Of a stretch of DNA of 64,000 bases, positions 1-64,000 are shown in pieces. This stretch comes from a virus. Below the pieces are notes generated by a model. That model saw only the letters and a list, made by a program, of their open reading frames with translations, did not search any database and had not been told where the DNA came from. Within the stretch, counting starts at the first letter, position 1. Every line of letters starts with the position of its first letter. The translations under genes were made by a program, and so were the position numbers. Location of the stretch: IMG/VR virus record IMGVR_UViG_3300036846_000743, positions 124,001 to 188,000 of that record; one strand, written 5' to 3'.

Positions 1-1329
1 GCCGTCGACACCGGCATGAAAGCTCTCCGGGGTGACCAGGGGATCGATCAGGCCGAAGTGCGACGGCTGAACGTTGCGAGCTTCGGCGGGGATTGCATCA
101 AGCGAAGGAATCCCTCCAGTGCCCAGCCGGCTGACCCGGGCCTGCTGGTCGAAGATCATGGCCGGGTTAATTCCCTCGGTGGGCTGGCCCAGGCCGCTGG
201 ACTGGATAGCGGCGTTGATATTCCGGGTCAGTAACTCGGCCGGGATGTGCTTGAGGCTCCCGGTCATGGACGCTTTCCAGAGGACCTTGCCCAGAAGCAT
301 GCGGTCCTTGCCGACCCGCTCGGATAACAGATCTTCGGGACCCATGGCGTACATGTAGGCCAGGTGATCACGGTCATCGGGTTCTGCTTCTTGTTTGTTT
401 ATCGCAGCCAGTTTCCTGGTGGTATCCAGCATCTGATCCAGCGAGACCTTGTCGTACGGCTTACCGAGGGTCCGCCTGGTGACCTCTGGGTCGAGCTTCA
501 TGGCCTCGAACGCTTCGCGGACTTCCTGCTCCTGGGTCTTGGTCGGATCAGGTTTGCGAACCAACCGGCTATGCAGCTTACCGATGACCGATGGATCATC
601 CTTGAGCATGTTGGGCTGGTAGAGATCACCCCAGGCTTCGCGAAGCTGCTTGTCGCTGGCCCCCATGGCATGGAGCAAGGACGTCAAGGGCATCTTGGAC
701 TGACCGACTTTGAGGCGGAACACGCCGGTCTCGGGCTCCATGAAGATCCGGTGCGCGGCACCCTGGCCGGGCATGACGTTCACATGGGCTTCGAGTTCGC
801 CGTTGGCCTGGCGGCGAGTAAAGACGCCGGGCCGGAGCCTGAGCTGGTGAGCCAGCGTATATTCGGACCCATTCTGGATAAAAGTCCCGTGATCGGTCAG
901 GTACGGGATCGTAGCCACGGTGGATCGTTTCTGATCGATGACCGCGCCGGTCGCGTTATCACGCAGCGTCCAGGTGCCCCGGAGCCGGGCCCCCAGACTG
1001 CGGCCTCCCAGGATGGCCTTCTTCCAGTCGGCCTTGCCGTACCGCTGCGCGCCTTCATAGCCGACGTCGTCAAGGGTCAGGGTGTGTCGCTGGTTCGAGA
1101 CCGGCGGGATCTTGCCAGCTGCCTCCTTGACGCGATCGAAGATCCGGCTCCGGATCGCGGCCGCATCGCCAAAGGCACGAAGGCCGGCCGGAGCGTGTGC
1201 CGGCAAGGCGGGTGATCGCTCAACACCCTGTTCCTTGTGCGTGCCGTCGTTGATCCTGCCGTCGCCGTCACCGTCTCGCGGGACGCTGGACAGCGATCCC
1301 AGGGCCGACTCTGCCAGAACGCTAGGCAC
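1..1329 (-). CDS. RNA polymerase beta-subunit (RpoB) homologue, N-terminal 443 codons, runs off the left edge
   Basis: I translated this open frame directly. It has no stop from the GTG at 1329 to base 1, so the gene continues beyond the window. Residues about 147-172 carry the beta-type block NGSEYTLAHQLRLRPGVF, matching the bacterial NGTERVIVSQLHRSPGVF region. Near residue 390 comes RVSRLGTGG (bacterial RRLSALGPGG). The last 25 residues contain NVQPSHFGLIDPLVTPES, matching DVHPTHYGRICPIETPEG. These lie in the same order and roughly the same spacing as in RpoB, but the protein is shorter before the PTHYG block, so it lacks some lineage insertions. Residues 17-28 (DGDGDGRIND) resemble an EF-hand or dockerin calcium loop, unusual for RpoB. 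AGGAGG at 1335-1340 overlaps the upstream stop and lies 5 bases before GTG. The product would be a catalytic subunit of a phage-encoded multi-subunit RNA polymerase. A partner beta-prime subunit would have to lie outside the window. Confidence 0.88.
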   Translation of the reverse strand, partial: MPSVLAESALGSLSSVPRDGDGDGRINDGTHKEQGVERSPALPAHAPAGLRAFGDAAAIRSRIFDRVKEAAGKIPPVSNQRHTLTLDDVGYEGAQRYGKADWKKAILGGRSLGARLRGTWTLRDNATGAVIDQKRSTVATIPYLTDHGTFIQNGSEYTLAHQLRLRPGVFTRRQANGELEAHVNVMPGQGAAHRIFMEPETGVFRLKVGQSKMPLTSLLHAMGASDKQLREAWGDLYQPNMLKDDPSVIGKLHSRLVRKPDPTKTQEQEVREAFEAMKLDPEVTRRTLGKPYDKVSLDQMLDTTRKLAAINKQEAEPDDRDHLAYMYAMGPEDLLSERVGKDRMLLGKVLWKASMTGSLKHIPAELLTRNINAAIQSSGLGQPTEGINPAMIFDQQARVSRLGTGGIPSLDAIPAEARNVQPSHFGLIDPLVTPESFHAGVDG

Positions 1330-1339
1330 AGGGCCCTCC

Positions 1340-2470
1340 TTACTTGGGGTGCGGCTGTACCAGTTGCTGTCCAGCGACGCGGCCCAGCGATCCAGCCAGG
1401 CTGGGTAATTGCGGCGGGGACGGCTCTGCCGGCTTCTCGGGCTTCGCCGGCTTGCCATCGGTCGGCGTCATGAGCCGGTTCCAGACGGCCATCTGATTGG
1501 CCTTGATCCGGTTCAGGAATTGGTCGGCCGCCTGGCCGACACTGGCGTGCTTCTCTTTCTTCGCCGGCTCCTCGTCTGGTTCCTTCCTGGCCCCGAACGC
1601 ACGGTGCCAGATCGACGGCTTCGGCCGCATGATCGGTGTCGGCATCGGGATCGCCATGATCGGGCTCGGGGCCTGCTCGGCAATCTGGGCCTGCCGCCGC
1701 TTCACTGCCTCCTCGACGGCCTTGTCCTCGGCCGTTGATCTGGCCCAGTGATAACCACCCAGGCCGGCACCCAGCATGAGGCCGCCGCCCAGCGTCAGGG
1801 CACCACCCATAAGCGGACCGTACCAGCCTTCTGCCTGCTTCTCGTAGAGACTGGCCAGCACATCGAGCGAGCTGGGCTTCGGATCTGCCGAAGCCAGCTT
1901 GCGCCGGCCGGCCAGCGCACTCTCGTAGCCCTTGCGCGCCTCTTCCAGCTCACTCTCCTGCTCGGCCGTCCGGGTCTTGTCGAGCAGATAGTCAGTCAGC
2001 TTCCAGCCGCCATAGCCACCGGCGCCGACGGCTGCGACGCCAGCCGGAATGGCCCATGGCATGTCCAACGGACTTTTCGCGCCCCAGCCCCCCAGCCAGT
2101 TCTGGGCCGTATTCGCCACCTGACCGGGCCGACGAAGCAGACCCATCCAGTCGGCCACATGCCGCATGTCAAAAGCCAGCTTGGCGAACTCGGCCTCCTT
2201 CTCCTCTGTCGCTGCGAGCATGGCATCTCGCTCCGCAGGAGTGCGGACTGCGACCGGCACCGGAATTCGCACGAACGACTGGCGCATCGGAGTCCGCGCC
2301 GGGCCGCCCAGGTTGCGACCCAGGAAGTTGCCGACACCGGACATGGCTCGCGATCCGGCCCCGAGCGCCGTTGCTCCAAGGCCCAGCCCGATGATGGTGC
2401 GAAGCGCATCCACCTGGGCCTGGTTGTTGGGGCCAAGTCCCGTGCGGCCGAACAGATCGTCTATGGACAT
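1340..2470 (-). CDS. Putative virion or membrane protein with two glycine-rich hydrophobic segments
   Basis: A 376-aa protein I cannot assign to a named family. Hydrophobic glycine/alanine-rich stretches lie near residues 25-55, 140-160 (AVGAGGYGGWKL) and 215-240 (GGALTLGGGLMLGAGLGGY), which look like membrane-inserting glycine zippers. Between them is a charged helical stretch rich in Glu, Arg and Lys, and the C-terminus is proline/lysine-rich. It contains several K-x-A elements (RKLASAD, EKQAEGW, EKHASVG) that recur in the other long proteins of this window. AAGGAGG sits upstream of the ATG. Its stop codon overlaps the SD of the polymerase gene, so the two are probably cotranslated. A virion internal or injection protein is inferred from these shared features only. 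Confidence 0.75.
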   Translation of the reverse strand: MSIDDLFGRTGLGPNNQAQVDALRTIIGLGLGATALGAGSRAMSGVGNFLGRNLGGPARTPMRQSFVRIPVPVAVRTPAERDAMLAATEEKEAEFAKLAFDMRHVADWMGLLRRPGQVANTAQNWLGGWGAKSPLDMPWAIPAGVAAVGAGGYGGWKLTDYLLDKTRTAEQESELEEARKGYESALAGRRKLASADPKPSSLDVLASLYEKQAEGWYGPLMGGALTLGGGLMLGAGLGGYHWARSTAEDKAVEEAVKRRQAQIAEQAPSPIMAIPMPTPIMRPKPSIWHRAFGARKEPDEEPAKKEKHASVGQAADQFLNRIKANQMAVWNRLMTPTDGKPAKPEKPAEPSPPQLPSLAGSLGRVAGQQLVQPHPK

Positions 2471-2485
2471 CGCTCGCCTCCTTGC

Positions 2486-2884
2486 TTACCCCAGCACGCT
2501 GAGATCATTTTCGCGCGACCGGACCATCATGCTGATGGCATCCGACTCCTTGGGAGCGACCCCGTAAACCTGGATCCACTCGAGCCAGATCCGATAGCCG
2601 CGCTTGACCGGGTTGTACATCTTCTCACGATCGATGACCTTGAACCAGCCGTTCACCGCCCGCTCCTGGACGTAAAGATATTCCCTGACGTCAGGTGCTT
2701 CCCACATCTCGAACCAGCGAGCGTGATAGGTGAACTTGTGCTCCAGCTCCTCGTACTCGTGCTGCTTCATTGCCCCGGCGACACGGCCCAGGATGGGGAA
2801 TCCCGCATCGGTGCCGGGCCACGTCAGGTGATCGCCGTGCCGCTCCCGTGATTGTTCGGCTCCGAACTTCTCCACCAGGCCCAT
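2486..2884 (-). CDS. Hypothetical protein, 132 aa
   Basis: Not recognised. The protein is soluble and rich in aromatic residues, with a run of Trp, Tyr and His around residues 50-65 and YRIWLEWIQVYG near residue 96. There is no signal peptide or membrane segment. It lies 9 bases downstream of the 147-aa gene and 15 bases upstream of the 376-aa membrane protein, inside the same operon as the polymerase beta homologue. Confidence 0.7.
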   Translation of the reverse strand: MGLVEKFGAEQSRERHGDHLTWPGTDAGFPILGRVAGAMKQHEYEELEHKFTYHARWFEMWEAPDVREYLYVQERAVNGWFKVIDREKMYNPVKRGYRIWLEWIQVYGVAPKESDAISMMVRSRENDLSVLG

Positions 2885-2893
2885 GGCATTCTC

Positions 2894-3337
2894 TCAGATC
2901 TTGTGGAAAGACCGGGGTCGTGGCTGAGCCGCAAGTGCGGCATCCATGATCGCCTTGCGCCGGGCCAGATCGGCCTGCGTGTTGTAGGTGGCGATCAGTT
3001 CTTCGCGCTGCACATCCTGGGGATCGATATCCCCCTCCCGCATCTTGCCAATCCCGTAACCGATGCCACCAGCACCGAGAGCTGCGGCGCCGAGGCCGAT
3101 GGGCACTCCTGTCGTGAGAGCCCAGGTAGGAACCCCCGTGATGACATCCCCCGCAGTGGATATCACCTTTTTCCCGATGTCCTTCGCCATATCCATGAGG
3201 AAGCCGTTGGCACGCTTCTCGAGCCCGCAGGCGGCACGCACCTCGGCCTGTTCGGCAGTCAGGCCCTCCTCGGCACAGCGAAGAAGGAAGCCATATTTGA
3301 ACCCTTCCCTGGGGGTCATCGCAGCCCTCCGTGTCAC
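2894..3337 (-). CDS. Small membrane-type protein with a GFLxRC module
   Basis: A 147-aa protein. Residues 13-35 contain GFLLRCAEEGLTAEQAEVRA, which closely matches GFLARCGERGLTGTEVRMAV in the 1277-aa protein at 23752-27585. This suggests a shared short module. Residues 75-100 are a glycine-zipper hydrophobic segment (GLGAAALGAGGIGYGIGKM), and LEKRANG supplies the recurrent K-x-A element. The start overlaps the previous gene by 4 bases (ATGA) and is preceded by CACGGAGGG. Function is unknown. The shared module and membrane segment suggest it belongs with the large virion-type proteins. Confidence 0.75.
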   Translation of the reverse strand: MTRRAAMTPREGFKYGFLLRCAEEGLTAEQAEVRAACGLEKRANGFLMDMAKDIGKKVISTAGDVITGVPTWALTTGVPIGLGAAALGAGGIGYGIGKMREGDIDPQDVQREELIATYNTQADLARRKAIMDAALAAQPRPRSFHKI

Positions 3338-3786
3338 TGAGAATTGTTATCATCAGGCAGGATAAGCGATGACATGCCGGCCACGCTCGTTCCAGTCGGT
3401 CGCCGTATCTCGCCCTGATAGCTGTAAACGACTTCAGGCATCATAACCTGCGTGGGTAGCCGACGCACGGCCTCGGTGATGCCCTCGCGGGTGTGCGGAT
3501 CGCCCTGGGCCCTGGCCTGGCGAGCCACCTTGACCATGTTCTCGACCAGCGTAACGATCTGGCCGCGCTCATCGGGATACTTCTCGCGCCACGCCTGGTC
3601 AGAGAGAGCCTTGGCCCGCAGTAGCCATTCTCTCACCGAACACTCGGTGTACTCGCCAGTCACCTCGTGGACCGTGTGGACCAGCCCGCGTTCGGCCCAG
3701 AACTTGGTCTGGCGGAAGTCGAAGACCTTGCGATTGGACGACGTCCGGACGTAGGGCGCCCGGCCGTTGTGTCGCTTACTCATCAC
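3334..3786 (-). CDS. Hypothetical protein, 150 aa
   Basis: Not recognised. The N-terminus is basic, followed by a mixed alpha/beta-looking sequence with SVREWLLRAKAL near residue 50 and LVENMVKVARQARAQ near residue 80. There is no membrane segment. A 15-base palindrome (3801-3815) lies immediately upstream of its start. The stop overlaps the ATG of the next gene by 4 bases, so it is likely cotranslated with it. Confidence 0.7.
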   Translation of the reverse strand: MMSKRHNGRAPYVRTSSNRKVFDFRQTKFWAERGLVHTVHEVTGEYTECSVREWLLRAKALSDQAWREKYPDERGQIVTLVENMVKVARQARAQGDPHTREGITEAVRRLPTQVMMPEVVYSYQGEIRRPTGTSVAGMSSLILPDDNNSQ

Positions 3787-3798
3787 GCATCCTTTCCA

Positions 3799-3816
3799 GC
3801 GTTACGCAGCGTAAGC
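3799..3816. promoter_or_regulatory. Intergenic palindrome copy 1 (GTTACGCAGCGTAAG)
   Basis: A near-perfect 7+1+7 inverted repeat between the hydrolase gene and the gene starting at 3786. The core TACGCAGCGTA is shared with copies at 32473, 39590 and 49957. It lies about 15 bases before the downstream start codon, just ahead of the SD region. As RNA it could form a 6-bp stem with a 3-base loop. As DNA it has the symmetry of a dimeric protein operator. Confidence 0.6.
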
Positions 3817-3826
3817 ACCGAGAGCC

Positions 3827-4678
3827 TCAGCCAAGACCGGAAATGATAGCACGGCCGGTCTCTCGCGCGGTCAAGTAAGGACTGATACTGTGTGCCTTGG
3901 CGCCATTGTGAACAAGAAAGTTCTCGACGTAGGGACCGAATACCGGACGCAGATCCTTGACCAGCGCGACGATGTCACCGTCGTCGGCGATATTGAACCA
4001 CTGCTTCACCGTCATGCCTGGCCAGACGCCAAGCCCAACCACAGGAGCAGGCTGGAGCCGATCGAAGATCAGGTTCCTGATGCCCAGTGGCGATCCCAGC
4101 GTGATCAAGGTCGTGACTGGCCAATCATGATGGGCGCAGAGGCATTCATACGCGACCACGGACCCCAGCGAATGCCCGATCAGCACGCGGGTATCATCGG
4201 TGACTACCTTCTCGACATGCTCCAGCGCCATGCGGCGAAAGCCGTCATCCTGAAAGTACGCGGACACTTGCTTCAAGTTGAAGATGAGCGCCTTCTCTGC
4301 GAGCCCAGCGAAGAAACTAGAATGGCTCAGTGCCTCGAGAGCGCGCTGGACAAACCAGGAAGTGTGGCCCGTCACAAACCGATCGGGGGGTACAACCTTG
4401 TCAGGCTCGGCCTTGGCAGCGGCAAGGCACCAGGCGTTAAGCAGATCTTCCTCGAAAGGATCGGTGATGGAGTCCGCATCATAGAGCTGCTCGCTTGGCA
4501 TCAGGCCCTTGGGCCGGAAAAGCTCAGCATAAAAAGTACAGACCAGGTCCTCGGGCGCCGGAGGTGTTCCCCCGGCGAGCGAGATACCGTCGCACAGGGG
4601 CGCGAACCATTCCTGATGGAGAATGCTCGGCCCCTTGTACTGCTGGGCAATACCGTGGACGGCAACAATCCGGGACAA
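3827..4678 (-). CDS. Alpha/beta-hydrolase (lipase/esterase-like)
   Basis: A 283-aa protein that starts directly with a beta strand and an HG motif (VAVHGIA, residues 5-11), typical of the oxyanion region of alpha/beta hydrolases. The nucleophile elbow is GHSLG at residues 168-172 (Ser170), following VLI and preceding SVVAYE. A candidate acid is among the Asp residues at 232-235 (DDGD), and the candidate base is His263 in AHSISPYL. The fold and triad order resemble the PGAP1/lipase-like group. There is no signal peptide, so it acts in the cytoplasm unless exported another way. It follows the PEP-CTERM protein gene by 16 bases. Host lipid or ester cleavage during lysis or entry is possible but not shown. 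Confidence 0.82.
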   Translation of the reverse strand: MSRIVAVHGIAQQYKGPSILHQEWFAPLCDGISLAGGTPPAPEDLVCTFYAELFRPKGLMPSEQLYDADSITDPFEEDLLNAWCLAAAKAEPDKVVPPDRFVTGHTSWFVQRALEALSHSSFFAGLAEKALIFNLKQVSAYFQDDGFRRMALEHVEKVVTDDTRVLIGHSLGSVVAYECLCAHHDWPVTTLITLGSPLGIRNLIFDRLQPAPVVGLGVWPGMTVKQWFNIADDGDIVALVKDLRPVFGPYVENFLVHNGAKAHSISPYLTARETGRAIISGLG

Positions 4679-4694
4679 CTGGTCTTCTTCCTTG

Positions 4695-5189
4695 TTAGCC
4701 CCAAAGCCGATGAATACGACGGGCTACTAGCACGAAAACAAGCCCGATGGCGAATAACAAGAATGTACTCGGTTCCGGAACTCCGCCGCCGCCACCACCC
4801 GGCGGCATGACCGGCGGACATTCCGTCGCCAGGTCCTGCTTGATGAGCGCACCAAGCACGGGATGATAGTACGTGAACCTGGCCGGAGCTAGTTCGTACC
4901 TGTGGCGGAGCATGTCGAAGAACGGCGTGTTCGGCAGTTCGCCGACACATTCGGCAGGGGTGAACAGCCCGGCCAGGGCCGGATGAAAGTGATCGAAGCG
5001 CGTGGGATTGATCTCGTACCGGTGTTCCAGCTCGCGCCACTCGGTGACGAATGAGTGACGAACCGCCCTTCCATCCACGATCAAGCCATAGGTGAGCGGC
5101 ACATGGCCGTACTCTGAATATGACTCGACTCCAGCCAGATAGAAGGGCTGCTTGTACACGGGCTCCTGATGTACGAATACCGTTCCCAC
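4695..5189 (-). CDS. PEP-CTERM-tailed protein with a duplicated motif
   Basis: A 164-aa protein whose last 28 residues are a textbook PEP-CTERM sorting signal: VPEPST at 137-142, then a hydrophobic helix (FLLFAIGLVFVLVA), then basic ARRIHRLWG at the very end. A glycine run precedes it. In bacteria this tail is recognised by exosortase for envelope or extracellular sorting, often linked to exopolysaccharide. Upstream are two copies of one motif: HRYEINPTRF..HPALAGL and HRYELAPARF..HPVLGAL. The usual N-terminal signal peptide is not obvious, which is odd for this class, so the start may be misplaced or secretion may differ. It is one of a run of envelope-directed genes. Confidence 0.85.
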   Translation of the reverse strand: MGTVFVHQEPVYKQPFYLAGVESYSEYGHVPLTYGLIVDGRAVRHSFVTEWRELEHRYEINPTRFDHFHPALAGLFTPAECVGELPNTPFFDMLRHRYELAPARFTYYHPVLGALIKQDLATECPPVMPPGGGGGGVPEPSTFLLFAIGLVFVLVARRIHRLWG

Positions 5190-5229
5190 GCGACAACCTC
5201 ACGCGGGGCCGACGACCGCCGGCACGAGC

Positions 5230-6000
5230 TTACCGACAACTGCCGCTCACGCAGACGCCACCAGCCCCAAAAAAGCCAGATGAGAATGTAGCTGGAGCCG
5301 CTGACCCGAAGCCGGCCGACCGGATCGATTGCCGGAAGCCGCCGAAGGGACCAATCCGGGTCTTCTCGCGGTAGACACCACCACCCATGGCCGGCATCGC
5401 GGAAAAGACCGGCATCGAAGAGTAGGTGACCGGGGCCGCAGCAAAGACCGGGGCCTCAGCATAGACCGGGGCTGCCCGATAGGTGACCTGGGGCGACGAG
5501 TAAACCGATGTCGGCGGCGAGTAAGACGATGAGTAGCAGCCATTCGAGCCCCCCTGGAAGACCATGGGCGGCGGCGCCGCGGAAACCGGCGGCGGTGCCG
5601 AGTAGGTCGGCGGCGATGAATAGGACTCCGAGTAGCAACTCGAACCGCCCTGGTAGGCCACCGGCATCTCCTCGATCCCGTTGCCGGAGACGATCGTCTG
5701 GACGGCCGGCCGCGCGGTGACGACCCGTGGCGCCGCCGATGCCACCGGGTCGCGCCGGGCCTGCGCCTTGACCTGGGCCCTGACCTGAGCCTTGACGTTG
5801 GCCAGCTCCCGAGTCAGCGTGCGCACTTGCTCGCGAGTCTCGGCCAGATCAGCAGCCAGGCCAGGAGCAATCTCTTCCTCGGTAGGCGCAGGTCCAAGCC
5901 TGACTCTTGGAATAGGATCAGGCTGGACCTGCGCGATCAGGTTATAGTCCGATGGCGTTTGCCCCGTCATGGTCAGGGCAAGAAGTAGCGCGTTCAACAT
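5230..6000 (-). CDS. Secreted low-complexity Ser/Tyr/Pro-rich protein
   Basis: A 256-aa protein with a short N-terminal hydrophobic stretch (MLNALLLALTMTGQT) that could be a signal peptide. Residues about 45-85 are a heptad-like coiled coil (LAETREQVRTLTRELANVKAQV). The C-terminal half is a tyrosine/serine/proline/alanine low-complexity region with two copies of a unit around QGGS.CYS.SYS.P, plus runs of APV. Four Cys residues remain (CYS, CYS, CVSGSC) and could cross-link. The architecture resembles structural or adhesive surface proteins, but no family is recognised. The start overlaps the end of the 102-aa gene. Confidence 0.72.
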   Translation of the reverse strand: MLNALLLALTMTGQTPSDYNLIAQVQPDPIPRVRLGPAPTEEEIAPGLAADLAETREQVRTLTRELANVKAQVRAQVKAQARRDPVASAAPRVVTARPAVQTIVSGNGIEEMPVAYQGGSSCYSESYSSPPTYSAPPPVSAAPPPMVFQGGSNGCYSSSYSPPTSVYSSPQVTYRAAPVYAEAPVFAAAPVTYSSMPVFSAMPAMGGGVYREKTRIGPFGGFRQSIRSAGFGSAAPATFSSGFFGAGGVCVSGSCR

Positions 6001-6302
6001 GATTGATCTGGCTCCTTTGGTTCTGTCATACCGGACAATACTACCAGCACATCATTCGCTGGTCCTGAATTACGCCCACTGTACCCGGTCGTGATGTAGG
6101 AGACTATGTAAGGATCGGCCGCTACTGCGCAGATGTCGACCGGCCCGGAGTCGAGATAACAGTCCTGGATATGGTCTGTCAGGGCAGGAAGCTGTGACTG
6201 GGGGAATAGAACTGGCTGCGACATGACTGGTTGCGACGGCGAGCGTCGCGCGCGCCGTCGTGCTGAGAGATGGGTCATCGGTCCGCACGGTATCTCTGAC
6301 AT
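5994..6302 (-). CDS. Hypothetical protein, 102 aa
   Basis: Not recognised. The N-terminus is arginine-rich (SARRRARRSPSQ). The remainder is mixed, with DHIQDCYLDSGPVDICAVAADPYIVSYITTGYSG, and the product overlaps the next start by 7 bases. No signal peptide or membrane segment is clear. Supported mainly by tight packing between the protease gene and the secreted low-complexity gene. Confidence 0.5.
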   Translation of the reverse strand: MSEIPCGPMTHLSARRRARRSPSQPVMSQPVLFPQSQLPALTDHIQDCYLDSGPVDICAVAADPYIVSYITTGYSGRNSGPANDVLVVLSGMTEPKEPDQSC

Positions 6303-6310
6303 GGTGCACC

Positions 6311-7252
6311 TCAGATCAGCATGTACTCCAGGTTGTCTTGGGGCGGATAACCAACGTATCCCGAAACGGCAAAGCTGTCACCTTCGCGGAGCATGGCGTC
6401 AACCGTGTCAGCGTCAACCCAGAAACTACCTTCCGGTTGTTCGTGTCGTCGCGGCCCGGTGATCCAGGTGGTTCCCCAGGAATTGATGCACAGCAGACCG
6501 GGGCGCTTGAAAGCATCGTCCACGCCAGCGAAGAGCATGCAGTGGGGCCACGATCCGTTGCGCTTGGCAAAGCCATCCTGATCACGCTTGGTCTGATTGC
6601 CACCCTGGCCATCGAAGCCGACCGTCGAGCAGACCGGAACCGGATAGCCGTTGGCGATCGCGTCCCTCGCTTCCGGATAGCCACGAACTAGCGAAGTCGT
6701 CTTGATCGGATGCTCACGAACTGCGGGCTCGAGCGGATCAGGAACACCGGCATTGGGGGCACCGAGCTTTTGTGCCGTCTGGCCGTTGTACGTTGTCAGG
6801 TCGAGCGATCCGTACTTGCCCCGGACGATCGTGCCGTACTTGGTCACGAATTGAGCCGCCCAGGCGCCGACCGAACCGTCCTGGAGGCCGCAGGCGCCCT
6901 TACCGATCTCGACGCGGCTGCCGGCATAGATGATCTCGCTGGCCTCTTCGCCAGGGAACTTGCCGGCTTGACTGGCCTGGATCTCGGCCCCTTGAAGAAC
7001 ATCGATGCCCAGGCTCCAGCCGTGGGAGACGCAGTCGCCGATGGTCTGCTTATGGATCGGGAACTTGCCGCCGCAGTGCTGCGCCAGGAACTGATATAGC
7101 AGCACGACCTTGCCGGCGCCCGTATCCTTGATCGGATAGGCAGCCGCGTAGAAGAGCGGCTGCGCCAGCGCGGCCATGGCCTGGTCGACTGCCGCCTTGA
7201 CGACCGCCAGGTCCTCGACACGTCCAAAGAGCTTCTCGAAGGGCTGGGGCAT
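6311..7252 (-). CDS. Papain-like cysteine protease (C1 fold)
   Basis: A 313-aa protein with the papain signature in order. Gln69 and Cys74 lie in QTIGDCVSHGWSLG (oxyanion Gln and nucleophile, compare Q-GSCWAF). His237 lies in SWPHCMLFAGVD. Asn257 lies in CINSWGTTW (compare NSWG-WG). These are the catalytic triad residues plus the oxyanion Gln. There is no signal peptide and no long propeptide: only about 70 residues precede the Cys. In a phage it could process virion proteins, act on host surface proteins, or serve as an effector. It lies 16 bases after a signal-anchored proline-rich protein and before two envelope-type proteins. Preceded by CACGGAG at a TGACACGGAG junction. Confidence 0.85.
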   Translation of the reverse strand: MPQPFEKLFGRVEDLAVVKAAVDQAMAALAQPLFYAAAYPIKDTGAGKVVLLYQFLAQHCGGKFPIHKQTIGDCVSHGWSLGIDVLQGAEIQASQAGKFPGEEASEIIYAGSRVEIGKGACGLQDGSVGAWAAQFVTKYGTIVRGKYGSLDLTTYNGQTAQKLGAPNAGVPDPLEPAVREHPIKTTSLVRGYPEARDAIANGYPVPVCSTVGFDGQGGNQTKRDQDGFAKRNGSWPHCMLFAGVDDAFKRPGLLCINSWGTTWITGPRRHEQPEGSFWVDADTVDAMLREGDSFAVSGYVGYPPQDNLEYMLI

Positions 7253-7268
7253 GCTCGGGATCTCCGTG

Positions 7269-8345
7269 TCAGGGTGCGGCTGCGCGTAGCCCGGCCGCGA
7301 TGTCCTGCCAGACCCCGATATGCCCGCCAGCGGTGGAGAGTGTAGTCGTGGATAACGGCTTCAGGATCCCGTTGAGCGCATTGAAGAACGGGACATACGG
7401 ATCGCGATCGCCAGCTACGGCCGCCCGGTTGGACGCGACAGTGGCATCGATGATCGCCTTGGGCTGCTTCAGGTGCGCATAGGCAGGAACGCCGGCCACG
7501 GCCTGGGAGACGTCGTTGGCGATAGTTTCGTGAGATACCGCCAGGGCAAGCACCTGGGCCTTGTGGTTCTTGATATCAGGGATGTACTGGATCGCCAGGT
7601 CCTTGACCTGCTGGGCCATGGCCGACAAGGGCGGCTGCGGTGGTATGTCCGGGTCTGGCGGCTTCGGATCTGGCGGCACCGGCCCTGGTCCTGGTCCTGG
7701 CCCAGGACCATCACCATCGCCAGGCTCGTTGGGATCAGCCCGGACCACGATCGTCGCCGTCGTCATATCGAAAGTATCGTCCTTGGCCACGTAGAGCGTG
7801 ACCCGGATCGTCTTGGGCTTCGTACCGGTAGCCAGGTTAAGTGACCGGCCGTCAGGACTACGATTGGTCCACTTATTGACCCATAAGGGCCAGATCTCCC
7901 ACCTGATCGACTGAGGATGATCACCGGCGATCGACTTGACGCACGTCAGACCGATCGGCACACCAAGCGGCCAAGCCTTGGGAGCGGGCTCGCCATTCAT
8001 TGTCGTGATGACGGCCTTGGCCAGCGGCCGCAGATCATCAGGTTCATCGGGTCCAGGCGGCTTGGGCGGCTTGGGTTCGTCCGGGCCAGGCGGCTTCGGT
8101 TTATCGGGCTCGTCCGGTTTGGGCGGTTCAGGCTGGGCAACCTTGGACTTGACTACTTTCTCCTGGGCCGGCGGCGCCGCTTCAGCCGGCGGCATCTCGT
8201 GAGTAGCATGAGTTGCTGCTACTTTCTCTGTAGCCTGTCGCGTGGCAATACGGACCGGCTGCCTGCGCATCCCGTTGCGGACGATGAACGGCGTGCCGAC
8301 GAGCAAACCGGCGGCTGCGGCAGCGATCAGGAGCATCCTACCCAT
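7269..8345 (-). CDS. Signal-anchored protein with proline-rich linkers
   Basis: A 358-aa protein with an N-terminal hydrophobic signal or anchor (LLIAAAAAGLLVGTPFIV, residues 5-22). Residues about 60-105 are a PPKPDEPDKPKPPGPDEP-type linker. Next comes a beta-rich domain of about 105 residues (KAVITTMNGEPAP to ATIVVRAD) that looks Ig- or PKD-like. A second linker of GPGPGPGPVPPDPKPPDP follows, and the C-terminal domain of about 115 residues is helical. The order suggests an exported protein with two modules held away from a membrane. No enzymatic motif is visible. Confidence 0.75.
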   Translation of the reverse strand: MGRMLLIAAAAAGLLVGTPFIVRNGMRRQPVRIATRQATEKVAATHATHEMPPAEAAPPAQEKVVKSKVAQPEPPKPDEPDKPKPPGPDEPKPPKPPGPDEPDDLRPLAKAVITTMNGEPAPKAWPLGVPIGLTCVKSIAGDHPQSIRWEIWPLWVNKWTNRSPDGRSLNLATGTKPKTIRVTLYVAKDDTFDMTTATIVVRADPNEPGDGDGPGPGPGPGPVPPDPKPPDPDIPPQPPLSAMAQQVKDLAIQYIPDIKNHKAQVLALAVSHETIANDVSQAVAGVPAYAHLKQPKAIIDATVASNRAAVAGDRDPYVPFFNALNGILKPLSTTTLSTAGGHIGVWQDIAAGLRAAAP

Positions 8346-8371
8346 GTGAATCCTGCTGGGCTTCCGCCCGC

Positions 8372-8533
8372 TCAGATCGGCGTTTTCCCGAACTTCGCTT
8401 TTCCCGTTGCCGTTGACTCCGGTGTAGGCGCTTGCGGCACACTGGTCGCTGGAGTTTTCGACTGCGACTTGGACTTGTCCTTCTTGCCCTTGTCCTTGTC
8501 CTTGTCCTTGGACTTATTCGGCTTCTTTGTCAT
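8372..8533 (-). CDS. Small lysine-rich protein, 53 aa
   Basis: I start this gene at the ATG at 8533, because CGGAG lies 8 bases before it. An upstream start would cost more overlap. The first 25 residues alternate Lys with Asp, Ser or Gly (KPNKSKDKDKDKGKKDKSK), and the rest is Ser/Thr/Pro-rich. It overlaps the previous gene by 20 bases. Too short and too biased to assign; possibly a nucleic-acid-binding or charge-balancing peptide. Confidence 0.45.
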   Translation of the reverse strand: MTKKPNKSKDKDKDKGKKDKSKSQSKTPATSVPQAPTPESTATGKAKFGKTPI

Positions 8534-9110
8534 CAGAGTTCTCCGGAATAGATGTTGAATTTCCCTCATGAGGCTCTCTGGCGATCATGGGTACAGGCAA
8601 CCAGCCAGTCTTGCGACCCCACAGGGCCTCCCATAGCTCCTTGTCCTTGACGGCGGCGCCTGCCGCCTCGATGGCCGCGCGGGATAGCCAGTACCGCCCC
8701 GTGTCATCGAGCTGAGCCACAGCCTCGGCAGGCAGACTGCGGGCAAACCGGCGCCGCAGCACACGGGCCAGCAGCCCGCGCTTCTTCTCGTCGGCCTCGA
8801 TCGTTTCGAGGGCCTTCATGATGCTCTCTTCGGGACAGCGATTGGTCACCGCGACAGCCAGGTCGACGAACACGATGAACCAGCTGCGGTCGAACCGGAC
8901 GGCAGTCTCGGGGGATAACTCGAGAAGCTGGTCCATGACCGCGACGGCAAACAGCTCGGCGGCGTCGGCCGGTACCAGCGGGCTGGTCAGGTCATCGAGG
9001 ATCACCTTGGTGACGGTTGCCCGCGCGGGCGTCTTCAGGGAGACCGCCCAGTCCTTCACCGGTATCTGCCCTTCACCCTTCGATGTTGCCTGGGATCTAG
9101 GTCTGCCCAT
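8514..9110 (-). CDS. Hypothetical helical protein, 198 aa
   Basis: Not recognised. It is predominantly alpha-helical by composition, with acidic and basic helices such as ESIMKALETIEADEKKRG near residue 98 and LLARVLRRRFARSL. The C-terminus is disordered and Ser/Glu-rich. There is no membrane segment and no Cys cluster. The ATG follows CCGGAGGATCCTT. Confidence 0.7.
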   Translation of the reverse strand: MGRPRSQATSKGEGQIPVKDWAVSLKTPARATVTKVILDDLTSPLVPADAAELFAVAVMDQLLELSPETAVRFDRSWFIVFVDLAVAVTNRCPEESIMKALETIEADEKKRGLLARVLRRRFARSLPAEAVAQLDDTGRYWLSRAAIEAAGAAVKDKELWEALWGRKTGWLPVPMIAREPHEGNSTSIPENSDDKEAE

Positions 9111-9158
9111 AAGGATCCTCCGGCTTGCAGAATACTGCGGCGCACAACAAGACGCAAC

Positions 9159-10385
9159 TCAGCGAAAGAGCGAATTAGCCACCCCGGTGATCAGTCCGCC
9201 CCAAACACCAAGGCTCTGGAGCTTCTCCTGAGCTTCCGGCTTGAGCCCGGCCAGCGCACCTAAGATCTTGCCTGCGGCCATGCCGGTAAGCCAGCCCTTG
9301 CCGGCGCCGATCGCTGCCGACGTCGCGACTTCGAACGGGCTCACCTCATTCGACTGGGTCGCCGCAGCCGTGCCTGACAGCAGGCCGGCCGTCGCGGCTG
9401 CCGCATAGGGCGGCGTATACATGGGCTGCTCGTTGGTCCCCCAGGGACTCTTGGTGCCAAAAGCATTGGCTGGGTTACGCACGTCATTCCAGATGACCTG
9501 GTTGAATGCATCAACTGGAATGCTGCGCATGAACAGGGCGCCAGTCTGGCCGAAGTCCTGGGCTGCTTTACGGAACCATGGGTTAATTCTGGGTTCAAGC
9601 GGATCAAGGACCGACGCTCGCTTGAGCCCGGGCAGCACAGGAGGCCCCATTTCCTCTTCGAGATCCTGATACGACACCTCGTGCTTCGGCAAGGGCGGAA
9701 GCGGCGTCCCTGGCGTACCCGGCGCACCGGTCGCTTCCGGCCCCATCAGGGGATGCCTGGTCCCCTGCATCCCCGGAAAGGCACCCAGTCCCTTGGCGCG
9801 TCGCTGAGCAGTCCACTGCCACAGCCCGGGCGCGGCACCCAGCCCGGCACCGGCCAGCCCCAGAGTGATTGGCAGGTGACCCCGCTCGGCATACTCCTCG
9901 GGGAGAAACTTCTCGGCCAGCCAGCCAGTACCATAGCCCAGGCCGCCGCCGATCAGGCTGTTGACGATCGCCGCGTGCAGCCCGGTGGGGTGCTTGCCAC
10001 CGATCAAGTGCTGGAGGGCAAAACCCGGGCGAGCCAGCGGCGCCAGATAGCCGTTGGCTGCCTTGACCAGGACCCAACCCTCGACAGGCGGCGGTGCAAT
10101 CGGCTCGACGTACAAGGCCACACCGGGCACATCCGGCACATCGGGCAGCGCCTCCCAGTCGGCCCGCTTCTCGATGTCGGCGACATGAGCCCAGGCGGTC
10201 CTGGTATCCGGATGCCACCACAGCTGATCCTCGGGGCCGGCAGCGCGCGTGGCCCAGGCTGCCAGCCGACATGCGGCCGGAGCAGCCTTCTTGTAGAGCG
10301 CCACGACCATATCGGGCACTCGCCGCCACGCTTCGTACTCGACGGCATCGACGATTGCGCCAAGCTGCTCTTCGAGCCGGCCCAT
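9159..10385 (-). CDS. Glycine-zipper virion-type protein, 408 aa
   Basis: Not a named family. The N-terminal 70 residues are helical and Trp-rich. Hydrophobic Gly/Ala segments appear around residues 138-160 (IVNSLIGGGLGYGTGWLAEKF), 172-190 (LGLAGAGLGAAPGLW) and 345-405 (AAAATAGLLSGTAAA to ILGALAGL). A proline-rich linker lies near residues 215-235. K-x-A elements (VKAANG, LKRASVL, RKAAQDFG, EKRADWE) match those of the other long proteins. The gene sits directly downstream of the 93-aa and 2977-aa genes and has a good SD (AGGAGG), which fits a virion membrane-penetration group. Confidence 0.72.
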   Translation of the reverse strand: MGRLEEQLGAIVDAVEYEAWRRVPDMVVALYKKAAPAACRLAAWATRAAGPEDQLWWHPDTRTAWAHVADIEKRADWEALPDVPDVPGVALYVEPIAPPPVEGWVLVKAANGYLAPLARPGFALQHLIGGKHPTGLHAAIVNSLIGGGLGYGTGWLAEKFLPEEYAERGHLPITLGLAGAGLGAAPGLWQWTAQRRAKGLGAFPGMQGTRHPLMGPEATGAPGTPGTPLPPLPKHEVSYQDLEEEMGPPVLPGLKRASVLDPLEPRINPWFRKAAQDFGQTGALFMRSIPVDAFNQVIWNDVRNPANAFGTKSPWGTNEQPMYTPPYAAAATAGLLSGTAAATQSNEVSPFEVATSAAIGAGKGWLTGMAAGKILGALAGLKPEAQEKLQSLGVWGGLITGVANSLFR

Positions 10386-10388
10386 CGA

Positions 10389-10670
10389 TCATCCTCCTGA
10401 CATCGTCGGGATCCCTGGCCCGAACAGGCCGTGCGCAGCAGGCTGGCTCTGCGTCATTCGCTGCCGGGCAAATGCCTGGTCCTGATGCCACCGATCCAGC
10501 GCTTCGTTCATGCGGCGGGCCTGATCACTCCAATGCTGTCGGGTGACAGCCTTGTCGATGCCGCGCGTCATGTTCTCGCCGATATTGGAGAGCAGGCCCT
10601 GCTGCGGGTTGTAGCGAACATCCTCGGCGAGAACATTCATGAACGGCTTCTTGACGATCTCGAACATCAC
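10389..10670 (-). CDS. Hypothetical protein, 93 aa
   Basis: A small helical protein with many Gln, Arg and Met residues, and DKAVTRQHWSDQARRMNEALDRW in the middle. It starts 10 bases after the stop of the 2977-aa gene, at a TGACACGGAGGG junction that supplies the SD. Function unknown. Probably cotranslated with the giant protein and the 408-aa protein. Confidence 0.65.
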   Translation of the reverse strand: MMFEIVKKPFMNVLAEDVRYNPQQGLLSNIGENMTRGIDKAVTRQHWSDQARRMNEALDRWHQDQAFARQRMTQSQPAAHGLFGPGIPTMSGG

Positions 10671-10680
10671 GCCCTCCGTG

Positions 10681-13600
10681 TCAGCCGAAGAGACTCCAGG
10701 GCCGCTGATAGCCTGGCGACCCTACTCTGCGAAGAACTTCCCGGAATTGTTCGTTGAGTTCTTCTTTTCGCTCGGACATCCGCTCGAGCACCTCGTCGGC
10801 TGATGGCCGGGGCTTCTCGCCGAACACCTTGCCGAGCCAACCGGGCGGCGGCATCTTTGCAACAAACCGCTGTATCTTCACGTGTCGTAATTCCTCGGGC
10901 AAGCCTTCATGGCTGTCGAACCGCAGCCCGCGGCCGCGCGCCTGGCCAAGTCTGGCCTCATTCCAGTGCGGATCGAGTAGCTGGATCAGCTGGGTGCCCT
11001 TGGCCGAGATTCCCTCGGCGGCGGCTGGCCCCAGCAGGAGCACCCGGCTCCGGCCCGAGTTGTAGTCATCCAGCGCTTTCTTGCGGGCCTCTTCGGGCAT
11101 GCTGCCGTGGAATTGCCCGAACGGGATCTTGGCCTCAGCCAGGCCGGCGGCATAAGGCGTCAAGCCGGCGTCGATGAAGTTCGAATAGATAATGGCCTTG
11201 GCTCTCGGATCTTTCGCCAGAGTTTCTTGGAGATGGCTCATGGCCGACTGGAGCTTGGACGACGTCTGGAACGCCCGGATCGGGTCGTGCGACGAGTGAT
11301 ACGGATAGAGTGATAACGCAGCCTGACGTGGCCCCGTCATGAAGGCAGACAGATGGCCGATCTCCTGCTTGGTGAGCGGATAGTCGTTGGACAGCTTCCA
11401 GCGCATGAGCCAGGGGAGCTTGCCCCACATCAGCTTGTAGAAGTCCTGCTGCTCGGAGCCCATGTCGACTTCGACCCGCTCGTCCTTGGTCGAGACCCCT
11501 TCGGGAGTCCGGGACGGCTGATAGTCCACGTGCCCTTCGAGCATGCGCTCCAGGTCTTCCTCGTTCTGGATCTTGGGCACCTTGACCGGTTTGACGCCCT
11601 GGAGCCAGCCGAAGAACCCGGGATTGACCGTCTCGTTGCCAACATACTTCTTGGTGAACGCGCCCGGACTCATCTCCTCGCCGCGCAGGATCGATAGCGG
11701 CACGGCCAGATCACTGGGTGCGTTCACGATGGGCGTGCCCGAAAGCAAGATCCGGTGCGGGGCTCGCATGCCCAGCTCCATCGCGGCCCGGGCACCGGCC
11801 GACTGCGGGTTCCGGATCCGCTGAACTTCGTCCATGATGACGGTGTTCGGCGTGACCGATGGCTGCTTACCCATGCCAATCCCAGTATATGACATCACGT
11901 TGGTCGGTGTAGACTGATCAGTAAATTTACCTAATTCCTTGAGGTAATTACCTCTGAGGCTCGCCGGCACGACAGCTGTGAATGGCCCGCCGGTCTCCTC
12001 GGCGGCAGCCAGGCTGGCCAAGGACTTTCCTGAGCCCAGACCATGGTAGACCAGCAGGTTCTGGCCCTCGCCGACCCGTTTGGCCACGCGTTCCTGCTGG
12101 GGCTGGAGCCGGACCCAGGGCAGCAGGTCGGCCCGCTTCTCGCCCCAACTGTGACCACACCTGTTGCACTTACCGTCGTCCGGATCGCGCTCGAGCCGGG
12201 CATGGCACTTCGGGCAGCACTCGCCGGCCGGACACGGGTCGCCCTTCTCGTCGGTGGGGCTGCCGACGGCCCGGGCCCAGGCAGCAGCCTTCGCAGGCAA
12301 AAGCCTGATCCTGGACTTGTCGATCGGGTCTCCCTTCGGGGCCTTCTCTCCGTTATAGACCACGGCATCCAGGTCTTCCGGTGTCACGCGCACGGCCCTG
12401 ATATGACTCAGTCCCTCATCGATGTGCCGGGACAGGCGGTGCCGGCCATCCCAGAGCGTACCATCGATGCCAACCAGAATTGGCTTGTTCATGTTGACGG
12501 CAGCGTATCGCTTCTTCGAATAGCCAGTGCTTGCCGACCGGTTGGGCTTCTCGATGTCGCCCAGGGGAATGTTCTCGACCTTGCGCCCGGCCGTACGGCT
12601 GACCAGGTCATCGATGTCGTAGGTCTTGCCGCCCCTGCTGACGGTGTTGGTGCGAACCCAGTCGGCGACCTTGAGCCGACCACCGACCATGGCGAGGGAA
12701 GCATGGATCCTGAAGCCCGTCGGCTTGTGAGTCAGGCCGGCCATGTCCCGGATGGTCGAGTCGATCTTGAACTCACTGGGGCGCTCGTGGATCAGCCTGG
12801 AGAGGATCTGGTACTTGGCACGGTAATTCTTCCGGTCACTCTCGGCCTTGGCCAGCTTCAGGTCGGCCAGGGCCGGATGCACCTTGGCGGTCTTCTCTTC
12901 CTCTTCTTCGATCTGCTGGATGACCTCGGGGATGATCGCATTGGGTTTGCCCAAGAGCGATCCCTGGATCGCGTCCCACCATGATGGGGCCGGCGGCGGC
13001 AGCCGGCGACGACTGCGCGGGGTGACAACAGGAGGTGGCGGATCAGTGATCCCGAGCAGCCCGGCCAGCTTCAGCGTCGCAGCAGTGTCAGCATGGCTGG
13101 CCACCTTGTTGATGTCTTCGTGCAGGCCCAGGAACGACGGCACCCGCAGGGCGCCTGATGGCAGCTTCTGCTGCGCGCGGACCCGGGCCACCCGGCCGAT
13201 ATAAGCCGACGGGTCCCTGGCGATGTCGGCCAGGGTCTCGTCGCTGAAGCCCGTGCCAACCCGGCCCACGGTCTTGCCCGGCTCATGGCCGTAGGTCAGG
13301 CCGCCCACAGTCGCAGCCCGCTGGCCTTCGCCCGGAAAAGTCCCGGTGACGTGTACATCGTGTTCCTCGAAGAGCTTGGCCTTCGAGGGCACGCCGGTTC
13401 TGGGATGATAGACAATTCCCTCTTCGGTAAGAGGATGTTCACCCGATCGGATCATGTCCCAGAGCTTGGTTGCGCTTGCTGGATCTCTGAATTCCTCGGA
13501 GACGTGGAACTTATCTGAAGGCAGGTGTCCAGCAATCTCTTCAAGCATTCGCCGACGATCTGATCGGGATGTAACGGCGGGATCGATGGGCTTCTTGCCG

Positions 13601-16600
13601 TACTGCTGAACGTCGTAGAGCATGTTGCGAAGCGTGAGGCCCTTTGCCTTCTGGAGCTGGAGACTGCGCGCAATACTGGAATTAAGTAGCTGGCCGACAT
13701 CCTGGGGACCGGTTCGGCGAGTTGTGACTTCAGGATCGCCTGGAAGGCCAGCAGCCCCGCTGCCACGCGGTGTTCCGTTGGCGTGTACCGTTTCCAGCCC
13801 TTCATGGCCCGTACCCACATCCGGACCACCATCAGGCGATCTTCGTCCAGTCTCCGTATCCGGTTGCGTTGCCTTACTTCCTCCTCCTGGTTGTAGTCGT
13901 GAGGCATACAGCTCGCCCTTCAAGATCGATCCTTCGAGGTGCCTGGGGACCGGGACCTCGGGGCGCCCGCCAAACAGGCGTTCCGTGTGGAAGATGGGCC
14001 GGCCGGTTGTCTTCGACGTCCTGAAGGATAACGCCTCGGCATGACCGCCTGCTAGTCTGATGAGCTGACTGGCGCCATCGACCTTGGCTTCTACCGTGTC
14101 GCCTTCCTGCATAGCTTTCAGGGCTGGCTCGACATCTTCGGGCGCGATCTTCTTGTAGCGAACTTTTTCGTAAGGGACCTGGTCCCGAGGGGTCGTGTTC
14201 ATGAGCAGCCAGTTCTTGTTGCCCCAGCCCTTGGGCCGGACCAGCGTGAACCGCTCGGGATGTCTCTGATGGGCCGTCGTGAAGTGTATTGACTCAGGAG
14301 TGGCTTTCGTGATCAGGATCTGGCCCTTGGTATGGGTCTTGACCGTGCCCTTGCCGTAGCCCTGGGGAATTTCTCCCTCGAAATTCCCGTACTCATGCCG
14401 ATGCACGGGCTGCTGCACGGCAAGATGTCGTTCCCCCGGTGGGGGTACTCCCTTGCGCGCGGCCCAGGAGAGCAGGCCCATGTCCGGGTTGCCGAACCTG
14501 ATGTCATGATGAAGACCCGCGCGCTCGGCTTCGTGCCTTTGCACTATGTAGTCCAGCATCTGGCCAACCTGGAGCTTATCAAGCTGGCCCATGTTGGACC
14601 TGGACGGCAGCCCGGGAGCGTAGTCGGCTTCGGCCTTCTTGCCCAGCTGGTAAGCCAGCGCCGGCGCTGCGACGCCACCAGCGATCATGCCGAGCATCGA
14701 CATGAGATTGCGGCGGCGCTCCTGCCGGCGCCGCTCGTAGTAGTCAAGCTCATCCTCGTCGTCGGGCGACACGACCCCGCCCAGCGCGCCGCCGAGCAAG
14801 TGACCACCCAGGAGGCCGGCGCCAGCGGCCCCGGCCAGGGTCAAGACCCGGTTGCGGATCTCGGGATCGGCCCAGCTCTCGCGTACCCCTGCCCACATGC
14901 CGGCCTGGGTTGCCGGCCGCGCCGCCGCCAAGAAGTCGGCTGGCCTGGGCGACCCGGCCGCCCTGGCAGCCACCGCGATGGGATCCTGCGATAGCGCCGC
15001 TCCGGGGCCAAGGCCCAGCCAGCTGCGGGCCTGCTGCTGTACCGTGTTGGCCGTCTGTCTGGCGATCTGGGACTGCATCTCCGGGCGGCTCGCGATATCG
15101 ACGGCCATGCTCTGGAACTCGGGCTTCTGGGCCATCTCGAGCAGCTTTGCTTGCAGCGCCGGATTGTTTGCCGCCTGCGAGATAACTTTCTGCCCTTCCG
15201 GAGTGCTGGCGAAGTTCGTGAGCGCCTGCACGACTTCGGGCTTCTGGGCCATCTCGCCCAGCACTTTCTGTCCCTCCGGGGTGCTGGCATAGTTCGTGAG
15301 CGCTCCCGTGACTTCGGGCTTCTGGGCCATCTCGCCCAGTGTTTTTCGCCCTTCCGGAGTACCGACATACTTCGTGAGTGCCCCTACGACTTCGGGCTTC
15401 TGGGCCAGCCCGCTTATGGTCTTCTGTCCCTCCGGGGTACCAACATACTTCGTGAGTGCCCCCATGACTTTGGGCTGCTGCGCCAACCCGCCCAGCGCCT
15501 TCTGTCCCTCCGGGGTACCGGCGTAGTTGCCAATGGCCTCCGTAACTGCGGGCTGCTGCGCCAGCCCGCCCAGTGTCTTCTGTCCCTCCGGAGTACTGGC
15601 GAAGTTGGTGATGGCCTCTGTAACTTCGGGCCGCTGGAAGAACCCGCCTATGGTCTTCTGCCCCTCTGGGGTGTTGGCGTAATTGGTGATGGCCCCCATG
15701 ACTTCGGGCTTCTGGAAGAGCCCGCCTATGGTTTTCTGCCCTTCTGGAGTGCTGGCATAATTCGTGATCGCTTTCGTGACTTCGGGCTGATCAGCCAGTC
15801 CAGCCAAGGTCTTTTGCATATCCGGATTGGTCAAGGACTGGGTAAACGCTTTCTGTACTGCTGGGTTGGCCGCGGTATTCGCAAGGAACTGCTGCATCTT
15901 GGGATCGTTCAGGGTCTGCGACAGCATCGCCTGGCCCTGGGGATTGTTCAGCTGCTCCCCGATGAACTTCTGCGTCTCGGGACTGGTCACAAGCTGTTGC
16001 ACGCCCTTCTGGACAACCGGACTATCCATCACGTGCTGCCGCATCCGGGGATCGGTGAGTGTCCGGGTGAGCGGCTGAACGATCGGGCTGGTCATGCTGG
16101 CAATCGGGTTGGCCTTCATCTCGGGCGTGTACTTGGCTATGGCCTCATCGACAGCCTTCTGGTAAATGGGCGCGGGATCCTCCTTCATGGGGATGAACTG
16201 GCCGGCCGCACTCATCGCGAGACCGAACGGCGAGGCCAGCCGGGCAGCATCCACGAAGCCCATGGTATTGGGATACTTCTGGCGCGCCGTGTAATAGTCG
16301 TGCCGCAGGAACGGGATCGTGGACTTGGCAGCCACGTCGCCCACCATCTTGCCGATGGCCGACTCGTCGGGCTTGCCGGTAACCCAGCTCACTCCCGGAA
16401 TATTCCGGGAAGCCCAGCTCACTCCTGGAATTCTGTGCAGCAGCTGGGTTGCCACCGGGCCGCGCAGGCCCCGCAGTTCCTCCTTGGCCCACGGCTGCTT
16501 CAACTCCTTGATGCCTGCTTCCGACAATCCCAGCCCCCTGCCCAGCATGGTCGCTTCCTGGCTCTCGAAGACCGGCTGCGTCGCCATGTTGTAGCCGGCC

Positions 16601-19600
16601 AGGCCCAGGCCAGTACCGGTCGCAGCAGTGCTCCCGTAACGCAGCGTCTGGCCCAGCGCCTGCCGCTGCCAGTCCCAGCGACGCTGCGGTGGCTGCGGGG
16701 CAGGGTTATTCAGGAGCTTACTCCACGGAGTAGTCGCAGCTTGCGGAACGCCACCTTTCGGGATGGGGACTTTGGGAGTGACTTCCCGGTGCAGGCCCGG
16801 GATCTGCGGGCTGAAGGTGAACCTGGCAGCATTGCCGGCGCCGATAAGAGGGCGCTTCCAGCCCTCGCCACTCACGCCCCAGAACTGACCCGGCGCCGCG
16901 CCGGACATGTGATACGCGCCACGGCCTATGGCACCAAGGCCCCCCTTGGCCCGTGACCACAGTCCTCCCGCCTCCTTGGTCATCGCCACCTTGAGATTGG
17001 GATCAATCCTGGCGACGTTGTGAACGAGCCCCGGCATCCGCCTGGTCGCAGCACCCTCGATAACCTGCCAGTCCGGCGCTGCAAACATATCCTTCCAGTA
17101 CTGCTCGTCGTCACCAAGGTTGCTCGGATTCAGGGTGTTCCACCATGAGTTGACGTGGCCCTTGAACCAGTCCAGCGCCTTCTTGGCCTCGGCCGGCGAT
17201 GTCACTTCCCTGCCGGTGTTCTGGGCATATACCCGCTTGACGAGGGCCAGCCGGGGATCAAGCTCGTCGGGCGAAAAGAGATAGTTCAGGTTATGTTTCG
17301 GTCCGAATGACGGCGTACCGCCCAGCGTCTTGACCAGCTTCTGCCCCGACGACGTGATCTCCGGATCAATCTTCGCGAGATTGGCCAGCTCCTTGGCCGT
17401 GCCTCCACGCTCAAGGACCCGCTTGATCGGCGCCATCTGCATTCCCGAGTGCGTCAGCTCGTGCCCCACGGTTTGCTGCTGATCGTGCACATTGACCAGG
17501 CTGTCCTTCGGCATCGTGATGACTGCCGGTGGCGCTGCTGGCCTGTTGACCATAGGCGTGGTCACGCCGGCGTAAGTCTCGTTTTCCGCGCCCGGTATCG
17601 CGATCCCTTTAGGGAGCTTGACGGTCTTCCCGGGCACCTCGACGACCGGTACCTTGGTGTGAAGATCCTCAGCCTTCCAGGGAACCGAGGGGATCGACGG
17701 AGCATAGGGCACCTGCTTGCCTTCCGCTCGCCGGATGACCCCTTCGACACCGCCCTCCATCTTCCCGTAATACGGATCGAGGCTCTCGGCCAGGCTCTTC
17801 ATCTTCGCCCCGGGAGGTACCACGTAAGGCGCATCCGGCGCGGGAGCTACAGGCGGCTGCTGCTGTTGCTGCTGCTGTAGCCGCTGTGCCTTGGCCCTGC
17901 CGATGTAGTAGGCCCCGCCCAGGCCACCCAGACCGGCGCCGTAGATCACGTCGCGTAACGGGTCTTCGCTGCCGAAGAGCTTCCCGAGCCCCCAGCCGCC
18001 CAGGCCGCCGGCACCAGCGCCGATCAGCATCGGAGCATAGTCCTTGAAGTCGCCTTGCTTCTCGCCAAGCCGGGCCAGCCAGCCGACCGCGCGGCCCCTG
18101 TCACCGCGCTGCCGCAGCCGATCCATGAACTCGACCAAAGGATCGCTATCTTCGCCATCTTCGTCATCATCTTCGCCAGCGCCGTCTGGCTTGGGGAAGG
18201 ATATCCGGGTGATGGAGATTCGCTGTATCGAGATCGGTATCCTGATCTTACGTCCGCCGTTATCTTCGCCATTATGTACATCGTCGCTAGCCCCACTGTG
18301 TACATCTTCGTCATCATCTTCGCCGTCGGTGGTTGTAGCTACTTTGGCTATCGAGACGGTATTCCCAGCATCTCCTCGACCGTCCAGCCATTGTGCAACC
18401 GATCGTAGAGGGTGCTCACGGGAATACCCAGCTGCGATGCCCATTGACCGATTGTCTGTTTCTTTCCGTGGAAGGAGAACTGGCGCCGTGGCTGCTTTGG
18501 TCGTGAAAGCGGTATTCCCCGTGACAATCGATAAGTCACGTGTGCCCGCGAGCAACCCAGCAGACGAGCTGCGTCCGCCGTACTCATCTTCTGGCCGTCG
18601 AATTCGACCCAGTGAGTCGTCCGTCGGGGCCGACCACGTGGCGTTAGAATTGCCTCCTCGTCTGTCCAGCCGAGCCTCACTATGCGTCCGCGGAGTACCG
18701 TCGGATGCAAGCCAGTCCGTTCGGCCCACTCGGCGATCGTCCGAGTCTCGCCCTGGCATGTCAGCAGCCGATTGGTTCGCGTATTTCGTGCTTGCGCTTT
18801 CCGTGATGCCCAAATGCAGTTTGCTTTGGAATAGCCCTTGCTGTTTTCCTTTCGCTCGAGGGTCATTCCCGCCGGCCGATCTCCCATGTCCCGGTAGAAC
18901 GCCATGAAGCGCCGCTGCCAACTTTGACACACCGTAATTCCGCGCCCGCCATAATTCTTGTAACCGCGGCTCGTCGGATTCAGACAACGCTCCTTCATCT
19001 TGCACCAAGTCGTGTACGCTCGCGTCTTGACCAGACCGTGATACTGCCGTTTGATCATTGGCCGCCTTGCTGACTTCGTTAGGTTTGAGAACATTGCGAC
19101 GTCTTACACCTATAGTGATGTGAAATTCATGATCACCATTGGGCAAAGGAGTCAGACCATAGCTCTTCCGCAGGGCCTTGAGATCGGAAGAGCTAACCCG
19201 TACAAACCACGCCTTGGACATCTCGGGCCAGCCCTTGGGTTCGACTTCCATGATCGGTCCAAGTTGATAACTGAACGGATGACCACGTTCACTTATCTTG
19301 TCAGGACCACCGATCTTTTTGACATCCTGATCGGTGAGGGCGCTAATATGGGCGTTGAGCACGCCGTCTCGCAGCGGCAATTCAGCGCCTGGCGCTTCGA
19401 GCGCATCGAATAATCCCCTAACAAGTGCATTGGGGACGCTGACCAAACCCCAGCCGCTCGCACTGACATATAACCGACCATGGAGTATGGGTACCGCCAC
19501 CGGGGCGCCGCCTGCCTTGATCAACATACCGTAAGCTGCGGCGACCTGGTAATAGTCCAGGTCTTCGGCTGCCCGGCGGCGAGCCAGTGTGGCCGGATCG

Positions 19601-19614
19601 ATCGTGAGCGACAT
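10681..19614 (-). CDS. Giant multi-enzyme protein: 2H phosphoesterase, HExxH protease, repeats, LigD-type phosphoesterase and ligase, ParB-like, SNF2 helicase
   Basis: A single open frame of 2977 codons; ATG after AAGGAGG. Visible parts in order: residues 1-170 carry two H-x-S/T motifs (HIS 89-91, HIT 165-167), as in 2H phosphoesterases. Residues about 175-422 are read through an embedded HNH gene. Acidic linkers follow (428-496), then glycine zipper plus poly-Gln (525-585). HELTH at 718-722 is an HExxH zinc-protease motif. Eight 26-aa repeats lie at about 1277-1484, and a second Gly-rich membrane region at 1588-1665. A LigD-type 3'-phosphoesterase domain (about 1685-1808) has VQRHEAERAGLHHDIRF and FEGEIPQG. 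An ATP-dependent ligase has EAKVDG (Lys1844), KGELYA, EEGIVYH and KAKLF. Then come ParB-like DGTLWDGRHRLS (about 2385), a four-Cys zinc ribbon (2458-2487) and SNF2 with GLGSGKS, DEVQ, SGTP and QARGRGLR (about 2520-2905). An injected, possibly processed virion polyprotein is inference. Confidence 0.85.
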   Translation of the reverse strand: MSLTIDPATLARRRAAEDLDYYQVAAAYGMLIKAGGAPVAVPILHGRLYVSASGWGLVSVPNALVRGLFDALEAPGAELPLRDGVLNAHISALTDQDVKKIGGPDKISERGHPFSYQLGPIMEVEPKGWPEMSKAWFVRVSSSDLKALRKSYGLTPLPNGDHEFHITIGVRRRNVLKPNEVSKAANDQTAVSRSGQDASVHDLVQDEGALSESDEPRLQELWRARNYGVSKLAAALHGVLPGHGRSAGGNDPRAKGKQQGLFQSKLHLGITESASTKYANQSAADMPGRDSDDRRVGRTDWLASDGTPRTHSEARLDRRGGNSNATWSAPTDDSLGRIRRPEDEYGGRSSSAGLLAGTRDLSIVTGNTAFTTKAATAPVLLPRKETDNRSMGIAAGYSREHPLRSVAQWLDGRGDAGNTVSIAKVATTTDGEDDDEDVHSGASDDVHNGEDNGGRKIRIPISIQRISITRISFPKPDGAGEDDDEDGEDSDPLVEFMDRLRQRGDRGRAVGWLARLGEKQGDFKDYAPMLIGAGAGGLGGWGLGKLFGSEDPLRDVIYGAGLGGLGGAYYIGRAKAQRLQQQQQQQPPVAPAPDAPYVVPPGAKMKSLAESLDPYYGKMEGGVEGVIRRAEGKQVPYAPSIPSVPWKAEDLHTKVPVVEVPGKTVKLPKGIAIPGAENETYAGVTTPMVNRPAAPPAVITMPKDSLVNVHDQQQTVGHELTHSGMQMAPIKRVLERGGTAKELANLAKIDPEITSSGQKLVKTLGGTPSFGPKHNLNYLFSPDELDPRLALVKRVYAQNTGREVTSPAEAKKALDWFKGHVNSWWNTLNPSNLGDDEQYWKDMFAAPDWQVIEGAATRRMPGLVHNVARIDPNLKVAMTKEAGGLWSRAKGGLGAIGRGAYHMSGAAPGQFWGVSGEGWKRPLIGAGNAARFTFSPQIPGLHREVTPKVPIPKGGVPQAATTPWSKLLNNPAPQPPQRRWDWQRQALGQTLRYGSTAATGTGLGLAGYNMATQPVFESQEATMLGRGLGLSEAGIKELKQPWAKEELRGLRGPVATQLLHRIPGVSWASRNIPGVSWVTGKPDESAIGKMVGDVAAKSTIPFLRHDYYTARQKYPNTMGFVDAARLASPFGLAMSAAGQFIPMKEDPAPIYQKAVDEAIAKYTPEMKANPIASMTSPIVQPLTRTLTDPRMRQHVMDSPVVQKGVQQLVTSPETQKFIGEQLNNPQGQAMLSQTLNDPKMQQFLANTAANPAVQKAFTQSLTNPDMQKTLAGLADQPEVTKAITNYASTPEGQKTIGGLFQKPEVMGAITNYANTPEGQKTIGGFFQRPEVTEAITNFASTPEGQKTLGGLAQQPAVTEAIGNYAGTPEGQKALGGLAQQPKVMGALTKYVGTPEGQKTISGLAQKPEVVGALTKYVGTPEGRKTLGEMAQKPEVTGALTNYASTPEGQKVLGEMAQKPEVVQALTNFASTPEGQKVISQAANNPALQAKLLEMAQKPEFQSMAVDIASRPEMQSQIARQTANTVQQQARSWLGLGPGAALSQDPIAVAARAAGSPRPADFLAAARPATQAGMWAGVRESWADPEIRNRVLTLAGAAGAGLLGGHLLGGALGGVVSPDDEDELDYYERRRQERRRNLMSMLGMIAGGVAAPALAYQLGKKAEADYAPGLPSRSNMGQLDKLQVGQMLDYIVQRHEAERAGLHHDIRFGNPDMGLLSWAARKGVPPPGERHLAVQQPVHRHEYGNFEGEIPQGYGKGTVKTHTKGQILITKATPESIHFTTAHQRHPERFTLVRPKGWGNKNWLLMNTTPRDQVPYEKVRYKKIAPEDVEPALKAMQEGDTVEAKVDGASQLIRLAGGHAEALSFRTSKTTGRPIFHTERLFGGRPEVPVPRHLEGSILKGELYASRLQPGGGSKATQPDTETGRRSPDGGPDVGTGHEGLETVHANGTPRGSGAAGLPGDPEVTTRRTGPQDVGQLLNSSIARSLQLQKAKGLTLRNMLYDVQQYGKKPIDPAVTSRSDRRRMLEEIAGHLPSDKFHVSEEFRDPASATKLWDMIRSGEHPLTEEGIVYHPRTGVPSKAKLFEEHDVHVTGTFPGEGQRAATVGGLTYGHEPGKTVGRVGTGFSDETLADIARDPSAYIGRVARVRAQQKLPSGALRVPSFLGLHEDINKVASHADTAATLKLAGLLGITDPPPPVVTPRSRRRLPPPAPSWWDAIQGSLLGKPNAIIPEVIQQIEEEEEKTAKVHPALADLKLAKAESDRKNYRAKYQILSRLIHERPSEFKIDSTIRDMAGLTHKPTGFRIHASLAMVGGRLKVADWVRTNTVSRGGKTYDIDDLVSRTAGRKVENIPLGDIEKPNRSASTGYSKKRYAAVNMNKPILVGIDGTLWDGRHRLSRHIDEGLSHIRAVRVTPEDLDAVVYNGEKAPKGDPIDKSRIRLLPAKAAAWARAVGSPTDEKGDPCPAGECCPKCHARLERDPDDGKCNRCGHSWGEKRADLLPWVRLQPQQERVAKRVGEGQNLLVYHGLGSGKSLASLAAAEETGGPFTAVVPASLRGNYLKELGKFTDQSTPTNVMSYTGIGMGKQPSVTPNTVIMDEVQRIRNPQSAGARAAMELGMRAPHRILLSGTPIVNAPSDLAVPLSILRGEEMSPGAFTKKYVGNETVNPGFFGWLQGVKPVKVPKIQNEEDLERMLEGHVDYQPSRTPEGVSTKDERVEVDMGSEQQDFYKLMWGKLPWLMRWKLSNDYPLTKQEIGHLSAFMTGPRQAALSLYPYHSSHDPIRAFQTSSKLQSAMSHLQETLAKDPRAKAIIYSNFIDAGLTPYAAGLAEAKIPFGQFHGSMPEEARKKALDDYNSGRSRVLLLGPAAAEGISAKGTQLIQLLDPHWNEARLGQARGRGLRFDSHEGLPEELRHVKIQRFVAKMPPPGWLGKVFGEKPRPSADEVLERMSERKEELNEQFREVLRRVGSPGYQRPWSLFG
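15161..15784 (-). repeat. Eight tandem 78-bp (26-aa) repeats inside the giant gene
   Basis: The unit is 78 bases, in frame with the giant protein, and recurs eight times with about 70-90% identity. Each unit encodes P-E-V, a short helix (AITNYA or ALTKYV), the invariant TPEGQK, then a hydrophobic GG or GE pair and AQKP. Degenerate units extend on both sides. Uniform length and conserved helix positions suggest an alpha-helical solenoid or rod, possibly a length-setting or spacer element. Third-position differences between units show the array is not a very recent expansion. Confidence 0.85.
18348..19094 (-). CDS. HNH-type homing endonuclease with three NUMOD-like repeats, embedded in the giant gene
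   Basis: A 248-aa protein in a different frame from the giant gene that spans it. Residues about 25-95 have the phage HNH-endonuclease pattern: KMKERCLNPTS, NYGGRGITVCQSW, FYRDMGDRP, LERKENSKGYSKANCIW. The remaining 150 residues hold three related DNA-binding units, each with a G-x-x-x-T-I or D-A-A helix-turn-helix (TIAEWAERTGL, STADAARLLGC, TIGQWASQLGI) and two with GW-E-A/M-L endings. The start lies right after the 2H-phosphoesterase domain codons and the stop right before the acidic linker. There is thus no room for a self-splicing intron. The region is more AT-rich than its surroundings, consistent with invasion. The SD is weak (AGGTG). Confidence 0.85.
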   Translation of the reverse strand: MFSNLTKSARRPMIKRQYHGLVKTRAYTTWCKMKERCLNPTSRGYKNYGGRGITVCQSWQRRFMAFYRDMGDRPAGMTLERKENSKGYSKANCIWASRKAQARNTRTNRLLTCQGETRTIAEWAERTGLHPTVLRGRIVRLGWTDEEAILTPRGRPRRTTHWVEFDGQKMSTADAARLLGCSRAHVTYRLSRGIPLSRPKQPRRQFSFHGKKQTIGQWASQLGIPVSTLYDRLHNGWTVEEMLGIPSR

Positions 19615-19628
19615 CAGCGACCTCCTTG

Positions 19629-20021
19629 TCAGTGCTCAATCGGAGGTGATCCCGGAGGCCCCTTGCTTCCATTGCGAACGGCCTTCACGGCGATCTCGGC
19701 CAGCTGCCGGGCAGCCGCAGCAGCCCGATCTTCAGGCCAGGGCTTGTCCTTGCCAGCGTCGGCCTGTCCCTGCAAATAGCTGACCTTGAGTGCGGCCTTG
19801 ATCTCCTCGGCGACTTCGTCGATCTGGACGTCTGCCTTTTCCAGGATCCGGGTGGATGTGCGCGCGATCAACCGCAGTAGCTCAGCTCGACCTTCGTCGT
19901 GCTGCTCGTTGATCTTGTCCTGCTTCTTGGCCAGCTGCGCCACCGACCAGCGTGTATAGACCTGCAACCCGGCAACGATCAAGAATGCAAGCAGCTGGTA
20001 GATATTGCTGATGTTTTCCAT
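19629..20021 (-). CDS. Small membrane-anchored coiled-coil protein (holin- or spanin-like size)
   Basis: A 130-aa protein with one N-terminal transmembrane segment (IYQLLAFLIVAGLQVYTRW, residues 7-25), a charged helical region (QLAKKQDKINEQHDEGRAELL and beyond) and a flexible C-terminus. The topology would place the helix in the cytoplasm, or in the periplasm if reversed. Size and layout fit a holin, an inner spanin or a membrane organiser, but nothing specific identifies it. It starts after GACAAGGAGGTCGCAAG and ends 15 bases before the giant gene. Confidence 0.7.
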   Translation of the reverse strand: MENISNIYQLLAFLIVAGLQVYTRWSVAQLAKKQDKINEQHDEGRAELLRLIARTSTRILEKADVQIDEVAEEIKAALKVSYLQGQADAGKDKPWPEDRAAAAARQLAEIAVKAVRNGSKGPPGSPPIEH

Positions 20022-20339
20022 CTTGCGACCTCCTTGTCACCAGAATTGATAATGTCAAGGGATCAAGCCCCTGGGATCCCCTACCCCAGGTCCGTCCGCC
20101 CTTGCGAGCGGCGCTACTCCTGTACCGGGAGCAGCCTGGCGCGGCATCTATTGGACACAGCCGTCGCCCTCCTCCCACGCGTCGACTTTCGTCAGAGCAA
20201 TGGTTGCCATGGCCCGTTGGTTCCTCCTTGAAACCGCCAGGCCGCCTAACCGGCCGGTGTCGCGGCCAACCTGATCCCCTGGACATATTGCGGCAGCGCC
20301 GAAAGCTCTGCCCCAGCCCGCATTGTAGCAGCTGGGTGA
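20022..20339 (-). other. 318-base gap with a 20-codon open frame, possibly a truncated gene
   Basis: The longest stretch without a convincing gene. On the minus strand AAGGAGG precedes an ATG at 20210 that opens MATIALTKVDAWEEGDG and stops at TAG (20148-20150). An ATG follows in the same frame and continues 30 codons to TGA. The first peptide resembles the N-terminus of phage proteins that begin M-A-T-x-x-T-K-V-x-x-W-x-E-G, so this may be a decayed or truncated gene. A GC-rich inverted pair (GGCCGC and GCGGCC) lies upstream. A TACAAT box near 20325 has no matching -35. No RNA gene is recognisable. Confidence 0.4.
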
Positions 20340-21416
20340 TCAGATGCCAGCCTGCCCGCTGGGCGGCGCGTAAAGCCCGGGCGGCGAAATATCATCGTTG
20401 ATGCTCGCGCGCCAGTGCCGCGCGCCGTGCTCGATCCTGTCCTTGATGTAGCTCCAGACGGCGATCGGCGTGCAGAATTCCTGGAAGAAGAGCCAGGCGT
20501 TGTGGCTCATGGCCCTGGCCTCGTCGGGGTGGGCGTCGAGCCAGCGGACCAGATCGGGCACATCCAGGAAGTCCTGGCGGCAGGCCAGATAGTGAATACC
20601 TGGCTGGAGCAAGCCGTCGCAGCACTGCTCGTACAGGATCGGTGATATGGTCGGCATGCCCAGGCCGATCATCTGGAGCTGACCGCGCGCCATCTGGTTC
20701 TCCCAGTCGCCGGGCACCGACACGAAGCACAGAGCTTGCGCGGCCGCCTGGTGGAACACGTCCAGCGGCAGAATGTTGAATTCCGTGCGATCGCCGAAGA
20801 ACTTGTGCATCAGGCCCCTGACCATGAGCCGGCGACGGTAATTCCTGTCATTGGCGAAAGACAGGTGCTGATTGCACATGATGGTCCTGACCGTGTACGG
20901 GTCGCGCTGCTCGCGGACCTGCTGCTGGAGCTGATCATACCGGGCCCAGTCCGAGAAGCTGGTCATCGTGAGCGCACCCAGCTGGGGATAGGGCTTGCAG
21001 TTGGAATGGAACCGGAACCGGAGCCAGTGAGAGTATTGGAACGATAACCCGTTGAAGTTGTGGCCGTCGTTGAAGTCGATGATGACCGGAGTGCCGTCGA
21101 CCAGGATCGGGAAGCTCGACCAGTCGATCGGCTTCAGGTCATCCGACTCCCTGATAATAACTGTGTCTTTTCCCGAAAGATCGATCTTGGCCGGCGGGAA
21201 GCCGCGTACATAAGGCGGCGCCGGCTTCTGGCCTTCCAGCCGCCATTTGTCGACAGCCAGCCCCCTGGCCAGGTTGAAGATATGGTCAATATAGGTCACG
21301 CGATCGAACTTCTTGAAGTTCTGCTCGAGGACCGCGTCGGACGGGAAGATGATCTCTCTGGGCAAGGTCCTGACCCAGCTGTGGTCCGTGGCAGGGAATT
21401 GCGGCACCAGAGCCAT
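20340..21416 (-). CDS. Glycosyltransferase, GT90/CAP10-like
   Basis: I place the start at the ATG at 21416 (MALVPQF), 8 bases after the previous stop, giving 358 aa. The whole protein aligns with the C-terminal half of the neighbouring 770-aa protein: the same LPREIIFPSD opening, RESDDLKPIDWSSFP, GLGMPTISP, and CCDGLLQP.. HYL.CRQD.. VRWLDAHPDEARAMSHNAW. The last block resembles the C-terminal nucleotide-sugar-binding region of GT90/CAP10-type enzymes (P-x-x-HY, D-L-x-x-x-V-x-W, A-x-x-N-A). Donor and acceptor are unknown. It arose by duplication with its neighbour. Confidence 0.7.
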   Translation of the reverse strand: MALVPQFPATDHSWVRTLPREIIFPSDAVLEQNFKKFDRVTYIDHIFNLARGLAVDKWRLEGQKPAPPYVRGFPPAKIDLSGKDTVIIRESDDLKPIDWSSFPILVDGTPVIIDFNDGHNFNGLSFQYSHWLRFRFHSNCKPYPQLGALTMTSFSDWARYDQLQQQVREQRDPYTVRTIMCNQHLSFANDRNYRRRLMVRGLMHKFFGDRTEFNILPLDVFHQAAAQALCFVSVPGDWENQMARGQLQMIGLGMPTISPILYEQCCDGLLQPGIHYLACRQDFLDVPDLVRWLDAHPDEARAMSHNAWLFFQEFCTPIAVWSYIKDRIEHGARHWRASINDDISPPGLYAPPSGQAGI

Positions 21417-21423
21417 GCTGTGA

Positions 21424-23736
21424 TCACTCCAGAAGCGCCTTGGCCCCTTCGGGCGAATAGAGCCCGGGCGGACAGAGATCATTGTCGATCGTGTCCCGCA
21501 TGTGGCGGGGGCCATTATCGATGCGGTCCTTCACGTAGCTCCAGACGGCCAGCGGGGTACAGAACTCCTGGAAAAACAACCAGGCGTTATGCCCGATAGC
21601 AGCAGCTTCCTCGCGGTTCCGCTCGCACCAGTTGACCAGCTCCGGGATGTCCATGTAGTCCTGCCGGCACATCAGGTAGTGCACGTTGGGCTGGAGCAGG
21701 CCGTCGCAGCACTGATCGATCATGTAGGGCGAGATCGTGGGAATTCCCAGTCCCATCATCTGGAGCTGGCCCCGATCGAGGATATTCTCCCAGGAGCCCG
21801 GGACCTGGATATAGCACAGAGCGTTCACGGCTTTGGCGTGCCAGGTCTGGGCATCGGTGAACTCGAAGTCCATGCGATCGCCGAAGTAGTGGGCGAGCAT
21901 TCCCTGGACCATGAACCGGCGGCGCGCACGGCTGTCCTTGAACCCGTGCGTGTACTGGTTGTTCATGATCACGCTGGCCGTCATGGGATTGCGCCGCTCG
22001 CGCACCTGGCGCTGGATCCGGTCGTAATAGGCCCAGTCCATGAAGGTCGCTGGCGGAAAAGAACCTGCCCACGGATAGGCTTTGTAGCTGGAATGAAAAT
22101 GCATCCGGAGCCAGTGCTTGTGGTCGGCGGCGCCGGCCCTGATGATGTTCCAGTCGCCGTAGTCGACGACCACCTCGACGCCGTCCACCAGGCAGGGGAA
22201 ACTTGACCAATCTATAGGTTTCAAGTCTTCAGACTCCCGGACCACGGTCTTCACGGACGGGTCCACCCGGATCGGCGGGAATGCGCGCAGCGAGTTCCGG
22301 CCTTTCGGCTTCTCGCCGTCCAGCCGCCAGACGTCATCGGCAATCCCCCTGGCCAGCTTGACCACGAAGCCAACCAGGGCGTTATAGGCCCACTCGATGT
22401 AGTAAGCCTTGAGGCTGGCATCGGTCGGGAAGATGATCTCCTTGGGCAAGGTCCGGGGCTTGGCGGGATCCACGATCGGGAATACGTAGGGCTCGTAGTC
22501 CTTGGGATGCGGGCTCAACGGGTCCAGGGCCAGTTCCGGCGCTGCGAATCGCGACTGGATCGTACCGCACTGGGCAATCCGGGTCTTGACGTCTTCCGGG
22601 TAGTCCCACCCGGCAGCCACCTCTTCGAGATAATTGGCCCAGCGCTCGCACATGGCCGTGGCAGTCCAGTGCTTCCAGGCAGCTGCCTGCATCTTGGTCA
22701 GGATCGGGTTTGACCTGCCGTCCGCGGCGCGCTGGATCTGCTCGGCGGCCTCGTCCGCGTCGGTATCGTCCCCGTCGGCCGGCTGAAAGTTGACCTTCCA
22801 GCCGATCGGTCCCAACTCTTCTTCCATCTCGGGAATGGCACCGACTGAGGTGTGCACCAGGGGCAGCCCGGCAAAGAACGACTCCTTGACCGTCAGGCTG
22901 TCGGCCTCGCGGCGCGACAGATGCACCATGCAATCGGCCCCGGCCAGCGCATCACCGACGAACGGGATCGGTGGCAGGAACTTCACGCGGCCCTCGACGC
23001 CCAGCTCACGAACCAGCTCGACCAGGTCCGGCATCGGCTCCTCGGGCTTGTGCGCCTGGTTGCCGATCAGGATGAGCTTGTAATTACCGGGGAGCTTCGC
23101 CAGGGCGCGCACGGCTGCGTGCGGGTTCTTGACCGTGGCCTGACGGCCCAGGTAGAGCAGGACCTTGTCATCGGCCCCGACGCCCCACTGCTCACGCTGC
23201 CAGACGCGGCCCTTGCGCGGGCACGCCCGGTCAACCTCGATGCCGTTGGGTATAACGCGCACCGGGAACTGATCGGCATTGGGGGCGGCCGTGAAGAACT
23301 TGCAGGCAGCCTGCGAGACGCCCACTAGGTGAGTGACCCCGTTGATCTCCTGGTGCCACGGTTCGGAGCAGTGCGACACGCAGATCACCGGGATCGGCAC
23401 CCCGGCGGTGAACCGGGCCAGCGACAGCGAGCCCCAGGCAATAAGGGCATGCGCCGTGGAGCAGACATACTTGACCGCGTCGATCAGGGATTCGTAGTGC
23501 GTATCAACCTTGGGCCACTTGGACTTGGGCCACCGTCCCCACTGGGTATCCCCGTGCAGCGTGGTGTATCTGAGCATGTCGCAGCCCAGGTTCTCGTCGA
23601 GGCCGGCATGTCCCGCGACGGCAACGCCCGAGCAGGTTACCCTCGAGAGATCACTGTAGCGTAGCTGGATCAGGATGGTCCGCTCAGCGCCGCCAGGTTG
23701 CGCCAAGCTCGGGGTCAAGGCGGCAAAACGGATCAT
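21424..23736 (-). CDS. Bifunctional glycosyltransferase: GT4 (GT-B) domain fused to a GT90-like domain
   Basis: A 770-aa protein. Residues 1-380 form a GT-B enzyme: GGAERTI near residue 16, VIPNGIEVDRA near 162, LLYLGRQATVKNPHAA (GT4 beta-strand plus R/K) near 192, and the donor-site ESFFAGLPLVHTSVGAIPE around 290-310 (E-x7-E-like pattern). Residues about 420-770 match the adjacent 358-aa protein and look GT90/CAP10-like (CCDGLLQPNVHYLMCRQDY). One polypeptide could thus add two sugars in sequence. No membrane segment is present, so a soluble cytoplasmic enzyme is expected. The start follows at the end of the 1277-aa structural gene. Confidence 0.85.
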   Translation of the reverse strand: MIRFAALTPSLAQPGGAERTILIQLRYSDLSRVTCSGVAVAGHAGLDENLGCDMLRYTTLHGDTQWGRWPKSKWPKVDTHYESLIDAVKYVCSTAHALIAWGSLSLARFTAGVPIPVICVSHCSEPWHQEINGVTHLVGVSQAACKFFTAAPNADQFPVRVIPNGIEVDRACPRKGRVWQREQWGVGADDKVLLYLGRQATVKNPHAAVRALAKLPGNYKLILIGNQAHKPEEPMPDLVELVRELGVEGRVKFLPPIPFVGDALAGADCMVHLSRREADSLTVKESFFAGLPLVHTSVGAIPEMEEELGPIGWKVNFQPADGDDTDADEAAEQIQRAADGRSNPILTKMQAAAWKHWTATAMCERWANYLEEVAAGWDYPEDVKTRIAQCGTIQSRFAAPELALDPLSPHPKDYEPYVFPIVDPAKPRTLPKEIIFPTDASLKAYYIEWAYNALVGFVVKLARGIADDVWRLDGEKPKGRNSLRAFPPIRVDPSVKTVVRESEDLKPIDWSSFPCLVDGVEVVVDYGDWNIIRAGAADHKHWLRMHFHSSYKAYPWAGSFPPATFMDWAYYDRIQRQVRERRNPMTASVIMNNQYTHGFKDSRARRRFMVQGMLAHYFGDRMDFEFTDAQTWHAKAVNALCYIQVPGSWENILDRGQLQMMGLGIPTISPYMIDQCCDGLLQPNVHYLMCRQDYMDIPELVNWCERNREEAAAIGHNAWLFFQEFCTPLAVWSYVKDRIDNGPRHMRDTIDNDLCPPGLYSPEGAKALLE

Positions 23737-23751
23737 CCATACCAGCCTTTC

Positions 23752-26700
23752 TCACTGTGCTTGGGCAGCCTCGACAACCTGGAGCAGATCATAAACGTCG
23801 GCCGGCGTGAGCGTCGGGTTCCCGACCGCATCCTGCACCATCTTGGTGGCTGCGGCCGGGTCTTGCTGCCATTTGCTTCGCACGGCGTTGAATTTTGTTG
23901 TGAGCGGTATCCTGCCACTCCAGATGCCACCCTTCGCCGCGTCTTCGGCTAGCATGCTCTTCACGCGCTGGGTTTTGTCAGCCATCGGCAGGGCCCTAAG
24001 ATTGGCCACGGTCGCCGGATCTTTGAACGAGTCCATGGTGATCTCGTCAGGAACCGTCGCTGTGGCTTGCGCCGGGGCCACTGGGGCTGCCGGTTCTGCC
24101 GCCGCTGGTGCTGGCGCAGGTGCTGCCGGAGCTGCCGGAGCTGTCGGAGCTGTCGGAGCTGTCGGCGTGGCTGCTGGTGTTGTGGCTGGAGCTGTCGGTG
24201 CTGGCGCAGGTGCCGCTGGCGCTCCTGTTGGAGCCGGAACCGCCGGGGTCGTTGCCGGCGCCGCTGGCACTCCGGCTGCGGCTGCTCCTGCCGCCCCTGC
24301 GCCCGCTCCTGTCGCTGCCGTTCCCGGTGGCGGCTTGAGGGCCCCCGCCTGGGTACCACCTGCGGCGAGATGGCTCAGGCCGAACCCGCTCAAGATGTTA
24401 TTGATCAGATCCTGCACACCGCCGGGCAGCATGTTCCCCTGGTGCAACCCGCCGATGACGCCGGCGCCACCCAGAAGCGTCATCAGCATCGAGCCCATGC
24501 CGCCTTCGCCCATGAACGAGTTCATGAGCCCGAAGAGAGCTACTGGCAAACCGAGACCGACCATCAGCTGGCCAGCCGTGCCCAGGCCGTCCCACATGCC
24601 CTTGACGGCCGAGATCGGGTCGGGATACTCACCTGCCTCGGTCTTCTGCTTGGCCTCATCGGCTAGCCCTGTCTGCGGGTTCTGGACGGCCTTGGCCATT
24701 CCCTGCGGTCCCGTGTTCTGCTCCTTCATCGCCTGCATGTTGCCGTAATACGGCTCCTGCTGGGCCTTCAGCAGCAGGAATGACTGCGAGGCATTGTGGG
24801 CCGCATCCGTGGCCTGGGCAGGGTCGACGCCGGCCTTCTGCATGGCCACCATATCCTCCGGAGTCAGCGGCTCCTGCTGCGTGATCCGCATCGATGTCTC
24901 CGGAGGCAGCTTCTTAGCCATGATCTCGAGTGTCTCGTTAGCCTGCCGGTTCACGTGGCCCACACCCTCCGCACGACCTGGCGAACTCATCCACTTTCTC
25001 GTATCCGTGGGATTGTAGTCCGGACCGGAAAGATCGATCTTGCCCTTCGCCTGCATCCCGGGCACTGTTTTGTCGACGAAATTCTTCCGCTGCGCAGTAT
25101 ATTGGTTGATCACCTCGCTCCGGACCGTCTTTTCGGTCTGAGCGATCTGCTCCGGGGTCAACGGTACGCCCGTGTTGATCAGAGATTGCTCGTTGGCGGC
25201 ATTGACCCGTCCCTGCGCGATCTGGCCTGCATAGGTGCCCCACTGCTCCATGTCCAGGCCGGCCGGCGTCGGCCCTTTGCCCAGCCGCTGGTCCTCCTGC
25301 ATCCGTTCCACCTGGCGGGCCGTCATGTTGCCCTTTCCCGGCGTCAATCCCTCCATCATGGCGCCCCATGTTGCAAAGCCGCCCGGCACGGATAGCTCGG
25401 GAATGGCTTTCGCCGCCTGTATCGCCCGGCTGAGCATCGGAATACGGCCGAGCAGCCCCGCCGCGGCCGGGGCGGCAGCGCCGGCCTCACCAGCCGCAGC
25501 ACCACCTCCTGCACCGCCCAGGCGACTGTAGCCCGCAATGTTGGCGATCAGGTCGTACTGCTTCGCCAGATCCGAAGCGCCCCCGGCAATGTATTGCATC
25601 GGAGTCGATGTGCCCGGAGCTGTCGCATAGTCTTCGAGATTCTTGGACCAGCGCGGCATGACCTGGCCCGAGAAGCTGAGCCCGCCCGGCCTCGCAGCTC
25701 GCGCATCCTGGGGGCCATAAGCCGCAAACGGGATCGACGCGAAGTCCCGCCAGGCCGACCGGGAATTCGTCAGGCTCGGGTCCATGTTGTAAAGGTCGGA
25801 GGCTGCGCCAAGGACCTGACCGTAGAGCGCAGGATAAGTCTTGGTCAGCACGTTCTTGGTAGTCCCGAGCGCATAGCTCTGGAGCGTCGGATCGTTCTGT
25901 GCCGACGAAAAATTCAGGCGCTGTGCCAGCGCCGGGTTCATGCCTTCATTGATCCGCTTGGCCATCAGCTCCTGGTCGGTCTTGACGCCGGAAACCGTGG
26001 GCATCCACTGCGTGGTACCCATTTCCTTGCCGAGGGCTTCGGTGGCCGCATCGAGGACCTCTTGCTGGCGAGCATCACGGAGATTGCGCATCTCCAGCTG
26101 ACCCGGAACCGGCCGATTGGCCCCGGCCACACCAGCCGCTTCACCCCCGGCCGGTTCCGCAGCCAAGACCCTCTGGTAGTTGGCGCGGGCATCGACTTGC
26201 TCCTCCGGAGAGAGACCAGGGGTGCTCAGAGCGCGGCTGGCCTCATCAACCTGCTTCTGCCACATCCGGCGCATCACGATATCCCTGTTGGAGGGCGCCC
26301 TCGCCATGTCCTTCTGGATCTGGGTCATGCCGGCATAAGGGTCGACGGGCGGTGCCGGAGCCGCAGCCGCAGCCGGTTCCGGTGCCGCAGCCGGTGCCAC
26401 GGCCCTGGCGCCCGGCGTGGCTGCTGCCACCGATGCTGGCGGTGCCACTCCTGGTGCTGGTGCCTGCGGCGGCACCGGCGCCTTGGGCGCCGCTGTTCCG
26501 GTCACGCCCGGCACAGGGGGTATGCCCTGTGCCGCGGTCTGCGGCGTAGCCTGCTGACCAGCCCGCTGCGCCGCGGCTGCGGCATCTTCCGCGCCGCCGC
26601 CAGTACTCTGAAGTGGATTGACCTTGACCTTCTTGATCGGGTCCTGGGCGGCCTTGGTCAATCCCGACGTGGCTCCGGCCTCAAGCCCCGCCGCACCGAC

Positions 26701-27585
26701 GAAAAAACGTGTCCACTCGTCGGCGATATCATCGGAGAGAGCCGCACACTTCTCGACAGCCATCCGGACCTCCGTGCCGGTAAGACCTCGCTCACCGCAG
26801 CGCGCCAGGAAGCCGATCTGGATCGGGAACTCGGCCGCCAGCTTGACCATGGCCGCCTTGGGATGCATGCCCTCCAGGAGCGCCTGCTCTTCCTCTTCCT
26901 GCTCGCGATCACGCTTGTTCTTGTACCACAGGCCCAGCCCGCCCAGGCCCAGACCAATCCCGAGCGCAGGCAGATAATGCTTCGGCTGCACGAGCCAGTC
27001 CCGGCCCTTGCCGACTGTGCTTGCGAATTGGTCCATGACCCCCGGCACCTTGGGAGTGGGATTGACGGCTGCATCCGTGGCAGCCCGCTGCGCCGCTTCC
27101 TCCTGGAGCTTCTTGTAGCCGGCCCGAATTTTCATGTCGGCATTTTCACCGCCTCCGACAATCGCGTTCCAGGCTTCGCCAGCATGAGTCTTTTCAGCGA
27201 TCTGGTTGCCGGCAGTTCGAAAGGCTTCCGGCAGCGCACTCCCGATCTCACGAACCGCGCGCGGCGCATCGGCGATGCCCTGGCCAAGCTGCCGGAACGA
27301 CTGTGCCGCCGTGTTGTAGGCTTGCGGCATCCTGGGACCAACCGCGCTGCCCAGCGCGGTACCGGCTTCCGGCACCCCGAACAGGTAACTCCCGCCGAGT
27401 GCGCCACCCAGGGCGGCACCTCCGAGCGCGCCGGTCGTCCGACGGTTTCGCTGTATCCAGGGACTGGGCTTTGACCAGGCCCCCAGCCGCCGCATCCAGC
27501 CAGGAGCGGCAGACTTGACCATGCCGTCCGCGGCCAGGACATTCCAGGCCGATGCATAAGGGCGAGGACACGTCATGACGCTCAT
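23752..27585 (-). CDS. Large virion-type protein with glycine zippers and Ala/Pro linkers
   Basis: A 1277-aa protein that I do not recognise by family. Residues 50-70 and 200-222 (LPALGIGLGLGGLGLW) are Gly-rich hydrophobic segments. Residues about 247-275 contain KLAAEF..GFLARCGERGLT..AVEKCAA, the module also seen in the protein at 2894-3337. Residues 345-415 are an Ala/Pro linker. A long helical central region (about 415-1000) follows, then a hydrophobic part (GTAGQLMVGLGLPVALFGLMNSF), another Ala/Pro linker (about 1085-1180) and a short C-terminal helical domain. K-x-A elements recur. The size and alternating membrane and helical parts suggest a tape-measure-like or internal injection protein. 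Confidence 0.75.
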   Translation of the reverse strand: MSVMTCPRPYASAWNVLAADGMVKSAAPGWMRRLGAWSKPSPWIQRNRRTTGALGGAALGGALGGSYLFGVPEAGTALGSAVGPRMPQAYNTAAQSFRQLGQGIADAPRAVREIGSALPEAFRTAGNQIAEKTHAGEAWNAIVGGGENADMKIRAGYKKLQEEAAQRAATDAAVNPTPKVPGVMDQFASTVGKGRDWLVQPKHYLPALGIGLGLGGLGLWYKNKRDREQEEEEQALLEGMHPKAAMVKLAAEFPIQIGFLARCGERGLTGTEVRMAVEKCAALSDDIADEWTRFFVGAAGLEAGATSGLTKAAQDPIKKVKVNPLQSTGGGAEDAAAAAQRAGQQATPQTAAQGIPPVPGVTGTAAPKAPVPPQAPAPGVAPPASVAAATPGARAVAPAAAPEPAAAAAPAPPVDPYAGMTQIQKDMARAPSNRDIVMRRMWQKQVDEASRALSTPGLSPEEQVDARANYQRVLAAEPAGGEAAGVAGANRPVPGQLEMRNLRDARQQEVLDAATEALGKEMGTTQWMPTVSGVKTDQELMAKRINEGMNPALAQRLNFSSAQNDPTLQSYALGTTKNVLTKTYPALYGQVLGAASDLYNMDPSLTNSRSAWRDFASIPFAAYGPQDARAARPGGLSFSGQVMPRWSKNLEDYATAPGTSTPMQYIAGGASDLAKQYDLIANIAGYSRLGGAGGGAAAGEAGAAAPAAAGLLGRIPMLSRAIQAAKAIPELSVPGGFATWGAMMEGLTPGKGNMTARQVERMQEDQRLGKGPTPAGLDMEQWGTYAGQIAQGRVNAANEQSLINTGVPLTPEQIAQTEKTVRSEVINQYTAQRKNFVDKTVPGMQAKGKIDLSGPDYNPTDTRKWMSSPGRAEGVGHVNRQANETLEIMAKKLPPETSMRITQQEPLTPEDMVAMQKAGVDPAQATDAAHNASQSFLLLKAQQEPYYGNMQAMKEQNTGPQGMAKAVQNPQTGLADEAKQKTEAGEYPDPISAVKGMWDGLGTAGQLMVGLGLPVALFGLMNSFMGEGGMGSMLMTLLGGAGVIGGLHQGNMLPGGVQDLINNILSGFGLSHLAAGGTQAGALKPPPGTAATGAGAGAAGAAAAGVPAAPATTPAVPAPTGAPAAPAPAPTAPATTPAATPTAPTAPTAPAAPAAPAPAPAAAEPAAPVAPAQATATVPDEITMDSFKDPATVANLRALPMADKTQRVKSMLAEDAAKGGIWSGRIPLTTKFNAVRSKWQQDPAAATKMVQDAVGNPTLTPADVYDLLQVVEAAQAQ
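24070..24335 (-). repeat. Degenerate Ala/Pro/Thr-coding repeats (low complexity)
   Basis: Within the 1277-aa gene, short repeats built from GCTGTCGGAG- and GCTGGTG-type units encode APAP, TAPT and PAAP runs. On the plus strand the block appears as a run of gctg/tcgg. It forms a flexible linker between the hydrophobic segment and the C-terminal domain. Such tracts are prone to slippage and to assembly error. Confidence 0.6.
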
Positions 27586-27621
27586 GGAACCTCCTTGTCT
27601 CTGAGCTAACCGGATACGCGA

Positions 27622-27843
27622 TCACCCACCAGGATGCAACTTGGCCCTGACCGCGGCGTCCTTGGCTTCCAGGAGCTTCCTGAGCGCCACGGTCCGCTCA
27701 GGCCCTGACTCTATCTGCGCACAAATGATCTGCGCCAGGTTCGAGAAGCACGACGATACTTCCTGGAGATGCTTTGGAAGGTGAGCGAACTCGAACCACT
27801 TCAGCATGCGGTCAGGTTGGTCAGGCATTATTTCCTCCGGCAT
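27622..27843 (-). CDS. Small helical-hairpin phage protein, possible Acb2/Tad1-hairpin relative
   Basis: A 73-aa protein of a family common in tailed phages. The pattern is W-F-E-F-A-H-L-P-x-H-L-Q-E-V-S, then S-x-L-A-x-x-I, and near the end GPERTVALRKLLEAKDAAVRA. Two helices separated by a short turn are expected. The terminal block (R-x-V-A-x-x-x-L-x-x-x-x-x-A-x-x-R-A) resembles the hairpin of Acb2/Tad1 proteins, which sequester cyclic nucleotide signals of CBASS and Thoeris defence. That link comes from memory of family patterns and is not certain. It overlaps the next glycosyltransferase gene by one base. Confidence 0.6.
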   Translation of the reverse strand: MPEEIMPDQPDRMLKWFEFAHLPKHLQEVSSCFSNLAQIICAQIESGPERTVALRKLLEAKDAAVRAKLHPGG

Positions 27844-28766
27844 CAGCTTACCGTATCGGCGGTCGCAACGGAATCAGCCGGGGCCTCCTCGAGCACGGGC
27901 TGGATCTTCGAGACGGGCGCCAGCCTGTTGTACCGCACCAGCAGCTGGGGCTGGCTCGAGATATGCGGCCATTGGATCTCGGAGGCATAGTGCACACACA
28001 GGGCGTCGCCGCAGGCTTCGTGAATTCGAGACTGGGCAGCCGGCATCCGCAGGCAGATCCACTGCTCCTCGTGCACATGGGGCGGGCAGATCCCCCGCCA
28101 GATGACGAAGTCGCGGCCGAACCAGCTGAGCAGATTGGCATCATTATGCTCGCCGGCGCCAAAGACATGCCGGCCCAGAGCTGTCCAGGGCCTTAGCAGG
28201 GCTTCCTGGTTGCCGCCGTGGGCAATCGCTTCGGCCGTCTGGAGAATGGCCTCGTGCGCAGCCAGCCCGGCCGGGAATGACTGCCGGTTGGTGCGGTGAT
28301 TGATCGCATAGCTGATCGGAAACCCCGGATTGAAAGCCCCGTGCTTCTGGTGCAGGTGCATGAACCTGGAGCTATTCACGATGTTCCCGTAGACCAGATA
28401 CGCATCCGGATACCGGACCCGGTGCGCCAGCAGCTTCTCGAGACAGCCCTCGACCATCCAGACGACATCGTCGTCGATGCGGATATAGATCGTCCGGGTG
28501 TCGATCGCGAACACGTAGAACCGGCCGATGGTCATGGCCCGATGCCAGTAGTTCATCGGCCCTGGCAGCGAGATCGTGCGATAGAACTCAGGGGCAGCGC
28601 GCTCCAGGCCCCGGAAGTATTCCTGGTCTTGCTGGTCCGGCGTGTTCAGCCACCAGTGGAATTCGTCCACGGCCGGCCGTGCCAGCTCGACGTGCCGGCG
28701 CATCAGGTCGGCCACGTGGCGCCGGCCTGCTGGACACACGACAACAACTCGGTAGCCCTCGAACAT
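27843..28766 (-). CDS. GT-A type glycosyltransferase, 307 aa
   Basis: A Rossmann-like N-terminus (EGYRVVVVCPAGR) is followed by a metal-binding DDD at residues 98-100 in IYIRIDDDVVWM, the DxD-type site of GT-A enzymes. Later blocks (FGAGEHNDANLLSWFG, HVHEEQWICLRMP) have conserved-looking His and Asp residues that may shape the acceptor site. There is no membrane helix. It lies in a five-gene glycosyltransferase cluster, sharing TGATG junctions with both neighbours, so it is almost certainly coexpressed with them. Confidence 0.75.
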   Translation of the reverse strand: MFEGYRVVVVCPAGRRHVADLMRRHVELARPAVDEFHWWLNTPDQQDQEYFRGLERAAPEFYRTISLPGPMNYWHRAMTIGRFYVFAIDTRTIYIRIDDDVVWMVEGCLEKLLAHRVRYPDAYLVYGNIVNSSRFMHLHQKHGAFNPGFPISYAINHRTNRQSFPAGLAAHEAILQTAEAIAHGGNQEALLRPWTALGRHVFGAGEHNDANLLSWFGRDFVIWRGICPPHVHEEQWICLRMPAAQSRIHEACGDALCVHYASEIQWPHISSQPQLLVRYNRLAPVSKIQPVLEEAPADSVATADTVS

Positions 28767-29488
28767 CAGAAGACCTCGATGGCACGGACTTCAAGATCGG
28801 CGATGATGCTTCGGATCTGGTCGAGCGTGTGCCTGTGCGCATTCCAAGCCGGTTCAGCCGGCGGCTGGTTGTTCCGCCACTCCCATCGCTTGGCGTACCG
28901 GGCCGCCACCCGCTCCGCACTCATGTAGTGATAATGCAGCAGCTTCAGGCCCGGGTACGGCAGCATCAGGATAGTGCCTGAAGGAGCGTTGAAATGCGCC
29001 CCCACATAGTAGCCGATCTCGTGGATCTTCTTAGGGTTGAAGCAGCAGTTCTTCGAGTACATGGGGGAGATCTCGCCGCGGCGCACCGCGTAGGGGAGTG
29101 GCTGGTCCGCGATGGGCGGATGGGGCGAGACCATCTGGTAGCCGCTAGGCGACAGAATGGTAGCCTTGAGTTCCCGGGCATGCCGGAGCGCGCCGACCAG
29201 GTCCTCATGATAGAGAAACTCGTCCACGTCGACCACGATCATCCAGTCGTACTGATCACGCCACTTTTTCCAGCCGTCATTCTTGACCCACAGCAGACGA
29301 TATTCGAGTTCCGGTTCGTGCTGCGAAAGCGACAGTACCGTGGCGCCTTCGGCACGCGCCACGGCGGCCGTGTCGTCGTCGCTCTGGTCGTCCCAGATCG
29401 TCACATCGCTGAACTGGCGGTAATACCGGACGAAGTGAAGGACCATATCCTGCTCATTGCGCGCCATCGCAACGGTCAGAATTTTCAT
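28766..29488 (-). CDS. Glycosyltransferase family 2-like (Glyco_tranf_2_4 type)
   Basis: 240 aa from the ATG at 29488. It opens with MKILTVAMARNEQDMVLHFVRYY, typical of the Glyco_tranf_2_4 group (R-N-E, then H-x-x-x-Y). IWDDQSDDDT (31-40) binds the nucleotide, and VVDVDEFLYHEDL (85-97) is the metal site. Near the C-terminus LPYPGLKLLHYHYMS carries the conserved HYHY. The next gene upstream is a clear paralogue with the same four blocks. Likely a cytoplasmic enzyme transferring a sugar to an unknown acceptor. Confidence 0.82.
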   Translation of the reverse strand: MKILTVAMARNEQDMVLHFVRYYRQFSDVTIWDDQSDDDTAAVARAEGATVLSLSQHEPELEYRLLWVKNDGWKKWRDQYDWMIVVDVDEFLYHEDLVGALRHARELKATILSPSGYQMVSPHPPIADQPLPYAVRRGEISPMYSKNCCFNPKKIHEIGYYVGAHFNAPSGTILMLPYPGLKLLHYHYMSAERVAARYAKRWEWRNNQPPAEPAWNAHRHTLDQIRSIIADLEVRAIEVF

Positions 29489-29489
29489 G

Positions 29490-30221
29490 TCAGACGACGT
29501 CGGCGGCCTGGGCGTCGAGCGCGGCGACGACTCCTCGCACGTACTCGGGGGTGTCCGCCAGTTCTCGCCAATAAGTGAACGGTCTATCACGGTCCTGCCA
29601 TGTCCTGTTACGCCGTGCGTAACGCTCGAGGGTGTACTCCACGCCCAGGTAATGATAGTGCAGCAGCTTCAGGCCCGGATAGGGCAGGAGCGTGACGCCG
29701 GCCCCCGTGGGCGCAGTGTAATGCCCGCCGATGTCGAAGTTGATCTCATCGATCTTCAAGGGATTGAAGCAGCAGAGTTTCGAGTACAAGGGAGAGATCA
29801 CGCCGCGGCAGATCTCGTTGGTGATCAGGCCCGAGCCGCGCGGCGGTCGGTCCGAGACCATCTGGTAGCCGCAGGGCGCCAGGACCGTAGCCTCGAGTTC
29901 CCGGGCGCGCCGCAGCACATAGCTCATGTTCTCGTGGTAGAGAAACTCATCGACATCGACGGCGATGATCCAGTCCACGGTCTCCCGGACCGGCTTCCAG
30001 GCGTGATTCTTGGCCCGCAACAGCCGTTCCTGGAGCCCCAGGCTGTCGTCTTCGTCATCGACCGGCCGGACACTGGCCCCCTCGGTGGCTGCGATCGCCG
30101 CAGAATTGTCGGTGCTATGATCATCGAAGATCAGCACGTCGCTGAACTGGCGGTAGTGCCTCACGAAGTAAGGCACTATCGGAGCGTCGTCGCGCATCAT
30201 CGCGATGGTCAAGACCTTCAT
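29490..30221 (-). CDS. Glycosyltransferase family 2-like, paralogue of the next gene
   Basis: 243 aa from the ATG at 30221, which overlaps the previous stop (TGATG). Blocks match the downstream neighbour: MKVLTIAMMRDDAPIVPYFVRHYRQFSD, IFDDHSTDNS, IIAVDVDEFLYHENM, SPLYSKLCCFNPLKI and LPYPGLKLLHYHYLG. The first block has RDD instead of RNE. A tandem duplication followed by divergence is clear. An inverted repeat with arms GTTACGC and GCGTAAC and a 3-base spacer lies inside this gene at 29607-29623. Confidence 0.82.
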   Translation of the reverse strand: MKVLTIAMMRDDAPIVPYFVRHYRQFSDVLIFDDHSTDNSAAIAATEGASVRPVDDEDDSLGLQERLLRAKNHAWKPVRETVDWIIAVDVDEFLYHENMSYVLRRARELEATVLAPCGYQMVSDRPPRGSGLITNEICRGVISPLYSKLCCFNPLKIDEINFDIGGHYTAPTGAGVTLLPYPGLKLLHYHYLGVEYTLERYARRNRTWQDRDRPFTYWRELADTPEYVRGVVAALDAQAADVV

Positions 30222-30655
30222 CAGATGCGACCTGACCAGGACACTACCGGGATCCATACGGGCTGCATGCCAAACGTTCCGACATAAGCGACGATCCAGT
30301 AGCCTGGCAGCCCCTGGTCTGGCGGCTGCGGCACATGCCCTGGACTGGTATCCCAGGACAGCTGGACCCAGCCCCACCTGTAACTGTTGTCGCTCGCGAG
30401 GACGTGAGCGCAGAAGCCTGGACTGTTCAGGTCGGGCAAGACGGGTGGTCGTTCCTCGGGCGGCGCCGGCGGGATCACGATCGGATGCGATGGTCCCGGC
30501 ACGATCGGGTGTTCAACATGGCCTGGCCACCACGGAGGCAGATCAGGCGGTTGGGGTGGCCAGATCTCGGGCGGATAGTAGATGGGGGGCTCCGGATGAG
30601 CCCCGAGAGTGGGCAGAAATACCGTCGTCTTCTCCCATACCTCATTGAACGGCAT
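30221..30655 (-). CDS. Proline-rich protein sharing N- and C-terminal blocks with the next upstream gene
   Basis: 144 aa from the ATG at 30655. It starts MPFNEVWEKTTVFLP, like the 414-aa protein that starts MPFQEVWEKKVFYIP. A proline/tryptophan-rich linker of about 55 residues follows. The C-terminal domain is S-P-G-F-C..V, then H-x-P-Q-P-P-D-Q-GLPGYW, then Y-V-G-TFG-Q-P-VWIP, matching the paralogue. It looks like a short version of the same surface protein: two conserved ends joined by a Pro-rich spacer. Location between glycosyltransferase genes makes it a candidate glycosylated product. Confidence 0.75.
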   Translation of the reverse strand: MPFNEVWEKTTVFLPTLGAHPEPPIYYPPEIWPPQPPDLPPWWPGHVEHPIVPGPSHPIVIPPAPPEERPPVLPDLNSPGFCAHVLASDNSYRWGWVQLSWDTSPGHVPQPPDQGLPGYWIVAYVGTFGMQPVWIPVVSWSGRI

Positions 30656-30749
30656 CGCTGCGCCTCGAACATCAGATGGACGAGGGGCCGGCATCTGGTA
30701 CATGCCGGCCCCCGGAAGACGTCGTGAACCAACAAACCGGCGCCTTAGC

Positions 30750-31994
30750 TCAATGCTTGGGCCCAGATCCAGGCCCAGACCCGATATGCTTCTCTGGTTT
30801 CTCCGCTTTCTCCGACCTTGCCTTGGCAGGCTCTGTCGGCGGAGGTTCCACCGGTGGTGGCGTCGCCGGCGTCGGGATCCACGCGGACTGTGCCCCGAAC
30901 GCCCCTGCATAAACGTCCATCCACGTGCCGGGTAGGCCCGTGGTAGGCGGCTTGGGCTCGTGATCAGGACCACTAATAACTGCCGTCTGGATGAAGCCCA
31001 GCGTGCGCGAAACATCATCCACGACGATACACCAGTAACCCGGGCTCGCCAGATCCGGCGGCCCCGACGGGGATTCCGACGGTGGTTGGATATCAGGCGG
31101 CAAAGGCCCAAAGATCGGCGGCGGCTCGGGATGCGGCCGCTCCGGTGGCGTCCCGGGCCAGAAGCCCGGCGGATAGCCACCACCGCCACCGGGCGGATAG
31201 AAGATCGGCGGCATCACCCACGGAGGAAGACCGCCGGCTCCACCCCAGATGCCCGGAGGTGAACCACCACCGCCACCACCACCGCCCGGAGCGATTGGTG
31301 GCATGACCCACGGAGGAAGACCACCGGCTCCACCCCAGATCCCAGGCGGGTAGTAAATGGGTGGCATGATTCCCGGTGGCAAGGGCCGAGCCCACGGCGG
31401 TGAATACCCCGGATCAACCGGGATCGGCGGCCCTGGTCTCGGCGGTGGGTCGCCAGGCCAGAAGCCCGGAGGGCCGGGCCGGCCAAAGCCAGGATCGGGC
31501 GGATAGAAGATCGGCGGCATGATGCCCGGCCCTGGTGGAAATGGTCCCGGCTGGCCGCCACCGCCGCCCCAGGTTGGCGGCGGACCGGGGCGCGGCGGAG
31601 GCGTCCCGGGCCAGAAGCCCGGAGGGCCCGGTTGCCCGAAGCCGGGATCGATCGGGTTGTAGATGGGTGGCATGATACCCGGCCCTGGTGGAAATGGTCC
31701 CGGCTGTCCGGCGCCACCCCATATACCCCAAGGCGGATGAGGCCGTTCCGGAGGTGTTCCCGGCCAGAAGCCCGGAGGGCCCGGCACACCCCAACCGGGA
31801 TCGATCGGGATCGGTGGTCCCGGCCTTGGTGGCGGCGTCCCCGGCCAGAAGCCCGGAGGGCCCGGCACGCCGAAGCCCGGATCAACCGGCCCACCGGGAC
31901 CCGGCGGCGGAACGATCGGACCGCCACCGATACCAGTCCCCGGAGGCGGCGGAATGTAAAAAACCTTCTTCTCCCACACTTCTTGGAACGGCAT
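30750..31994 (-). CDS. Proline/glycine-rich repeat protein, candidate surface or fibre protein
   Basis: A 414-aa protein with MPFQEVWEKKVFYIP at the N-terminus, then about 290 residues of imperfect repeats built from PGFG.PGPPGFWPGTPPPRPGPP and GIWGGAGGLPPWVMPPI. The C-terminal domain of about 60 residues (SPGYWCIVVDD to FGAQSAWIP) is shared with the shorter paralogue at 30221-30655. A lysine-rich tail ends it. The repeats are not strict G-x-y collagen but are extended and likely rigid. No signal peptide. A virion surface spacer, or the target of the neighbouring glycosyltransferases, is inferred. Confidence 0.72.
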   Translation of the reverse strand: MPFQEVWEKKVFYIPPPPGTGIGGGPIVPPPGPGGPVDPGFGVPGPPGFWPGTPPPRPGPPIPIDPGWGVPGPPGFWPGTPPERPHPPWGIWGGAGQPGPFPPGPGIMPPIYNPIDPGFGQPGPPGFWPGTPPPRPGPPPTWGGGGGQPGPFPPGPGIMPPIFYPPDPGFGRPGPPGFWPGDPPPRPGPPIPVDPGYSPPWARPLPPGIMPPIYYPPGIWGGAGGLPPWVMPPIAPGGGGGGGGSPPGIWGGAGGLPPWVMPPIFYPPGGGGGYPPGFWPGTPPERPHPEPPPIFGPLPPDIQPPSESPSGPPDLASPGYWCIVVDDVSRTLGFIQTAVISGPDHEPKPPTTGLPGTWMDVYAGAFGAQSAWIPTPATPPPVEPPPTEPAKARSEKAEKPEKHIGSGPGSGPKH

Positions 31995-32062
31995 GATGAA
32001 TTCCCTTATTCCTGAGACCTGAAAAAGTTATTCCCCGAGGGACCGCAAGACACTCACAGCGG

Positions 32063-32458
32063 TCAATCCATGGTGGTCACCTCCTGCGCTTTGGCATACT
32101 GTTCGTGTTGATAGCGCCGGCATCCTTCCTCGAATTCCGGGCGGGACGGCAGGTCCGGCTCGGTCGCAGGTGTCACCTCAAGACAATCTGCGAGCTGATG
32201 AAAGAGATCAGGGTAATACCAGCAGCGCTCGTTGCCCTGCTTGTCCAGCCATTCTTGAACAATCCGCCTGGCTTCGACCAGATGACCAACATCCGTCGTC
32301 CCCAGTATCTCGGCGCAGACTGCTATCATGAGCCGCCGGTTCTGCTCGGGCACTTCGGCCCATGGCCTGGCTGACTCTTTCCGGGTTTCATATCCAAACG
32401 CCGGAGCAAGTCGCTCGTAAGTCTCGTGGAACCGTTGCGCCAGCTGCTCAGCAGCCAT
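32063..32458 (-). CDS. Conserved small phage protein, 131 aa
   Basis: The N-terminal block EQLAQRFHETYERLAPAFGYETR..SA.PW.EVPE.N..LMIAVCAEI is typical of small proteins found in many tailed phages, whose role is unknown. A second part has CWYYPDLFHQLADCLEV and ends in an acidic helix. There is no membrane segment. The gene starts 15 bases downstream of a perfect 15-base palindrome. Confidence 0.75.
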   Translation of the reverse strand: MAAEQLAQRFHETYERLAPAFGYETRKESARPWAEVPEQNRRLMIAVCAEILGTTDVGHLVEARRIVQEWLDKQGNERCWYYPDLFHQLADCLEVTPATEPDLPSRPEFEEGCRRYQHEQYAKAQEVTTMD

Positions 32459-32472
32459 GGATCCTCCACTTG

Positions 32473-32487
32473 GTTACGCAGCGTAAC
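32473..32487. promoter_or_regulatory. Intergenic palindrome copy 2 (perfect GTTACGCAGCGTAAC)
   Basis: A perfect 7+1+7 inverted repeat between the genes at 32490-32786 and 32063-32458. It sits 14 bases before the downstream ATG, and its core is shared with three other intergenic copies. It could be a dimer operator in DNA or a 6-bp RNA hairpin just upstream of the ribosome site. Confidence 0.65.
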
Positions 32488-32489
32488 GC

Positions 32490-32786
32490 TTACTTGGACT
32501 TTTTCTTCTTACCTTCGCCGACCTTGCCGCCGCCGCGAGCCTCGTAGTGAACCTTGGACGGGATTCGTGTCGCGGCCAGCCGCTTGACCAGGGAAGGATG
32601 TGGGACTTCGAACGGCTCGCACACGACCATGATGCCAAAGGGCGGATCGGCTTCGGGCAGCTCAGCGATCAGAGCGCCCAGCAGGTCCTCGTCACTGCCG
32701 GCCTCAGCCGCAGGGTCATAGTCCGCGTTCTCGAATTCCTTCCACTCTTCCGGTTCGCCGGGGACCAGCGTCGTTTCGCTCGCCAT
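32490..32786 (-). CDS. Hypothetical acidic protein with lysine tail, 98 aa
   Basis: The ATG at 32786 is chosen because AAGGAGA lies 9 bases upstream. A longer reading would overlap the previous gene heavily. The first half is acidic (EEWKEFENADYDPAAEAGSDEDLL) and the middle has GIMVVCEPFEVPHPSLVKRLAA. The end is basic (GGGKVGEGKKKKSK). Not recognised. Confidence 0.6.
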   Translation of the reverse strand: MASETTLVPGEPEEWKEFENADYDPAAEAGSDEDLLGALIAELPEADPPFGIMVVCEPFEVPHPSLVKRLAATRIPSKVHYEARGGGKVGEGKKKKSK

Positions 32787-32854
32787 GTTTCGTGTCTCCT
32801 TTCTCATGGATGACCAGCGCTCCGGCGCCGGCCTTCTCAGGGTAGCAGTCAAAC

Positions 32855-33688
32855 TCAACTCGTGGAAGCACCCAGCACCCAGATTGCCTCGTGCACCGGT
32901 GAGAACGGCCTGAGTTCCGGAGAATATTTCCTGATCGCCACTGGCCCCGGATCGATCTGGCTGACATAGATCCCCACCAGATCGACCTTCTGGTTCTGCT
33001 GGCGCACGGGAAACGCGATTCGCTGCGGCTCGAACGGGACGGCTCGCGCGAAGAAGTCCCGCAGCCCCTGGCGCCGGACATCATACTGGCAAGCGTAAGG
33101 CAGGTCTTCATAGAACCGGACGTCGAAGAGGCCGCGCAGCTCGGTGATGTTCTCCAGGATTGTCTCCCGGATGATCAGATGGTCGACATGGCCGCCGATG
33201 CCAATGGGACAATACAGCCCGGGCAAGCCCCCGACGGGCAGAACGGCGAGATCACGAATATGCCGCATGACGGTGAAGGCCATATCGCCGTAGTCCCGGG
33301 AGACGATCGCGGGATCGAATGGGTGGCAATCACGCAGCGTGGCTTCATCGAGATTGCAGTACTCGTACTTCAAGCTGGTCCGCTCGGCGAACTTCTTGTC
33401 CTCGGCAAGCCTGGTGGTCGAGGCCAGCGCGATCTGAGCTTCGAGCGGCAGCTCGAGGAACCTCTCGGCCTTGATCATCGCGGTATTGCCCAGGAACTTC
33501 GAGCGCGAGCAGACCCCCAGTAAAGTTCCTTCGCCCCGCTCGGCGACATGACAGCCCAGTGAGAAACAGATATCGTCGCAGTGCGGCGAGATGTAGACAT
33601 CGTGCTCGCTGGACGGCCCCAGCTGGTGTATCGGCAGGAACGAGCACATGTCCCGACCGATCTCGAGCAGCTCGGTCATCTTGGTCAT
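32855..33688 (-). CDS. PIG-L/LmbE-like deacetylase
   Basis: A 277-aa protein with the zinc-binding signature of PIG-L deacetylases. SPHCDD at 34-39 is a variant of the usual PHPDD (His36, Asp38, Asp39), and GGHVDH at 165-170 supplies His167 and His170. Family members remove acetyl groups from N-acetylglucosamine-type sugars. Here it would complement the many glycosyltransferases, for example by making free amino sugars. It overlaps the previous small zinc protein by 4 bases. No signal peptide, so cytoplasmic. Confidence 0.82.
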   Translation of the reverse strand: MTKMTELLEIGRDMCSFLPIHQLGPSSEHDVYISPHCDDICFSLGCHVAERGEGTLLGVCSRSKFLGNTAMIKAERFLELPLEAQIALASTTRLAEDKKFAERTSLKYEYCNLDEATLRDCHPFDPAIVSRDYGDMAFTVMRHIRDLAVLPVGGLPGLYCPIGIGGHVDHLIIRETILENITELRGLFDVRFYEDLPYACQYDVRRQGLRDFFARAVPFEPQRIAFPVRQQNQKVDLVGIYVSQIDPGPVAIRKYSPELRPFSPVHEAIWVLGASTS

Positions 33689-33885
33689 GGGTCCCGCCAG
33701 GATGCTTGGTCTACTGGACCAGGCTTATCGTGATCAGCCTGCCCTGATTGCTTTGTTTGCGCATCGGCTGTGACAGCCGGCACGAAGACACCATGACCGC
33801 AAAGCGGGCAAAGATCAAGAAAGCAGTTCAAGCCGCCCTTGATCTTGATGCCGCAGCATGTACAGCACATCGGTATTCTGCGCAT
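33685..33885 (-). CDS. Small zinc-ribbon protein, 66 aa
   Basis: Contains C-C-T-C-C near the start and C-x5-CPLCGHG about 15 residues later, enough Cys pairs for one zinc site. The C-terminal half is polar and disordered. It begins 6 bases after the stop of the 1573-aa protein gene and overlaps the deacetylase gene by 4 bases. Weak SD. Role unknown. Confidence 0.5.
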   Translation of the reverse strand: MRRIPMCCTCCGIKIKGGLNCFLDLCPLCGHGVFVPAVTADAQTKQSGQADHDKPGPVDQASWRDP

Positions 33886-33890
33886 GGATA

Positions 33891-36800
33891 TTACCGGCCA
33901 GCTGGCGAGGACAGGGCCAGGGAAGCTGCCTGATGGCCCAGCGCTCCGGCCTTGGTGCCGAAGTGGTCATACATCGGGTCGTCTTTCACGGAGTCAGCGC
34001 CCTTGCCCTTCCAGGCATACTGGCCCCTGTTGGTCCTGACTTCCGGGCCGTGAATCACGCGGACTTTCTGCTTGGGACCGGTGCCGCAAGCTGCGCAAGT
34101 CGAACAGCCGCAGCCGCACTTCAGGGCGGCTGCCCGCTTGACGATGCCCGCCAGCACCCAGGGCAGATAAGCCTCAGCGTGCTTGCGCCTCATGCGCCGC
34201 CTGGAAGTTGCACGCTGCTTGCCCTGGTGCTTGCGGCTCTTCTTGCAGCCCGGATAGTGACTTTCCTTCTCGTGGCCTTCGTGATGTTGCTTTCGCTGTT
34301 TCTCCTGTGCGGCCTCCTCGTGCAGGCGCTGGGCCTCCCCGTAGCCGGCCAGGCCGCCCAGCCCGCCGCCGAGAGCCAGACCGGCAATCTGGCCCGGACC
34401 GCTGACACCGAATATGTCGGGAGACTGCGGCTCGTCGGCCAGCACCCGGCCGCCAATACCGCCCAGGCTGGCCAGGGAGCCGCCCATCATGCCCGTCATC
34501 ATGCCAGTCCCCAGGCCCCGCCCGGCCCCTTCCCAGCGATGACCCTTGCCGGCCATGAGCGCACCCAGCGGCGCCCCGATCGCTGCACCGCCAAGTGTGG
34601 TCGCCCCGATGAGTGGCAGGGTGCCCATGGCGGTCTTGACCCGGCCCTGCTTGGTGCGGCCGTCGGACTCGGACTTGTCATCATCCTTGTCCGACCATTC
34701 CCAGCTCGGCTTGCCCAGCATCCAGTTGCCCAGACCATAACCGCCGGCGCCGCCGCCCAGGGCACCGAGCCCGGCACCGACCGGGACCGCCAGGCCCCGG
34801 AGCCGCTCGGGCAGATACTCGCTCAGGCGATCGCCGGCCAGACCACCCATCAGGCCGCCAGCCGCGCCCAGCGTGCCGACGTTGCTGCCCACCAGGATGC
34901 CGCGGCCCAATCCCTCGCGCTTCTTGCCGTGCGGGGCCATGGTGCTCCCGAGCGTACCGCCGACAAGTCGCCCGGCGCCGCCGCCGATCATGGGGCCGGC
35001 CATGAGCCCTGCGGCCAAGGGGAGTGAAATAGCGCCCTTCTTGGTCATGGGCTTGTGGGGCTTACTGGGCTTTCCCACCTTATGAGGCAGACGGCCCAGA
35101 TGCTCGATGAGTTTCATGACCCGGTAAAACTGGGCTGGATTCACGCTCTCCTTGACCATGGCTTCCTTCCCGGTTGCCTCGGCCTCGATGATCTCGGCCA
35201 GCCGGCGGCGACGTTCGAGCAGCTTGCGCTTGCGCTCCTGCTCGGGCGTCTCCTGGTTCAAGTACGAATATAGCCCGTAGCCGCCGGCACCCAGGGCGCC
35301 CAGTCCGGCGCCGACCGCATAGGGCAGCGGCCAGTTCTTGATGTCCTGCATGGCACCCTGGCCCCAGCCCTGGACCTTGTTCCAGGCGCCCTGGCCCATC
35401 GTCTTGGCCTGGTCCCACCACGGCGGCGACGCCGGACCAGGCGTGGTTATGCTCGAAGTCATCGCGGCGCCGGGCGAACCACCAGTTGGCGCCGGGTTGA
35501 GATCACCTGTCGCGATTGCCCCGCCAGCAGCCGGTGCCGGCGTATCGTCGGGGAGCTTCGCACGATCACTCACACCAATCTGGCTTCGCTTCTCATATAC
35601 TCTTCCCCCTATGGGGGAAGAGTACATGCCAGCTCCCTTTTCGGCCATCGGTGCGGCCATGACGGCCTTGGTGTCGATGCCTGACAGCTGGGGGCTCGGG
35701 GCGAACGCGTCGCACATCTGGGTGGGGGCCACAGGCGTCTGCAAGAGCTGGCAGTCCTGGCCGGTGAAATTCACGCACGAAGCACACGAGACGGCCGCCG
35801 AAGTCGCATCCCGCAGGTTCACGTCTTCAGGGCTAGGCGCGTTATCACCGCCGTCTCCGCCGCCATCACCGTCGTGCTGGTTCGGGGCCGGCGGCATGGC
35901 CACGTCGCCAGGCTCGGGGTTCAGGGGCATGCCCATAGGGCGGTCCTCGTCGTCTTCCATGGGGCCGGCGAGCTTGGATAGCCAGGCCAGCTTGATAAGC
36001 CGGGCTCGAAGCGGCACAAGCTGCGCTGCACTCTTCTTGTGCGGCTTGTGATCTTTGTCTCCCTGCTGGGCTTGCTGCCGACTCGCGTCGAGAGCCACAC
36101 GAAATGACTTGGGAAGATAGAGCGGCTCGGTCATCCGGTTCCAGAGATTGGGCTGCGTCCGGTACTCGTCGATCCGCATGGGGTTGAGGTTGACATGCCC
36201 GATATGCTCGGGCTGGCGCGGACTGGGCATTATCATCGGATAATACTCGTCCTTGTGCTTGTCCTTGGTCACGGTATGCATGGGCTTGCCATAGCCGAAG
36301 AGCCCTCGCTTCTCGCGAGACTTCTTCTTGCCCTTGCCAGCCGGCTCGCCCAGCATGCCGCCTGATAGCCGCCAGCCGCCGTAGCCGCCCAGACCGGCAC
36401 CCAGCGTACTGCCAAGCGTGGTAGCGGCATTAGTCGGGATCGCACTGGTCAGACCGGAAAGAGCGCGGCCTCCGAGAGCGCCTGCCAGACCGCCCAGACC
36501 GGCACCCAGGCCCGTGGCTGATCCCCGGATCACGCCCCGACCAAGACCTTCAGGCGCATTACCGCGGCCAAGACCTAGCAAGCCACCCGCGGTACCACCC
36601 AGTGCTCCACCCGCAAGAGCCAGCCCGGGAATACCGAACGCGCCGAAATTCGCAAACGACTGCGATGGATCGTCGCCGTGATAGTCCGGCGGATAATAAG
36701 GCGTCCGGGTCGTCCCATCCGGCGACACCTTCCAGCCGAATGGCGCATCCTCGATGCCGGCTTTCTTCTGTCGTTTCTTCCTGTCTGGAGTACCAGCACC

Positions 36801-38612
36801 GACTGGTTCGCCCATCGTGTGGCTGGCCAGGCCCCAGCCGCCCAGGCCACCGAGGCCGGCTCCGAGCGCGCCGCCAGCCAGGGTCCCGCCAACGCCGCCG
36901 CCCAGCGCATTCCCTGCTGCGGCGCCCAGGCCAGCACCCAGGCCAATCCCGCTGCCAGTCAGTCCACCCCGGATCATGCCCCGGCCCAGGCCCTCGGACA
37001 CGTTACCACGGCCAGCGCCGACCAGGCTGCCGCCCAGACCGCCTGCGCCCGTGCCAGCCAGCCCGCCCAGGGCACCGGCGCCCAGACCAGCGGCGCCCAG
37101 TGCTGCTGGACCGGCCCAGCCGGGAACACCTCCTCCCGCGTATTCGCCCAGTCTTCCTATTCCCTCACTCAGCGCTTGCAGCGCCTCCATCGGATAACCC
37201 TGTGGATCACCCTGGGCTCGTTTGGCCAGGGCACTGCTCTTGGTGACGCCCAGCCCAGTGGCCCTGGGACCGTTCAGGTTGGCCAGGCCGCCAGAGATCA
37301 TGCTCGGGCCGGGTTTGATCGCTCCAGCCCCAGGGACGGGCATTCCCGGGGCTCCTGGCCGCATTCCCATCCTGGGCACGGCTGTGGGCGGGACCCTGGG
37401 AGCCAGCAAGTTCTGATTGCTCGCCACGGCGGCCGGTCCAAGGCGGGGCTGCATGGCCACTTGCTGCATGGTTGCACCCGGGCGAGTAGCCGCAACACCC
37501 ATGACGTTAGCGAACTTAGGCAATCTGGGTAAGTTATTTGTAGCTTGGTGATAAGTGGATGGATGCGTGGATTGACCAACTGATGCCCATTTGTCTTCTG
37601 AGCCTCGAACAGCTAGTCCACCGCCGATATTGGTGCCGATACCGGTCCAGGCTTGCCGGTTGAGATCACCCGACACGGCCGGATCGGCGATATAGTCCCG
37701 CTTGGTCGCCCCGGCCGGCATTCGCTTCATCAGGTCCGTGAGCCCCTGGTTCTGGGCGTTCCGGGCGTGATAACTGACCAAGCCTCCCAGCCCCGCCCCT
37801 CCCAGTCCCATCGCAGCGCCAGCGATTGGATTGCCGCCGGTTGCAGCCAGACCAAGGCCACCACCTAACAGACCACCCAGGCCCGCGCCCCCCGCCCCGG
37901 CCCAGCCTGGGCTCGACATCATCTCGGGCAAGGGAGTGCCATAACCCTGGAAGATGGTCGGGAAGATGCGCGACTGCGCGCGCTCGATGGCCTCTTCCTC
38001 GTCCGGTCTGAGCGCACGATGCAGCGGGCGAGGCGCCGCCTGCTTCGAAGCACCGGTCTTCTGTCCCCACCGGCTGGCCAGGTTCTCCCGGCGTGGAGAC
38101 AGCGCAGGATCACGCAGCGGGGTCAAGCCCGGATCGGCCTGCTTCGCGGAGCTACCCCAGTCGTCCATGGCAGCTCGAAGTGCCGCCATCTTCATGCCAC
38201 CAGCCTGGGGCGGGCCCGTGGGGGGCTGCGCGCCGGGCGGCAAGGCCGCGCCCTGGGCCTGGGCAGCCTGCTGCTGCTGGGCCTGCATCTTGATCGCACA
38301 CTCGGCGCCTTGCTGGCTGTTGGGGTCGGCCACCGAGCAGGCAATCGCGTCGGGGGGCGGTGGCGGCGGGGGCATCGGCTGTCCGGTGGCCGGGTCTACC
38401 GGTGGAGCACCGCCGCCGCCAGCCATAGCATTCGGGTCCATGCCTGGGGGTGGAGCACCACCAGGCGGCGGCTGTCCCCCGCCCTGCTGCTGGGCTTGCA
38501 GTGCTTGCTGGGCCAGTTGCATCTGGACATCAGGCGTCGCGGCCTGGGGGTCCATGCTGGGAGTAATTATGGCCAGCTTGGTGAGTCGCTGCGTCAGATC
38601 GGCGCGCATCAA
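33891..38612 (-). CDS. Large multi-segment membrane-type virion protein with repeated EGLGRG modules
   Basis: A 1573-aa protein. Residues 1-140 are Gln/Pro/Gly-rich. Gly-zipper segments follow near 235-290, 494-607, 657-770, 1088-1138, 1194-1308 and 1328-1434. Four of these are copies of one module of about 110 residues, with a hydrophobic run, then EGLGRG or EGAGRG, then a second Gly/Ala/Leu run ending GLGGxGGW or equivalent, in three copies followed by a LGEP or LGKP turn. A Cys cluster near 937-970 (CASCVNF..DCQ..VAPTQMCDAF) matches a motif known in phage head proteins, and the C-terminus has CGCGCSTCAACG. Charged linkers carry K-x-A elements. Multiple membrane-spanning segments suggest a pore or injection component. 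Confidence 0.78.
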   Translation of the reverse strand: MMRADLTQRLTKLAIITPSMDPQAATPDVQMQLAQQALQAQQQGGGQPPPGGAPPPGMDPNAMAGGGGAPPVDPATGQPMPPPPPPPDAIACSVADPNSQQGAECAIKMQAQQQQAAQAQGAALPPGAQPPTGPPQAGGMKMAALRAAMDDWGSSAKQADPGLTPLRDPALSPRRENLASRWGQKTGASKQAAPRPLHRALRPDEEEAIERAQSRIFPTIFQGYGTPLPEMMSSPGWAGAGGAGLGGLLGGGLGLAATGGNPIAGAAMGLGGAGLGGLVSYHARNAQNQGLTDLMKRMPAGATKRDYIADPAVSGDLNRQAWTGIGTNIGGGLAVRGSEDKWASVGQSTHPSTYHQATNNLPRLPKFANVMGVAATRPGATMQQVAMQPRLGPAAVASNQNLLAPRVPPTAVPRMGMRPGAPGMPVPGAGAIKPGPSMISGGLANLNGPRATGLGVTKSSALAKRAQGDPQGYPMEALQALSEGIGRLGEYAGGGVPGWAGPAALGAAGLGAGALGGLAGTGAGGLGGSLVGAGRGNVSEGLGRGMIRGGLTGSGIGLGAGLGAAAGNALGGGVGGTLAGGALGAGLGGLGGWGLASHTMGEPVGAGTPDRKKRQKKAGIEDAPFGWKVSPDGTTRTPYYPPDYHGDDPSQSFANFGAFGIPGLALAGGALGGTAGGLLGLGRGNAPEGLGRGVIRGSATGLGAGLGGLAGALGGRALSGLTSAIPTNAATTLGSTLGAGLGGYGGWRLSGGMLGEPAGKGKKKSREKRGLFGYGKPMHTVTKDKHKDEYYPMIMPSPRQPEHIGHVNLNPMRIDEYRTQPNLWNRMTEPLYLPKSFRVALDASRQQAQQGDKDHKPHKKSAAQLVPLRARLIKLAWLSKLAGPMEDDEDRPMGMPLNPEPGDVAMPPAPNQHDGDGGGDGGDNAPSPEDVNLRDATSAAVSCASCVNFTGQDCQLLQTPVAPTQMCDAFAPSPQLSGIDTKAVMAAPMAEKGAGMYSSPIGGRVYEKRSQIGVSDRAKLPDDTPAPAAGGAIATGDLNPAPTGGSPGAAMTSSITTPGPASPPWWDQAKTMGQGAWNKVQGWGQGAMQDIKNWPLPYAVGAGLGALGAGGYGLYSYLNQETPEQERKRKLLERRRRLAEIIEAEATGKEAMVKESVNPAQFYRVMKLIEHLGRLPHKVGKPSKPHKPMTKKGAISLPLAAGLMAGPMIGGGAGRLVGGTLGSTMAPHGKKREGLGRGILVGSNVGTLGAAGGLMGGLAGDRLSEYLPERLRGLAVPVGAGLGALGGGAGGYGLGNWMLGKPSWEWSDKDDDKSESDGRTKQGRVKTAMGTLPLIGATTLGGAAIGAPLGALMAGKGHRWEGAGRGLGTGMMTGMMGGSLASLGGIGGRVLADEPQSPDIFGVSGPGQIAGLALGGGLGGLAGYGEAQRLHEEAAQEKQRKQHHEGHEKESHYPGCKKSRKHQGKQRATSRRRMRRKHAEAYLPWVLAGIVKRAAALKCGCGCSTCAACGTGPKQKVRVIHGPEVRTNRGQYAWKGKGADSVKDDPMYDHFGTKAGALGHQAASLALSSPAGR

Positions 38613-38636
38613 CGAGCCCTCCTTGGCGGTAAAGAC

Positions 38637-38870
38637 TTATGTTCGGTCCAGGCCAAGCATCGCGGCCCCCGCCCGGATGCCCAGCAGCTCCGAGACGGAC
38701 CTGGCCTGCTTCTCCAGCTCGGCCACGGCCTGGGCGCCCTTCACGTGCTCGGGCAGCTTCTTGATGCTCGGAGTCTTGTGTGCCCATTCCTCGCAATTCC
38801 AGCCTTTGGCCTGACCGCGGCCCTTCATTGCGAAGCATTTTTTTGCCTGGGCTTTACTTGTAAACGGCAC
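38637..38870 (-). CDS. Conserved small phage protein (MPFTSKAQ family), 77 aa
   Basis: GTG start after CGGAGGAACATATC. The pattern MPFTSKAQ..KCFAMK.RG....W.CEEWA..T is shared by small proteins found across tailed phages; their role is unknown. The rest is a short helix rich in Glu, Ala and Leu. It lies 17 bases downstream of the 209-aa gene at a TGACACGGAGG junction. Confidence 0.75.
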   Translation of the reverse strand: MPFTSKAQAKKCFAMKGRGQAKGWNCEEWAHKTPSIKKLPEHVKGAQAVAELEKQARSVSELLGIRAGAAMLGLDRT

Positions 38871-38886
38871 GATATGTTCCTCCGTG

Positions 38887-39516
38887 TCAGGGGGTATTCA
38901 ACCAGAGGCCCTTGCGCCGGCAACCAAGAACGTACTGGCAGCCGCAAGGACACCGGGCCGGGTTAATATCCTTGGTTTCCTTGTCGTAAAGCATGCCTTC
39001 GATCTTCTCGAGATCCGCCCTGACGGAGTCAGGATTGCGAATGGCCGGGATCTCGATCTCGCCGGAGAAGAGCCGCTTCCAGCGCTCCTGGGCTCGCATC
39101 CAGCGCTCGGGGATCACGCCGGTGTTTTCCCCCGTGTCGTCATCAGCCGGCCGGGAAAACTGACTGGCAGACAACGAAGGCGCATCGCCGGCCGGTCGCC
39201 GGTTAAGCTCCCGCTGGATCGACTCGCGCAGGTCGGACATGCCGTGAACAGCAGCGAGTTCATCAGGCATCATGTCCTCACTGATACACCTGCCAAAGTT
39301 CGCTGACTCGTCGACCAGCTCGTTCACATCGATCATCTCGACCATGGGCCGGAGATCGGGATTGATCGGCTCGAAACAGCGCTCCCTGCCGGCGTACGAG
39401 TCCTGCGGGCCCTGGATACCAGGCACCATCGGGTCCAGCAATTCGCAAAGCTCGGCCTTCTGGGCAGGCGTCATGGCCCGGACACAATTCAGCAGTCCTT
39501 CAGGTCGAAGCAGCAT
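38887..39516 (-). CDS. Hypothetical protein, 209 aa, with a C-terminal Cys pair
   Basis: I prefer the ATG at 39516 over one at 39525, because GGAGG directly abuts the latter and lies 9 bases before the former. The protein has an acidic N-terminal half (VDESANFGRCISEDMMPDE) and a proline-rich centre. The C-terminal CPCGCQYVLGC could hold zinc. Not recognised. Palindrome copy 3 lies about 75 bases upstream. Confidence 0.68.
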   Translation of the reverse strand: MLLRPEGLLNCVRAMTPAQKAELCELLDPMVPGIQGPQDSYAGRERCFEPINPDLRPMVEMIDVNELVDESANFGRCISEDMMPDELAAVHGMSDLRESIQRELNRRPAGDAPSLSASQFSRPADDDTGENTGVIPERWMRAQERWKRLFSGEIEIPAIRNPDSVRADLEKIEGMLYDKETKDINPARCPCGCQYVLGCRRKGLWLNTP

Positions 39517-39589
39517 CAGCTTCATCCTCCGTGCAGAGCGGGCTCACACAGTATCAGCGACCAAGGCTCAGCCCGCAAGCACCTCAGTC

Positions 39590-39602
39590 GTTACGCGGCG
39601 TA
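39590..39602. promoter_or_regulatory. Intergenic palindrome copy 3 (GTTACGCGGCGTA)
   Basis: The core TACGCGGCGTA is perfect, and the left arm is complete while the right arm diverges. It directly follows the stop of the 217-aa gene and precedes the 209-aa gene. Confidence 0.5.
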
Positions 39603-40256
39603 TCACGTGTCGATGACCCGCACTCGCGGCGGTCTCGGTACAGCAATTCCCGGCTCAGGGGCCGGTAGTTTCACATTCTCGACCAGGGCGGCGAACTTGC
39701 CCGAGGCCAGCATGCCGTTATCGGCGGCCTCCTGCAAGACCAGGTCCCTGTCGATGCCGTCGTTGTTGCCGGCCGCCAGCTTGATCAGGTCCCGCATCAC
39801 GGACTTGAGCGGCCTGAGCTGGACGGTCGAATCCCAGTCCACCGGCGTCCCGAAGGGCTTCGTGACCGGCGGAAGCGGATTGTCGAACCCCTTGGACCAG
39901 GCCCAGGGCGACATCCCCAGCGCGAGCAAAAACGGCGGCACGATCTCGCGCTCGATCAGCTCCCGGACGCCGGTCTCGATCAGGTCCAGGAGCGTGTCGA
40001 TGTGCAGGGCAAGGCAGCGACACCGGAAGTCGACAGCGAGCACGCCGTCGGTCGTCTTCTGGGGCCGGCTCACTTCCATGCGCTCGATGATCCGCTCGTG
40101 CTCCCACCATTCATTGGGGATCACGACCCCCGGGGTGAGCACCCCGCGGCCCATGATCCGCAAGTAAGGATCAGCCTTGGCCTGACGCCGCAGTTCCGTG
40201 TGCAGCTCCGAGAGGATGACCGACGCGACCGGCGTGCCTGGCGGCGGAGCAGCCAT
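39603..40256 (-). CDS. Structural-type protein with a portal-like C-terminal tag
   Basis: A 217-aa protein of unknown family. The body is alpha/beta-looking (VASVILSELHTELRRQAKADPYL, ALHIDTLLDLIETGVRELIE), and a Trp-rich stretch (LGMSPWAWSKGFDNP) lies near residue 113. The last 9 residues, PPRVRVIDT, match the C-termini of two nearby proteins and of the portal. The shared ending suggests a common docking or sorting role in the virion. Confidence 0.72.
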   Translation of the reverse strand: MAAPPPGTPVASVILSELHTELRRQAKADPYLRIMGRGVLTPGVVIPNEWWEHERIIERMEVSRPQKTTDGVLAVDFRCRCLALHIDTLLDLIETGVRELIEREIVPPFLLALGMSPWAWSKGFDNPLPPVTKPFGTPVDWDSTVQLRPLKSVMRDLIKLAAGNNDGIDRDLVLQEAADNGMLASGKFAALVENVKLPAPEPGIAVPRPPRVRVIDT

Positions 40257-40267
40257 GTCCTGGTCTC

Positions 40268-40648
40268 CTACGTGTCGATGATCCTGCGGCGAGGTGCAGC
40301 CAGCTTCGGCTGGCCAATGGACGATGGCGACTTGGGCTGGGGCGGCGGTCTGGATACTGGCTTCTTCTGCACGTTGTGAATCACGGCCGTGTCGGGCAGC
40401 GGCTTGAGCCCCGGCCCCGACTTCGCCAGGAAGTCCCTGGCCTGGAGCGGGGCCGACTGCATCACGATGACCTCGCCGGGCCGGACATGCGCGGATCGCT
40501 TGATCGCGACGGAGTACGGCCTGTTGGAATACGCCGCGGTCATGGCCAGCTGATCGAGCACGTTGAAGACGTCGGGCGCGGCCACGAAGATGGTGCCCGG
40601 CGCGGCGGTATTGAGCAGATCATTGAGCTGACTGACGTTCACGGACAT
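40268..40648 (-). CDS. Small protein with a portal-like C-terminal tag
   Basis: 126 aa from the ATG at 40648 (AGGG upstream). An alternative ATG at 40759 would add 37 residues and overlap the previous gene by 8 bases. The N-terminal 80 residues look like a small alpha/beta domain (NLLNT-type start, IFVAAPDVFNVLDQLA). A Pro-rich linker follows (VSRPPPQPKSP), ending in APRRRIIDT. The ending is shared with the portal and two neighbours. Confidence 0.68.
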   Translation of the reverse strand: MSVNVSQLNDLLNTAAPGTIFVAAPDVFNVLDQLAMTAAYSNRPYSVAIKRSAHVRPGEVIVMQSAPLQARDFLAKSGPGLKPLPDTAVIHNVQKKPVSRPPPQPKSPSSIGQPKLAAPRRRIIDT

Positions 40649-40751
40649 CAAGCTACCCTGCTTCAAAGGGCACCAGGACAGCAGCGGCGAGAAAGTCGCT
40701 AAACGCCGCTGCCACCCCGGACCGCCGGAGTGCACGACGGTGCCGTCGATC

Positions 40752-40985
40752 CTACTCATTCACGACCCGGGCCGCTATCTCACGAATTCTCAGGTCCAAG
40801 ATCAGGTCCATGGAGCCCCGGGGCTGAGCTTTGCGCTCGTGGTGCAGGCAGAGCGCCTGGATCAGCAGATCGGGATAGGCAATGCAGCCCTTGTCCATGC
40901 TGTAGATCGCCACCGCCGGGCTATCGCACAGCGAGCAGTGCAGGACAGGGCCAAGGCCCCGACCGGGGCTGTCACCGCAGGGCAA
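40752..40985 (-). CDS. Small Cys-containing protein, 77 aa
   Basis: TTG start directly after the previous stop. HCSLC near residue 16 and CLHHERK near residue 46 could form one zinc site of the HNH- or ribbon-like kind, but no catalytic residues are clear. The C-terminal helix is LDLRIREIAARVV. Weak start signals; coding is supported by packing between two genes. Confidence 0.5.
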   Translation of the reverse strand: MPCGDSPGRGLGPVLHCSLCDSPAVAIYSMDKGCIAYPDLLIQALCLHHERKAQPRGSMDLILDLRIREIAARVVNE

Positions 40986-41423
40986 TCACCTGGCCTTGCG
41001 GGGCTGCGCGCCCACGTTTCCCGTCGTGATCGGCATGGAGCTGTCCCGGACATCCATGTTCCTCATGCCCTTGGTCTCCCTGGGCATGGTGATCGGGATC
41101 GTGCTGTCGGGCCGTGGCCGCGGCAGCTTCCCGGGCTCGGTGTCCACGACGGGAACAGCCATACCCCCCTGGAAGACCAGGGAGAACTGACCATCGACGA
41201 CGCCGGTCGAGATGACCGGATGCTCCTTCAGGTACGCGCAGCCGATCTTGATGAAGCGCTCGATGTGCTCCCACGACTCCTGGGGCGGGGAGCCCGGCAG
41301 GAAGCTCCCCAGGTAGACGTTGTGCAGCAGATCCAGCAGGTCGATGCCGATGTATGGCTCGTCATCGCCGCCGGACGTGCCGGCGACCTGTCCCTGCTTC
41401 TGTGCGAATTCGTGCGGGTCCAT
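40986..41423 (-). CDS. Hypothetical protein, 145 aa
   Basis: Not recognised. The N-terminal half is helical (GIDLLDLLHNVYLGSFLPG, WEHIERFIKIGCAYLKEHP), followed by a beta-rich region (GQFSLVFQGGMAVPVVDTEP). The tail is rich in Pro, Arg and Met. It starts 1 base into the previous stop codon and sits in the group of small genes with tagged C-termini, though it lacks that tag itself. Confidence 0.65.
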   Translation of the reverse strand: MDPHEFAQKQGQVAGTSGGDDEPYIGIDLLDLLHNVYLGSFLPGSPPQESWEHIERFIKIGCAYLKEHPVISTGVVDGQFSLVFQGGMAVPVVDTEPGKLPRPRPDSTIPITMPRETKGMRNMDVRDSSMPITTGNVGAQPRKAR

Positions 41424-41767
41424 CAGGTGTCAACTATCCTCCGGCGAATGGAAGGGACCGCAACCGGTGACTTCGCCCCTGGGCCGGTAGCAGAACTAAC
41501 CGGCTGGTCATCCAGCGATGAAGGCGGCTGCGGTTGTATCACAGTTTTCTGGGGCCCTGCGTTGATGATCACGGGCTTCTCGGCGATGGTCTTGTAGAAT
41601 GGCTTGACTTTCACGGGCTTGCCCGTATCGACGTCAAGTCCCACCAGGCCATTCGCCGCGGGAGCCAGCTGGACCACGTAGCCACTGTCCAGCTCGACTG
41701 GCTCGGTGGCGGCCAGCTCGGCCCCGACTTGCTCGAAGAAGTCCCGCAAGCATAGCTGCGTTGACAT
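41423..41767 (-). CDS. Small protein with a portal-like C-terminal tag
   Basis: 114 aa. The N-terminal helix (LCLRDFFEQVGAELAATEPV) and a beta segment (SGYVVQLAPAANGLVGLDVD) are followed by a long linker with Pro, Ser and Gln, ending SIRRRIVDT. The layout (small folded part, disordered linker, conserved terminal peptide) is the same as in the gene at 40268-40648. Confidence 0.7.
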   Translation of the reverse strand: MSTQLCLRDFFEQVGAELAATEPVELDSGYVVQLAPAANGLVGLDVDTGKPVKVKPFYKTIAEKPVIINAGPQKTVIQPQPPSSLDDQPVSSATGPGAKSPVAVPSIRRRIVDT

Positions 41768-41771
41768 TTAC

Positions 41772-41984
41772 TCACTCCGGCGACTCGTGATCTTCCGGGT
41801 GCTGCTGGATGTGCTCGCCCTGCTTCAAGACCTTGTAGTGCATGGCATCGTCCTTGATGGCGAGTGTGACCTGGAAAGTGGTACCGACAGGATCAACCCG
41901 GTTGATCTGGAACGAGATCGTTTCCCCTGTCTTTACATTAACACAGTGTACCCATCGGCCGCACTTTCGCCTTACCATGAGCAT
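41772..41984 (-). CDS. Small CsrA-like protein, 70 aa
   Basis: It begins MLMVRRKCGRW and continues with a short beta-rich sequence: ETISFQINRV, then FQVTLAIKDDA, then YKVLKQGE. Spacing and the M-L-x-x-x-R-K start recall CsrA/RsmA, an RNA-binding translational regulator whose first strand is MLILTRK. Similarity is limited and the RNA-contact residues near the C-terminus are not clearly conserved, so this is tentative. It ends in an acidic tail. Confidence 0.45.
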   Translation of the reverse strand: MLMVRRKCGRWVHCVNVKTGETISFQINRVDPVGTTFQVTLAIKDDAMHYKVLKQGEHIQQHPEDHESPE

Positions 41985-42006
41985 CGGTCAAAAGCCCTTC
42001 CGTGGT

Positions 42007-42636
42007 TCACGTCCTTGCGACATCTGATCGGACAGCACTACGAGCAGCCCGCGCGTCATCGATCCCGTGCGAGACCTTGGTCAGCGAATCTCGTGCTGCA
42101 TCGATCAGCGCCATGAGCGACTTGTGCCCGACCAGTCTGGGCATTGCCTGGAGAAGCTGGCCATGGCGTTCGATGATGTGCTTGAGCTGCTGGCCATGAC
42201 GCAGATACTCTCCCGGGGTGAGGTCAGTTAGCACCTTGTGCGCGAATGCAGCGATCTCGGCGAGCTTGATCAGCTGAGCTACCTCGGAGGCCAGTCCGAG
42301 AGCCTCGCGTAGCTTGAGATGACGGGTAGGCTCGGTCATGCGGTTGTCGGGCGTCACCTGGGCCAGCAAGTTCGCGACTTCCGGGCTGGCCAGCCCGCAG
42401 ATCTCCTCGAAGGTAAGACCGTAGCCATCCATGGCGTAGATCAGGATGCCGGCGCAGCGCGCCACAATCACGGAGCTGGTCTCGCCGTCGTAGAGGTGAG
42501 CCCGGCGCCCGACGTACTGTTCGGCAAAACGCCCTACGCCCGGCGGATCGGCCCGGCATGGGACGGCGTCTCGCACGACCAGGTCTCTGTGCGGTAAATA
42601 AACATATAGCTCCAGCGCAGTTGGGTCGAGTGGCAT
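42007..42636 (-). CDS. RelA/SpoT-type HD-like protein with degenerate metal site
   Basis: 209 aa from the ATG at 42636, preceded by GGAGG with a 5-base gap. Residues about 85-150 follow the HD hydrolase pattern of RelA/SpoT: YGLTFEEICGLASPEVANLLAQVT, then R-x-L-K-L-R-E-A, and ASEVAQLIKLAEIAA. The His-Asp pair that normally binds metal (LLHDxxED) is replaced by YAMDGYG. It may therefore be inactive for (p)ppGpp hydrolysis or have a new role. The assignment is from pattern only. Confidence 0.5.
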   Translation of the reverse strand: MPLDPTALELYVYLPHRDLVVRDAVPCRADPPGVGRFAEQYVGRRAHLYDGETSSVIVARCAGILIYAMDGYGLTFEEICGLASPEVANLLAQVTPDNRMTEPTRHLKLREALGLASEVAQLIKLAEIAAFAHKVLTDLTPGEYLRHGQQLKHIIERHGQLLQAMPRLVGHKSLMALIDAARDSLTKVSHGIDDARAARSAVRSDVART

Positions 42637-42710
42637 TGGATCCTCCAATGGTAAATTCCATGAAGATGCCTCCCGCACCTTACCCAACAAGCACTTGGAG
42701 CTTCAATGCG

Positions 42711-43709
42711 TTACTTCTTGTGTTCCGGCGGCTTATGTTCCGGCGGCCGATGCGTTTCGGGTGACCTGGCATGGTGCTCGGCCGGCTTGGCATGGTGCTC
42801 GGCCGGCTTGGCATGGTGCTCGGCCGGCTTGGCATGGTGCTCGGCCGGCTTGGCGTGATGTTCCGCCTGCTTGGCCGCCGCCTCCTTCTTTTCGGCCTCG
42901 CCTTCGGTCTGGAGCCTGGGCGGCTCGACGAACGAACCATCGGGATGGACCGTGCCCTGGGCTGGCACGCTGCCGAAGCTGGCCCGCCGGGGCAGCCCAA
43001 ACGCCCCGGTGATGCCGCCACCAGCACTGGGCGGAGTCACAGGCGCGCCGGCCGAGCCGCCAGGTGCTTCCGGCTGGAAATGGCCATCCGGCGTCCTGGC
43101 CGACACGGTACGCATTGTCTTGGGCGCCATCTTGGCCTGTTCGAGCGCCGTGACGACGCGCGAGCCCCGCGGGGTCACAACCGGGGTGACTGCGCGCACA
43201 ACCGGCACGCCGCCGGCGATGCCCGTGCCGCTGTGGGTCGGGACCGTCATGTTCGCCATGGCTCGCAGCCGGGGATCGGCCTTGGCGATCTCATCCTCGT
43301 CCATCTCGGCCAGTATATTCATGACTTCGACGCGGGCACGTAGCCGGTCACGGTAGCCAATCTGGTTCTGCCGGTAGCCATCACCGCCGACGGTATAGGC
43401 CGTGCTGTAGCCGCCGCCTCGCTGCCCCTTGGTGGCAACCTGTGGTACTCCGACGTTGCGCAGCTTGGGACGGTTGGGATAGCGGCGGCCGCTGCGTCCC
43501 ACGATCGCATCGGGATAACCGTCGCGATCGTAGTCGATCATGACCGGGCTGACCGCCCTGGCGCCGCGCTCGACCCGGGCATCGAAGCTCTCGATAGGTC
43601 CGCCGCCAGCAGCAGCATCACCATTCTCGATCGCCTCCTTGCGGCGAGCCTTTTCTTCGGGCGTCAGCTGACGATGACCTTTGTGCGCTGTCTCGTGTGC
43701 TTTGGCCAT
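42711..43709 (-). CDS. Virion-type protein with calcium loop and His-rich C-terminal repeats
   Basis: A 332-aa protein. Near residue 59 DYDRDGYPD is an EF-hand or FG-GAP-like calcium loop. The middle is Gly/Pro/Ala-rich with RVVTALEQAKMAPKT. The C-terminal 60 residues are five copies of HHAKPAE-type heptads followed by HRPPEHKPPEHKK. The N-terminus is basic and helical. The His-rich tail may bind metal or DNA. Function unknown. Confidence 0.68.
   Translation of the reverse strand: MAKAHETAHKGHRQLTPEEKARRKEAIENGDAAAGGGPIESFDARVERGARAVSPVMIDYDRDGYPDAIVGRSGRRYPNRPKLRNVGVPQVATKGQRGGGYSTAYTVGGDGYRQNQIGYRDRLRARVEVMNILAEMDEDEIAKADPRLRAMANMTVPTHSGTGIAGGVPVVRAVTPVVTPRGSRVVTALEQAKMAPKTMRTVSARTPDGHFQPEAPGGSAGAPVTPPSAGGGITGAFGLPRRASFGSVPAQGTVHPDGSFVEPPRLQTEGEAEKKEAAAKQAEHHAKPAEHHAKPAEHHAKPAEHHAKPAEHHARSPETHRPPEHKPPEHKK
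42770..42853 (-). repeat. Four perfect 21-bp tandem repeats encoding HHAKPAE
   Basis: Four identical copies of a 21-base unit (CATGGTGCTCGGCCGGCTTG plus G on the plus strand) encode the His-rich heptads of the 332-aa protein; a fifth copy is diverged. Identity at the DNA level points to recent expansion or slippage. Confidence 0.9.
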
Positions 43710-43801
43710 GGGAGCGAACTCCTTCTCAAGGATCGGCCTTCCGAACGACTGAACAACGGATCTCTTATCTTACGCATCAGCACGGTGTGACGGTAGAGCG
43801 T

Positions 43802-44458
43802 TCAGAAATGCGCCGCCACAACTCCCGGTTGGTGAATCACTGGCAGCTTGTGCGCGCAGCGCAGATAAGCCCCGAAATAGTCGGCGTCATGCCGCTCCTG
43901 TGCGTGCTTGAAAACGCCCAGCTCACAGGCCCTGATCGTGGGGAAAGCCATGCAGGTCAGATCAACTTCGCCGGGCCTGAGATCATCGACCGGGTGCTTG
44001 CGGCTCGGCCGCACGCCCAGATACATGGGATGCGGCAGCAAGACCTGGGGATTGTATTCGCGCGTCACCCACCAGTCGATGTCGACCAGCGACAAACAGC
44101 CAGGCACCCTGGCGATGTTCTCGGCGTGGGCCAGTAAGTAGTCAGGATACAGCATACAGTCGTGTCCGATGATCACCGTGTAGTCGCCGGTCGCCAGCTC
44201 CAGCCCGCGGCGGCGTGAGACATTGCCCCATTTACCCGGCGCGCTGGGTAAGGTAACGAAGCTGAACCGCTCGGGCATGCCCGGTTCCATCAGCGTCGTG
44301 AGAAAGTCATCGAAGATAGCGCGGGCAACAGGGTGCGCGCCGTCGGCCACGAAGATCACGTTCCAGTCAGCCAGCTTTTGCCGCAATATCGTGGAAAGAA
44401 TATTGGGCATGAGCCCTTCCCGCTCATAAACCGTGACGACGATGGTGAACTGGCTCAT
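43802..44458 (-). CDS. GT-A family 2-like glycosyltransferase, 218 aa
   Basis: I start at the ATG at 44458 (MSQFTIVVTVYEREGL), the typical GT2 opening, overlapping the previous gene by 4 bases. WGNVSRRRGLELATGDYTVIIGHDCMLYPDYL contains the R-R-G-L-E and the metal-binding acidic pair (HDC). EVDLTCMAF later is the acceptor-side strand. It ends the sulfotransferase/glycosyltransferase cassette. Confidence 0.78.
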   Translation of the reverse strand: MSQFTIVVTVYEREGLMPNILSTILRQKLADWNVIFVADGAHPVARAIFDDFLTTLMEPGMPERFSFVTLPSAPGKWGNVSRRRGLELATGDYTVIIGHDCMLYPDYLLAHAENIARVPGCLSLVDIDWWVTREYNPQVLLPHPMYLGVRPSRKHPVDDLRPGEVDLTCMAFPTIRACELGVFKHAQERHDADYFGAYLRCAHKLPVIHQPGVVAAHF

Positions 44459-45171
44459 AGCGCGACCCACGGCTTGATCGGGTGATGTCGGCAGCGGAAG
44501 AACGGGTTCCCCAGCCGTTGCTTGTTCCAGGGATCCCTGGTGCGGCCCGGCGAGAGCGAAATGCACTGCATATTCAACCGCCACAGACAGTACGCAAATG
44601 ACAGCTGGTCGCGCCGGCTGCCACGCTCGATCTCGCCCCACCACAGCTCGGAAAGCCGTCTGAGCTGCCCGCTGTGCCGCCGCAACAAGATCGATGTTTC
44701 GTGCAGCTTGTAACCCTTGCTGTCAAAGCCTTCCTCGCAGTAGCGCAGCATCTGGGCCTGAACCACGGCCGGATCGTCAACCGGGATGGAGATGACCTGC
44801 TCGGCTTCTTCTTCGAGCGTATTCCGCGAAGGATGCCGGAAGCTGGCGATGTCCGGCCCCCGCAGGAACCATTCGGGGAACCAGGAGATATCGGCCACCG
44901 GTTCGTAATTTGCGTCCATCCAGATCGAGTATTCGTACTCCGGAAAACACTCCATGGGATTGTGCTTGTGCCAGCGGGCCGTACGCACCGGATCGGTCGC
45001 GTGTCGCCAGAGCAGCGGCCGCACGACCCACGGCGCTGTGCTGATCTGGGGATCAAGCTCCTTATCGAGGAAAAGCACATAGTCGAACTGAGGACAGACG
45101 AACGATACCTGCGGGCAAGGATCTCGGTCGGCGACGATGCAGGTGTAAAAGACCGTCTTCATGCTGATCAT
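44455..45171 (-). CDS. TOD1/MUCI70-like (DUF616) glycosyltransferase
   Basis: A 238-aa protein. The blocks YTCIVADRDP, DYVLFLDK, YSIWMDANYEP, SFRHPSRNTLEEEAE, LHETSILLRRH and ELWWGEIERGSRRDQLSFAYCLWRL follow the DUF616 family closely, including the W-M-D-A-N metal-site block. The family is found in bacteria and plants as putative glycosyltransferases. It overlaps both neighbours by 4 bases. Confidence 0.8.
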   Translation of the reverse strand: MISMKTVFYTCIVADRDPCPQVSFVCPQFDYVLFLDKELDPQISTAPWVVRPLLWRHATDPVRTARWHKHNPMECFPEYEYSIWMDANYEPVADISWFPEWFLRGPDIASFRHPSRNTLEEEAEQVISIPVDDPAVVQAQMLRYCEEGFDSKGYKLHETSILLRRHSGQLRRLSELWWGEIERGSRRDQLSFAYCLWRLNMQCISLSPGRTRDPWNKQRLGNPFFRCRHHPIKPWVAL

Positions 45172-45992
45172 CCGCGGTAATGGTGGGTGATGTCCTCGTG
45201 GAGCCGGGCCAGGGACATCTCACGGACTTCTCCTCGCCAGTGATAGTCGGCTTCGACGGCGTCATTCCCCGTGTGGATGTGATAACACCGGGCGATGCTC
45301 CGGCACATGTTCTCGTGCAGGAGCCTGAGCTGTCGGTGCGAGTTGAAGTCATGCCCGAGCCGGATCAGTAATTCGATCTTGTCGAGATGGCCGAAATGAT
45401 AGGACTCATCGTAGCGAATGCCCAGGTTCCAGCCGTGCCGAGTGATGATGAGCTGAGGCTCGTCCAGCTCAGCAGTCGGCACTGGCACACCTGCCAGCGC
45501 AGCATTCCAGGATGCATGACTGATCCGGAGCATCGGCAGCGAGTAGGCCAGCTTGCCTTTGCCGTCGACGTGATCACTCACGATCTCGGCCATGACTTCT
45601 TCCCATAGGTCCCATGTAAACCCGCAGTCGCCATCCAGGACGGCTGCGAACTGGGCGCCATGCTCATCGAAAGCGATGCGGAGGCCCTCGTTGCGGGCGT
45701 GGTTAATTCCGGGGCAGTAAAGCAAGCGATCGTCGCGACCCTTGGCCTTGAAGTAGGGATCTTCCCTGAACACCAGTTCGCGAAGTCGGCCCCGGTACCC
45801 GGGCGCGAGCAGCTTGCAGTAGGCCGCGACCAGCTCCGGGTTCCAGACCCGGTTGATGATCCAGTACTTGGTCACGCCGCCCAGTTCTGGCTCCCTGAGT
45901 AATTGCTCGAGCACGACCAGCCTGCTGCCTGGCAGATCACGAGGTGGCAGCTCATTGCCCAGGATCCTGATCACGAAGAAAAGCGGTCTCAT
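45168..45992 (-). CDS. Glycosyltransferase-like protein with DxD motif, 274 aa
   Basis: 274 aa from the ATG at 45992. A GT-A type site is seen in FAAVLDGDCGFTWDLW, and a strand-turn arrangement ending with CPGINHARNEGLRIAFDEHG precedes it, as in GT2 enzymes. The later blocks ITRHGWNLGIRYDES and HENMCRSIARCYHIHTGNDAVEADYHWR carry several His residues. The substrate is unknown. The gene overlaps the GT-B gene upstream by 4 bases. Confidence 0.68.
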   Translation of the reverse strand: MRPLFFVIRILGNELPPRDLPGSRLVVLEQLLREPELGGVTKYWIINRVWNPELVAAYCKLLAPGYRGRLRELVFREDPYFKAKGRDDRLLYCPGINHARNEGLRIAFDEHGAQFAAVLDGDCGFTWDLWEEVMAEIVSDHVDGKGKLAYSLPMLRISHASWNAALAGVPVPTAELDEPQLIITRHGWNLGIRYDESYHFGHLDKIELLIRLGHDFNSHRQLRLLHENMCRSIARCYHIHTGNDAVEADYHWRGEVREMSLARLHEDITHHYRG

Positions 45993-47026
45993 CGCGTCTT
46001 CCACACCTCCCGCGGAACAGCGTCTAACCATGCGGCCTCGAAGTCAAGCCGCCGCTGTTCCAGACCGATCGAGCAGCCTGCGGATATCCGCGACAATTCG
46101 GCCGGTTCGGTGAGGAGCATGAGCGCGTCGATCAGGCTCTGTCGATCTGCCGGCATGAGCAGTGTCAGCTCATCGGGGACGAAACTGGCAGCCGAGCAGG
46201 GAACCAGTATCGAATTCCTGGGGTTTGCCAGCTCATCGAGCGTCTGGGTGTCGAACCCCACGATGGGCGTTCCCATGTGGAGCGAGAACAAGGCCCACAT
46301 GCCGAAGTTGTAGATGGTCGACGAGAGCAGAGTTACCGAGTGCTCGCCACAGCGCAGAAGCTGTTGCTGATAGTTCACCGGCCGATCGAGAGTCAGCCGG
46401 GGCTCGATCTTCGCCAGGTTTTCGAGCCGCTTGACCAGGACACCGCGGCGACCATCCATCGAAACTGTAACCTGAACAGACTGATCATATTCGAACAACG
46501 CCTCGACGACATCGATGACCGAGCCGTCACCGCTATCTTCCGGTCGGTCGACCGGGGGCACGTAAACCTTGAGTGATCCATCGGGTTGCCGGTTCGTGAC
46601 CGGCAGCATCGGGCTCCACGGACATAAGGTCGCATTGCGCAAGCCGCGATCCTTGAGTATATGGACCCAGTGCTGACTGGGAGCCATGACCCGCCAGAAC
46701 TGCCGACCAGCTTCACCGATCGCGCGCAGATCATCCCAGTCAGGTACCAGGATAGCGCGCTTGCCAGCCTTGGCCACCCAGGTCGGCTGAGCTGGCTGCG
46801 GGCAAAATGTCCAGATCACGATATCGAGCGTGGCCGCCCAGTCAGTAAACCGGATCTGCGAATCATGCCGGACCCGTTTGTCCCAGAAACTGCTCACCAG
46901 TGGCTTCCTGGGCGTCGGCGTCAGGATGGTCACATCATGCTGCCACTGGCTCATCAGATCGGCGATCTGGATGGCCGCGTAGGTTGAGATCCGACGTTGC
47001 CATCGGGTATAGATGCCGACGTTCAT
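45989..47026 (-). CDS. GT-B-like glycosyltransferase, 345 aa
   Basis: The N-terminus MNVGIYTRWQRRISTYAAIQIADLM and the pattern of two Rossmann-like halves suggest a GT-B enzyme. Supporting blocks are LDIVIWTFCP, RAILVPDWDDLR, VYVPPVDRPEDSGDG and STIYNFGMWALFSLHMGTPIVGFD, the last being the donor-site helix with an acidic partner missing. No membrane segment. It is the first glycosyltransferase after the sulfotransferase gene. Confidence 0.65.
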   Translation of the reverse strand: MNVGIYTRWQRRISTYAAIQIADLMSQWQHDVTILTPTPRKPLVSSFWDKRVRHDSQIRFTDWAATLDIVIWTFCPQPAQPTWVAKAGKRAILVPDWDDLRAIGEAGRQFWRVMAPSQHWVHILKDRGLRNATLCPWSPMLPVTNRQPDGSLKVYVPPVDRPEDSGDGSVIDVVEALFEYDQSVQVTVSMDGRRGVLVKRLENLAKIEPRLTLDRPVNYQQQLLRCGEHSVTLLSSTIYNFGMWALFSLHMGTPIVGFDTQTLDELANPRNSILVPCSAASFVPDELTLLMPADRQSLIDALMLLTEPAELSRISAGCSIGLEQRRLDFEAAWLDAVPREVWKTR

Positions 47027-47039
47027 TCACCACCCCGGC

Positions 47040-47927
47040 TCAACCAGCCTTCGGCCGGACTTGCTGCGACCGGTGCGGCATATCCTTTCCGCGATCATAA
47101 AGGACCCAATCCAGGTCTTCCGGAAGCGACGCCGCGATGGCGTCTGCCACACCCGGTTCGAGTAGCTCGCGCCACTCGTCAACAGTTGAATGGTCTAGTC
47201 CCACCGGCCGCGCCTTGCGCTGCTCTTCGACCCAGTGCGGATAAGTGAACATGGTCTTCCCGTCCTGCGCGTAGCTGTTCGCCGGGCTCGTCATGGCCGG
47301 GTCGTAGTCGATCCCGATGAACTCAGCGATCCGTGACATCTGCTGCTCGGGAAAGAGCACCACATCCTCGAATCGCACCAGCAGGACCGGCCTGTCAGCA
47401 TCCAGCGCAGCCACGGCATCACTGGTCATGTGTGCGTAACGGTGCGCGGCGCTGACGGGGTTTTCCTTGTACCAGGGTCGCTTGCACCACGAGCAGTAAA
47501 CTGCTCGCGGATCTCTGACCATGACGAGCGTCGGTATGTCCGGCATTTTGGAAAAGACGTGGCTGATCAGGTAGCCGATGTAGAAAACGCTCCTGTCGAC
47601 CAGGATATCCCGATCATGGATCCCGTAGTGCGCAACTATATGGTCGAAGACTTCCGCGTACATGCTTTGCCAGCTACCAGTGGCCCTGATGGTCTTGTCG
47701 GCAATCTTCTCCAGTTCGGCTTCAGTTATGACTCGGCCGAGCGGTGGCAGGGGCCCTTCCCCCGATATTGGCGCAAATGGATCTACGTATGGAGGTTTGG
47801 TGTTAATGTTTAGAATCCCCACCTCAGTCTCCGCGAGGATCCGGGGATGAGCCCGCAGCAGGTCCAGCATCAAGGTGGTGCCGCTGTTCGTGACCCCGCA
47901 AAGAGCCAAGACCTTTGTAAGTAGCAT
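47040..47927 (-). CDS. Sulfotransferase
   Basis: A 295-aa protein with the 5'-PAPS phosphate-binding loop GVTNSGTTLMLDLLRAHP (residues 11-28) and the 3'-phosphate block VMVRDPRAVYCSW near residue 135 (Arg and Ser). The C-terminal LLVRFEDVVLFPEQ matches the family. It would transfer sulfate from PAPS to a hydroxyl, here most plausibly on a sugar. It opens a run of five genes with the four glycosyltransferases. Sulfation of a phage-made glycan would be unusual. Confidence 0.82.
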   Translation of the reverse strand: MLLTKVLALCGVTNSGTTLMLDLLRAHPRILAETEVGILNINTKPPYVDPFAPISGEGPLPPLGRVITEAELEKIADKTIRATGSWQSMYAEVFDHIVAHYGIHDRDILVDRSVFYIGYLISHVFSKMPDIPTLVMVRDPRAVYCSWCKRPWYKENPVSAAHRYAHMTSDAVAALDADRPVLLVRFEDVVLFPEQQMSRIAEFIGIDYDPAMTSPANSYAQDGKTMFTYPHWVEEQRKARPVGLDHSTVDEWRELLEPGVADAIAASLPEDLDWVLYDRGKDMPHRSQQVRPKAG

Positions 47928-47951
47928 TGGTCGTCTCCGTTCGCTGGCAGC

Positions 47952-49946
47952 TCAGACATCCACTATCCGCACCCGCCGAGGTCGCTTCAGCATCAGCCCC
48001 GTCGGCACCGGCAGCGGTGCCGCCGCGCCTTGCTTGCCATACTGCTGGGCTAGTACCTGCTGTCCTCCCTGCATCTGGGCCTCCTGCTTCTGGTCGTCCA
48101 TCCGCGACTTGACGAGCGCGTGCAACGTAGGATCAGTCTTCTTGAGGGAGATCAGCTCGCTCTGTCGCTGACTGTCGGGCAGGCTCTGAAGCTGGCCCGC
48201 GATCTCCTCGGCCTTGGCCATCAGTTCCTGGGGTGTAACCGGCGTATTGGCACCACCACCTGCTGCGCCAGCGGCCCCTCCACCGCCTGGAGGCGCGCCA
48301 CCCGGAGGAGCGCCGCCACCGCCGCCAGCGTCCGGAGGTGCACCTCCTGCTGGAGCACCTCCCGGCGGCGCTCCACCCGCAGCAGCGCCTTGGACCGCCT
48401 GTTGCATCTGTGCTTCATCGGCCATCTCCTCCTGCATCTTCTGGGTCTCGTCGGCAACGAACTTCTCTTCCTCCAGCATCTGCTTCTGCTCATCCTCGAA
48501 GTCCATGCCGACCGAGCGAAGCCCGGTGGTTTGCGAGATCTGCTTGCCCATCATGAGCTGGAGCTTGGCCGCCTGACGGTTCATGTCGTCGGCGTGAGTG
48601 ACCTTCATGAGCCGCGCGGTGACTGGCTCCCAGTTCAAAGCCTTGGCGAGCGATTCGACCAGCCAGCCCAGGAAGCCATTCATGTTGTGCGTGAGCGGTG
48701 CCCAGTAGCTCTCGAAGAGCCGCAGGGCCGGCGGAGCCGCCGACATGGTCAAGGTCCCCTTGTACATGTCGGCCGGGATACCAGCTGCGTTCAACAGGTG
48801 ATCAATGCCCTGGTCAAGCAGGTCCTTGGGTGCCAGCTGGTTGGCATCGCCACCCATGGCCTTGTATTCCAGTGGGAACGGGATCACGTTCCAGCGGGCT
48901 GGATCTTTGCGGCGCGCCGCCAGCATGCGGTTCACCCGCGAGACGAACGTACCCATGTTGGCACCGAGCACGGGATCCTGGGCCGCCGGATCGGCAGCCC
49001 CGCCCTTGGACGCCGGCATGATCACCCGGAATGGGATCACGTAGTCCAGGGCGATGGCTTCGTTGTATCTGTGCAGGACCTGGACGTACCAAGCCTGGCC
49101 GAAGTTCGACAGGACTTTCGAGATGCCCCAGCCCTTGTTGCGGACACCGGCTAGAGCATCGTCTTTCATGTGATAGATGATGCCGGGGTCGAACTGGAGC
49201 ATCTTGTTGTTCTTGACCGCCTGGATCACTTCCCAGTTGGCACGCTCGAGATGGAACAGCTTGCCGCGGCGAATGTCCTGCCGGTAGTCCTCGGGGATCT
49301 TCCAGATGTAGGACGTATCGTCGGTCAACGTGTCATAGAGGATCTCCATGTAGTGGGGGTCCCACCGCTTGACATGAACGTCCGCTTCCTCGCCAGAGCG
49401 ACGATCGATGTGATGCCAGGCGCCGTTGTAATTGCACTCCGAGTTGGGACACTTGGCATGGAAGTCGAAGTCCTGCCACTGAAAGTGGAAGTCAGGTGTG
49501 CTGTAAACTTTTCGTAAGGGCCACTCGGTATAGCAGCGAGGGCAGCTCAGATAGCGCCGGAACGGTATAACTACAGATGTGAATGAGTTTCCGTAGCATG
49601 CATAGTCCGTGGCCACGTAGTTCAGGACGCTCTTGTAGTCGATCGTCTCGTCAAGGAACTCCTTGAATTTATCTTTCTCCTCGCGGCTGGCATCCTGGGA
49701 GCTGACTTCGATATCGGTGATGAAGTAAGAGACGATGCGCCTCATGGCCTCCCGGTACACGCCCATCTTGCTAAAGATGAACTCGCACCAGTACATTATA
49801 TCTCTGGGATGCTCAGGCATCACAGTTGAAGCCATGTCGCAAAATGGATCTGGGAAATTCTCGCTGCCTCGCATCGTGAAGTTCCCCGATGCGAAGAGCT
49901 TGTTGTCGCTGACGGTAAGACTCATCGTGTCGTCCTTGACGGCCAA
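47952..49946 (-). CDS. Portal protein with a zinc-finger insertion
   Basis: A 664-aa protein. Blocks characteristic of tailed-phage portals are DYACYGNSFTSVVIPFRRY, VIQAVKNNKMLQFDP, ALAGVRNKGWGISKVL, and LLNAAGIPADMYKGT..PALRLFESYW. Residues 135-171 hold C-P-R-C and C-P-N-S-E-C, a zinc-finger-like insert seen in some large-phage portals. From residue 510 onward the protein is a Gln/Met/Ala-rich helix followed by a Pro/Gly linker. The last residues RPRRVRIVDV match the C-termini of three smaller proteins nearby. It forms the dodecameric DNA gate at one head vertex in known phages. Confidence 0.85.
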   Translation of the reverse strand: MAVKDDTMSLTVSDNKLFASGNFTMRGSENFPDPFCDMASTVMPEHPRDIMYWCEFIFSKMGVYREAMRRIVSYFITDIEVSSQDASREEKDKFKEFLDETIDYKSVLNYVATDYACYGNSFTSVVIPFRRYLSCPRCYTEWPLRKVYSTPDFHFQWQDFDFHAKCPNSECNYNGAWHHIDRRSGEEADVHVKRWDPHYMEILYDTLTDDTSYIWKIPEDYRQDIRRGKLFHLERANWEVIQAVKNNKMLQFDPGIIYHMKDDALAGVRNKGWGISKVLSNFGQAWYVQVLHRYNEAIALDYVIPFRVIMPASKGGAADPAAQDPVLGANMGTFVSRVNRMLAARRKDPARWNVIPFPLEYKAMGGDANQLAPKDLLDQGIDHLLNAAGIPADMYKGTLTMSAAPPALRLFESYWAPLTHNMNGFLGWLVESLAKALNWEPVTARLMKVTHADDMNRQAAKLQLMMGKQISQTTGLRSVGMDFEDEQKQMLEEEKFVADETQKMQEEMADEAQMQQAVQGAAAGGAPPGGAPAGGAPPDAGGGGGAPPGGAPPGGGGAAGAAGGGANTPVTPQELMAKAEEIAGQLQSLPDSQRQSELISLKKTDPTLHALVKSRMDDQKQEAQMQGGQQVLAQQYGKQGAAAPLPVPTGLMLKRPRRVRIVDV

Positions 49947-49956
49947 GGTGCATCAA

Positions 49957-49969
49957 TACGCTGCGTAAC
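49957..49969. promoter_or_regulatory. Intergenic palindrome copy 4 (TACGCTGCGTAAC)
   Basis: The core TACGCTGCGTA is perfect with an intact right arm. It lies 11 bases before the portal start and 8 bases after the stop of the 59-aa gene, overlapping the ribosome-site region. Confidence 0.55.
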
Positions 49970-49976
49970 GCCGAAC

Positions 49977-50156
49977 TCACCCTGTCTTCAGCTTATCCTT
50001 GACCATGTCGGAGTCTCGCTTGTGCTGATCTTGCTGATCCAGCTCTTCCACAGTCTTCCTGGGCTGAACCGCAGCCTCCTTGGGGCTCAGTGACTTGGGA
50101 TTGCTAAGATCAGGCGTGATGTCAGGACCAATCACGCCGCGTTTTTCCATGCTCAT
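49977..50156 (-). CDS. Small conserved phage protein, 59 aa (EKRGVIGPD type)
   Basis: Read directly from the sequence. ATG at 50156 overlaps the previous stop (ATGA). The peptide begins MSMEKRGVIGPDITPDL, then an acidic and Gln-rich helix ending KRDSDMVKDKLKTG. Proteins of this type, beginning with KRGVIGPD, are known next to portal genes in phages; the role is unknown. It is only 59 residues. Confidence 0.7.
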   Translation of the reverse strand: MSMEKRGVIGPDITPDLSNPKSLSPKEAAVQPRKTVEELDQQDQHKRDSDMVKDKLKTG

Positions 50157-51115
50157 GACTCGCCTCCCTGTGATACGCGTTCCTCGATCAGCAAACTGAC
50201 GTAGGTTCGACCCGTATCCGGGTCCGTGAATGATTGATCAGGCCAGACCAGCTTGTAGTCCATCGGGTCGCCTTCGACTCGAGCGGCAAACGGTCCATCG
50301 ATCTGGGGGAGATACTTGTTGCCGCCCTGGTATCGCTCATCGTAAACCAGGACGAATTGCTGGTTGCTGATGATGACCCGGTGATAGTAGGCTTCATGCA
50401 GCCCGAAGCCAGGCACGCCAAAGGTCACTTTCTTGGTCGGCGGGCTGACCGGCATGGATGCCGCTGCGACTTCGACAGGCTGCGCGCGGGACTTCTGAAA
50501 AGCACCAAGCAAACCGCCTTGCGGTTCGCCGGACTTTGTTTGAGGCTGGGTCTGGACGACCGTGTTATTGAAGCTCGCGGCCTTGATGGTTCGTGGGCCA
50601 GTTTCTGGCGGGGCCGACGGGATTGACCCCTGAACATCATTCTGGGGAACCGTGATGACCTGCTTGGGCTCGGGCGATTGTGGCGGTGCTGGAGCATCCT
50701 GGGATCGCTGGGAAGCGCCGATCAGATGGAAGGCAGCCGCACCCTGGAGCCGTACCTGCTCGATTGCGGGAAGCTGACTGCCGTGTTTTTCTGCGTATTC
50801 CCTACCCAAGGTCGCGGCCTCCTCAGCAATGTCCTGAGTAACCCGATCCAGGTCCACGACGACCGACTGGCCTTCGATATGGGGGTCGATGTGAATGCGC
50901 CTGTGCGGCGGCTTGTGCGGGTCGTAAGCCCTTGATCCACCAAGTGGTTTGGCATGCGGAACCACTACCCCGCGCAGTTGTTTCCCGCCGACCGACGACG
51001 GCATGTACCTGGCCAAGCTGGTGCCGTCGTCGAAGCCGACTTGTTCGGGCCGCTGGTATTCCGCGGATGCTTGCCGGTCCGTCTGATCGATGAACGGATG
51101 CAGCGAGATGCCCAT
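50153..51115 (-). CDS. Structural-type protein, 320 aa, upstream of the portal
   Basis: Start at 51115 (MGISLHPF; AAAGGCGG upstream). Residues 1-130 are mixed, with DPHKPPHRRIHIDPH and a helix VTQDIAEEAATLGREYAEKHG. A disordered Pro/Gln linker follows (about 140-215). The C-terminal domain of about 90 residues is beta-rich and aromatic: TFGVPGFGLHEAYYHRVIIS, FVLVYDERYQGG and YKLVWPDQSFTDPDTGRTYVSLLIEE. No family recognised. Position just upstream of the portal suggests a head protein. Confidence 0.68.
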   Translation of the reverse strand: MGISLHPFIDQTDRQASAEYQRPEQVGFDDGTSLARYMPSSVGGKQLRGVVVPHAKPLGGSRAYDPHKPPHRRIHIDPHIEGQSVVVDLDRVTQDIAEEAATLGREYAEKHGSQLPAIEQVRLQGAAAFHLIGASQRSQDAPAPPQSPEPKQVITVPQNDVQGSIPSAPPETGPRTIKAASFNNTVVQTQPQTKSGEPQGGLLGAFQKSRAQPVEVAAASMPVSPPTKKVTFGVPGFGLHEAYYHRVIISNQQFVLVYDERYQGGNKYLPQIDGPFAARVEGDPMDYKLVWPDQSFTDPDTGRTYVSLLIEERVSQGGES

Positions 51116-51126
51116 AATGCCGCCTT

Positions 51127-51693
51127 TCAATTGACTTTGGATCCTTTGCGCAGGTTATCGTCGCGCCACAGCGGTTGCAAGTTAGTCAGGGCCCAACAAG
51201 CCACAAAGTCAGGATCATCAACTGTTCTATACTTGAACTTCGCTTGAGGAATGACATGGTCAATATGCCATTCACCATAATTATCCCAAGTCATGCCTGG
51301 GAGGAATCTCGACTCCAAATGGGTCTTGAGTTCCTGAACCGTATAGCCGACGAGCCCAAAGCAGCGGCCGCGGCGCAACCCTCGTTTGATGGTGTGGCTG
51401 ATCGTCGTTGCAATACCAGTCCGGATCCGCCAATTGATGCTGCGTCTCTGCCACGCCCTCGTGTTCGCCAGAACTTTAGCCGTGTTCTTGCGATAATATC
51501 CCCTCACAGACTTTCTGACAGAGCTGCGATAACGCTCGAGATTCGCTGGATTCGCCAACCATTGACCTTGGTAGTTTTTCTTGCATTCCTTGCAATAGGT
51601 ATCCAGACCATCCTTTCGCCGCAACAACTTGTGAAAGTCGGCAACTGGTTTCGTGCGCTTGCATCGATAACACGACTTCACAAGCACCTTCAC
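51127..51693 (-). CDS. Free-standing HNH endonuclease with N-terminal zinc finger
   Basis: A 188-aa protein. CYRCKRTKPVADFHK and TYCKECKK (residues 8-40) make a CxxC plus CxxC zinc finger. The HNH core is GEWHIDHVIPQ (His-Asp-His), then FVACWALTNLQPLWRDDNLRKG with the downstream Asn. This is the C-x-x-C plus HNH type common as mobile genes in phages. It lies between the terminator at 51726 and the 320-aa gene and probably inserted there. It would cut double-stranded DNA at a recognition site in a related genome. Confidence 0.88.
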   Translation of the reverse strand: MKVLVKSCYRCKRTKPVADFHKLLRRKDGLDTYCKECKKNYQGQWLANPANLERYRSSVRKSVRGYYRKNTAKVLANTRAWQRRSINWRIRTGIATTISHTIKRGLRRGRCFGLVGYTVQELKTHLESRFLPGMTWDNYGEWHIDHVIPQAKFKYRTVDDPDFVACWALTNLQPLWRDDNLRKGSKVN

Positions 51694-51725
51694 CTCCTTG
51701 GGACCTACTCTAGCATCGAATAGCT

Positions 51726-51778
51726 AAAAAAAAGAGGCCGGCTGCCGCTTGACCCCTGATGGGACCAAACAACAGCCG
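51726..51778 (-). terminator. Rho-independent terminator
   Basis: On the minus strand CGGCTG pairs with CAGCCG around an inner arm TTGGTCCC-ATCA-GGGGTCAA that also pairs (two G-T wobbles). An eight-T run follows at 51733-51726. This is a long hairpin followed by U-tract. It ends the transcript of the upstream small-gene block just before the HNH gene. Confidence 0.8.
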
Positions 51779-51872
51779 ACCCGTCCCCACGTCACCACCA
51801 CGCGACGCGTACCTGGTTAATTCTTGCACCCAAGCGATCTTCACCGCCCGAAGACGACCAGAGCGTCGACGA

Positions 51873-52433
51873 TCAGTTGAGTTCAGCCTCAGCCTTGGCC
51901 TTGGCTCGTGCAGCTGCCGCCTGGTTAGCCGCCTGGTCAGCAGCCTTCTCTTTGGCATCCCTCTTGGCCTTGGCATCCTTGATGAACTTCTTGGCCTTCT
52001 TGGCCATCTCTGCCGCTTCAGCTTTGGCTTGGGCTTGAACCTTGTGCTTGTGCTCCGTGACAGCCATGGTCCTCGCGGTGAGATCTCTGAGCATCGAAGT
52101 AGCTGCCTGCGTAACCTGCATGTCACCGTCCGCTGCAAGTACCAGGTCGGCGACCAGCGAGACCAGCATGGCCGCGCCTGGCTGACTATTCTCGCAGAAC
52201 CGCCAAGACATCTTCTGGAGTTCGATCATATCGGTTGCGACCTGCGCGCCGAATCGCTTGGTCAGTTCGCTGCGCATGGACTCCCACCGCTGTATCATCC
52301 CCTGATGGTACTGATCATGATCCTGCCAGATCTTGGCGTCGCTCATGGGCGGAAACCCGAAATGCGAACCAATTAACTCGAGAATGATCATCAGCCCCGG
52401 TGGGATATCATCGTCGTTCTTGCGCGTTTTCAA
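51873..52433 (-). CDS. Helical protein with Ala/Lys coiled-coil tail, 186 aa
   Basis: TTG start at 52433 chosen because AAGGAGGT lies 5 bases upstream; an ATG next to it runs into a stop. Residues 1-100 are helical (ELIGSHFGFPPMSDAKIW, DMIELQKMSWRFC). Residues about 115-186 are a charged Ala/Lys-rich coiled coil (AEAAEMAKKAKKFIKDAKAKRDAKEKAADQAAN). Not recognised. It is the last gene before the terminator. Confidence 0.65.
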   Translation of the reverse strand: MKTRKNDDDIPPGLMIILELIGSHFGFPPMSDAKIWQDHDQYHQGMIQRWESMRSELTKRFGAQVATDMIELQKMSWRFCENSQPGAAMLVSLVADLVLAADGDMQVTQAATSMLRDLTARTMAVTEHKHKVQAQAKAEAAEMAKKAKKFIKDAKAKRDAKEKAADQAANQAAAARAKAKAEAELN

Positions 52434-52486
52434 GGCATACCTCCTTCGTAGGGAACGAGAACAGGACATGGCAGAGCCACAGCGGC

Positions 52487-52870
52487 TCACCGCTTGTCGG
52501 CCTGGAAGCCGTAGTAGAGCCTGGGTCGATGGGTAAAGTAAAGTGACCCCAGCTGATTGTCCACCAGACGACGAACCACGAGCATCGGGGCCGCGAAGCC
52601 GACCGGCTCGAAGTGTTCGGAGAGTTCCTTGGTGTTGAAGACGTTGTCCTTGCCGTGCTGAGCTTCGAGTTGTGCGCGGAGCAATTCCTCGGCCATGTCG
52701 TCGCGCGCTCTGAGAAGCTCCTGGGCTTCTTCGTCGGTCACCTCGGTCGTCCCGGCCGCCTCTGCGGCCTGGATGATCATTGCGCCGGCCGTGGCCAGCG
52801 CATCATGCGCTGGCTGGTTGACCTCCGGCAACAGCTCTCGCCTTCTCGCTTCAGTCGGATCGGTGCTCAT
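52487..52870 (-). CDS. Hypothetical protein, 127 aa
   Basis: Not recognised. An acidic N-terminus and a long charged helix (DEEAQELLRARDDMAEELLRAQLEAQ) precede a mixed C-terminus (GFAAPMLVVRRLVDNQLGSLYFTHRPRLYYGFQ). It overlaps the previous gene by 4 bases. Confidence 0.65.
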   Translation of the reverse strand: MSTDPTEARRRELLPEVNQPAHDALATAGAMIIQAAEAAGTTEVTDEEAQELLRARDDMAEELLRAQLEAQHGKDNVFNTKELSEHFEPVGFAAPMLVVRRLVDNQLGSLYFTHRPRLYYGFQADKR

Positions 52871-53172
52871 GGAAGATGCTCCTTGGCAGTTAAAGTACGT
52901 TCGATCATCTCGTCCTTGAGCCGATGCCTGGCCACTGTGAACCAGAGAATCTTGTACTCATGATTGGTCAGGAGATGGTCCATCTCCCCCGGAGTGGTGA
53001 CCCAGAGAGCACGCGTATGCGCCTCGTTCCGCGGTCCGGGATTCCGGATCACCGCAATCAAGGCGAACCGCTCGCTCTCGGGCCACTCCGGAGCACGATG
53101 AACCTTCCCGATCATCACGCTGCGAGCCCAGTCAGCCGGCTCAACTGATAACTGAAGCAGATGCACGGCCAT
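52867..53172 (-). CDS. Hypothetical protein, 101 aa
   Basis: Not recognised. It is small, soluble and beta-rich-looking (VMIGKVHRAPEW, FALIAVIRNPG, YKILWFTVARHRL). It overlaps the preceding gene by 32 bases and the next by 4 bases, so it is likely cotranslated. Confidence 0.6.
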   Translation of the reverse strand: MAVHLLQLSVEPADWARSVMIGKVHRAPEWPESERFALIAVIRNPGPRNEAHTRALWVTTPGEMDHLLTNHEYKILWFTVARHRLKDEMIERTLTAKEHLP

Positions 53173-54421
53173 GATCGAAACTCCCTGTTGGCCGCCCCAT
53201 AGCCGGCACTACCCGGCTGGCCCAGATCCGCTTGGTGGAATACAGATCCACATGACCGCCAGGGAACTGCCAGGTCAATGCGTCAGGCCGCGGCGGGATG
53301 TTATAACGCACCACGCGCACACCAGTCGCATGCGACAGGGTCATGGGCAAGTGCGGATCATCGAGGGCCGCCTTGATGTCCGCGTCCGTGGCCATCTCGC
53401 TGTTGCGGCCCAGCTCCTGCCTCATCATTCCGACCAGCACCTCGATGATCGTGTCATTGGCTTCGAGAGCATCGAGAAGCTGTCGATCCAAGTTCGCGAT
53501 ATCGGGAGCCGCCATGAACTGCGGATAGCTCAGATCGGCTGGGAAGAAGCTGTTCGCTCTCAGCACCGTGAAGGCCGGGTTGCGAAATGGCCTCCCGAGT
53601 ACAGTTGCCATGTTGGCGTAGACTCGATGCGGTCGCTGAGCGCCAGGGTTCCACCGGCCATCGCCAAAATACCACAGTCCCTTCCATTGCCCTGATGAGC
53701 CGGCCTCATCAGGACGAGTACTGCCGTCAACGGGATGCACAGGGTAGTCGCCCTGGCGCGCAAAGTAGCGTTGCGGCAGCAAAATACAACCATTCTCCTC
53801 GAAGCTGTGAGCCCAGAAGAAGTCCTCCAGTTCCTGATCGGTGATGTCGTCGATTGCCTTACCAAGAGCAGACGATGCCTCACGCTTGATCACGGCTCCT
53901 CGCTCGAAGACGGGTCTTTGAAGAAACGCACAGTAGAATTCCGGCAGGGTAGGCTGATGGGGGATTGGTTCATCAGCCTCGACGACCCTGTTGGCCTCTC
54001 GGGCCAGCATGACCGCCAGGTGAGCCGCAGTCTTGTTCTGGTCGGGGTCAAGATGGTGGCGACACGCGCCCCATGTGCTGCGAGGCAGCGCGCAGTCAAA
54101 AACTGCTGGGCTGCACTCCTCGTTCTGCTTCGCGTCCACGTAGACTCGGCCACTATGGACATCAAAGGCGAACTTCAGCGTGAGTAGAATGACCGACCGC
54201 TGCGGGGTTTTGGCATCTGGCCGCATTGTACGCTGCCAGCGCATGACGAACATCGTCGGGCCGGATAAAGGAGTAAGTCCGTGCTCGGCGAACGAGTCGC
54301 TCCGGCGGCTCGGTGGCCGGAACCCGATCGCGATGAGCCCGGAAAGTGTGGTCCAGCGGACCTCGTCAACAGACGTAAGCTCAGGAAAAGCGCTAGACTT
54401 GAGACGTCTGGGATTGAACAA
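53141..54421 (-). CDS. Hypothetical protein, 426 aa
   Basis: TTG start at 54421 with AGGAGG upstream. Not recognised by family. It has a mixed alpha/beta composition with many His, Arg and Pro residues, and blocks such as VYVDAKQNEECSPAVFDCAL, FFWAHSFEENGCILLPQRYF, GQWKGLWYFGDGRW and LTWQFPGGHVDLYSTKRIW. There is no membrane segment. The preceding 160-base gap holds a very strong ribosome site followed by a two-codon frame, a possible leader (see 54476-54500). Confidence 0.6.
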   Translation of the reverse strand: MFNPRRLKSSAFPELTSVDEVRWTTLSGLIAIGFRPPSRRSDSFAEHGLTPLSGPTMFVMRWQRTMRPDAKTPQRSVILLTLKFAFDVHSGRVYVDAKQNEECSPAVFDCALPRSTWGACRHHLDPDQNKTAAHLAVMLAREANRVVEADEPIPHQPTLPEFYCAFLQRPVFERGAVIKREASSALGKAIDDITDQELEDFFWAHSFEENGCILLPQRYFARQGDYPVHPVDGSTRPDEAGSSGQWKGLWYFGDGRWNPGAQRPHRVYANMATVLGRPFRNPAFTVLRANSFFPADLSYPQFMAAPDIANLDRQLLDALEANDTIIEVLVGMMRQELGRNSEMATDADIKAALDDPHLPMTLSHATGVRVVRYNIPPRPDALTWQFPGGHVDLYSTKRIWASRVVPAMGRPTGSFDHGRASASVIS

Positions 54422-54475
54422 GATAAGATCCTCCTGACTGACATCCCCTCATTAGTCTCGTACCGAAATGTAGGG

Positions 54476-54500
54476 TCAGTGCATGGCGGATCACCTCCTT
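54476..54500 (-). promoter_or_regulatory. Thirteen-base SD followed by a two-codon open frame (ATG CAC TGA)
   Basis: On the minus strand AAGGAGGTGATCC (54500-54488) is complementary to 13 bases of the usual 16S 3' end (GGATCACCTCCTT). Three bases later comes ATG (54484), a His codon, then TGA. A second SD and the TTG of the 426-aa gene follow about 55 bases on. This could be a leader for translational control or a remnant of a lost gene start. Confidence 0.5.
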
Positions 54501-54581
54501 CCTTGGCAAGGGCGCAGAATCTCCGGGCACACCGCCGGATAGCGCTGCTCATTAGTAGATGACAGGTTTTGCTACGAATCT

Positions 54582-55172
54582 TCAGTCGTCGTCTTCGACG
54601 CCTTCATCTTCATCTTCGTCGTCATTGCCTTCATCATCGAAGTCATCATCATCGTCAGCGTGATCGAGCACTTCCACGTCGGGCGCAAGTATCTCGACAA
54701 CGCTGGCTGCCGGCGCAGGGACCGGCTGGAGAATGGGTGGGACCGGGCCGATAAAGCCATCCACGTCAACTTCAGTCTCGTCATCACTCACGAACAAGGG
54801 ATAGCGGCCTTCCGGTGCTACCAGATAATGCCCGCCTCGGGATGGCAGCAAGAGATCGCCGCGAAAGGCAAACATCTGCCCGCCCTGCGAGCGACGTGCA
54901 CGCATCGTGGTCAATAGTTCATCGAATGTGTTCAGGGTCGTGACAGTCCCTTTGCCGTAGTCGTCGGGGACATGCACGAGGTGGCACTTGGCCGGCGGGG
55001 TCAAGAGCGACGCCCTGGCGCGTTGCAGCGCATCAGCTAGCAAGTCCAGAAGCATGATCGGGCGACTGGACAGGTAAAGTCGCAGCAGCTCGGTCATCTG
55101 ATCGAGATCATCGGCACTGGATTGATCACCGTCAAGCGACGGTTCCTGGATCTGCTCTTGAGCTACGCTCAC
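54582..55172 (-). CDS. Hypothetical protein with acidic C-terminal tail, 196 aa
   Basis: GTG start overlapping the previous stop by 4 bases. The N-terminal 150 residues are mixed (DLLADALQRARASLLT, KCHLVHVPDDYGKGTVTTLN). The last 30 residues are almost all Asp and Glu (DDDDDFDDEGNDDEDEDEG). Such tails are common in proteins that bind basic partners. Function unknown. Confidence 0.65.
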   Translation of the reverse strand: MSVAQEQIQEPSLDGDQSSADDLDQMTELLRLYLSSRPIMLLDLLADALQRARASLLTPPAKCHLVHVPDDYGKGTVTTLNTFDELLTTMRARRSQGGQMFAFRGDLLLPSRGGHYLVAPEGRYPLFVSDDETEVDVDGFIGPVPPILQPVPAPAASVVEILAPDVEVLDHADDDDDFDDEGNDDEDEDEGVEDDD

Positions 55173-55888
55173 GGGATCTTCTCCTCGGCTTCCTGGATCT
55201 TCTGTTTGATGTCGGCTGGATCGGCCGGCTTCACTTCTAGCGTCTCCATGAGCGGGGCCATGTCACCGGCCAGGATAGCCTCGCCGACTCGTTTTGTCTC
55301 CGGGCGAATCGGCAGATGAACGACCGCCGCCGTATCTTGCGGGTTAGCCGTTCGCGCTGCGAAGCCCACGTGATAGTGGGTCCCGTCGATCCCGAAGGCC
55401 GTGATGGTTATCGTGGGGGGCCTGGGTTCCGCGATGATCGCGTTGTAGACGGCCAGGTAGTCGACGATCTCCAGCTCCTGCGCAACCGGCTGCGCATAAC
55501 GGCCCCGTTTGCGATCGACCAGGCCGGTCTGCGCGATGAAGGTCCGCAGATCTTCCCAGTACTCCAGGGGCGTGGCAAGCAGCACATTCTCGACCTCATG
55601 CGGATCCGCTTTCCAGCCTGGCGGGCACATGCCGCTGAAGAATGGCCTTATGGACTGGAGTCGCATCACCGAGCAATCTGGGTCTCCGTGACGGCTGGTG
55701 AACTCAGCGACAATATCGCGATCAAGCCCGCCGTAAGTGTAGATGCATCCGACCGAGAAAAACATCCAGTCAGACGTCATCTCCTTCCAGCTGCCCGCAG
55801 CTCGCAACGTGTCGTCACAGTGAAGCGCGATCCGGTTGGTCCGATCGACTCCTGAGATACCTTCGGGCAAGAGCGGCTTCCATCCCAT
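55169..55888 (-). CDS. Hypothetical protein, 239 aa
   Basis: Not recognised. A likely alpha/beta fold with WMFFSVGCIYTYGGLDRDIV, FFSGMCPPGWKADPHEVENVLL and ITITAFGIDGTHYHVGFAAR. It ends in a charged helix (ADIKQKIQEAEEKIP). ATG after AGGAGTGATCACTC. Confidence 0.65.
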   Translation of the reverse strand: MGWKPLLPEGISGVDRTNRIALHCDDTLRAAGSWKEMTSDWMFFSVGCIYTYGGLDRDIVAEFTSRHGDPDCSVMRLQSIRPFFSGMCPPGWKADPHEVENVLLATPLEYWEDLRTFIAQTGLVDRKRGRYAQPVAQELEIVDYLAVYNAIIAEPRPPTITITAFGIDGTHYHVGFAARTANPQDTAAVVHLPIRPETKRVGEAILAGDMAPLMETLEVKPADPADIKQKIQEAEEKIP

Positions 55889-55903
55889 GAGTGATCACTC
55901 CTG

Positions 55904-56137
55904 TTAGTTCCGCTTCCGGTAAGTCAATCCCAGGTTAGTGTGCAACGCACCGCATGAACAGCGTTTGCCGCCCCCGGCAAGCGACCAGACGAACGCCTTG
56001 GTCTCCGCCTGACAGAAGGGGCAGGTGATGTAACAATGAGAACGACCGAAGGCCGAATAGACGCCTGTGCGCTGATGCACGGCGCTCTCGGTCTTCGTGT
56101 TCTGAATGTCCTTGTAAGTCGTTTTTGGCATGTACAC
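55904..56137 (-). CDS. Small zinc-ribbon protein, 77 aa
   Basis: Two Cys pairs, ITCPFCQAE and GGKRCSCGALH, make a zinc ribbon near residues 38-66, with His and Arg residues around it. Suits a small nucleic-acid-binding protein. A perfect 22-base palindrome (56157-56178) lies upstream of the start. Confidence 0.65.
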   Translation of the reverse strand: MYMPKTTYKDIQNTKTESAVHQRTGVYSAFGRSHCYITCPFCQAETKAFVWSLAGGGKRCSCGALHTNLGLTYRKRN

Positions 56138-56156
56138 CCCGCATGCTGGCGGCCGC

Positions 56157-56178
56157 CGGCCGGCAATTGCCGGCCGGC
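56157..56178. repeat. Perfect 22-base palindrome centred on CAATTG
   Basis: CCGGCCGGCAA followed by its exact reverse complement TTGCCGGCCGG, between the 171-aa and 77-aa genes. GCATGC occurs on both sides (56142-56147, 56178-56183), giving a longer imperfect dyad. Could be an operator or a hairpin in the transcript. It has no T-tract, so it is not a classical terminator. Confidence 0.75.
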
Positions 56179-56188
56179 ATGCTCACCA

Positions 56189-56704
56189 TCAGGACAAGCG
56201 ATCGAGCATGGCCCGGATGTCTTCCTCTTTCAGCTCCGTAGTGCGGATCTCGACGTCGGTGTGCTTGACGTAACAGGTCCAGTGAAAGTCCACCATGCCT
56301 GGCCGCTCGTGCGACACGGCACCGACCACGAGCAGCTGCTCGCATTCCACCCTGGTATTTCCGTGCTCGGGTAGTTCCGGGGTAGCATCCGAGAAGCCAT
56401 CGGTAGGATATTCCTCATCCTCGAAAATGGCCTTGAGCCGCGCACGTTGCTCGGATGGAACATCGAAGTCCTTGTCATCTTCCTTGCCGGACTCGAAGTA
56501 TTCCACGACATAGTCGTGATAGGTCATCTCGTAGAGTGCATCGTCCAGCTTGTGAGCTGCCCGCCAGTAACCAGCTCGATGTAGGAGCTGATCGATCATG
56601 GGCTTGCCCAGGGTCAGGGTAGCGAAGAACGGCCCGAAGGCATCTCCGCCACCGTGAACCGACAGCATCAGCCTGATCATCTTGGAGCTACGAGTCTTCG
56701 GCAT
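56189..56704 (-). CDS. Hypothetical protein, 171 aa
   Basis: Not recognised. Contains MIRLMLSVHGGGDAFGPFFATLTLG at the N-terminus, an acidic centre (FESGKEDDKDFDVPSEQRARL) and a beta-rich C-terminal half with TRVECEQLLVVGAV and VDFHWTCYVKHTDVEIRTTEL. No membrane segment. ATG after GTGGAGGAAGAAG. Confidence 0.65.
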   Translation of the reverse strand: MPKTRSSKMIRLMLSVHGGGDAFGPFFATLTLGKPMIDQLLHRAGYWRAAHKLDDALYEMTYHDYVVEYFESGKEDDKDFDVPSEQRARLKAIFEDEEYPTDGFSDATPELPEHGNTRVECEQLLVVGAVSHERPGMVDFHWTCYVKHTDVEIRTTELKEEDIRAMLDRLS

Positions 56705-56757
56705 CTTCTTCCTCCACGAGGAATATCAGGTCGACCTTGCTCGGGTTGGTTCCGACT

Positions 56758-57123
56758 TCACTCTGCGGCGGGCGTCGGCTCCTGGAGGACCGGCTTGTAG
56801 ACGATGGCCTTCCGGCCGCTCTTGTTGCGCCGGGTGACGCCGGTATCGTACAACTTGTTCATCAGAACCAGCTCCCGGATCCGGGCCGATACCGTCTGAT
56901 GCTTCGCGGCCAGGATATCCTCGATCTCCTCGCAGGTTGCCCCGTCGGGCTGCTCCGCGATCGCATCGAGGACGATCTGGCCGAGCTGGCTCGCGACGGT
57001 CCGCATCGAGATCGCAGCCGCCCATGACGTTGGCTTTCCGACGTGCGGTGGCGTCCCATCGTAGAGGTTGTATTCACCATCTGTGGTTACCATCGGCCGT
57101 ACCTCACGAAAGACGAACTTCAT
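56758..57123 (-). CDS. Winged-helix DNA-binding protein, 121 aa
   Basis: Residues 45-105 have a winged helix-turn-helix pattern: GQIVLDAIAEQPDGATCEEIEDIL, then AKHQTVSARIRELVLMNKLYDTG (recognition helix) and a wing with TRRNKSGRKAIVYKP. Likely a transcriptional regulator or replication accessory. It overlaps the previous gene's end by 4 bases. Confidence 0.75.
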   Translation of the reverse strand: MKFVFREVRPMVTTDGEYNLYDGTPPHVGKPTSWAAAISMRTVASQLGQIVLDAIAEQPDGATCEEIEDILAAKHQTVSARIRELVLMNKLYDTGVTRRNKSGRKAIVYKPVLQEPTPAAE

Positions 57124-57422
57124 CCACCATCGGCCTCATCATCCTCCTCCTCCTCGTCATCGTCATCATCCACAGGAAAGATCAGGTCGGGGCGAGCCTT
57201 CGGATCAGGCTCGCCAAGCAACTCGTGCGTGCCCTCCTGGGGGTCGTAGTCATCTTGGTCGCACCAGTCATGACTGGTGCCGTCGACTTCCTCGTAGATA
57301 TCGGTGAGCCTTCCCTTGATCACCTCGTCGGTCCAGCCTTCAGGGACCGCCACGGTGAGCGTGACGGTCCGCGGGTGAAGCTGCTGAAACTGGATCTGGA
57401 CCAGCCGTGTCGGTCTAGCCAT
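57120..57422 (-). CDS. Hypothetical protein, paralogue of the next upstream gene, 100 aa
   Basis: ATG at 57422 after GAGGAG. VAVPEGWTDEVIKGRLTDIYEE and EGTHELLGEPDPKA match the 106-aa upstream paralogue (VAVPATWTDDQVKARLSTIYQQ, EGDHQLLGEAKPQA). A tandem duplication. The C-terminus is a long acidic run (DDDDDEEEEDDEADGG). Function unknown. Confidence 0.7.
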   Translation of the reverse strand: MARPTRLVQIQFQQLHPRTVTLTVAVPEGWTDEVIKGRLTDIYEEVDGTSHDWCDQDDYDPQEGTHELLGEPDPKARPDLIFPVDDDDDEEEEDDEADGG

Positions 57423-57735
57423 CTGCAATCTCCTCGTGATCGAAGGTCACGTCGGCCTGGGGCTTGGCCTCGCCCAGTAACTGATGGTCGCCTTCTCCGT
57501 CAGTCATGGCCTCTTCGTCCTCCCAGAGCCCTGCAAACTCCGCGTACGGCGCAGCTTGCTGGTAGATGGTAGACAGTCGGGCCTTGACCTGATCGTCGGT
57601 CCATGTGGCGGGAACCGCCACATTGAGTCTGGCGAATTGCGGGACCCACCGCTGGAGGCGAATCGCGACCAGTCGCCGCTCGATCTTGGGCTTCTTGCCC
57701 TTCTTCTTGTCTTTCTTCTTGCTGTTCTTCCCCAA
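57415..57735 (-). CDS. Hypothetical protein, paralogue of the next downstream gene, 106 aa
   Basis: TTG start at 57735 after GACAAGGAGA. A lysine-rich N-terminus (KNSKKKDKKKGKKPK) precedes a conserved region shared with the downstream gene. The two products have opposite charge at their ends, which may allow them to pair. Not recognised otherwise. Confidence 0.68.
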   Translation of the reverse strand: MGKNSKKKDKKKGKKPKIERRLVAIRLQRWVPQFARLNVAVPATWTDDQVKARLSTIYQQAAPYAEFAGLWEDEEAMTDGEGDHQLLGEAKPQADVTFDHEEIADG

Positions 57736-57753
57736 TGCACATTCTCCTTGTCG

Positions 57754-58173
57754 TTAGTCGAGCATGTGCACCCCGCACCTTTCACCATCGAGCAGCCGCT
57801 CCGAGAGCTGCACGAACCCTTTGCTCCGGGGTGATCCGCTCTGATCTGCGGAATTGAAGAGAAAGATCGGGTGCTTTTCGCAGATATCCAGGAACCGAGT
57901 GATGAAGTGGATCGCCACACGTTCACTGACGTGCTGGATATCACGACGACCAGGGTGCCGGTATGTATGCACCTCCCAGTAGTAAGTCGTGGCCTGACCA
58001 CCACGTACCCGGAACTTGAAAGACAGCTCGCGCTGATAGCCATACTGGTCGAGTATCTGAACTTCGAGCTTGGGCACGGCCCCGTCTTTCCCGGGTACGT
58101 GCTCGACGTTGTAGATCACGGTCGCCTGCTCGAACTCGTAGAACTTGCGCTCGGTAGGTAAGTCGTCTCTCAC
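57754..58173 (-). CDS. Hypothetical protein, 139 aa
   Basis: A beta-rich N-terminal half (ATVIYNVEHVPGKDGAVPKLEVQIL, LSFKFRVRGGQATTYYWEVHTYR) is followed by a helical end with VAIHFITRFLDICEKHPIFLFN. No known family. Its start overlaps the end of the Toprim gene by 4 bases (ATGA). Confidence 0.65.
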   Translation of the reverse strand: MRDDLPTERKFYEFEQATVIYNVEHVPGKDGAVPKLEVQILDQYGYQRELSFKFRVRGGQATTYYWEVHTYRHPGRRDIQHVSERVAIHFITRFLDICEKHPIFLFNSADQSGSPRSKGFVQLSERLLDGERCGVHMLD

Positions 58174-59102
58174 TCATCCTCCTCCTCTTCATCTTCGTCT
58201 TCGTAGTTATCCAGAGTGTCGCTAATGGTCTCCCAGTTCTTGGCAGCCTTGCCCAGGCGCGCCTTGGCGTCCTCCTCGCGCGTCATGGCCTCGGCCCAGG
58301 TGGCATCGTCGCGGTGGTTGCCGATGGCATCCTGGATCAACGTCACAAGTACGGCCGGGTCCAGAGCGTCAAGCTCCCACGACTCATCGCCGTGGAGCGC
58401 CTGATAGCCCACGAACCGGGCATCAGTCACCTTGGCCGGGTTAGGCGGCGGATGGTACTGCTGGACCTGGTCCATGTTTAGGGCTAGCCGCTTGAACTCG
58501 ACGTTCACTCCGAAGATCTTGAGCCGATCCACGATGTCCCGGGACATGTCAATCCCGGACGGATCGTGATCGCCCAGATGCAGGATCAGGATCTTCTGCC
58601 CGTCGCGCTTCCACTTCTTGAGCCTCATCGCAGCCGACCAGACTTCACTGATCGATGTATAGCCGCGGCAGCTGAAGTAAGGGACATCGAGCGGCTCGCA
58701 AGCCGACTCCAAGATGCCCACCAGCGCATCCTTCTCGATCCAGACTTCGATGCGGTAGTCCTGATCTTCCCACTTATCGTAGGCGAACGAGGAAGCTGCC
58801 GACTTGATGATGTCGGCCGGGGAATCCCAGTGAGAGTTGCTTCGTAGATTGCGCGTGCGATCCGTGATCGCTTCCCAGTCGATCAATCCCAACAAGCGAC
58901 CATCAGCGATGGTATCACCGAGCTTCTTGTATTCGGTGTCCTTATTGGGGATCAATCCACGCGCGACAAACTGATAATAAAGTTGGCGAAGAGTCAAGTC
59001 GAATCCTTGCGCCTGATACTCGTCAATGATCTCATTCGCCTTACTGATGACGTTGAGACGATCTTGAGATAGTCTCTTCGTGATATACCGTATCTTCGGC
59101 AA
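58170..59102 (-). CDS. Spo11/topoisomerase VI-A-like Toprim protein
   Basis: 310 aa, TTG start. Residues 35-60 give a winged-helix region with LTLRQLYYQFVARGL; the tandem Tyr at 42-43 matches the catalytic site of TopVIA/Spo11 5Y-CAP domains. A Toprim domain follows: Glu123 in IEKDAL and the D-x-D at 178/180 in LGDHDPSGIDMSRDI. A disordered acidic tail (EDEDEEEEDE) ends it. The size is close to stand-alone Topo VI-A-like (Mini-A) proteins of mobile elements. No B-subunit ATPase is visible here. It could act in DNA nicking, replication or recombination. Confidence 0.8.
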   Translation of the reverse strand: MPKIRYITKRLSQDRLNVISKANEIIDEYQAQGFDLTLRQLYYQFVARGLIPNKDTEYKKLGDTIADGRLLGLIDWEAITDRTRNLRSNSHWDSPADIIKSAASSFAYDKWEDQDYRIEVWIEKDALVGILESACEPLDVPYFSCRGYTSISEVWSAAMRLKKWKRDGQKILILHLGDHDPSGIDMSRDIVDRLKIFGVNVEFKRLALNMDQVQQYHPPPNPAKVTDARFVGYQALHGDESWELDALDPAVLVTLIQDAIGNHRDDATWAEAMTREEDAKARLGKAAKNWETISDTLDNYEDEDEEEEDE

Positions 59103-59223
59103 AGCTGTGGTCCTTCCAGGCTATGGCCACGGCTGTCTCGTCCGCGTACTTGGGTTTCCAAGCCGGACGTGTATGGACCCTCGAGTTTCTGTAGCGGCGC
59201 TTGGCCGCGACCGGAAGCCCCAT
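59041..59223 (-). CDS. Possible short basic protein overlapping the Toprim gene start
   Basis: A 60-codon frame from ATG at 59223 with GGAG upstream; it overlaps the next gene by 62 bases. The peptide has a basic start (GLPVAAKRRYRNSRVH) and WKPKYADETAVAIAWKDHSF. No family. The 195-base space between the helix-turn-helix gene and the Toprim gene otherwise holds nothing. Confidence 0.3.
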   Translation of the reverse strand: MGLPVAAKRRYRNSRVHTRPAWKPKYADETAVAIAWKDHSFAEDTVYHEETISRSSQRHQ

Positions 59224-59297
59224 ACATCGTTTCTCCGACAAGACCCTTCTTTCGGCGACCGTCCAGCCAAACGGCCAGACAGTGTAAACGAGTTGCT

Positions 59298-59585
59298 TCA
59301 GATCTTCGTGGACTTCTTCGACACGCCTACCTCCTTTCTGCTTTCACCGGCAAGCAGCCGCAGAACATGGGTCTGGCTAATGTGGTATTTCCTCGCCAAT
59401 GCCGCCTGCTTCCCGCGAACCGGATCGGCAGCATACTCAGCGCGCAACGCAGCAACCTGCGCATCGTCGAGTTTCACCATCGGATGCTTTTCTCCGCGCA
59501 GGCCGGGCCCGCCACCACGAACAAACGGGCTAGCCTCATCAGCGATATCGCTGATCGTCTGCCGTTTCGCCTTTGCTCTCGACAT
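59298..59585 (-). CDS. Helix-turn-helix DNA-binding protein, 95 aa
   Basis: Residues about 37-80 form a resolvase-type HTH: VKLDDAQVAALRAEYAADP, then KQAALARKYHISQTHVLRLLAGES (recognition helix). It ends in a short basic tail. Probably a small regulator or part of a DNA-processing complex. Confidence 0.72.
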   Translation of the reverse strand: MSRAKAKRQTISDIADEASPFVRGGGPGLRGEKHPMVKLDDAQVAALRAEYAADPVRGKQAALARKYHISQTHVLRLLAGESRKEVGVSKKSTKI

Positions 59586-59588
59586 CGC

Positions 59589-59819
59589 TCAGATCTCCAG
59601 GATGTCTTCCCTGACGAACTTCGCCAGGAACGCGGCTGCATTGATAATTCTCTCCTGCCTGTCCTGCGAAGTTCTGCTGAACCAGCGGGAAGCAGCAGCA
59701 GTAGTCTTGCCCGAAAGGGCACTGTCAATCTGCTCGACAGCTTCGACCAGCATTGTGTACTCCGTATGCGTGATGTTGAACATCACATCCGCACTCTCTC
59801 CGATAGCGGGTGCTTCCAT
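59589..59819 (-). CDS. Hypothetical protein, 76 aa, paralogue of the next upstream gene
   Basis: ATG at 59819 after AAGGAG with a 5-base gap. Pattern FNITHTEYTMLVEAVEQI and SRWFSRTSQDRQERIINAAAFLAKF matches the 69-aa neighbour. A tandem duplication of a small helical protein. Function unknown. Confidence 0.7.
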   Translation of the reverse strand: MEAPAIGESADVMFNITHTEYTMLVEAVEQIDSALSGKTTAAASRWFSRTSQDRQERIINAAAFLAKFVREDILEI

Positions 59820-59821
59820 AG

Positions 59822-60031
59822 TTACTCCTTGGGCCCGGTGATATTCTCCTTGGCGAATCTCGCCAGGAACGCAGCTGCTTTGATGATCTTCACCTGATCG
59901 ACATACCTGCTGTCGCTGAGCCAACGCATGATTGTCTGGGCGTCGTTGTTCCGGACAGTACTGTAAACTAGGTCAGTAGCTTCGATCAGCTTCTCATACT
60001 CATCTCGTGTGAGTTCGAGCTGTATCTTCAT
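59822..60031 (-). CDS. Hypothetical protein, 69 aa, paralogue of the next downstream gene
   Basis: IQLELTRDEYEKLIEATDLV and MRWLSDSRYVDQVKIIKAAAFLARF match the neighbour at 59589-59819. TGATG junction with the upstream gene. The pair may form a heterodimer, but this is inference. Confidence 0.7.
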   Translation of the reverse strand: MKIQLELTRDEYEKLIEATDLVYSTVRNNDAQTIMRWLSDSRYVDQVKIIKAAAFLARFAKENITGPKE

Positions 60032-60399
60032 CAGTTGTCCAGGGTCGGGGGCCTGTATGGTTGTTCCTCGGGCTCTCGTTCGAGTGCTTCATTCACCTCC
60101 TTTAATGCCGCTTCCTTCACCTTCCTGCCGTTTGCGAATTGTTCGACCCATTTCTGGTACGCCTGGACGGAGCCGTGGCAGGCAGCCGGGACTTCGTTGT
60201 GGAAGTAGGCACAGAAGGCCGGCAGGTTTTCCAGGTTCTCGTCGTCGGCACGTCCGATGACGATGAACACGTCACGATGACAGATCAATGCTTCGAGGAA
60301 ACCACCTTCCTCGACTGGCCAGCCTTCGTCGACGTAATTCCTGATCGTGACCATCATGCGGTCCGGGACGTAGTACTTACGGAACCTGTACTCTGCCAT
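60031..60399 (-). CDS. Hypothetical protein, 122 aa
   Basis: ATG at 60399 (MAEYRFRKYYVPDR). A likely alpha/beta protein with FLEALICHRDVFIVIGRADDEN and AFCAYFHNEVPAACHGSVQAYQKW; the end is charged. Not recognised. Start and end overlap neighbours by 1 base. Confidence 0.65.
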   Translation of the reverse strand: MAEYRFRKYYVPDRMMVTIRNYVDEGWPVEEGGFLEALICHRDVFIVIGRADDENLENLPAFCAYFHNEVPAACHGSVQAYQKWVEQFANGRKVKEAALKEVNEALEREPEEQPYRPPTLDN

Positions 60400-60662
60400 C
60401 AAGGTCGCCTCTTGTTGATGTTGATACCGATCGGGACGAAGTCCAGGACATAGAGATGAAAGATGTCCTGTTCGTCGACCAAGTCCTCGACCGGCGGGAA
60501 GAACTGGATGGCCCACTTGCCGGGATAGCGATCCCGGAAGACTTCCCATGCTTCGCGCCAGGAAAGCGAACCGTAATTCTCACGGCGGATGCGAATGTAG
60601 AGCACTTCGCCGAGATCCGTCGTGACTGGGCCCATCTCCTGGACGAACGCGAAGTTGACCAT
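60399..60662 (-). CDS. Hypothetical protein, 87 aa
   Basis: Small mixed protein: VNFAFVQEMGPVTTDLGEVLYIRIRRENYG, WREAWEVFRDRYPGKWAIQFFPP, FHLYVLDFVPIGINI. No family known. Contiguous with its neighbours. Confidence 0.65.
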   Translation of the reverse strand: MVNFAFVQEMGPVTTDLGEVLYIRIRRENYGSLSWREAWEVFRDRYPGKWAIQFFPPVEDLVDEQDIFHLYVLDFVPIGININKRRP

Positions 60663-60671
60663 GAAAGCTCC

Positions 60672-60953
60672 TCATACTTCATAAGGAACCACATAAGCGA
60701 TGTAGCGACCCTCGAAACCAGGAACCTCAAGAGTCTGATACGCTTTGGTGCAGTAAAGCTCTTGAAGGGCGTCGTAGGCTTCCTGATGTTCCTCGTTCTC
60801 GGGCTTCTGCCAGTCTTCTTCGGTCTCGTGCACCCGGAACATCTCCAGGTGATGACTGACGCCGAGGATCTCGATCGTGCCCAGAAGCCGGCTACCGTCC
60901 TTCTCCTCGGAAACGTCCCTGGGCTCCTGGATAACCTTGAGTCTGATCCTCAT
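60672..60953 (-). CDS. Hypothetical protein, 93 aa
   Basis: Not recognised. Begins RIRLKVIQEPRDVSEEKDGSRLLGT and has VSHHLEMFRVHETEEDWQ, then a helix (EEHQEAYDALQELYC). It ends YIAYVVPYEV. ATGA overlap with the upstream gene. Confidence 0.6.
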   Translation of the reverse strand: MRIRLKVIQEPRDVSEEKDGSRLLGTIEILGVSHHLEMFRVHETEEDWQKPENEEHQEAYDALQELYCTKAYQTLEVPGFEGRYIAYVVPYEV

Positions 60954-61711
60954 GACAGCTCCTCACTGAGCATCTCCTCGATATGGTTCTTGGCCTCGGT
61001 AAACTGATCATCGGCGTAAGCAAAAGACTGAGCAGCACGCTGAAGTCGTTCGGTCGCTGAATTGCGCCGTTCCTCGAATTCGCGCAGATAAGCGGCAGCA
61101 GCTTCTTCTCGCGAACCAGCACCTCCTTCTTCGATAAAGGTCCTGGTTCGCTTCTCGATCTCGCGGCCACTGCCGAGCTTGTAGGTTATCTTGCCGCCGC
61201 CCTGCTTGACGATCTTGCCTTCGGCGAACTTGTATTTACCGTCTTCGTCGCGAAAGACCCGGTAGACGCAGTCGGATTCGATCCGGGGATGCATGACTTT
61301 CTTAGCTGGGTCCCGCGGCGGCGGCCCATCGACTTCGCCCGGCTCGTCGAGCAGGAGCGTATGCTTCAAACTAACTAATTCAAGCGGGAATTCGGTCTGT
61401 AAGTGACTGTAGATCTCAAGAGCGATCTCTTCCCACTTCGCCCTGGTCATGCGCCCTTCTGCGAGGGCTTTCTGCCTGCACCCACTGCCATCGTCAGTCG
61501 GGTAAATGGCGATCTCCGTCGCCCCGTAGTAGCGACCAGCACCGATGCCTCCCCAGTGCTTGGAGCCGCCGACGTGGATGAGCTGAACCTTGATTCGCCC
61601 CTTCTTGGGATGCGTGATCGTGTTCTGGACCAGAACCGAGCGACGGCCACAACCATAGTCGCAGCCATTCTCATGCTGTGGCCGGACGATCTGCTCGTCT
61701 GCATACCTCAT
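60950..61711 (-). CDS. Hypothetical protein, 253 aa
   Basis: Not recognised. N-terminal CDYGCGRRS is a possible half metal site. Then a beta-rich part (IKVQLIHVGGSKHWGGIG, EIAIYPTDDGSGC), a charged region with GKITYKLGSGREIEKRTRT, and a helical coiled-coil end with SFAYADDQFTEAKNHIEE. ATGA overlap with the upstream gene. Confidence 0.65.
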   Translation of the reverse strand: MRYADEQIVRPQHENGCDYGCGRRSVLVQNTITHPKKGRIKVQLIHVGGSKHWGGIGAGRYYGATEIAIYPTDDGSGCRQKALAEGRMTRAKWEEIALEIYSHLQTEFPLELVSLKHTLLLDEPGEVDGPPPRDPAKKVMHPRIESDCVYRVFRDEDGKYKFAEGKIVKQGGGKITYKLGSGREIEKRTRTFIEEGGAGSREEAAAAYLREFEERRNSATERLQRAAQSFAYADDQFTEAKNHIEEMLSEELS

Positions 61712-62163
61712 GGACTTTCCTTCCGCCGAGGTCCCTCCAACTGTAAGTGTTGCTCATTGAGAATTTGGAAGACAGTCCGGTCGCCGTCCAGGAGGAGATA
61801 CGGCAGCATGACTTCGTCAACAGTTACCAGCCCTGCTTCCACAAGTGCCATCTGCACTTCGACCCAATTGAGCAAGATCCGCCAGGCCACACGAGTAGCA
61901 TGCTCCCGCGTGGCCTGGCTGTTCGTGACCTTGCGACGTTTACGATGTTGCTGGAGTGTACGCTCCACGCCGTCGATATTTGCGGGCAGTCGGAATGGCC
62001 GGTCGCCATGCCGGGTCGCGATCGTGAACGAGAGCCCGCTGGGCTGACGATCTTGACCGTACTCGACCAGGATCCTCGATGCACCGTGCGCGCTCAGGAC
62101 CTTACTGATCTGACCGACAGTGCGATCAGCACTGATCGAAGTGGTGTAGTTCAGGAGCGGCAT
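61708..62163 (-). CDS. Conserved small phage protein, 151 aa (MPLLNYTT family)
   Basis: The pattern MPLLNYTTSIS..RTVGQI.KVL..HGA, GLSFTIATRHG, FRLPANIDGVERTLQQH and ATRVAWRILLNWVEVQMALVEAGLVTVDEVMLPYLL is typical of a small protein found across many tailed phages. Its role is unknown. AAGGAGG lies 9 bases before the ATG. Confidence 0.8.
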   Translation of the reverse strand: MPLLNYTTSISADRTVGQISKVLSAHGASRILVEYGQDRQPSGLSFTIATRHGDRPFRLPANIDGVERTLQQHRKRRKVTNSQATREHATRVAWRILLNWVEVQMALVEAGLVTVDEVMLPYLLLDGDRTVFQILNEQHLQLEGPRRKESP

Positions 62164-62503
62164 CTGATGGATCCTCCTTCTTGCAGCCGGGGCAACCCAG
62201 CCGTTCCCATTCGCGGTGCGTCAAAGCATGCGCCCCGCACAGAGTGCACTGTAGCGGTTGGGGAAGCTGGCCAGAGAGTGGCAAGTTTTCCCACTGGAAT
62301 ACCTTGATCGGTTTCCACTCATGGGCCCTGGGGACACATGGCGGATCATCTCTGCTGGGTATGTCGGCGTACGTACAATAGCCGCACTTCATACAGCGCA
62401 GAACGCCGAGTTTGCCATCATCCATGCGGATGCTGATGGCCCGTGTGAACACATGCTGTTCAGGGAACAACATGCGCATCACGGCCGCGATCAACCTATT
62501 CAC
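62126..62503 (-). CDS. Double zinc-ribbon protein, 125 aa
   Basis: GTG start after GGAGGG. Three Cys pairs (LRCMKCGYC, LQCTLCGAH, LGCPGCKKE) can form one or two zinc sites. It overlaps the following gene by 38 bases. Likely a nucleic-acid- or protein-binding small zinc protein. Confidence 0.7.
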   Translation of the reverse strand: MNRLIAAVMRMLFPEQHVFTRAISIRMDDGKLGVLRCMKCGYCTYADIPSRDDPPCVPRAHEWKPIKVFQWENLPLSGQLPQPLQCTLCGAHALTHREWERLGCPGCKKEDPSDAAPELHHFDQC

Positions 62504-62573
62504 ATACCCTCCAGATAGGTACTGGGCGTCCTTGCCCTGGTTCGAGAGATCGAACAGCTATGGTGATTCGCTC

Positions 62574-62813
62574 TTACCTGGACTTGCGCTCTGGACCGTG
62601 GCCCAGCGGGCAAAACCATTTTCCGGCGAATGAACCATCTGGCTCGTAGGCAGGTTCCATACGGTGGCATGGACCTCCCTTATGGTTACAGTAAAACACA
62701 TCGCTTGGATCGGTGTGTTTGGCGATCTCCCAGATCTTGGTTCCATCTGCCAGTTTATTGCCCTTGGCGTCGCAATAACCACGGTCTGGGGAACCAACGA
62801 TGATCAACTTCAT
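62574..62813 (-). CDS. Small Cys/His-rich protein, 79 aa
   Basis: ATG at 62813 after CAGGAG. Contains GYCDAKGN, VFYCNHKGGPCHRM and KWFCPLGHGP, with Cys and His residues that could bind one zinc. Not recognised beyond this. Confidence 0.6.
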   Translation of the reverse strand: MKLIIVGSPDRGYCDAKGNKLADGTKIWEIAKHTDPSDVFYCNHKGGPCHRMEPAYEPDGSFAGKWFCPLGHGPERKSR

Positions 62814-62856
62814 GAAACCAACTCCTGAAAAACGAAAAAGGGACAGACACCACGAA

Positions 62857-63372
62857 CTAGGACAGCAAGTAACGCACGCCGCCCACGACCAGGGACTCAA
62901 GAGTGCGGTGATCGACCAGCCGCAGGTTATCATCCTGCTCGAGTTCGAGATCGAGGCAGAGGCAGCGGCCGAACTTCTCTTCGTGGCGAATGAGGTAGCC
63001 GCGCAGCACGCGCTGCTGGCCATCCTTCTTGACGAAAGCCACGGTGAACGGCACGCCGAAGCTGGTAGTCAGGATCTCGACCATCTGGCTCTTGCTGATC
63101 CGGACTGTGTCGGCGAAATAGTCGGCCGAGGCCAGGCCGACGATCATGTCGCGGCCGTCGATAGTGAACTCGCCGCCATCGATCAGGTCCTTGACGGTCA
63201 TGGACTCGGCGCCAGCGGTCACGTCCAGGACCTGCACGTAATTGCGAATGCAGAGAATATTGCCCTTCTCGATCTTGTCGGGATCGAGTGGATGCGTAGG
63301 CCGGTCATGGACTGGATCGGGCTTGGGAAGCGGCTCGTCCATGTTGTCGAACTTCTTGGTCGCCTTGGCCAT
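62857..63372 (-). CDS. SH3 beta-barrel-like phage protein, 171 aa
   Basis: ATG at 63372, overlapping the previous stop (TGATG). The C-terminal 70 residues have the pattern of small phage SH3-barrel proteins: VPFTVAFVKKDGQQRVLRGYLI, then LCLDLELEQDDNLRLVDHRTLESLVVGGVRY. The N-terminal half carries a charged stretch (KFDNMDEPLPKPDPV). Role unknown. Confidence 0.68.
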   Translation of the reverse strand: MAKATKKFDNMDEPLPKPDPVHDRPTHPLDPDKIEKGNILCIRNYVQVLDVTAGAESMTVKDLIDGGEFTIDGRDMIVGLASADYFADTVRISKSQMVEILTTSFGVPFTVAFVKKDGQQRVLRGYLIRHEEKFGRCLCLDLELEQDDNLRLVDHRTLESLVVGGVRYLLS

Positions 63373-63926
63373 CAATATCTCCTTCGCGGTTGAAGTAACG
63401 GACTGGACGGCCGGCGCCGGCGAAGCTCCACAGCCATCGCCGCTCGCTTCTCGTCCGGTCCTGGTGCACGCAAGTTTTCATCCCACAACAGCTGCCAGAG
63501 CCTGGAGTATAGCTCGCCGGTCTTATGGGCTTCCATGATCGCACCAAGCCCGGGCGCCGAGATGATATCGGACTGTTGCTGATTCTGCCCACAGTAGAAG
63601 AACGCGCATCCGAAAGGCGCATTCTCGTGGATCTCGCAGCGGCCGTTCTTCAGCCAGTGACAGGCCATGCCGCCCGTGATGTGGGCCGGCACCAACGTGC
63701 CGATCTGGATCACCTGCCGTTCGCCAGTTGCATTGTTGATGCGTAGGATCTTGGCGCCAGGTGAAGCCCGCAAGTGCTCACGGGCCCAGGTCTCCGGATC
63801 GGCCTCGGGCGGAATCATCCGCCCAAGGTCATCCGGGATCAGGTAGCCAGGTATGAACTGACAGTTCAGCACACAGTGCTGGCAGGTACACGCGTTGCGG
63901 TTGAAGCCGAATTCGGTCCGGGGCAT
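63372..63926 (-). CDS. Cys-rich YkgJ-like protein, 184 aa
   Basis: A Cys cluster resembles the zinc/iron-chelating YkgJ group: CTCQHCVLNCQFIPGYLIPDDL at residues 13-34, then GMACHWLKNGRCEIHENAPFGCAFFYCG near residue 86-113. Related proteins of this size occur in Planctomycetes-type genomes. The metal-dependent role is unknown. ATG after AGGAGGACCC. Confidence 0.68.
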   Translation of the reverse strand: MPRTEFGFNRNACTCQHCVLNCQFIPGYLIPDDLGRMIPPEADPETWAREHLRASPGAKILRINNATGERQVIQIGTLVPAHITGGMACHWLKNGRCEIHENAPFGCAFFYCGQNQQQSDIISAPGLGAIMEAHKTGELYSRLWQLLWDENLRAPGPDEKRAAMAVELRRRRPSSPLLQPRRRY

Positions 63927-64000
63927 GGGTCCTCCTGAGAACCTGTGGTCTGGTTCTTGGGGGTAAGCTGCTTGAGCGTCTCACAGAGACACTTGTAGTT
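63927..64000 (-). other. Right window edge: SD of the preceding gene and probable 3' end of an upstream gene
   Basis: A minus-strand frame is open from the edge (YKCLCETLKQL) and would stop at 63866, overlapping the 184-aa gene. It could be the end of an upstream gene, but with only 24 codons before the overlap I cannot support this. Confidence 0.25.

Follow-up and report, generated by a model that had tools for sequence, protein, structure and literature searches.

A probable phage polyvalent protein carrying a LigD-type phosphoesterase-ligase, and an endonuclease gene hidden in another of its frames

Polyvalent proteins are multi-enzyme polypeptides of phages and plasmids, encoded near virion genes and thought to enter with the DNA, whose domains include SNF2, ParB, 2H, metallopeptidase and InPase, the last being a polyvalent domain specific to phages (PMC5512222). 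The term "LigD" is absent from the main text of that study. A second point of reference is Salmonella phage Arash, in whose virions proteomics detected RNA polymerase beta most strongly (3516 spectra, with 1210 for beta') and also found the helicase gp217 (38 unique peptides, 1148 spectra), the authors also considering a carry-over of abundant enzymes into virion preparations (PMC10585845). A third is the ShiLan domain, an arrangement with an out-of-frame HNH gene that was described in 2025 (PMC11855218).

Here, a single large gene was analysed within a window of 64,000 bases (the whole stretch under analysis), which corresponds to bases 124001-188000 of a 226,073-base IMG/VR virus record, nearly all likely genes of this record being located on the strand of this gene.

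The giant frame and its modules

The frame proposed by the first-pass annotation exists, and runs on the minus strand from an ATG at position 19614 to a stop at position 10681 (2977 codons; product designated P0001). Since its phosphoesterase-ligase and SNF2 parts are under purifying selection (dN/dS 0.06-0.13), and given the homology of the encoded protein, a chance open reading frame is ruled out. Domain searches of P0001 were performed with Pfam, PHROGs and PDB profiles. The models of the local profile searches were built from 1 to 5 sequences each. The following features are listed in the direction of transcription, ending with the neighbouring polymerase genes:

10681-19614, minus strand: giant gene, 2977 aa (P0001)
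19087-19614, minus strand: 2H phosphoesterase region, residues 1-176 (alignment; Pfam 2H-SAK at residues 82-175, E = 3.2e-8, above the cut-off)
18348-19094, minus strand: hidden gene for a 248-aa HNH homing endonuclease, same strand but a different frame (homologues; codon shuffles)
18304-19068, minus strand: insert of the giant frame, residues ~183-437 (gap at the equivalent place in the relative L003, from alignment blocks)
17974-18030, minus strand: glycine-rich hydrophobic segment, one of three, residues 529-547 (hydropathy 1.05)
16984-17811, minus strand: HExxH region, a possible zincin protease (conserved with L003; motif HELTH at 17449-17463)
15070-16065, minus strand: about 25 tandem 13-residue repeats (GerD-like by Pfam)
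14236-14541, minus strand: LigD-type 3'-phosphoesterase (PE) domain (Pfam LigD_N at residues 1692-1793, E = 4.8e-12; PDB 3p4h, 1.5e-14)
13114-14103, minus strand: ATP-dependent DNA ligase, nucleotidyltransferase and OB domain (phrog_114, 1.2e-14; PDB 2cfm, 1.5e-5)
12664-12864, minus strand: "DLK" module, a recurrent phage module of ~65 residues (recurrence in relatives)
12307-12663, minus strand: ParB/Srx-like domain by motif (DGRHRL), corresponding to phrog_17560
12130-12240, minus strand: zinc ribbon CPxGECCPKC...CNRCGH (cysteines conserved in three sequences)
10729-12114, minus strand: SNF2 helicase/translocase with all core motifs (phrog_62, 2.7e-29; SNF2/Helicase_C match at about residues 2494-2901)
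1-1458, minus strand: start of the RNA polymerase gene cluster, which continues outside the window (record 116389-125458)

The 2H, LigD-type phosphoesterase, ligase and SNF2 modules named in the first-pass annotation were all recovered as profile matches (2H-SAK, LigD_N, phrog_114 and phrog_62, respectively), and P0001 accordingly unites at least two biochemically disparate domains in one polypeptide. The 2H region holds both H-x-[S/T] motifs and yielded no credible match in the PDB profile search. In the same search the PE domain fell on solved LigD PE domains and the region following it on ATP-dependent DNA ligases, of which the C-terminal parts were located at residues 1978-2169 by Pfam and PHROGs; the catalytic His/Asp motifs of the PE are kept, and the ligase possesses a KVDG motif together with EG and KxK. 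An alignment with ten divergent relatives (among which L002 is without the start of the PE) revealed the PE motifs HxA..AGxHxDxR, QPxHxxxY and YGxGxV, as well as the ligase motifs KxDG, GE, EG and KxK, to be near-universal among the covering sequences, and because these motifs are kept both active sites look functional. A polymerase/primase domain of the LigD type was not matched in P0001, and a search with the PE-ligase across bacterial genome contigs returned no match. No DNA ligase besides that of P0001 was found in the record, which may be incomplete, a NAD ligase and Ku having been sought there and not found; a Ku-LigD system was rejected, the record being without Ku. The SNF2 module shares 32% identity with gp217 of Salmonella phage Arash and 33% with its counterpart in Pseudanabaena phage PA-SR01, Arash being the nearest named relative for both SNF2 (PA-SR01 being equally close) and RNA polymerase.

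The other parts that had been named were retained with reservations. The cysteines of the zinc ribbon are conserved in three sequences, but the corresponding TFIIB-type Pfam match, in L002, is sub-threshold. The HExxH region (residues 602-877, with HELTH at residues 718-722) shares 40-45% identity with the L003 counterpart, in which the motif is intact, whereas no Pfam profile and no credible PDB profile matched it and its predicted structure, derived from a two-sequence alignment, has a pLDDT of 39; it is a possible zincin protease. The ParB-like region keeps its DGRHRL-type motif in three sequences, yet Pfam ParB_N did not match, the PDB profile search was without a credible match and the structure predicted from a three-sequence alignment has a pLDDT of 46, so that the ParB/Srx assignment is one of motif-level similarity. 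The segments described as membrane-type are weak, being glycine-rich and only moderately hydrophobic (top 19-residue mean 1.57). Two features had not been noted in the first-pass annotation, these being the 13-residue repeats (residues ~1184-1515) and the hidden gene described below. The GerD spore protein suggested by Pfam was rejected, because the match sits on the 13-residue repeats and is probably a repeat similarity.

An endonuclease gene in another frame

The first-pass annotation counted the whole frame as protein proper, but about 250 of its residues correspond to the hidden HNH gene at 18348-19094, read in the frame of the host gene. The hidden gene belongs to an endonuclease family common in phages, and its family name is taken from sequence motifs because Pfam detects helix-turn-helix parts only. 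The HNH gene entered the linker after the 2H domain of the giant gene. Further hidden HNH genes are present in L002 (1253-1909 and 3224-4045) and in L003 (13970-14632, common to L002 and L003), and the insertion sites of these related inserts differ among the sister genes of the window, L002 and L003. Another one (2932-3591 of L024) lies within a gene of 1028 aa whose PHROG matches are polyvalent-like.

Over the inserts of the window, L002 and L003 the host frame contains zero stops, with 3 to 14 in each of the four remaining frames. Among 80 endonuclease relatives, the corresponding frame carries 2 to 49 stops in 79, the exception being L024, which is itself nested. For eleven nested cases synonymous codons were re-drawn according to either the phage codon usage or that of the gene itself: the host frame was open in at most 0.3% of the shuffles per case under phage codon usage, and the highest open-frame rate under the gene's own usage was 3.7% (L003a). 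The L002/L003 pair gives a dN/dS of 0.12 for the endonuclease frame, as opposed to a host frame in which pN exceeds pS, and for this reason the endonuclease is under selection and the host frame is merely maintained stop-free. The host-frame peptides of the inserts are too poorly conserved to serve as search queries. The same dN/dS of 0.12 bears indirectly on the activity and homing of the putative endonuclease. Two other explanations of the insert were rejected, namely a protein domain, since host-frame residues vary freely and the hidden frame is constrained, and an intron or intein, for which no Rfam match was obtained and no intein domain was matched in P0001.

Related HNH genes were also observed out of frame in intein-like inserts that interrupt genes for a DNA polymerase or a helicase (L236, L238, L239, L280 and L270), these five intein calls being based on sequence motifs judged by eye. 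L003 itself has an intein within SNF2 motif II (MDE|C...HN|SQRIRNP; residues 1187-1493 of its P0003), which carries a DUF559-type nuclease ORF (16118-16790) in another frame. In addition, the HNH endonuclease has a second homologue in the record, which occupies its own short frame at 193882-194301 (L303).

Origin of the fusion and proposed role

Two relatives, L002 and L003, share the giant-gene architecture with shuffled modules. L002 ends at a contig edge within the gene, and L003 distributes the modules over two genes of 1576 and 1874 aa that are connected by an ATGA overlap, with the 2H and HExxH regions in one and the PE-ligase and SNF2 in the other; the order of the zinc ribbon, ParB-like, DLK and NUDIX modules differs among the window, L002 and L003. 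A search with SNF2 retrieved 80 loci, mostly representing a stand-alone helicase. Partial fusions comprise SNF2, PE and ligase with a sub-threshold Zn peptidase (L167), InPase (foremost), SNF2, ParB and DLK (L151), InPase, GNAT, PE and ligase (L097), and PE, ligase and NUDIX (L099), InPase PF18823 being fused to direct homologues of the PE-ligase and SNF2-ParB modules (1e-54, 3e-43). The search with 2H retrieved 68 loci, in which this domain typically heads a protein of 190-784 aa with NUDIX and DLK modules. Shuffled NUDIX, DUF5661 and DLK modules were seen in the 2H proteins of L310, L338, L329, L317 and L306. The DLK module, which recurs across the gene block, could be a packaging tag.

The gene block of the wider clade has the order SNF2, 2H and RNA polymerase on one strand. 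SNF2 and 2H are located on the same strand in the 24 contigs (some of them near-duplicates) that contain both, SNF2 being positioned 10-35 kb upstream of 2H in 22 of these, and 2H precedes the RNA polymerase gene by 7.2-8.7 kb in all 20 contigs showing that gene. The giant gene occupies the position of 2H, 9.2 kb before the RNA polymerase gene, and therefore was built from parts of a single gene block: it is a fusion of modules that most relatives hold as separate genes of that block. It is followed downstream, on the same strand, by the RNA polymerase genes and then by tail sheath and baseplate genes, which places it, as is typical of polyvalent proteins, in the vicinity of late/virion genes. 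Three separate pieces encode the RNA polymerase subunits (record 116389-125458; L009 and L010), with matches to phrog_24349 and phrog_25354. A glycosyltransferase-like gene cluster (window 21424-30377, minus strand) lies between the giant gene and a 1573-aa gene (33891-38612) with neither PHROG nor Pfam match.

We favour, with a probability of roughly 0.6, the interpretation of the giant protein as a phage polyvalent protein that is packaged and delivered together with a virion multisubunit RNA polymerase. The first-pass annotation had likewise suggested an ejected virion protein that prepares or repairs incoming DNA; we infer the former from the gene position, from the SNF2 relative present in Arash virions (PMC10585845) and from the InPase fusions, and the latter would fit the predicted activities of the PE-ligase and SNF2. 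The virion helicase of Arash does not prove that the parts fused in the giant protein would be packaged as well. According to the proposed sequence of events, the protein would be made late and packaged in the head; following entry, the HExxH region, if a peptidase, might free the modules. The SNF2 motor, judging from its fold and context, would then travel on the incoming double-stranded DNA and aid the RNA polymerase or remove bound host proteins, while the conserved active sites suggest a LigD-type PE that removes damage from 3' ends and a ligase that closes nicks or connects the genome ends, thereby providing an intact template. The 2H domain may remove host cyclic-nucleotide signals or work on RNA ends. 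More tentatively, these activities could amount to a particle-borne DNA end-healing and ligase machine, covalently attached to an SNF2 motor and entering alongside a virion RNA polymerase, which mends or circularises the genome at entry in a Ku-free manner.

Because no ligase other than that of P0001 was found in the record, an intracellular replication or repair protein acting in DNA synthesis, Okazaki joining and break repair, and not as a virion component, has to be weighed, ligase and helicase being classical replication activities. We consider this unlikely, given that RNA polymerase and tail genes follow the gene on its strand, that the SNF2 relative is abundant in Arash virions, that these modules also occur as fusions with the polyvalent InPase domain, and that topoisomerase, DNA polymerase, primase and helicase families were recognised among the other proteins of the record. 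Still less probable is a frame that simply joins genes with separately working products, the fusion itself being without a special role. The split with ATGA overlap in L003 and the separate genes of most relatives would agree with such a frame, but the fusion recurs, since PE-ligase and SNF2 share one frame in both the window and L002, and L167 joins them in the other order.

A mainly counter-defensive role, in which 2H would destroy nucleotide alarms, SNF2 would strip restriction enzymes and the PE-ligase would mend cuts made by host nucleases, is somewhat doubtful and overlaps with the polyvalent-protein interpretation rather than being exclusive of it. Such roles have been proposed for polyvalent 2H, SNF2 and DarB (PMC5512222), and relatives have NUDIX and 2H companions; on the other hand, no methylase partner was found in P0001 by Pfam, and the steady link is with RNA polymerase rather than with defence genes.

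If the polyvalent-protein interpretation is true, DNA end repair and ligation join counter-defence and transcription among the tools that phages inject, and the giant protein is a natural case of a DNA translocase linked to a ligase on a single chain. Across the clade the same modules can be traced from individual genes up to the giant fusion, and selfish endonuclease genes are seen to enter in a different frame and leave that of their host unbroken.

Comparison with described systems

The first-pass annotation knew of no described protein with this set of modules. The type as such is known from polyvalent proteins (PMC5512222) and the architecture is shared by L002 and L003, but the LigD-type PE-ligase, combining DNA end-healing with a ligase, is new and represents the unusual part. 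As in polyvalent proteins, unrelated enzyme modules reside in one large phage polypeptide encoded near virion genes, and they include SNF2, 2H, ParB-like and possible metallopeptidase modules; the link to the polyvalent domain network consists of the 2H and SNF2 superfamilies and of homologues fused to InPase PF18823. The giant protein differs in its LigD-type PE and DNA ligase, the term "LigD" not appearing in the main text of PMC5512222, and in that the Pfam models of the polyvalent metallopeptidase and of DdrB-type ParB did not match P0001 (E up to 1).

With Arash (PMC10585845) the locus shares homologous SNF2 (32%) and RNA polymerase (30%) proteins, and in that phage, whose RNA polymerase is gp206/gp216, the helicase gene (gp217) adjoins an RNA polymerase gene, with both helicase and polymerase found in virions. 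In contrast to the giant protein, gp217 is a stand-alone helicase encoded by a 1419-base gene, with no fused PE-ligase, 2H or repeats. The catalytic residues of the PE, the ligase motifs and the order of PE followed by ligase are those of bacterial LigD, whereas the giant protein is without the polymerase domain and is fused to 2H, repeats and SNF2, and it is encoded by a phage gene in a record without recognisable Ku, unlike LigD systems.

The hidden gene resembles the ShiLan arrangement (PMC11855218) in being an out-of-frame HNH gene within a stop-free insert of a host gene with signs of neither intein nor intron. The host gene encodes a methylase in the case of ShiLan and a probable virion giant protein here, where, also unlike ShiLan, the hidden gene starts with ATG, several insertion sites are used among sister genes, and related HNH genes are additionally located out of frame inside intein-like inserts.

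Follow-up and report, generated by a model that had tools for sequence, protein, structure and literature searches.

The portal gene and its tagged neighbours

The window considered here is a stretch of 64,000 nucleotides, positions 124001-188000 of a 226,073-bp IMG/VR virus record (genome G000), and its minus strand encodes a portal protein and, just downstream, three smaller proteins that finish in much the same short peptide. The portal (664 aa, 47952..49946) ends KRPRRVRIVDV, its tag R-V-R-I-V-D-V being encoded at 47955..47975. Its neighbours, in which the tags were placed by a stop-codon scan and codon comparison, are a 114-aa protein (41423..41767) ending VPSIRRRIVDT, with the tag R-R-R-I-V-D-T at 41426..41446; a protein of up to 163 aa with an uncertain start codon (40268..40759), which ends APRRRIIDT, has the C-terminal stretch KLAAPRRRIIDT, and carries R-R-R-I-I-D-T at 40271..40291; and a 217-aa protein (39603..40256) ending PRPPRVRVIDT, with R-V-R-V-I-D-T at 39606..39626. 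These ends and C-termini are exactly those of the original prediction. That prediction had also held that each tag follows a Pro-rich linker on an otherwise unrelated body, and indeed all four proteins have a Pro/Ala-rich linker (Pro-rich in the 114-aa and 163-aa proteins) and share no recognizable family.

Identification of the largest of these products as a portal is supported by tblastn, which matches it to a protein of Salmonella phage Arash annotated as a portal (25.7%, E 2e-54), and by Foldseek, in which almost all of the 50 matches listed for a low-confidence model (pLDDT 55.6) are named portals or necks; the portal tail is disordered in this same low-confidence model. No relatives of the portal were found in bacterial genomes, and none of the 217-aa and 114-aa proteins in IMG/VR.

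A short linear motif across the genome and its relatives

We scanned the whole G000 record, taking the reading frame that leads into each stop codon, for the strict pattern R-x-R-[IVL]-[IV]-D-[TV]; gene calls on the contigs were mechanical, and the genomes with the strict form are all metagenomic contigs. Eight long ORFs carry the strict tail, all on the minus strand, with record ends at 40808, 41156, 41824, 163603, 164268, 165423, 171952, and 194316. The four carriers first reported, to which a search of the complete genome was to be applied, are real but an undercount. Those outside the window, likewise on the minus strand, end ..KQRSRIVDT (40808), ..SRRSRIVDT (41156), ..NERVRLVDV (41824), and ..AKRTRVIDT (194316), and the half of the strict carriers that lie away from the portal region comprise a DUF3150 protein, two SWIM zinc-finger proteins, and a 167-aa protein. 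The eight matches, found among 1,969 ORFs of at least 60 aa, compare with a mean of 0.0025 (maximum 1) in 2,000 shuffles that permuted the last 30 residues of each ORF, although two of the eight tails are not independent, as the two SWIM-type carriers are paralogues. Random occurrence in unrelated genomes, which had been named as grounds for abandoning the idea, was not seen: none of 9,067 ORFs of at least 60 aa in other, unrelated phage loci has the strict tail.

The codons of the tail differ in every G000 copy, one of the stops is TAG, and no conserved sequence common to the copies follows the stop codons, which places selection on the peptide and shows that this is no DNA or RNA repeat. A DNA or RNA element at the gene ends was ruled out by this codon comparison, and Rfam returned no match in the window. 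The bodies of the strict carriers are mostly unrelated, and what recurs is a short motif in a disordered tail or linker; judged from sequence, the tail is a protein-level short linear motif.

At least three further G000 proteins carry near-terminal or internal variants. An AAA+ ATPase (record 43399-45111) ends KRARQVNTGD in G000 and KRSRQVNTGD or KRSRQVNTGE in its relatives; the protein at record 208948 ends QRVRSIDTD, with QRVRPVDTGASE in G001; the protein at record 10715-12025 has an internal KRRVRPVDTG, which is KRRVRVVDTD in G001; and the protein at record 77777 has RRVRQVDVGAGSPRKG, in G000 only. Since the motif can thus lie slightly inside the C-terminus or within a protein, a free carboxylate would not strictly be needed.

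Two related genomes were available for comparison, G001 (contig IMGVR_UViG_3300036791_001907, 161 kb), with a portal 89% identical to that of the window, and G002 (contig IMGVR_UViG_3300047160_005727, 141 kb). Every orthologue found in them keeps the tail, written in different codons. In G001, the portal ends RIRPVDT, the DUF3150 protein RVRPVDA, the two SWIM-type proteins RSRPVDT and RSRQVDT, and the 167-aa protein RTRVIDT, with variants on the ATPase and on the orthologue of the 208948 protein; in G002, the DUF3150 and SWIM-type proteins end RVRPVDV, RSRSIDT, and RTRSVDT, and the ATPase again carries a variant. Within the window this comparison covers the portal, soon past which the G001 contig ends; searches of IMG/VR with the 217-aa and 114-aa neighbours found no relatives. 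Loss of the ending from relatives had been put forward as evidence against a tag, and here the picture divides with distance: the two related genomes keep it, but the distant portals of Salmonella phage Arash, Vibrio phage D69, and IMG/VR loci L027-L036 lack it.

Constraint along the tag is uneven. Over eight orthologous pairs, the numbers identical at positions 1-7 are 8, 6, 8, 1, 7, 8, and 6, such that R1, R3, and D6 are identical in every pair and V/I5 in seven, while position 4 is identical in only one, having I, L, or V in G000 and, with the sole exception of the 167-aa protein, P, Q, or S on the carriers of both relatives. In the SWIM-type carriers the linkers are 40-50% identical, and those of the portal and DUF3150 proteins are conserved. 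From the way in which fixed and free positions alternate, we infer that the tag may be bound as an extended strand. The original description of a transferable docking or sorting tag therefore holds up well, given unrelated bodies, a linker followed by a short motif, retention in two relatives, position-specific constraint, and no conservation at the nucleotide level.

A p97-like ATPase and similar tails in other phages

The variant-bearing ATPase (the L004:5399-7108 protein) is of the p97/Cdc48 type by sequence (Pfam AAA, 5.8e-15; p97 at 1e-71 in a PDB profile search), and its model (pLDDT 87.4, pTM 0.83) gives p97/Cdc48 as the best Foldseek matches (E 1e-19). In the model, the C-terminal 16 residues are disordered and may therefore be free to dock; docking of the tail on its own monomer was not seen in this single-chain model. 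In G000, the operon that includes the ATPase also encodes a DUF2997 protein (E 2.4e-8), the DUF3150 protein that bears a tag (a weak match, E 1.4e-4, below the Pfam cut-off), the two tagged SWIM-type proteins (a match of 0.0049 for one of them, also below cut-off), and a GP88 protein. No DUF1257 was detected in this phage, and no PUB or PUL domain was found among the proteins scanned. This arrangement resembles the phage operon of AAA+, DUF2997, DUF1257, and DUF3150 genes (phrog_8638; Corndog gp96; Rhizobium L338C_050), of which three members, the ATPase, DUF2997, and a weakly matching DUF3150, are present in the window phage, and the tail of its ATPase is of the same kind as those found there; we found no published account of a shared tail for this operon in the open-access literature.

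A profile search of IMG/VR with the ATPase gave 53 loci. Many of the homologues have a conserved 'RA.PAS' segment, a variable linker, and then [KR]-x-R-x or G-R-x followed by [VL]-[DNQ]-[LIV], with ends such as KVRVLDL (Corndog-type phages), VRTLDF, GRVVDL, KRTLDI, GRQLDL, KRKLNL, and KRRVQL; L075, L089, L090, and L095 are among those with no clear tail match. The gene after the ATPase often encodes a protein of about 220 aa or a DUF3150-like protein of about 270 aa, and in many loci this partner bears the motif as its C-terminus or close to it (L080, GRVLDI; L085, KSRALDL plus an internal SGRALDL; L088, RRRALDL; L102, GRALDLGA; L059, SRAINLD; L077, RRRAINFD) or internally (Corndog type, SGRAIDF; L068, FGRALDF; L062, SARVLDL). 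The tails of ATPase and partner resemble each other more than shuffled ones do (likeness of 320 versus a shuffled mean of 270, maximum 307). The match within a phage is not significantly better than that between phages (p = 0.06-0.07), and the idea of a phage-specific tail 'dialect', or of genome-specific pairing of ATPase and partner, was not adopted on that account.

In some phages, the tails extend well beyond the operon. The 93-kb genome IMGVR_UViG_3300000976_000012 has about a dozen unrelated proteins with KRAIxL-type tails (KRAFRI, KRAIRL, RRALNIDP, RRATNLDD, KRGVTLDLD, KRAVHL, RRAIHL, KRAIAL, KRAITL, KRATRI, SRAINLD, and similar ends), amounting to 13 pattern matches versus 0.85 expected (0 of 200 shuffles). 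In two cultured phages of Rhizobium, RHph_I4 and L338C, such tails fall on orthologous pairs (TRRAVKL/ARRAVKL, VKRNVKL/VKRNVKL, IRRKINLD/IRRKINLD, RRRVDLDD/RRLIDLSD, and IKRNTRLED/IKRKTRLDD). Pooled over 18 ATPase-bearing genomes, pattern T1 was observed 28 times versus 1.68 expected (maximum 7), a total that takes in the ATPase and partner genes themselves and, as the general patterns were framed post hoc, is to be read as an enrichment and not as an unbiased frequency. Six genomes without the ATPase showed no such enrichment (1 observed versus 1.06 expected). Spread past the operon was not found in the ATPase phages G003, G006, G009, G010, G017, and Smooch.

Candidate roles for the shared tail

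The same kind of ending on the p97-like ATPase of this and other phages indicates that the tail is probably an address tag, by which its carriers reach a common docking partner of the ATPase motor. We give about even odds to a fuller version of this reading, in which the AAA+ motor and its partners or clients have a docking tail in common, the tail has been extended to the portal in the clade of the window phage, and a candidate receptor reads it. The tag, borne on a flexible C-terminal linker, would be a docking motif of the form R-x-Phi-polar-Phi, which in this phage becomes R-x-R-x-[VI]-D-[TV], and would belong to the same kind as the ATPase tail. One receptor may bind all of the tails, each as an extended beta-strand whose R3, V/I5, and T/V7 face the receptor. 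This receptor could be either the AAA+ ring itself or an accessory protein that also reads the ATPase tail. The ATPase is the sole component common to every locus examined, partly by construction, as the loci were collected by ATPase; DUF2997 or DUF1257 as the sole receptor is disfavoured, since Corndog-type loci carry tails and an iterative HMM search found neither domain there. Tagged proteins would then be brought to the motor as adaptors or clients, and in the clade of the window phage the portal and its three neighbours would have acquired the tail, which would make them clients or partners late in infection; probably this gives the motor or its chaperone complex access to them inside the infected cell, ahead of head assembly or while it is under way.

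There is a partial parallel in p97, the C-terminal peptide of which is read by PUB and PUL domains, with a peptide of OTULIN using the same pocket, and the tails of which also contact the neighbouring subunit (PMC5559722). Both systems pair a p97-like AAA+ ATPase with a short C-terminal docking peptide (predicted in the phage) and a second carrier of it, as with OTULIN. The p97 peptide is DDLYG, however, whereas the phage has RxRxVDT, and RxRxVNTG[DE] on the ATPase itself; the phage also has far more unrelated carriers per genome, the portal included, and no PUB or PUL domain was identified in the proteins scanned.

It is also conceivable, if unlikely, that the tail is a capsid-targeting tag, which would bind the scaffold or procapsid interior, set the portal at its vertex, and load the other carriers as ejected internal proteins. 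The portal is tagged and three carriers lie just downstream of it, portal C-termini are often oriented to the capsid interior, and several carriers in RHph_I4, L338C, G005, and G011 are encoded beside the portal or between it and the terminase gene. The capsid-targeting sequence of T4 is likewise a short transferable peptide common to unrelated phage proteins; it is N-terminal, however, and is removed by the prohead protease, whereas the tail of the window phage is mostly C-terminal or internal, is found on the ATPase and operon partners as well as on the portal, and does not qualify as a T4-type N-terminal signal of virion-internal proteins. Capsid targeting also fits poorly with tails on the DUF3150 partner and, as a variant, on the ATPase, and with the portals of RHph_I4, L338C, and other relatives, which have none. 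In the mycobacteriophage Corndog, moreover, the ATPase homologue gp96 was detected in infected cells only and not in purified particles, and the partner protein gp95 was not seen in particles that had been banded twice (PMC4351075), which argues against a simple capsid-packaging tag. Assembly around the portal, the function that the original prediction had tentatively suggested, finds no support as the general role for the same reason and because half of the strict carriers lie elsewhere, many homologues of the variant-bearing ATPase have such tails, and distant homologous portals do not; a portal-only assembly tag is likewise rejected in that general role, the carriers being spread genome-wide.

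Quite unlikely, too, is the possibility that host ClpX or the phage ATPase reads the tails as degrons or remodelling signals. KRAIRL, KRAFRI, and RRAVKL do resemble the C-terminal RRKKAI of MuA, which is read by the AAA+ unfoldase ClpX (PMC5143411), in being the basic-then-hydrophobic C-terminus of a phage protein. The MuA signal, however, belongs to one protein, is read by a host unfoldase, and ends Ala-Ile, whereas the present tail is on many proteins and contains Asp: tails in the window end Asp-Thr or Asp-Val, several copies are internal or have acidic residues after them, and the portal, needed in 12 intact copies, would be an improbable substrate for degradation. We give a similarly low chance to a localization signal that targets proteins to a phage replication factory or compartment via a receptor unrelated to the ATPase; it would accommodate the mixture of structural and apparently DNA-metabolic carriers but leaves unexplained why, in diverse phages, the tails go together with the ATPase and its operon. 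A nucleotide-level or chance origin (a DNA or RNA element, recent duplication of gene ends, or coincidence) can draw on the paralogy of the SWIM-type carriers but is scarcely credible against free codon variation, the chance expectation given above, and a tail that persists in relatives while linkers diverge.

Returning to the docking tail, it is tempting to speculate more broadly, although here we lean slightly the other way, that phages with a p97-like ATPase operon label chosen proteins with a form of the tail that the ATPase itself bears. A shared receptor would then assemble structural, nucleic-acid, and chaperone proteins on a single machine, and the tail would be gained and lost independently of the fold that bears it. 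Searches of the open-access literature for a shared C-terminal phage tag, for phage DUF3150 proteins, and for phage ATPases of the p97 type returned nothing relevant, and we found no described phage system that puts one and the same short tail on a p97-like motor and on a dozen unrelated proteins, the portal among them. The system should be amenable to study in the cultured phages Corndog, Rhizobium L338C, and RHph_I4. If the tail does recruit proteins to the motor, it would provide a handle on a widespread, uncharacterized phage operon (AAA+, DUF2997, DUF1257, and DUF3150), the clients of which would be predictable from sequence alone, and a small portable tag.

Genes around the portal

Immediately downstream of the portal gene lies a group of genes on the minus strand (window 43802-47927), in which Pfam recognizes a sulfotransferase (E 6.5e-14), a TOD1/MUCI70-like glycosyltransferase and a family-2 glycosyltransferase, and gives no match for two further ORFs. 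Methyl- and glycosyltransferases are likewise present between the portal and protease genes of Corndog-type mycobacteriophages. In Salmonella phage Arash (L025:5938-12488), one small gene separates the distant portal relative from a 4.6-kb gene downstream of it, whose annotation is RNA polymerase beta subunit. At the equivalent position, Vibrio phage D69 carries a gene just as long, for which no product is named.

Repeat-bearing and putative virion proteins

A 332-aa protein (window 42711-43709, minus strand) carries a run of perfect KPAEHHA repeats at its C-terminus and neighbours the genes whose products bear the C-terminal tag. Also on the minus strand are very large Pro/Ala/Gly-rich ORFs of putative virion proteins (window 10681-19614, 23752-27585 and 33891-38612), within which short K-[LM]-A segments such as VKLAA and IKLAW recur. 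These segments might be sites of protease processing.

Possible cellular connections

The ATPase/DUF2997/DUF3150/SWIM-type/GP88 operon (L004:1804-8327, record 39804-46333) may have a cellular counterpart, because in cyanobacteria a ferredoxin gene is also adjoined by DUF2997 and DUF1257 partners (PMC4284462). In addition, a 164-aa phage protein (window 4695-5189, minus strand) ends in a canonical PEP-CTERM sorting signal (PF07589, E 1.9e-6; Pfam), with the C-terminal sequence ..VPEPSTFLLFAIGLVFVLVARRIHRLWG. The presence of this signal on a phage protein suggests that the host has an exosortase system and that the phage uses it.
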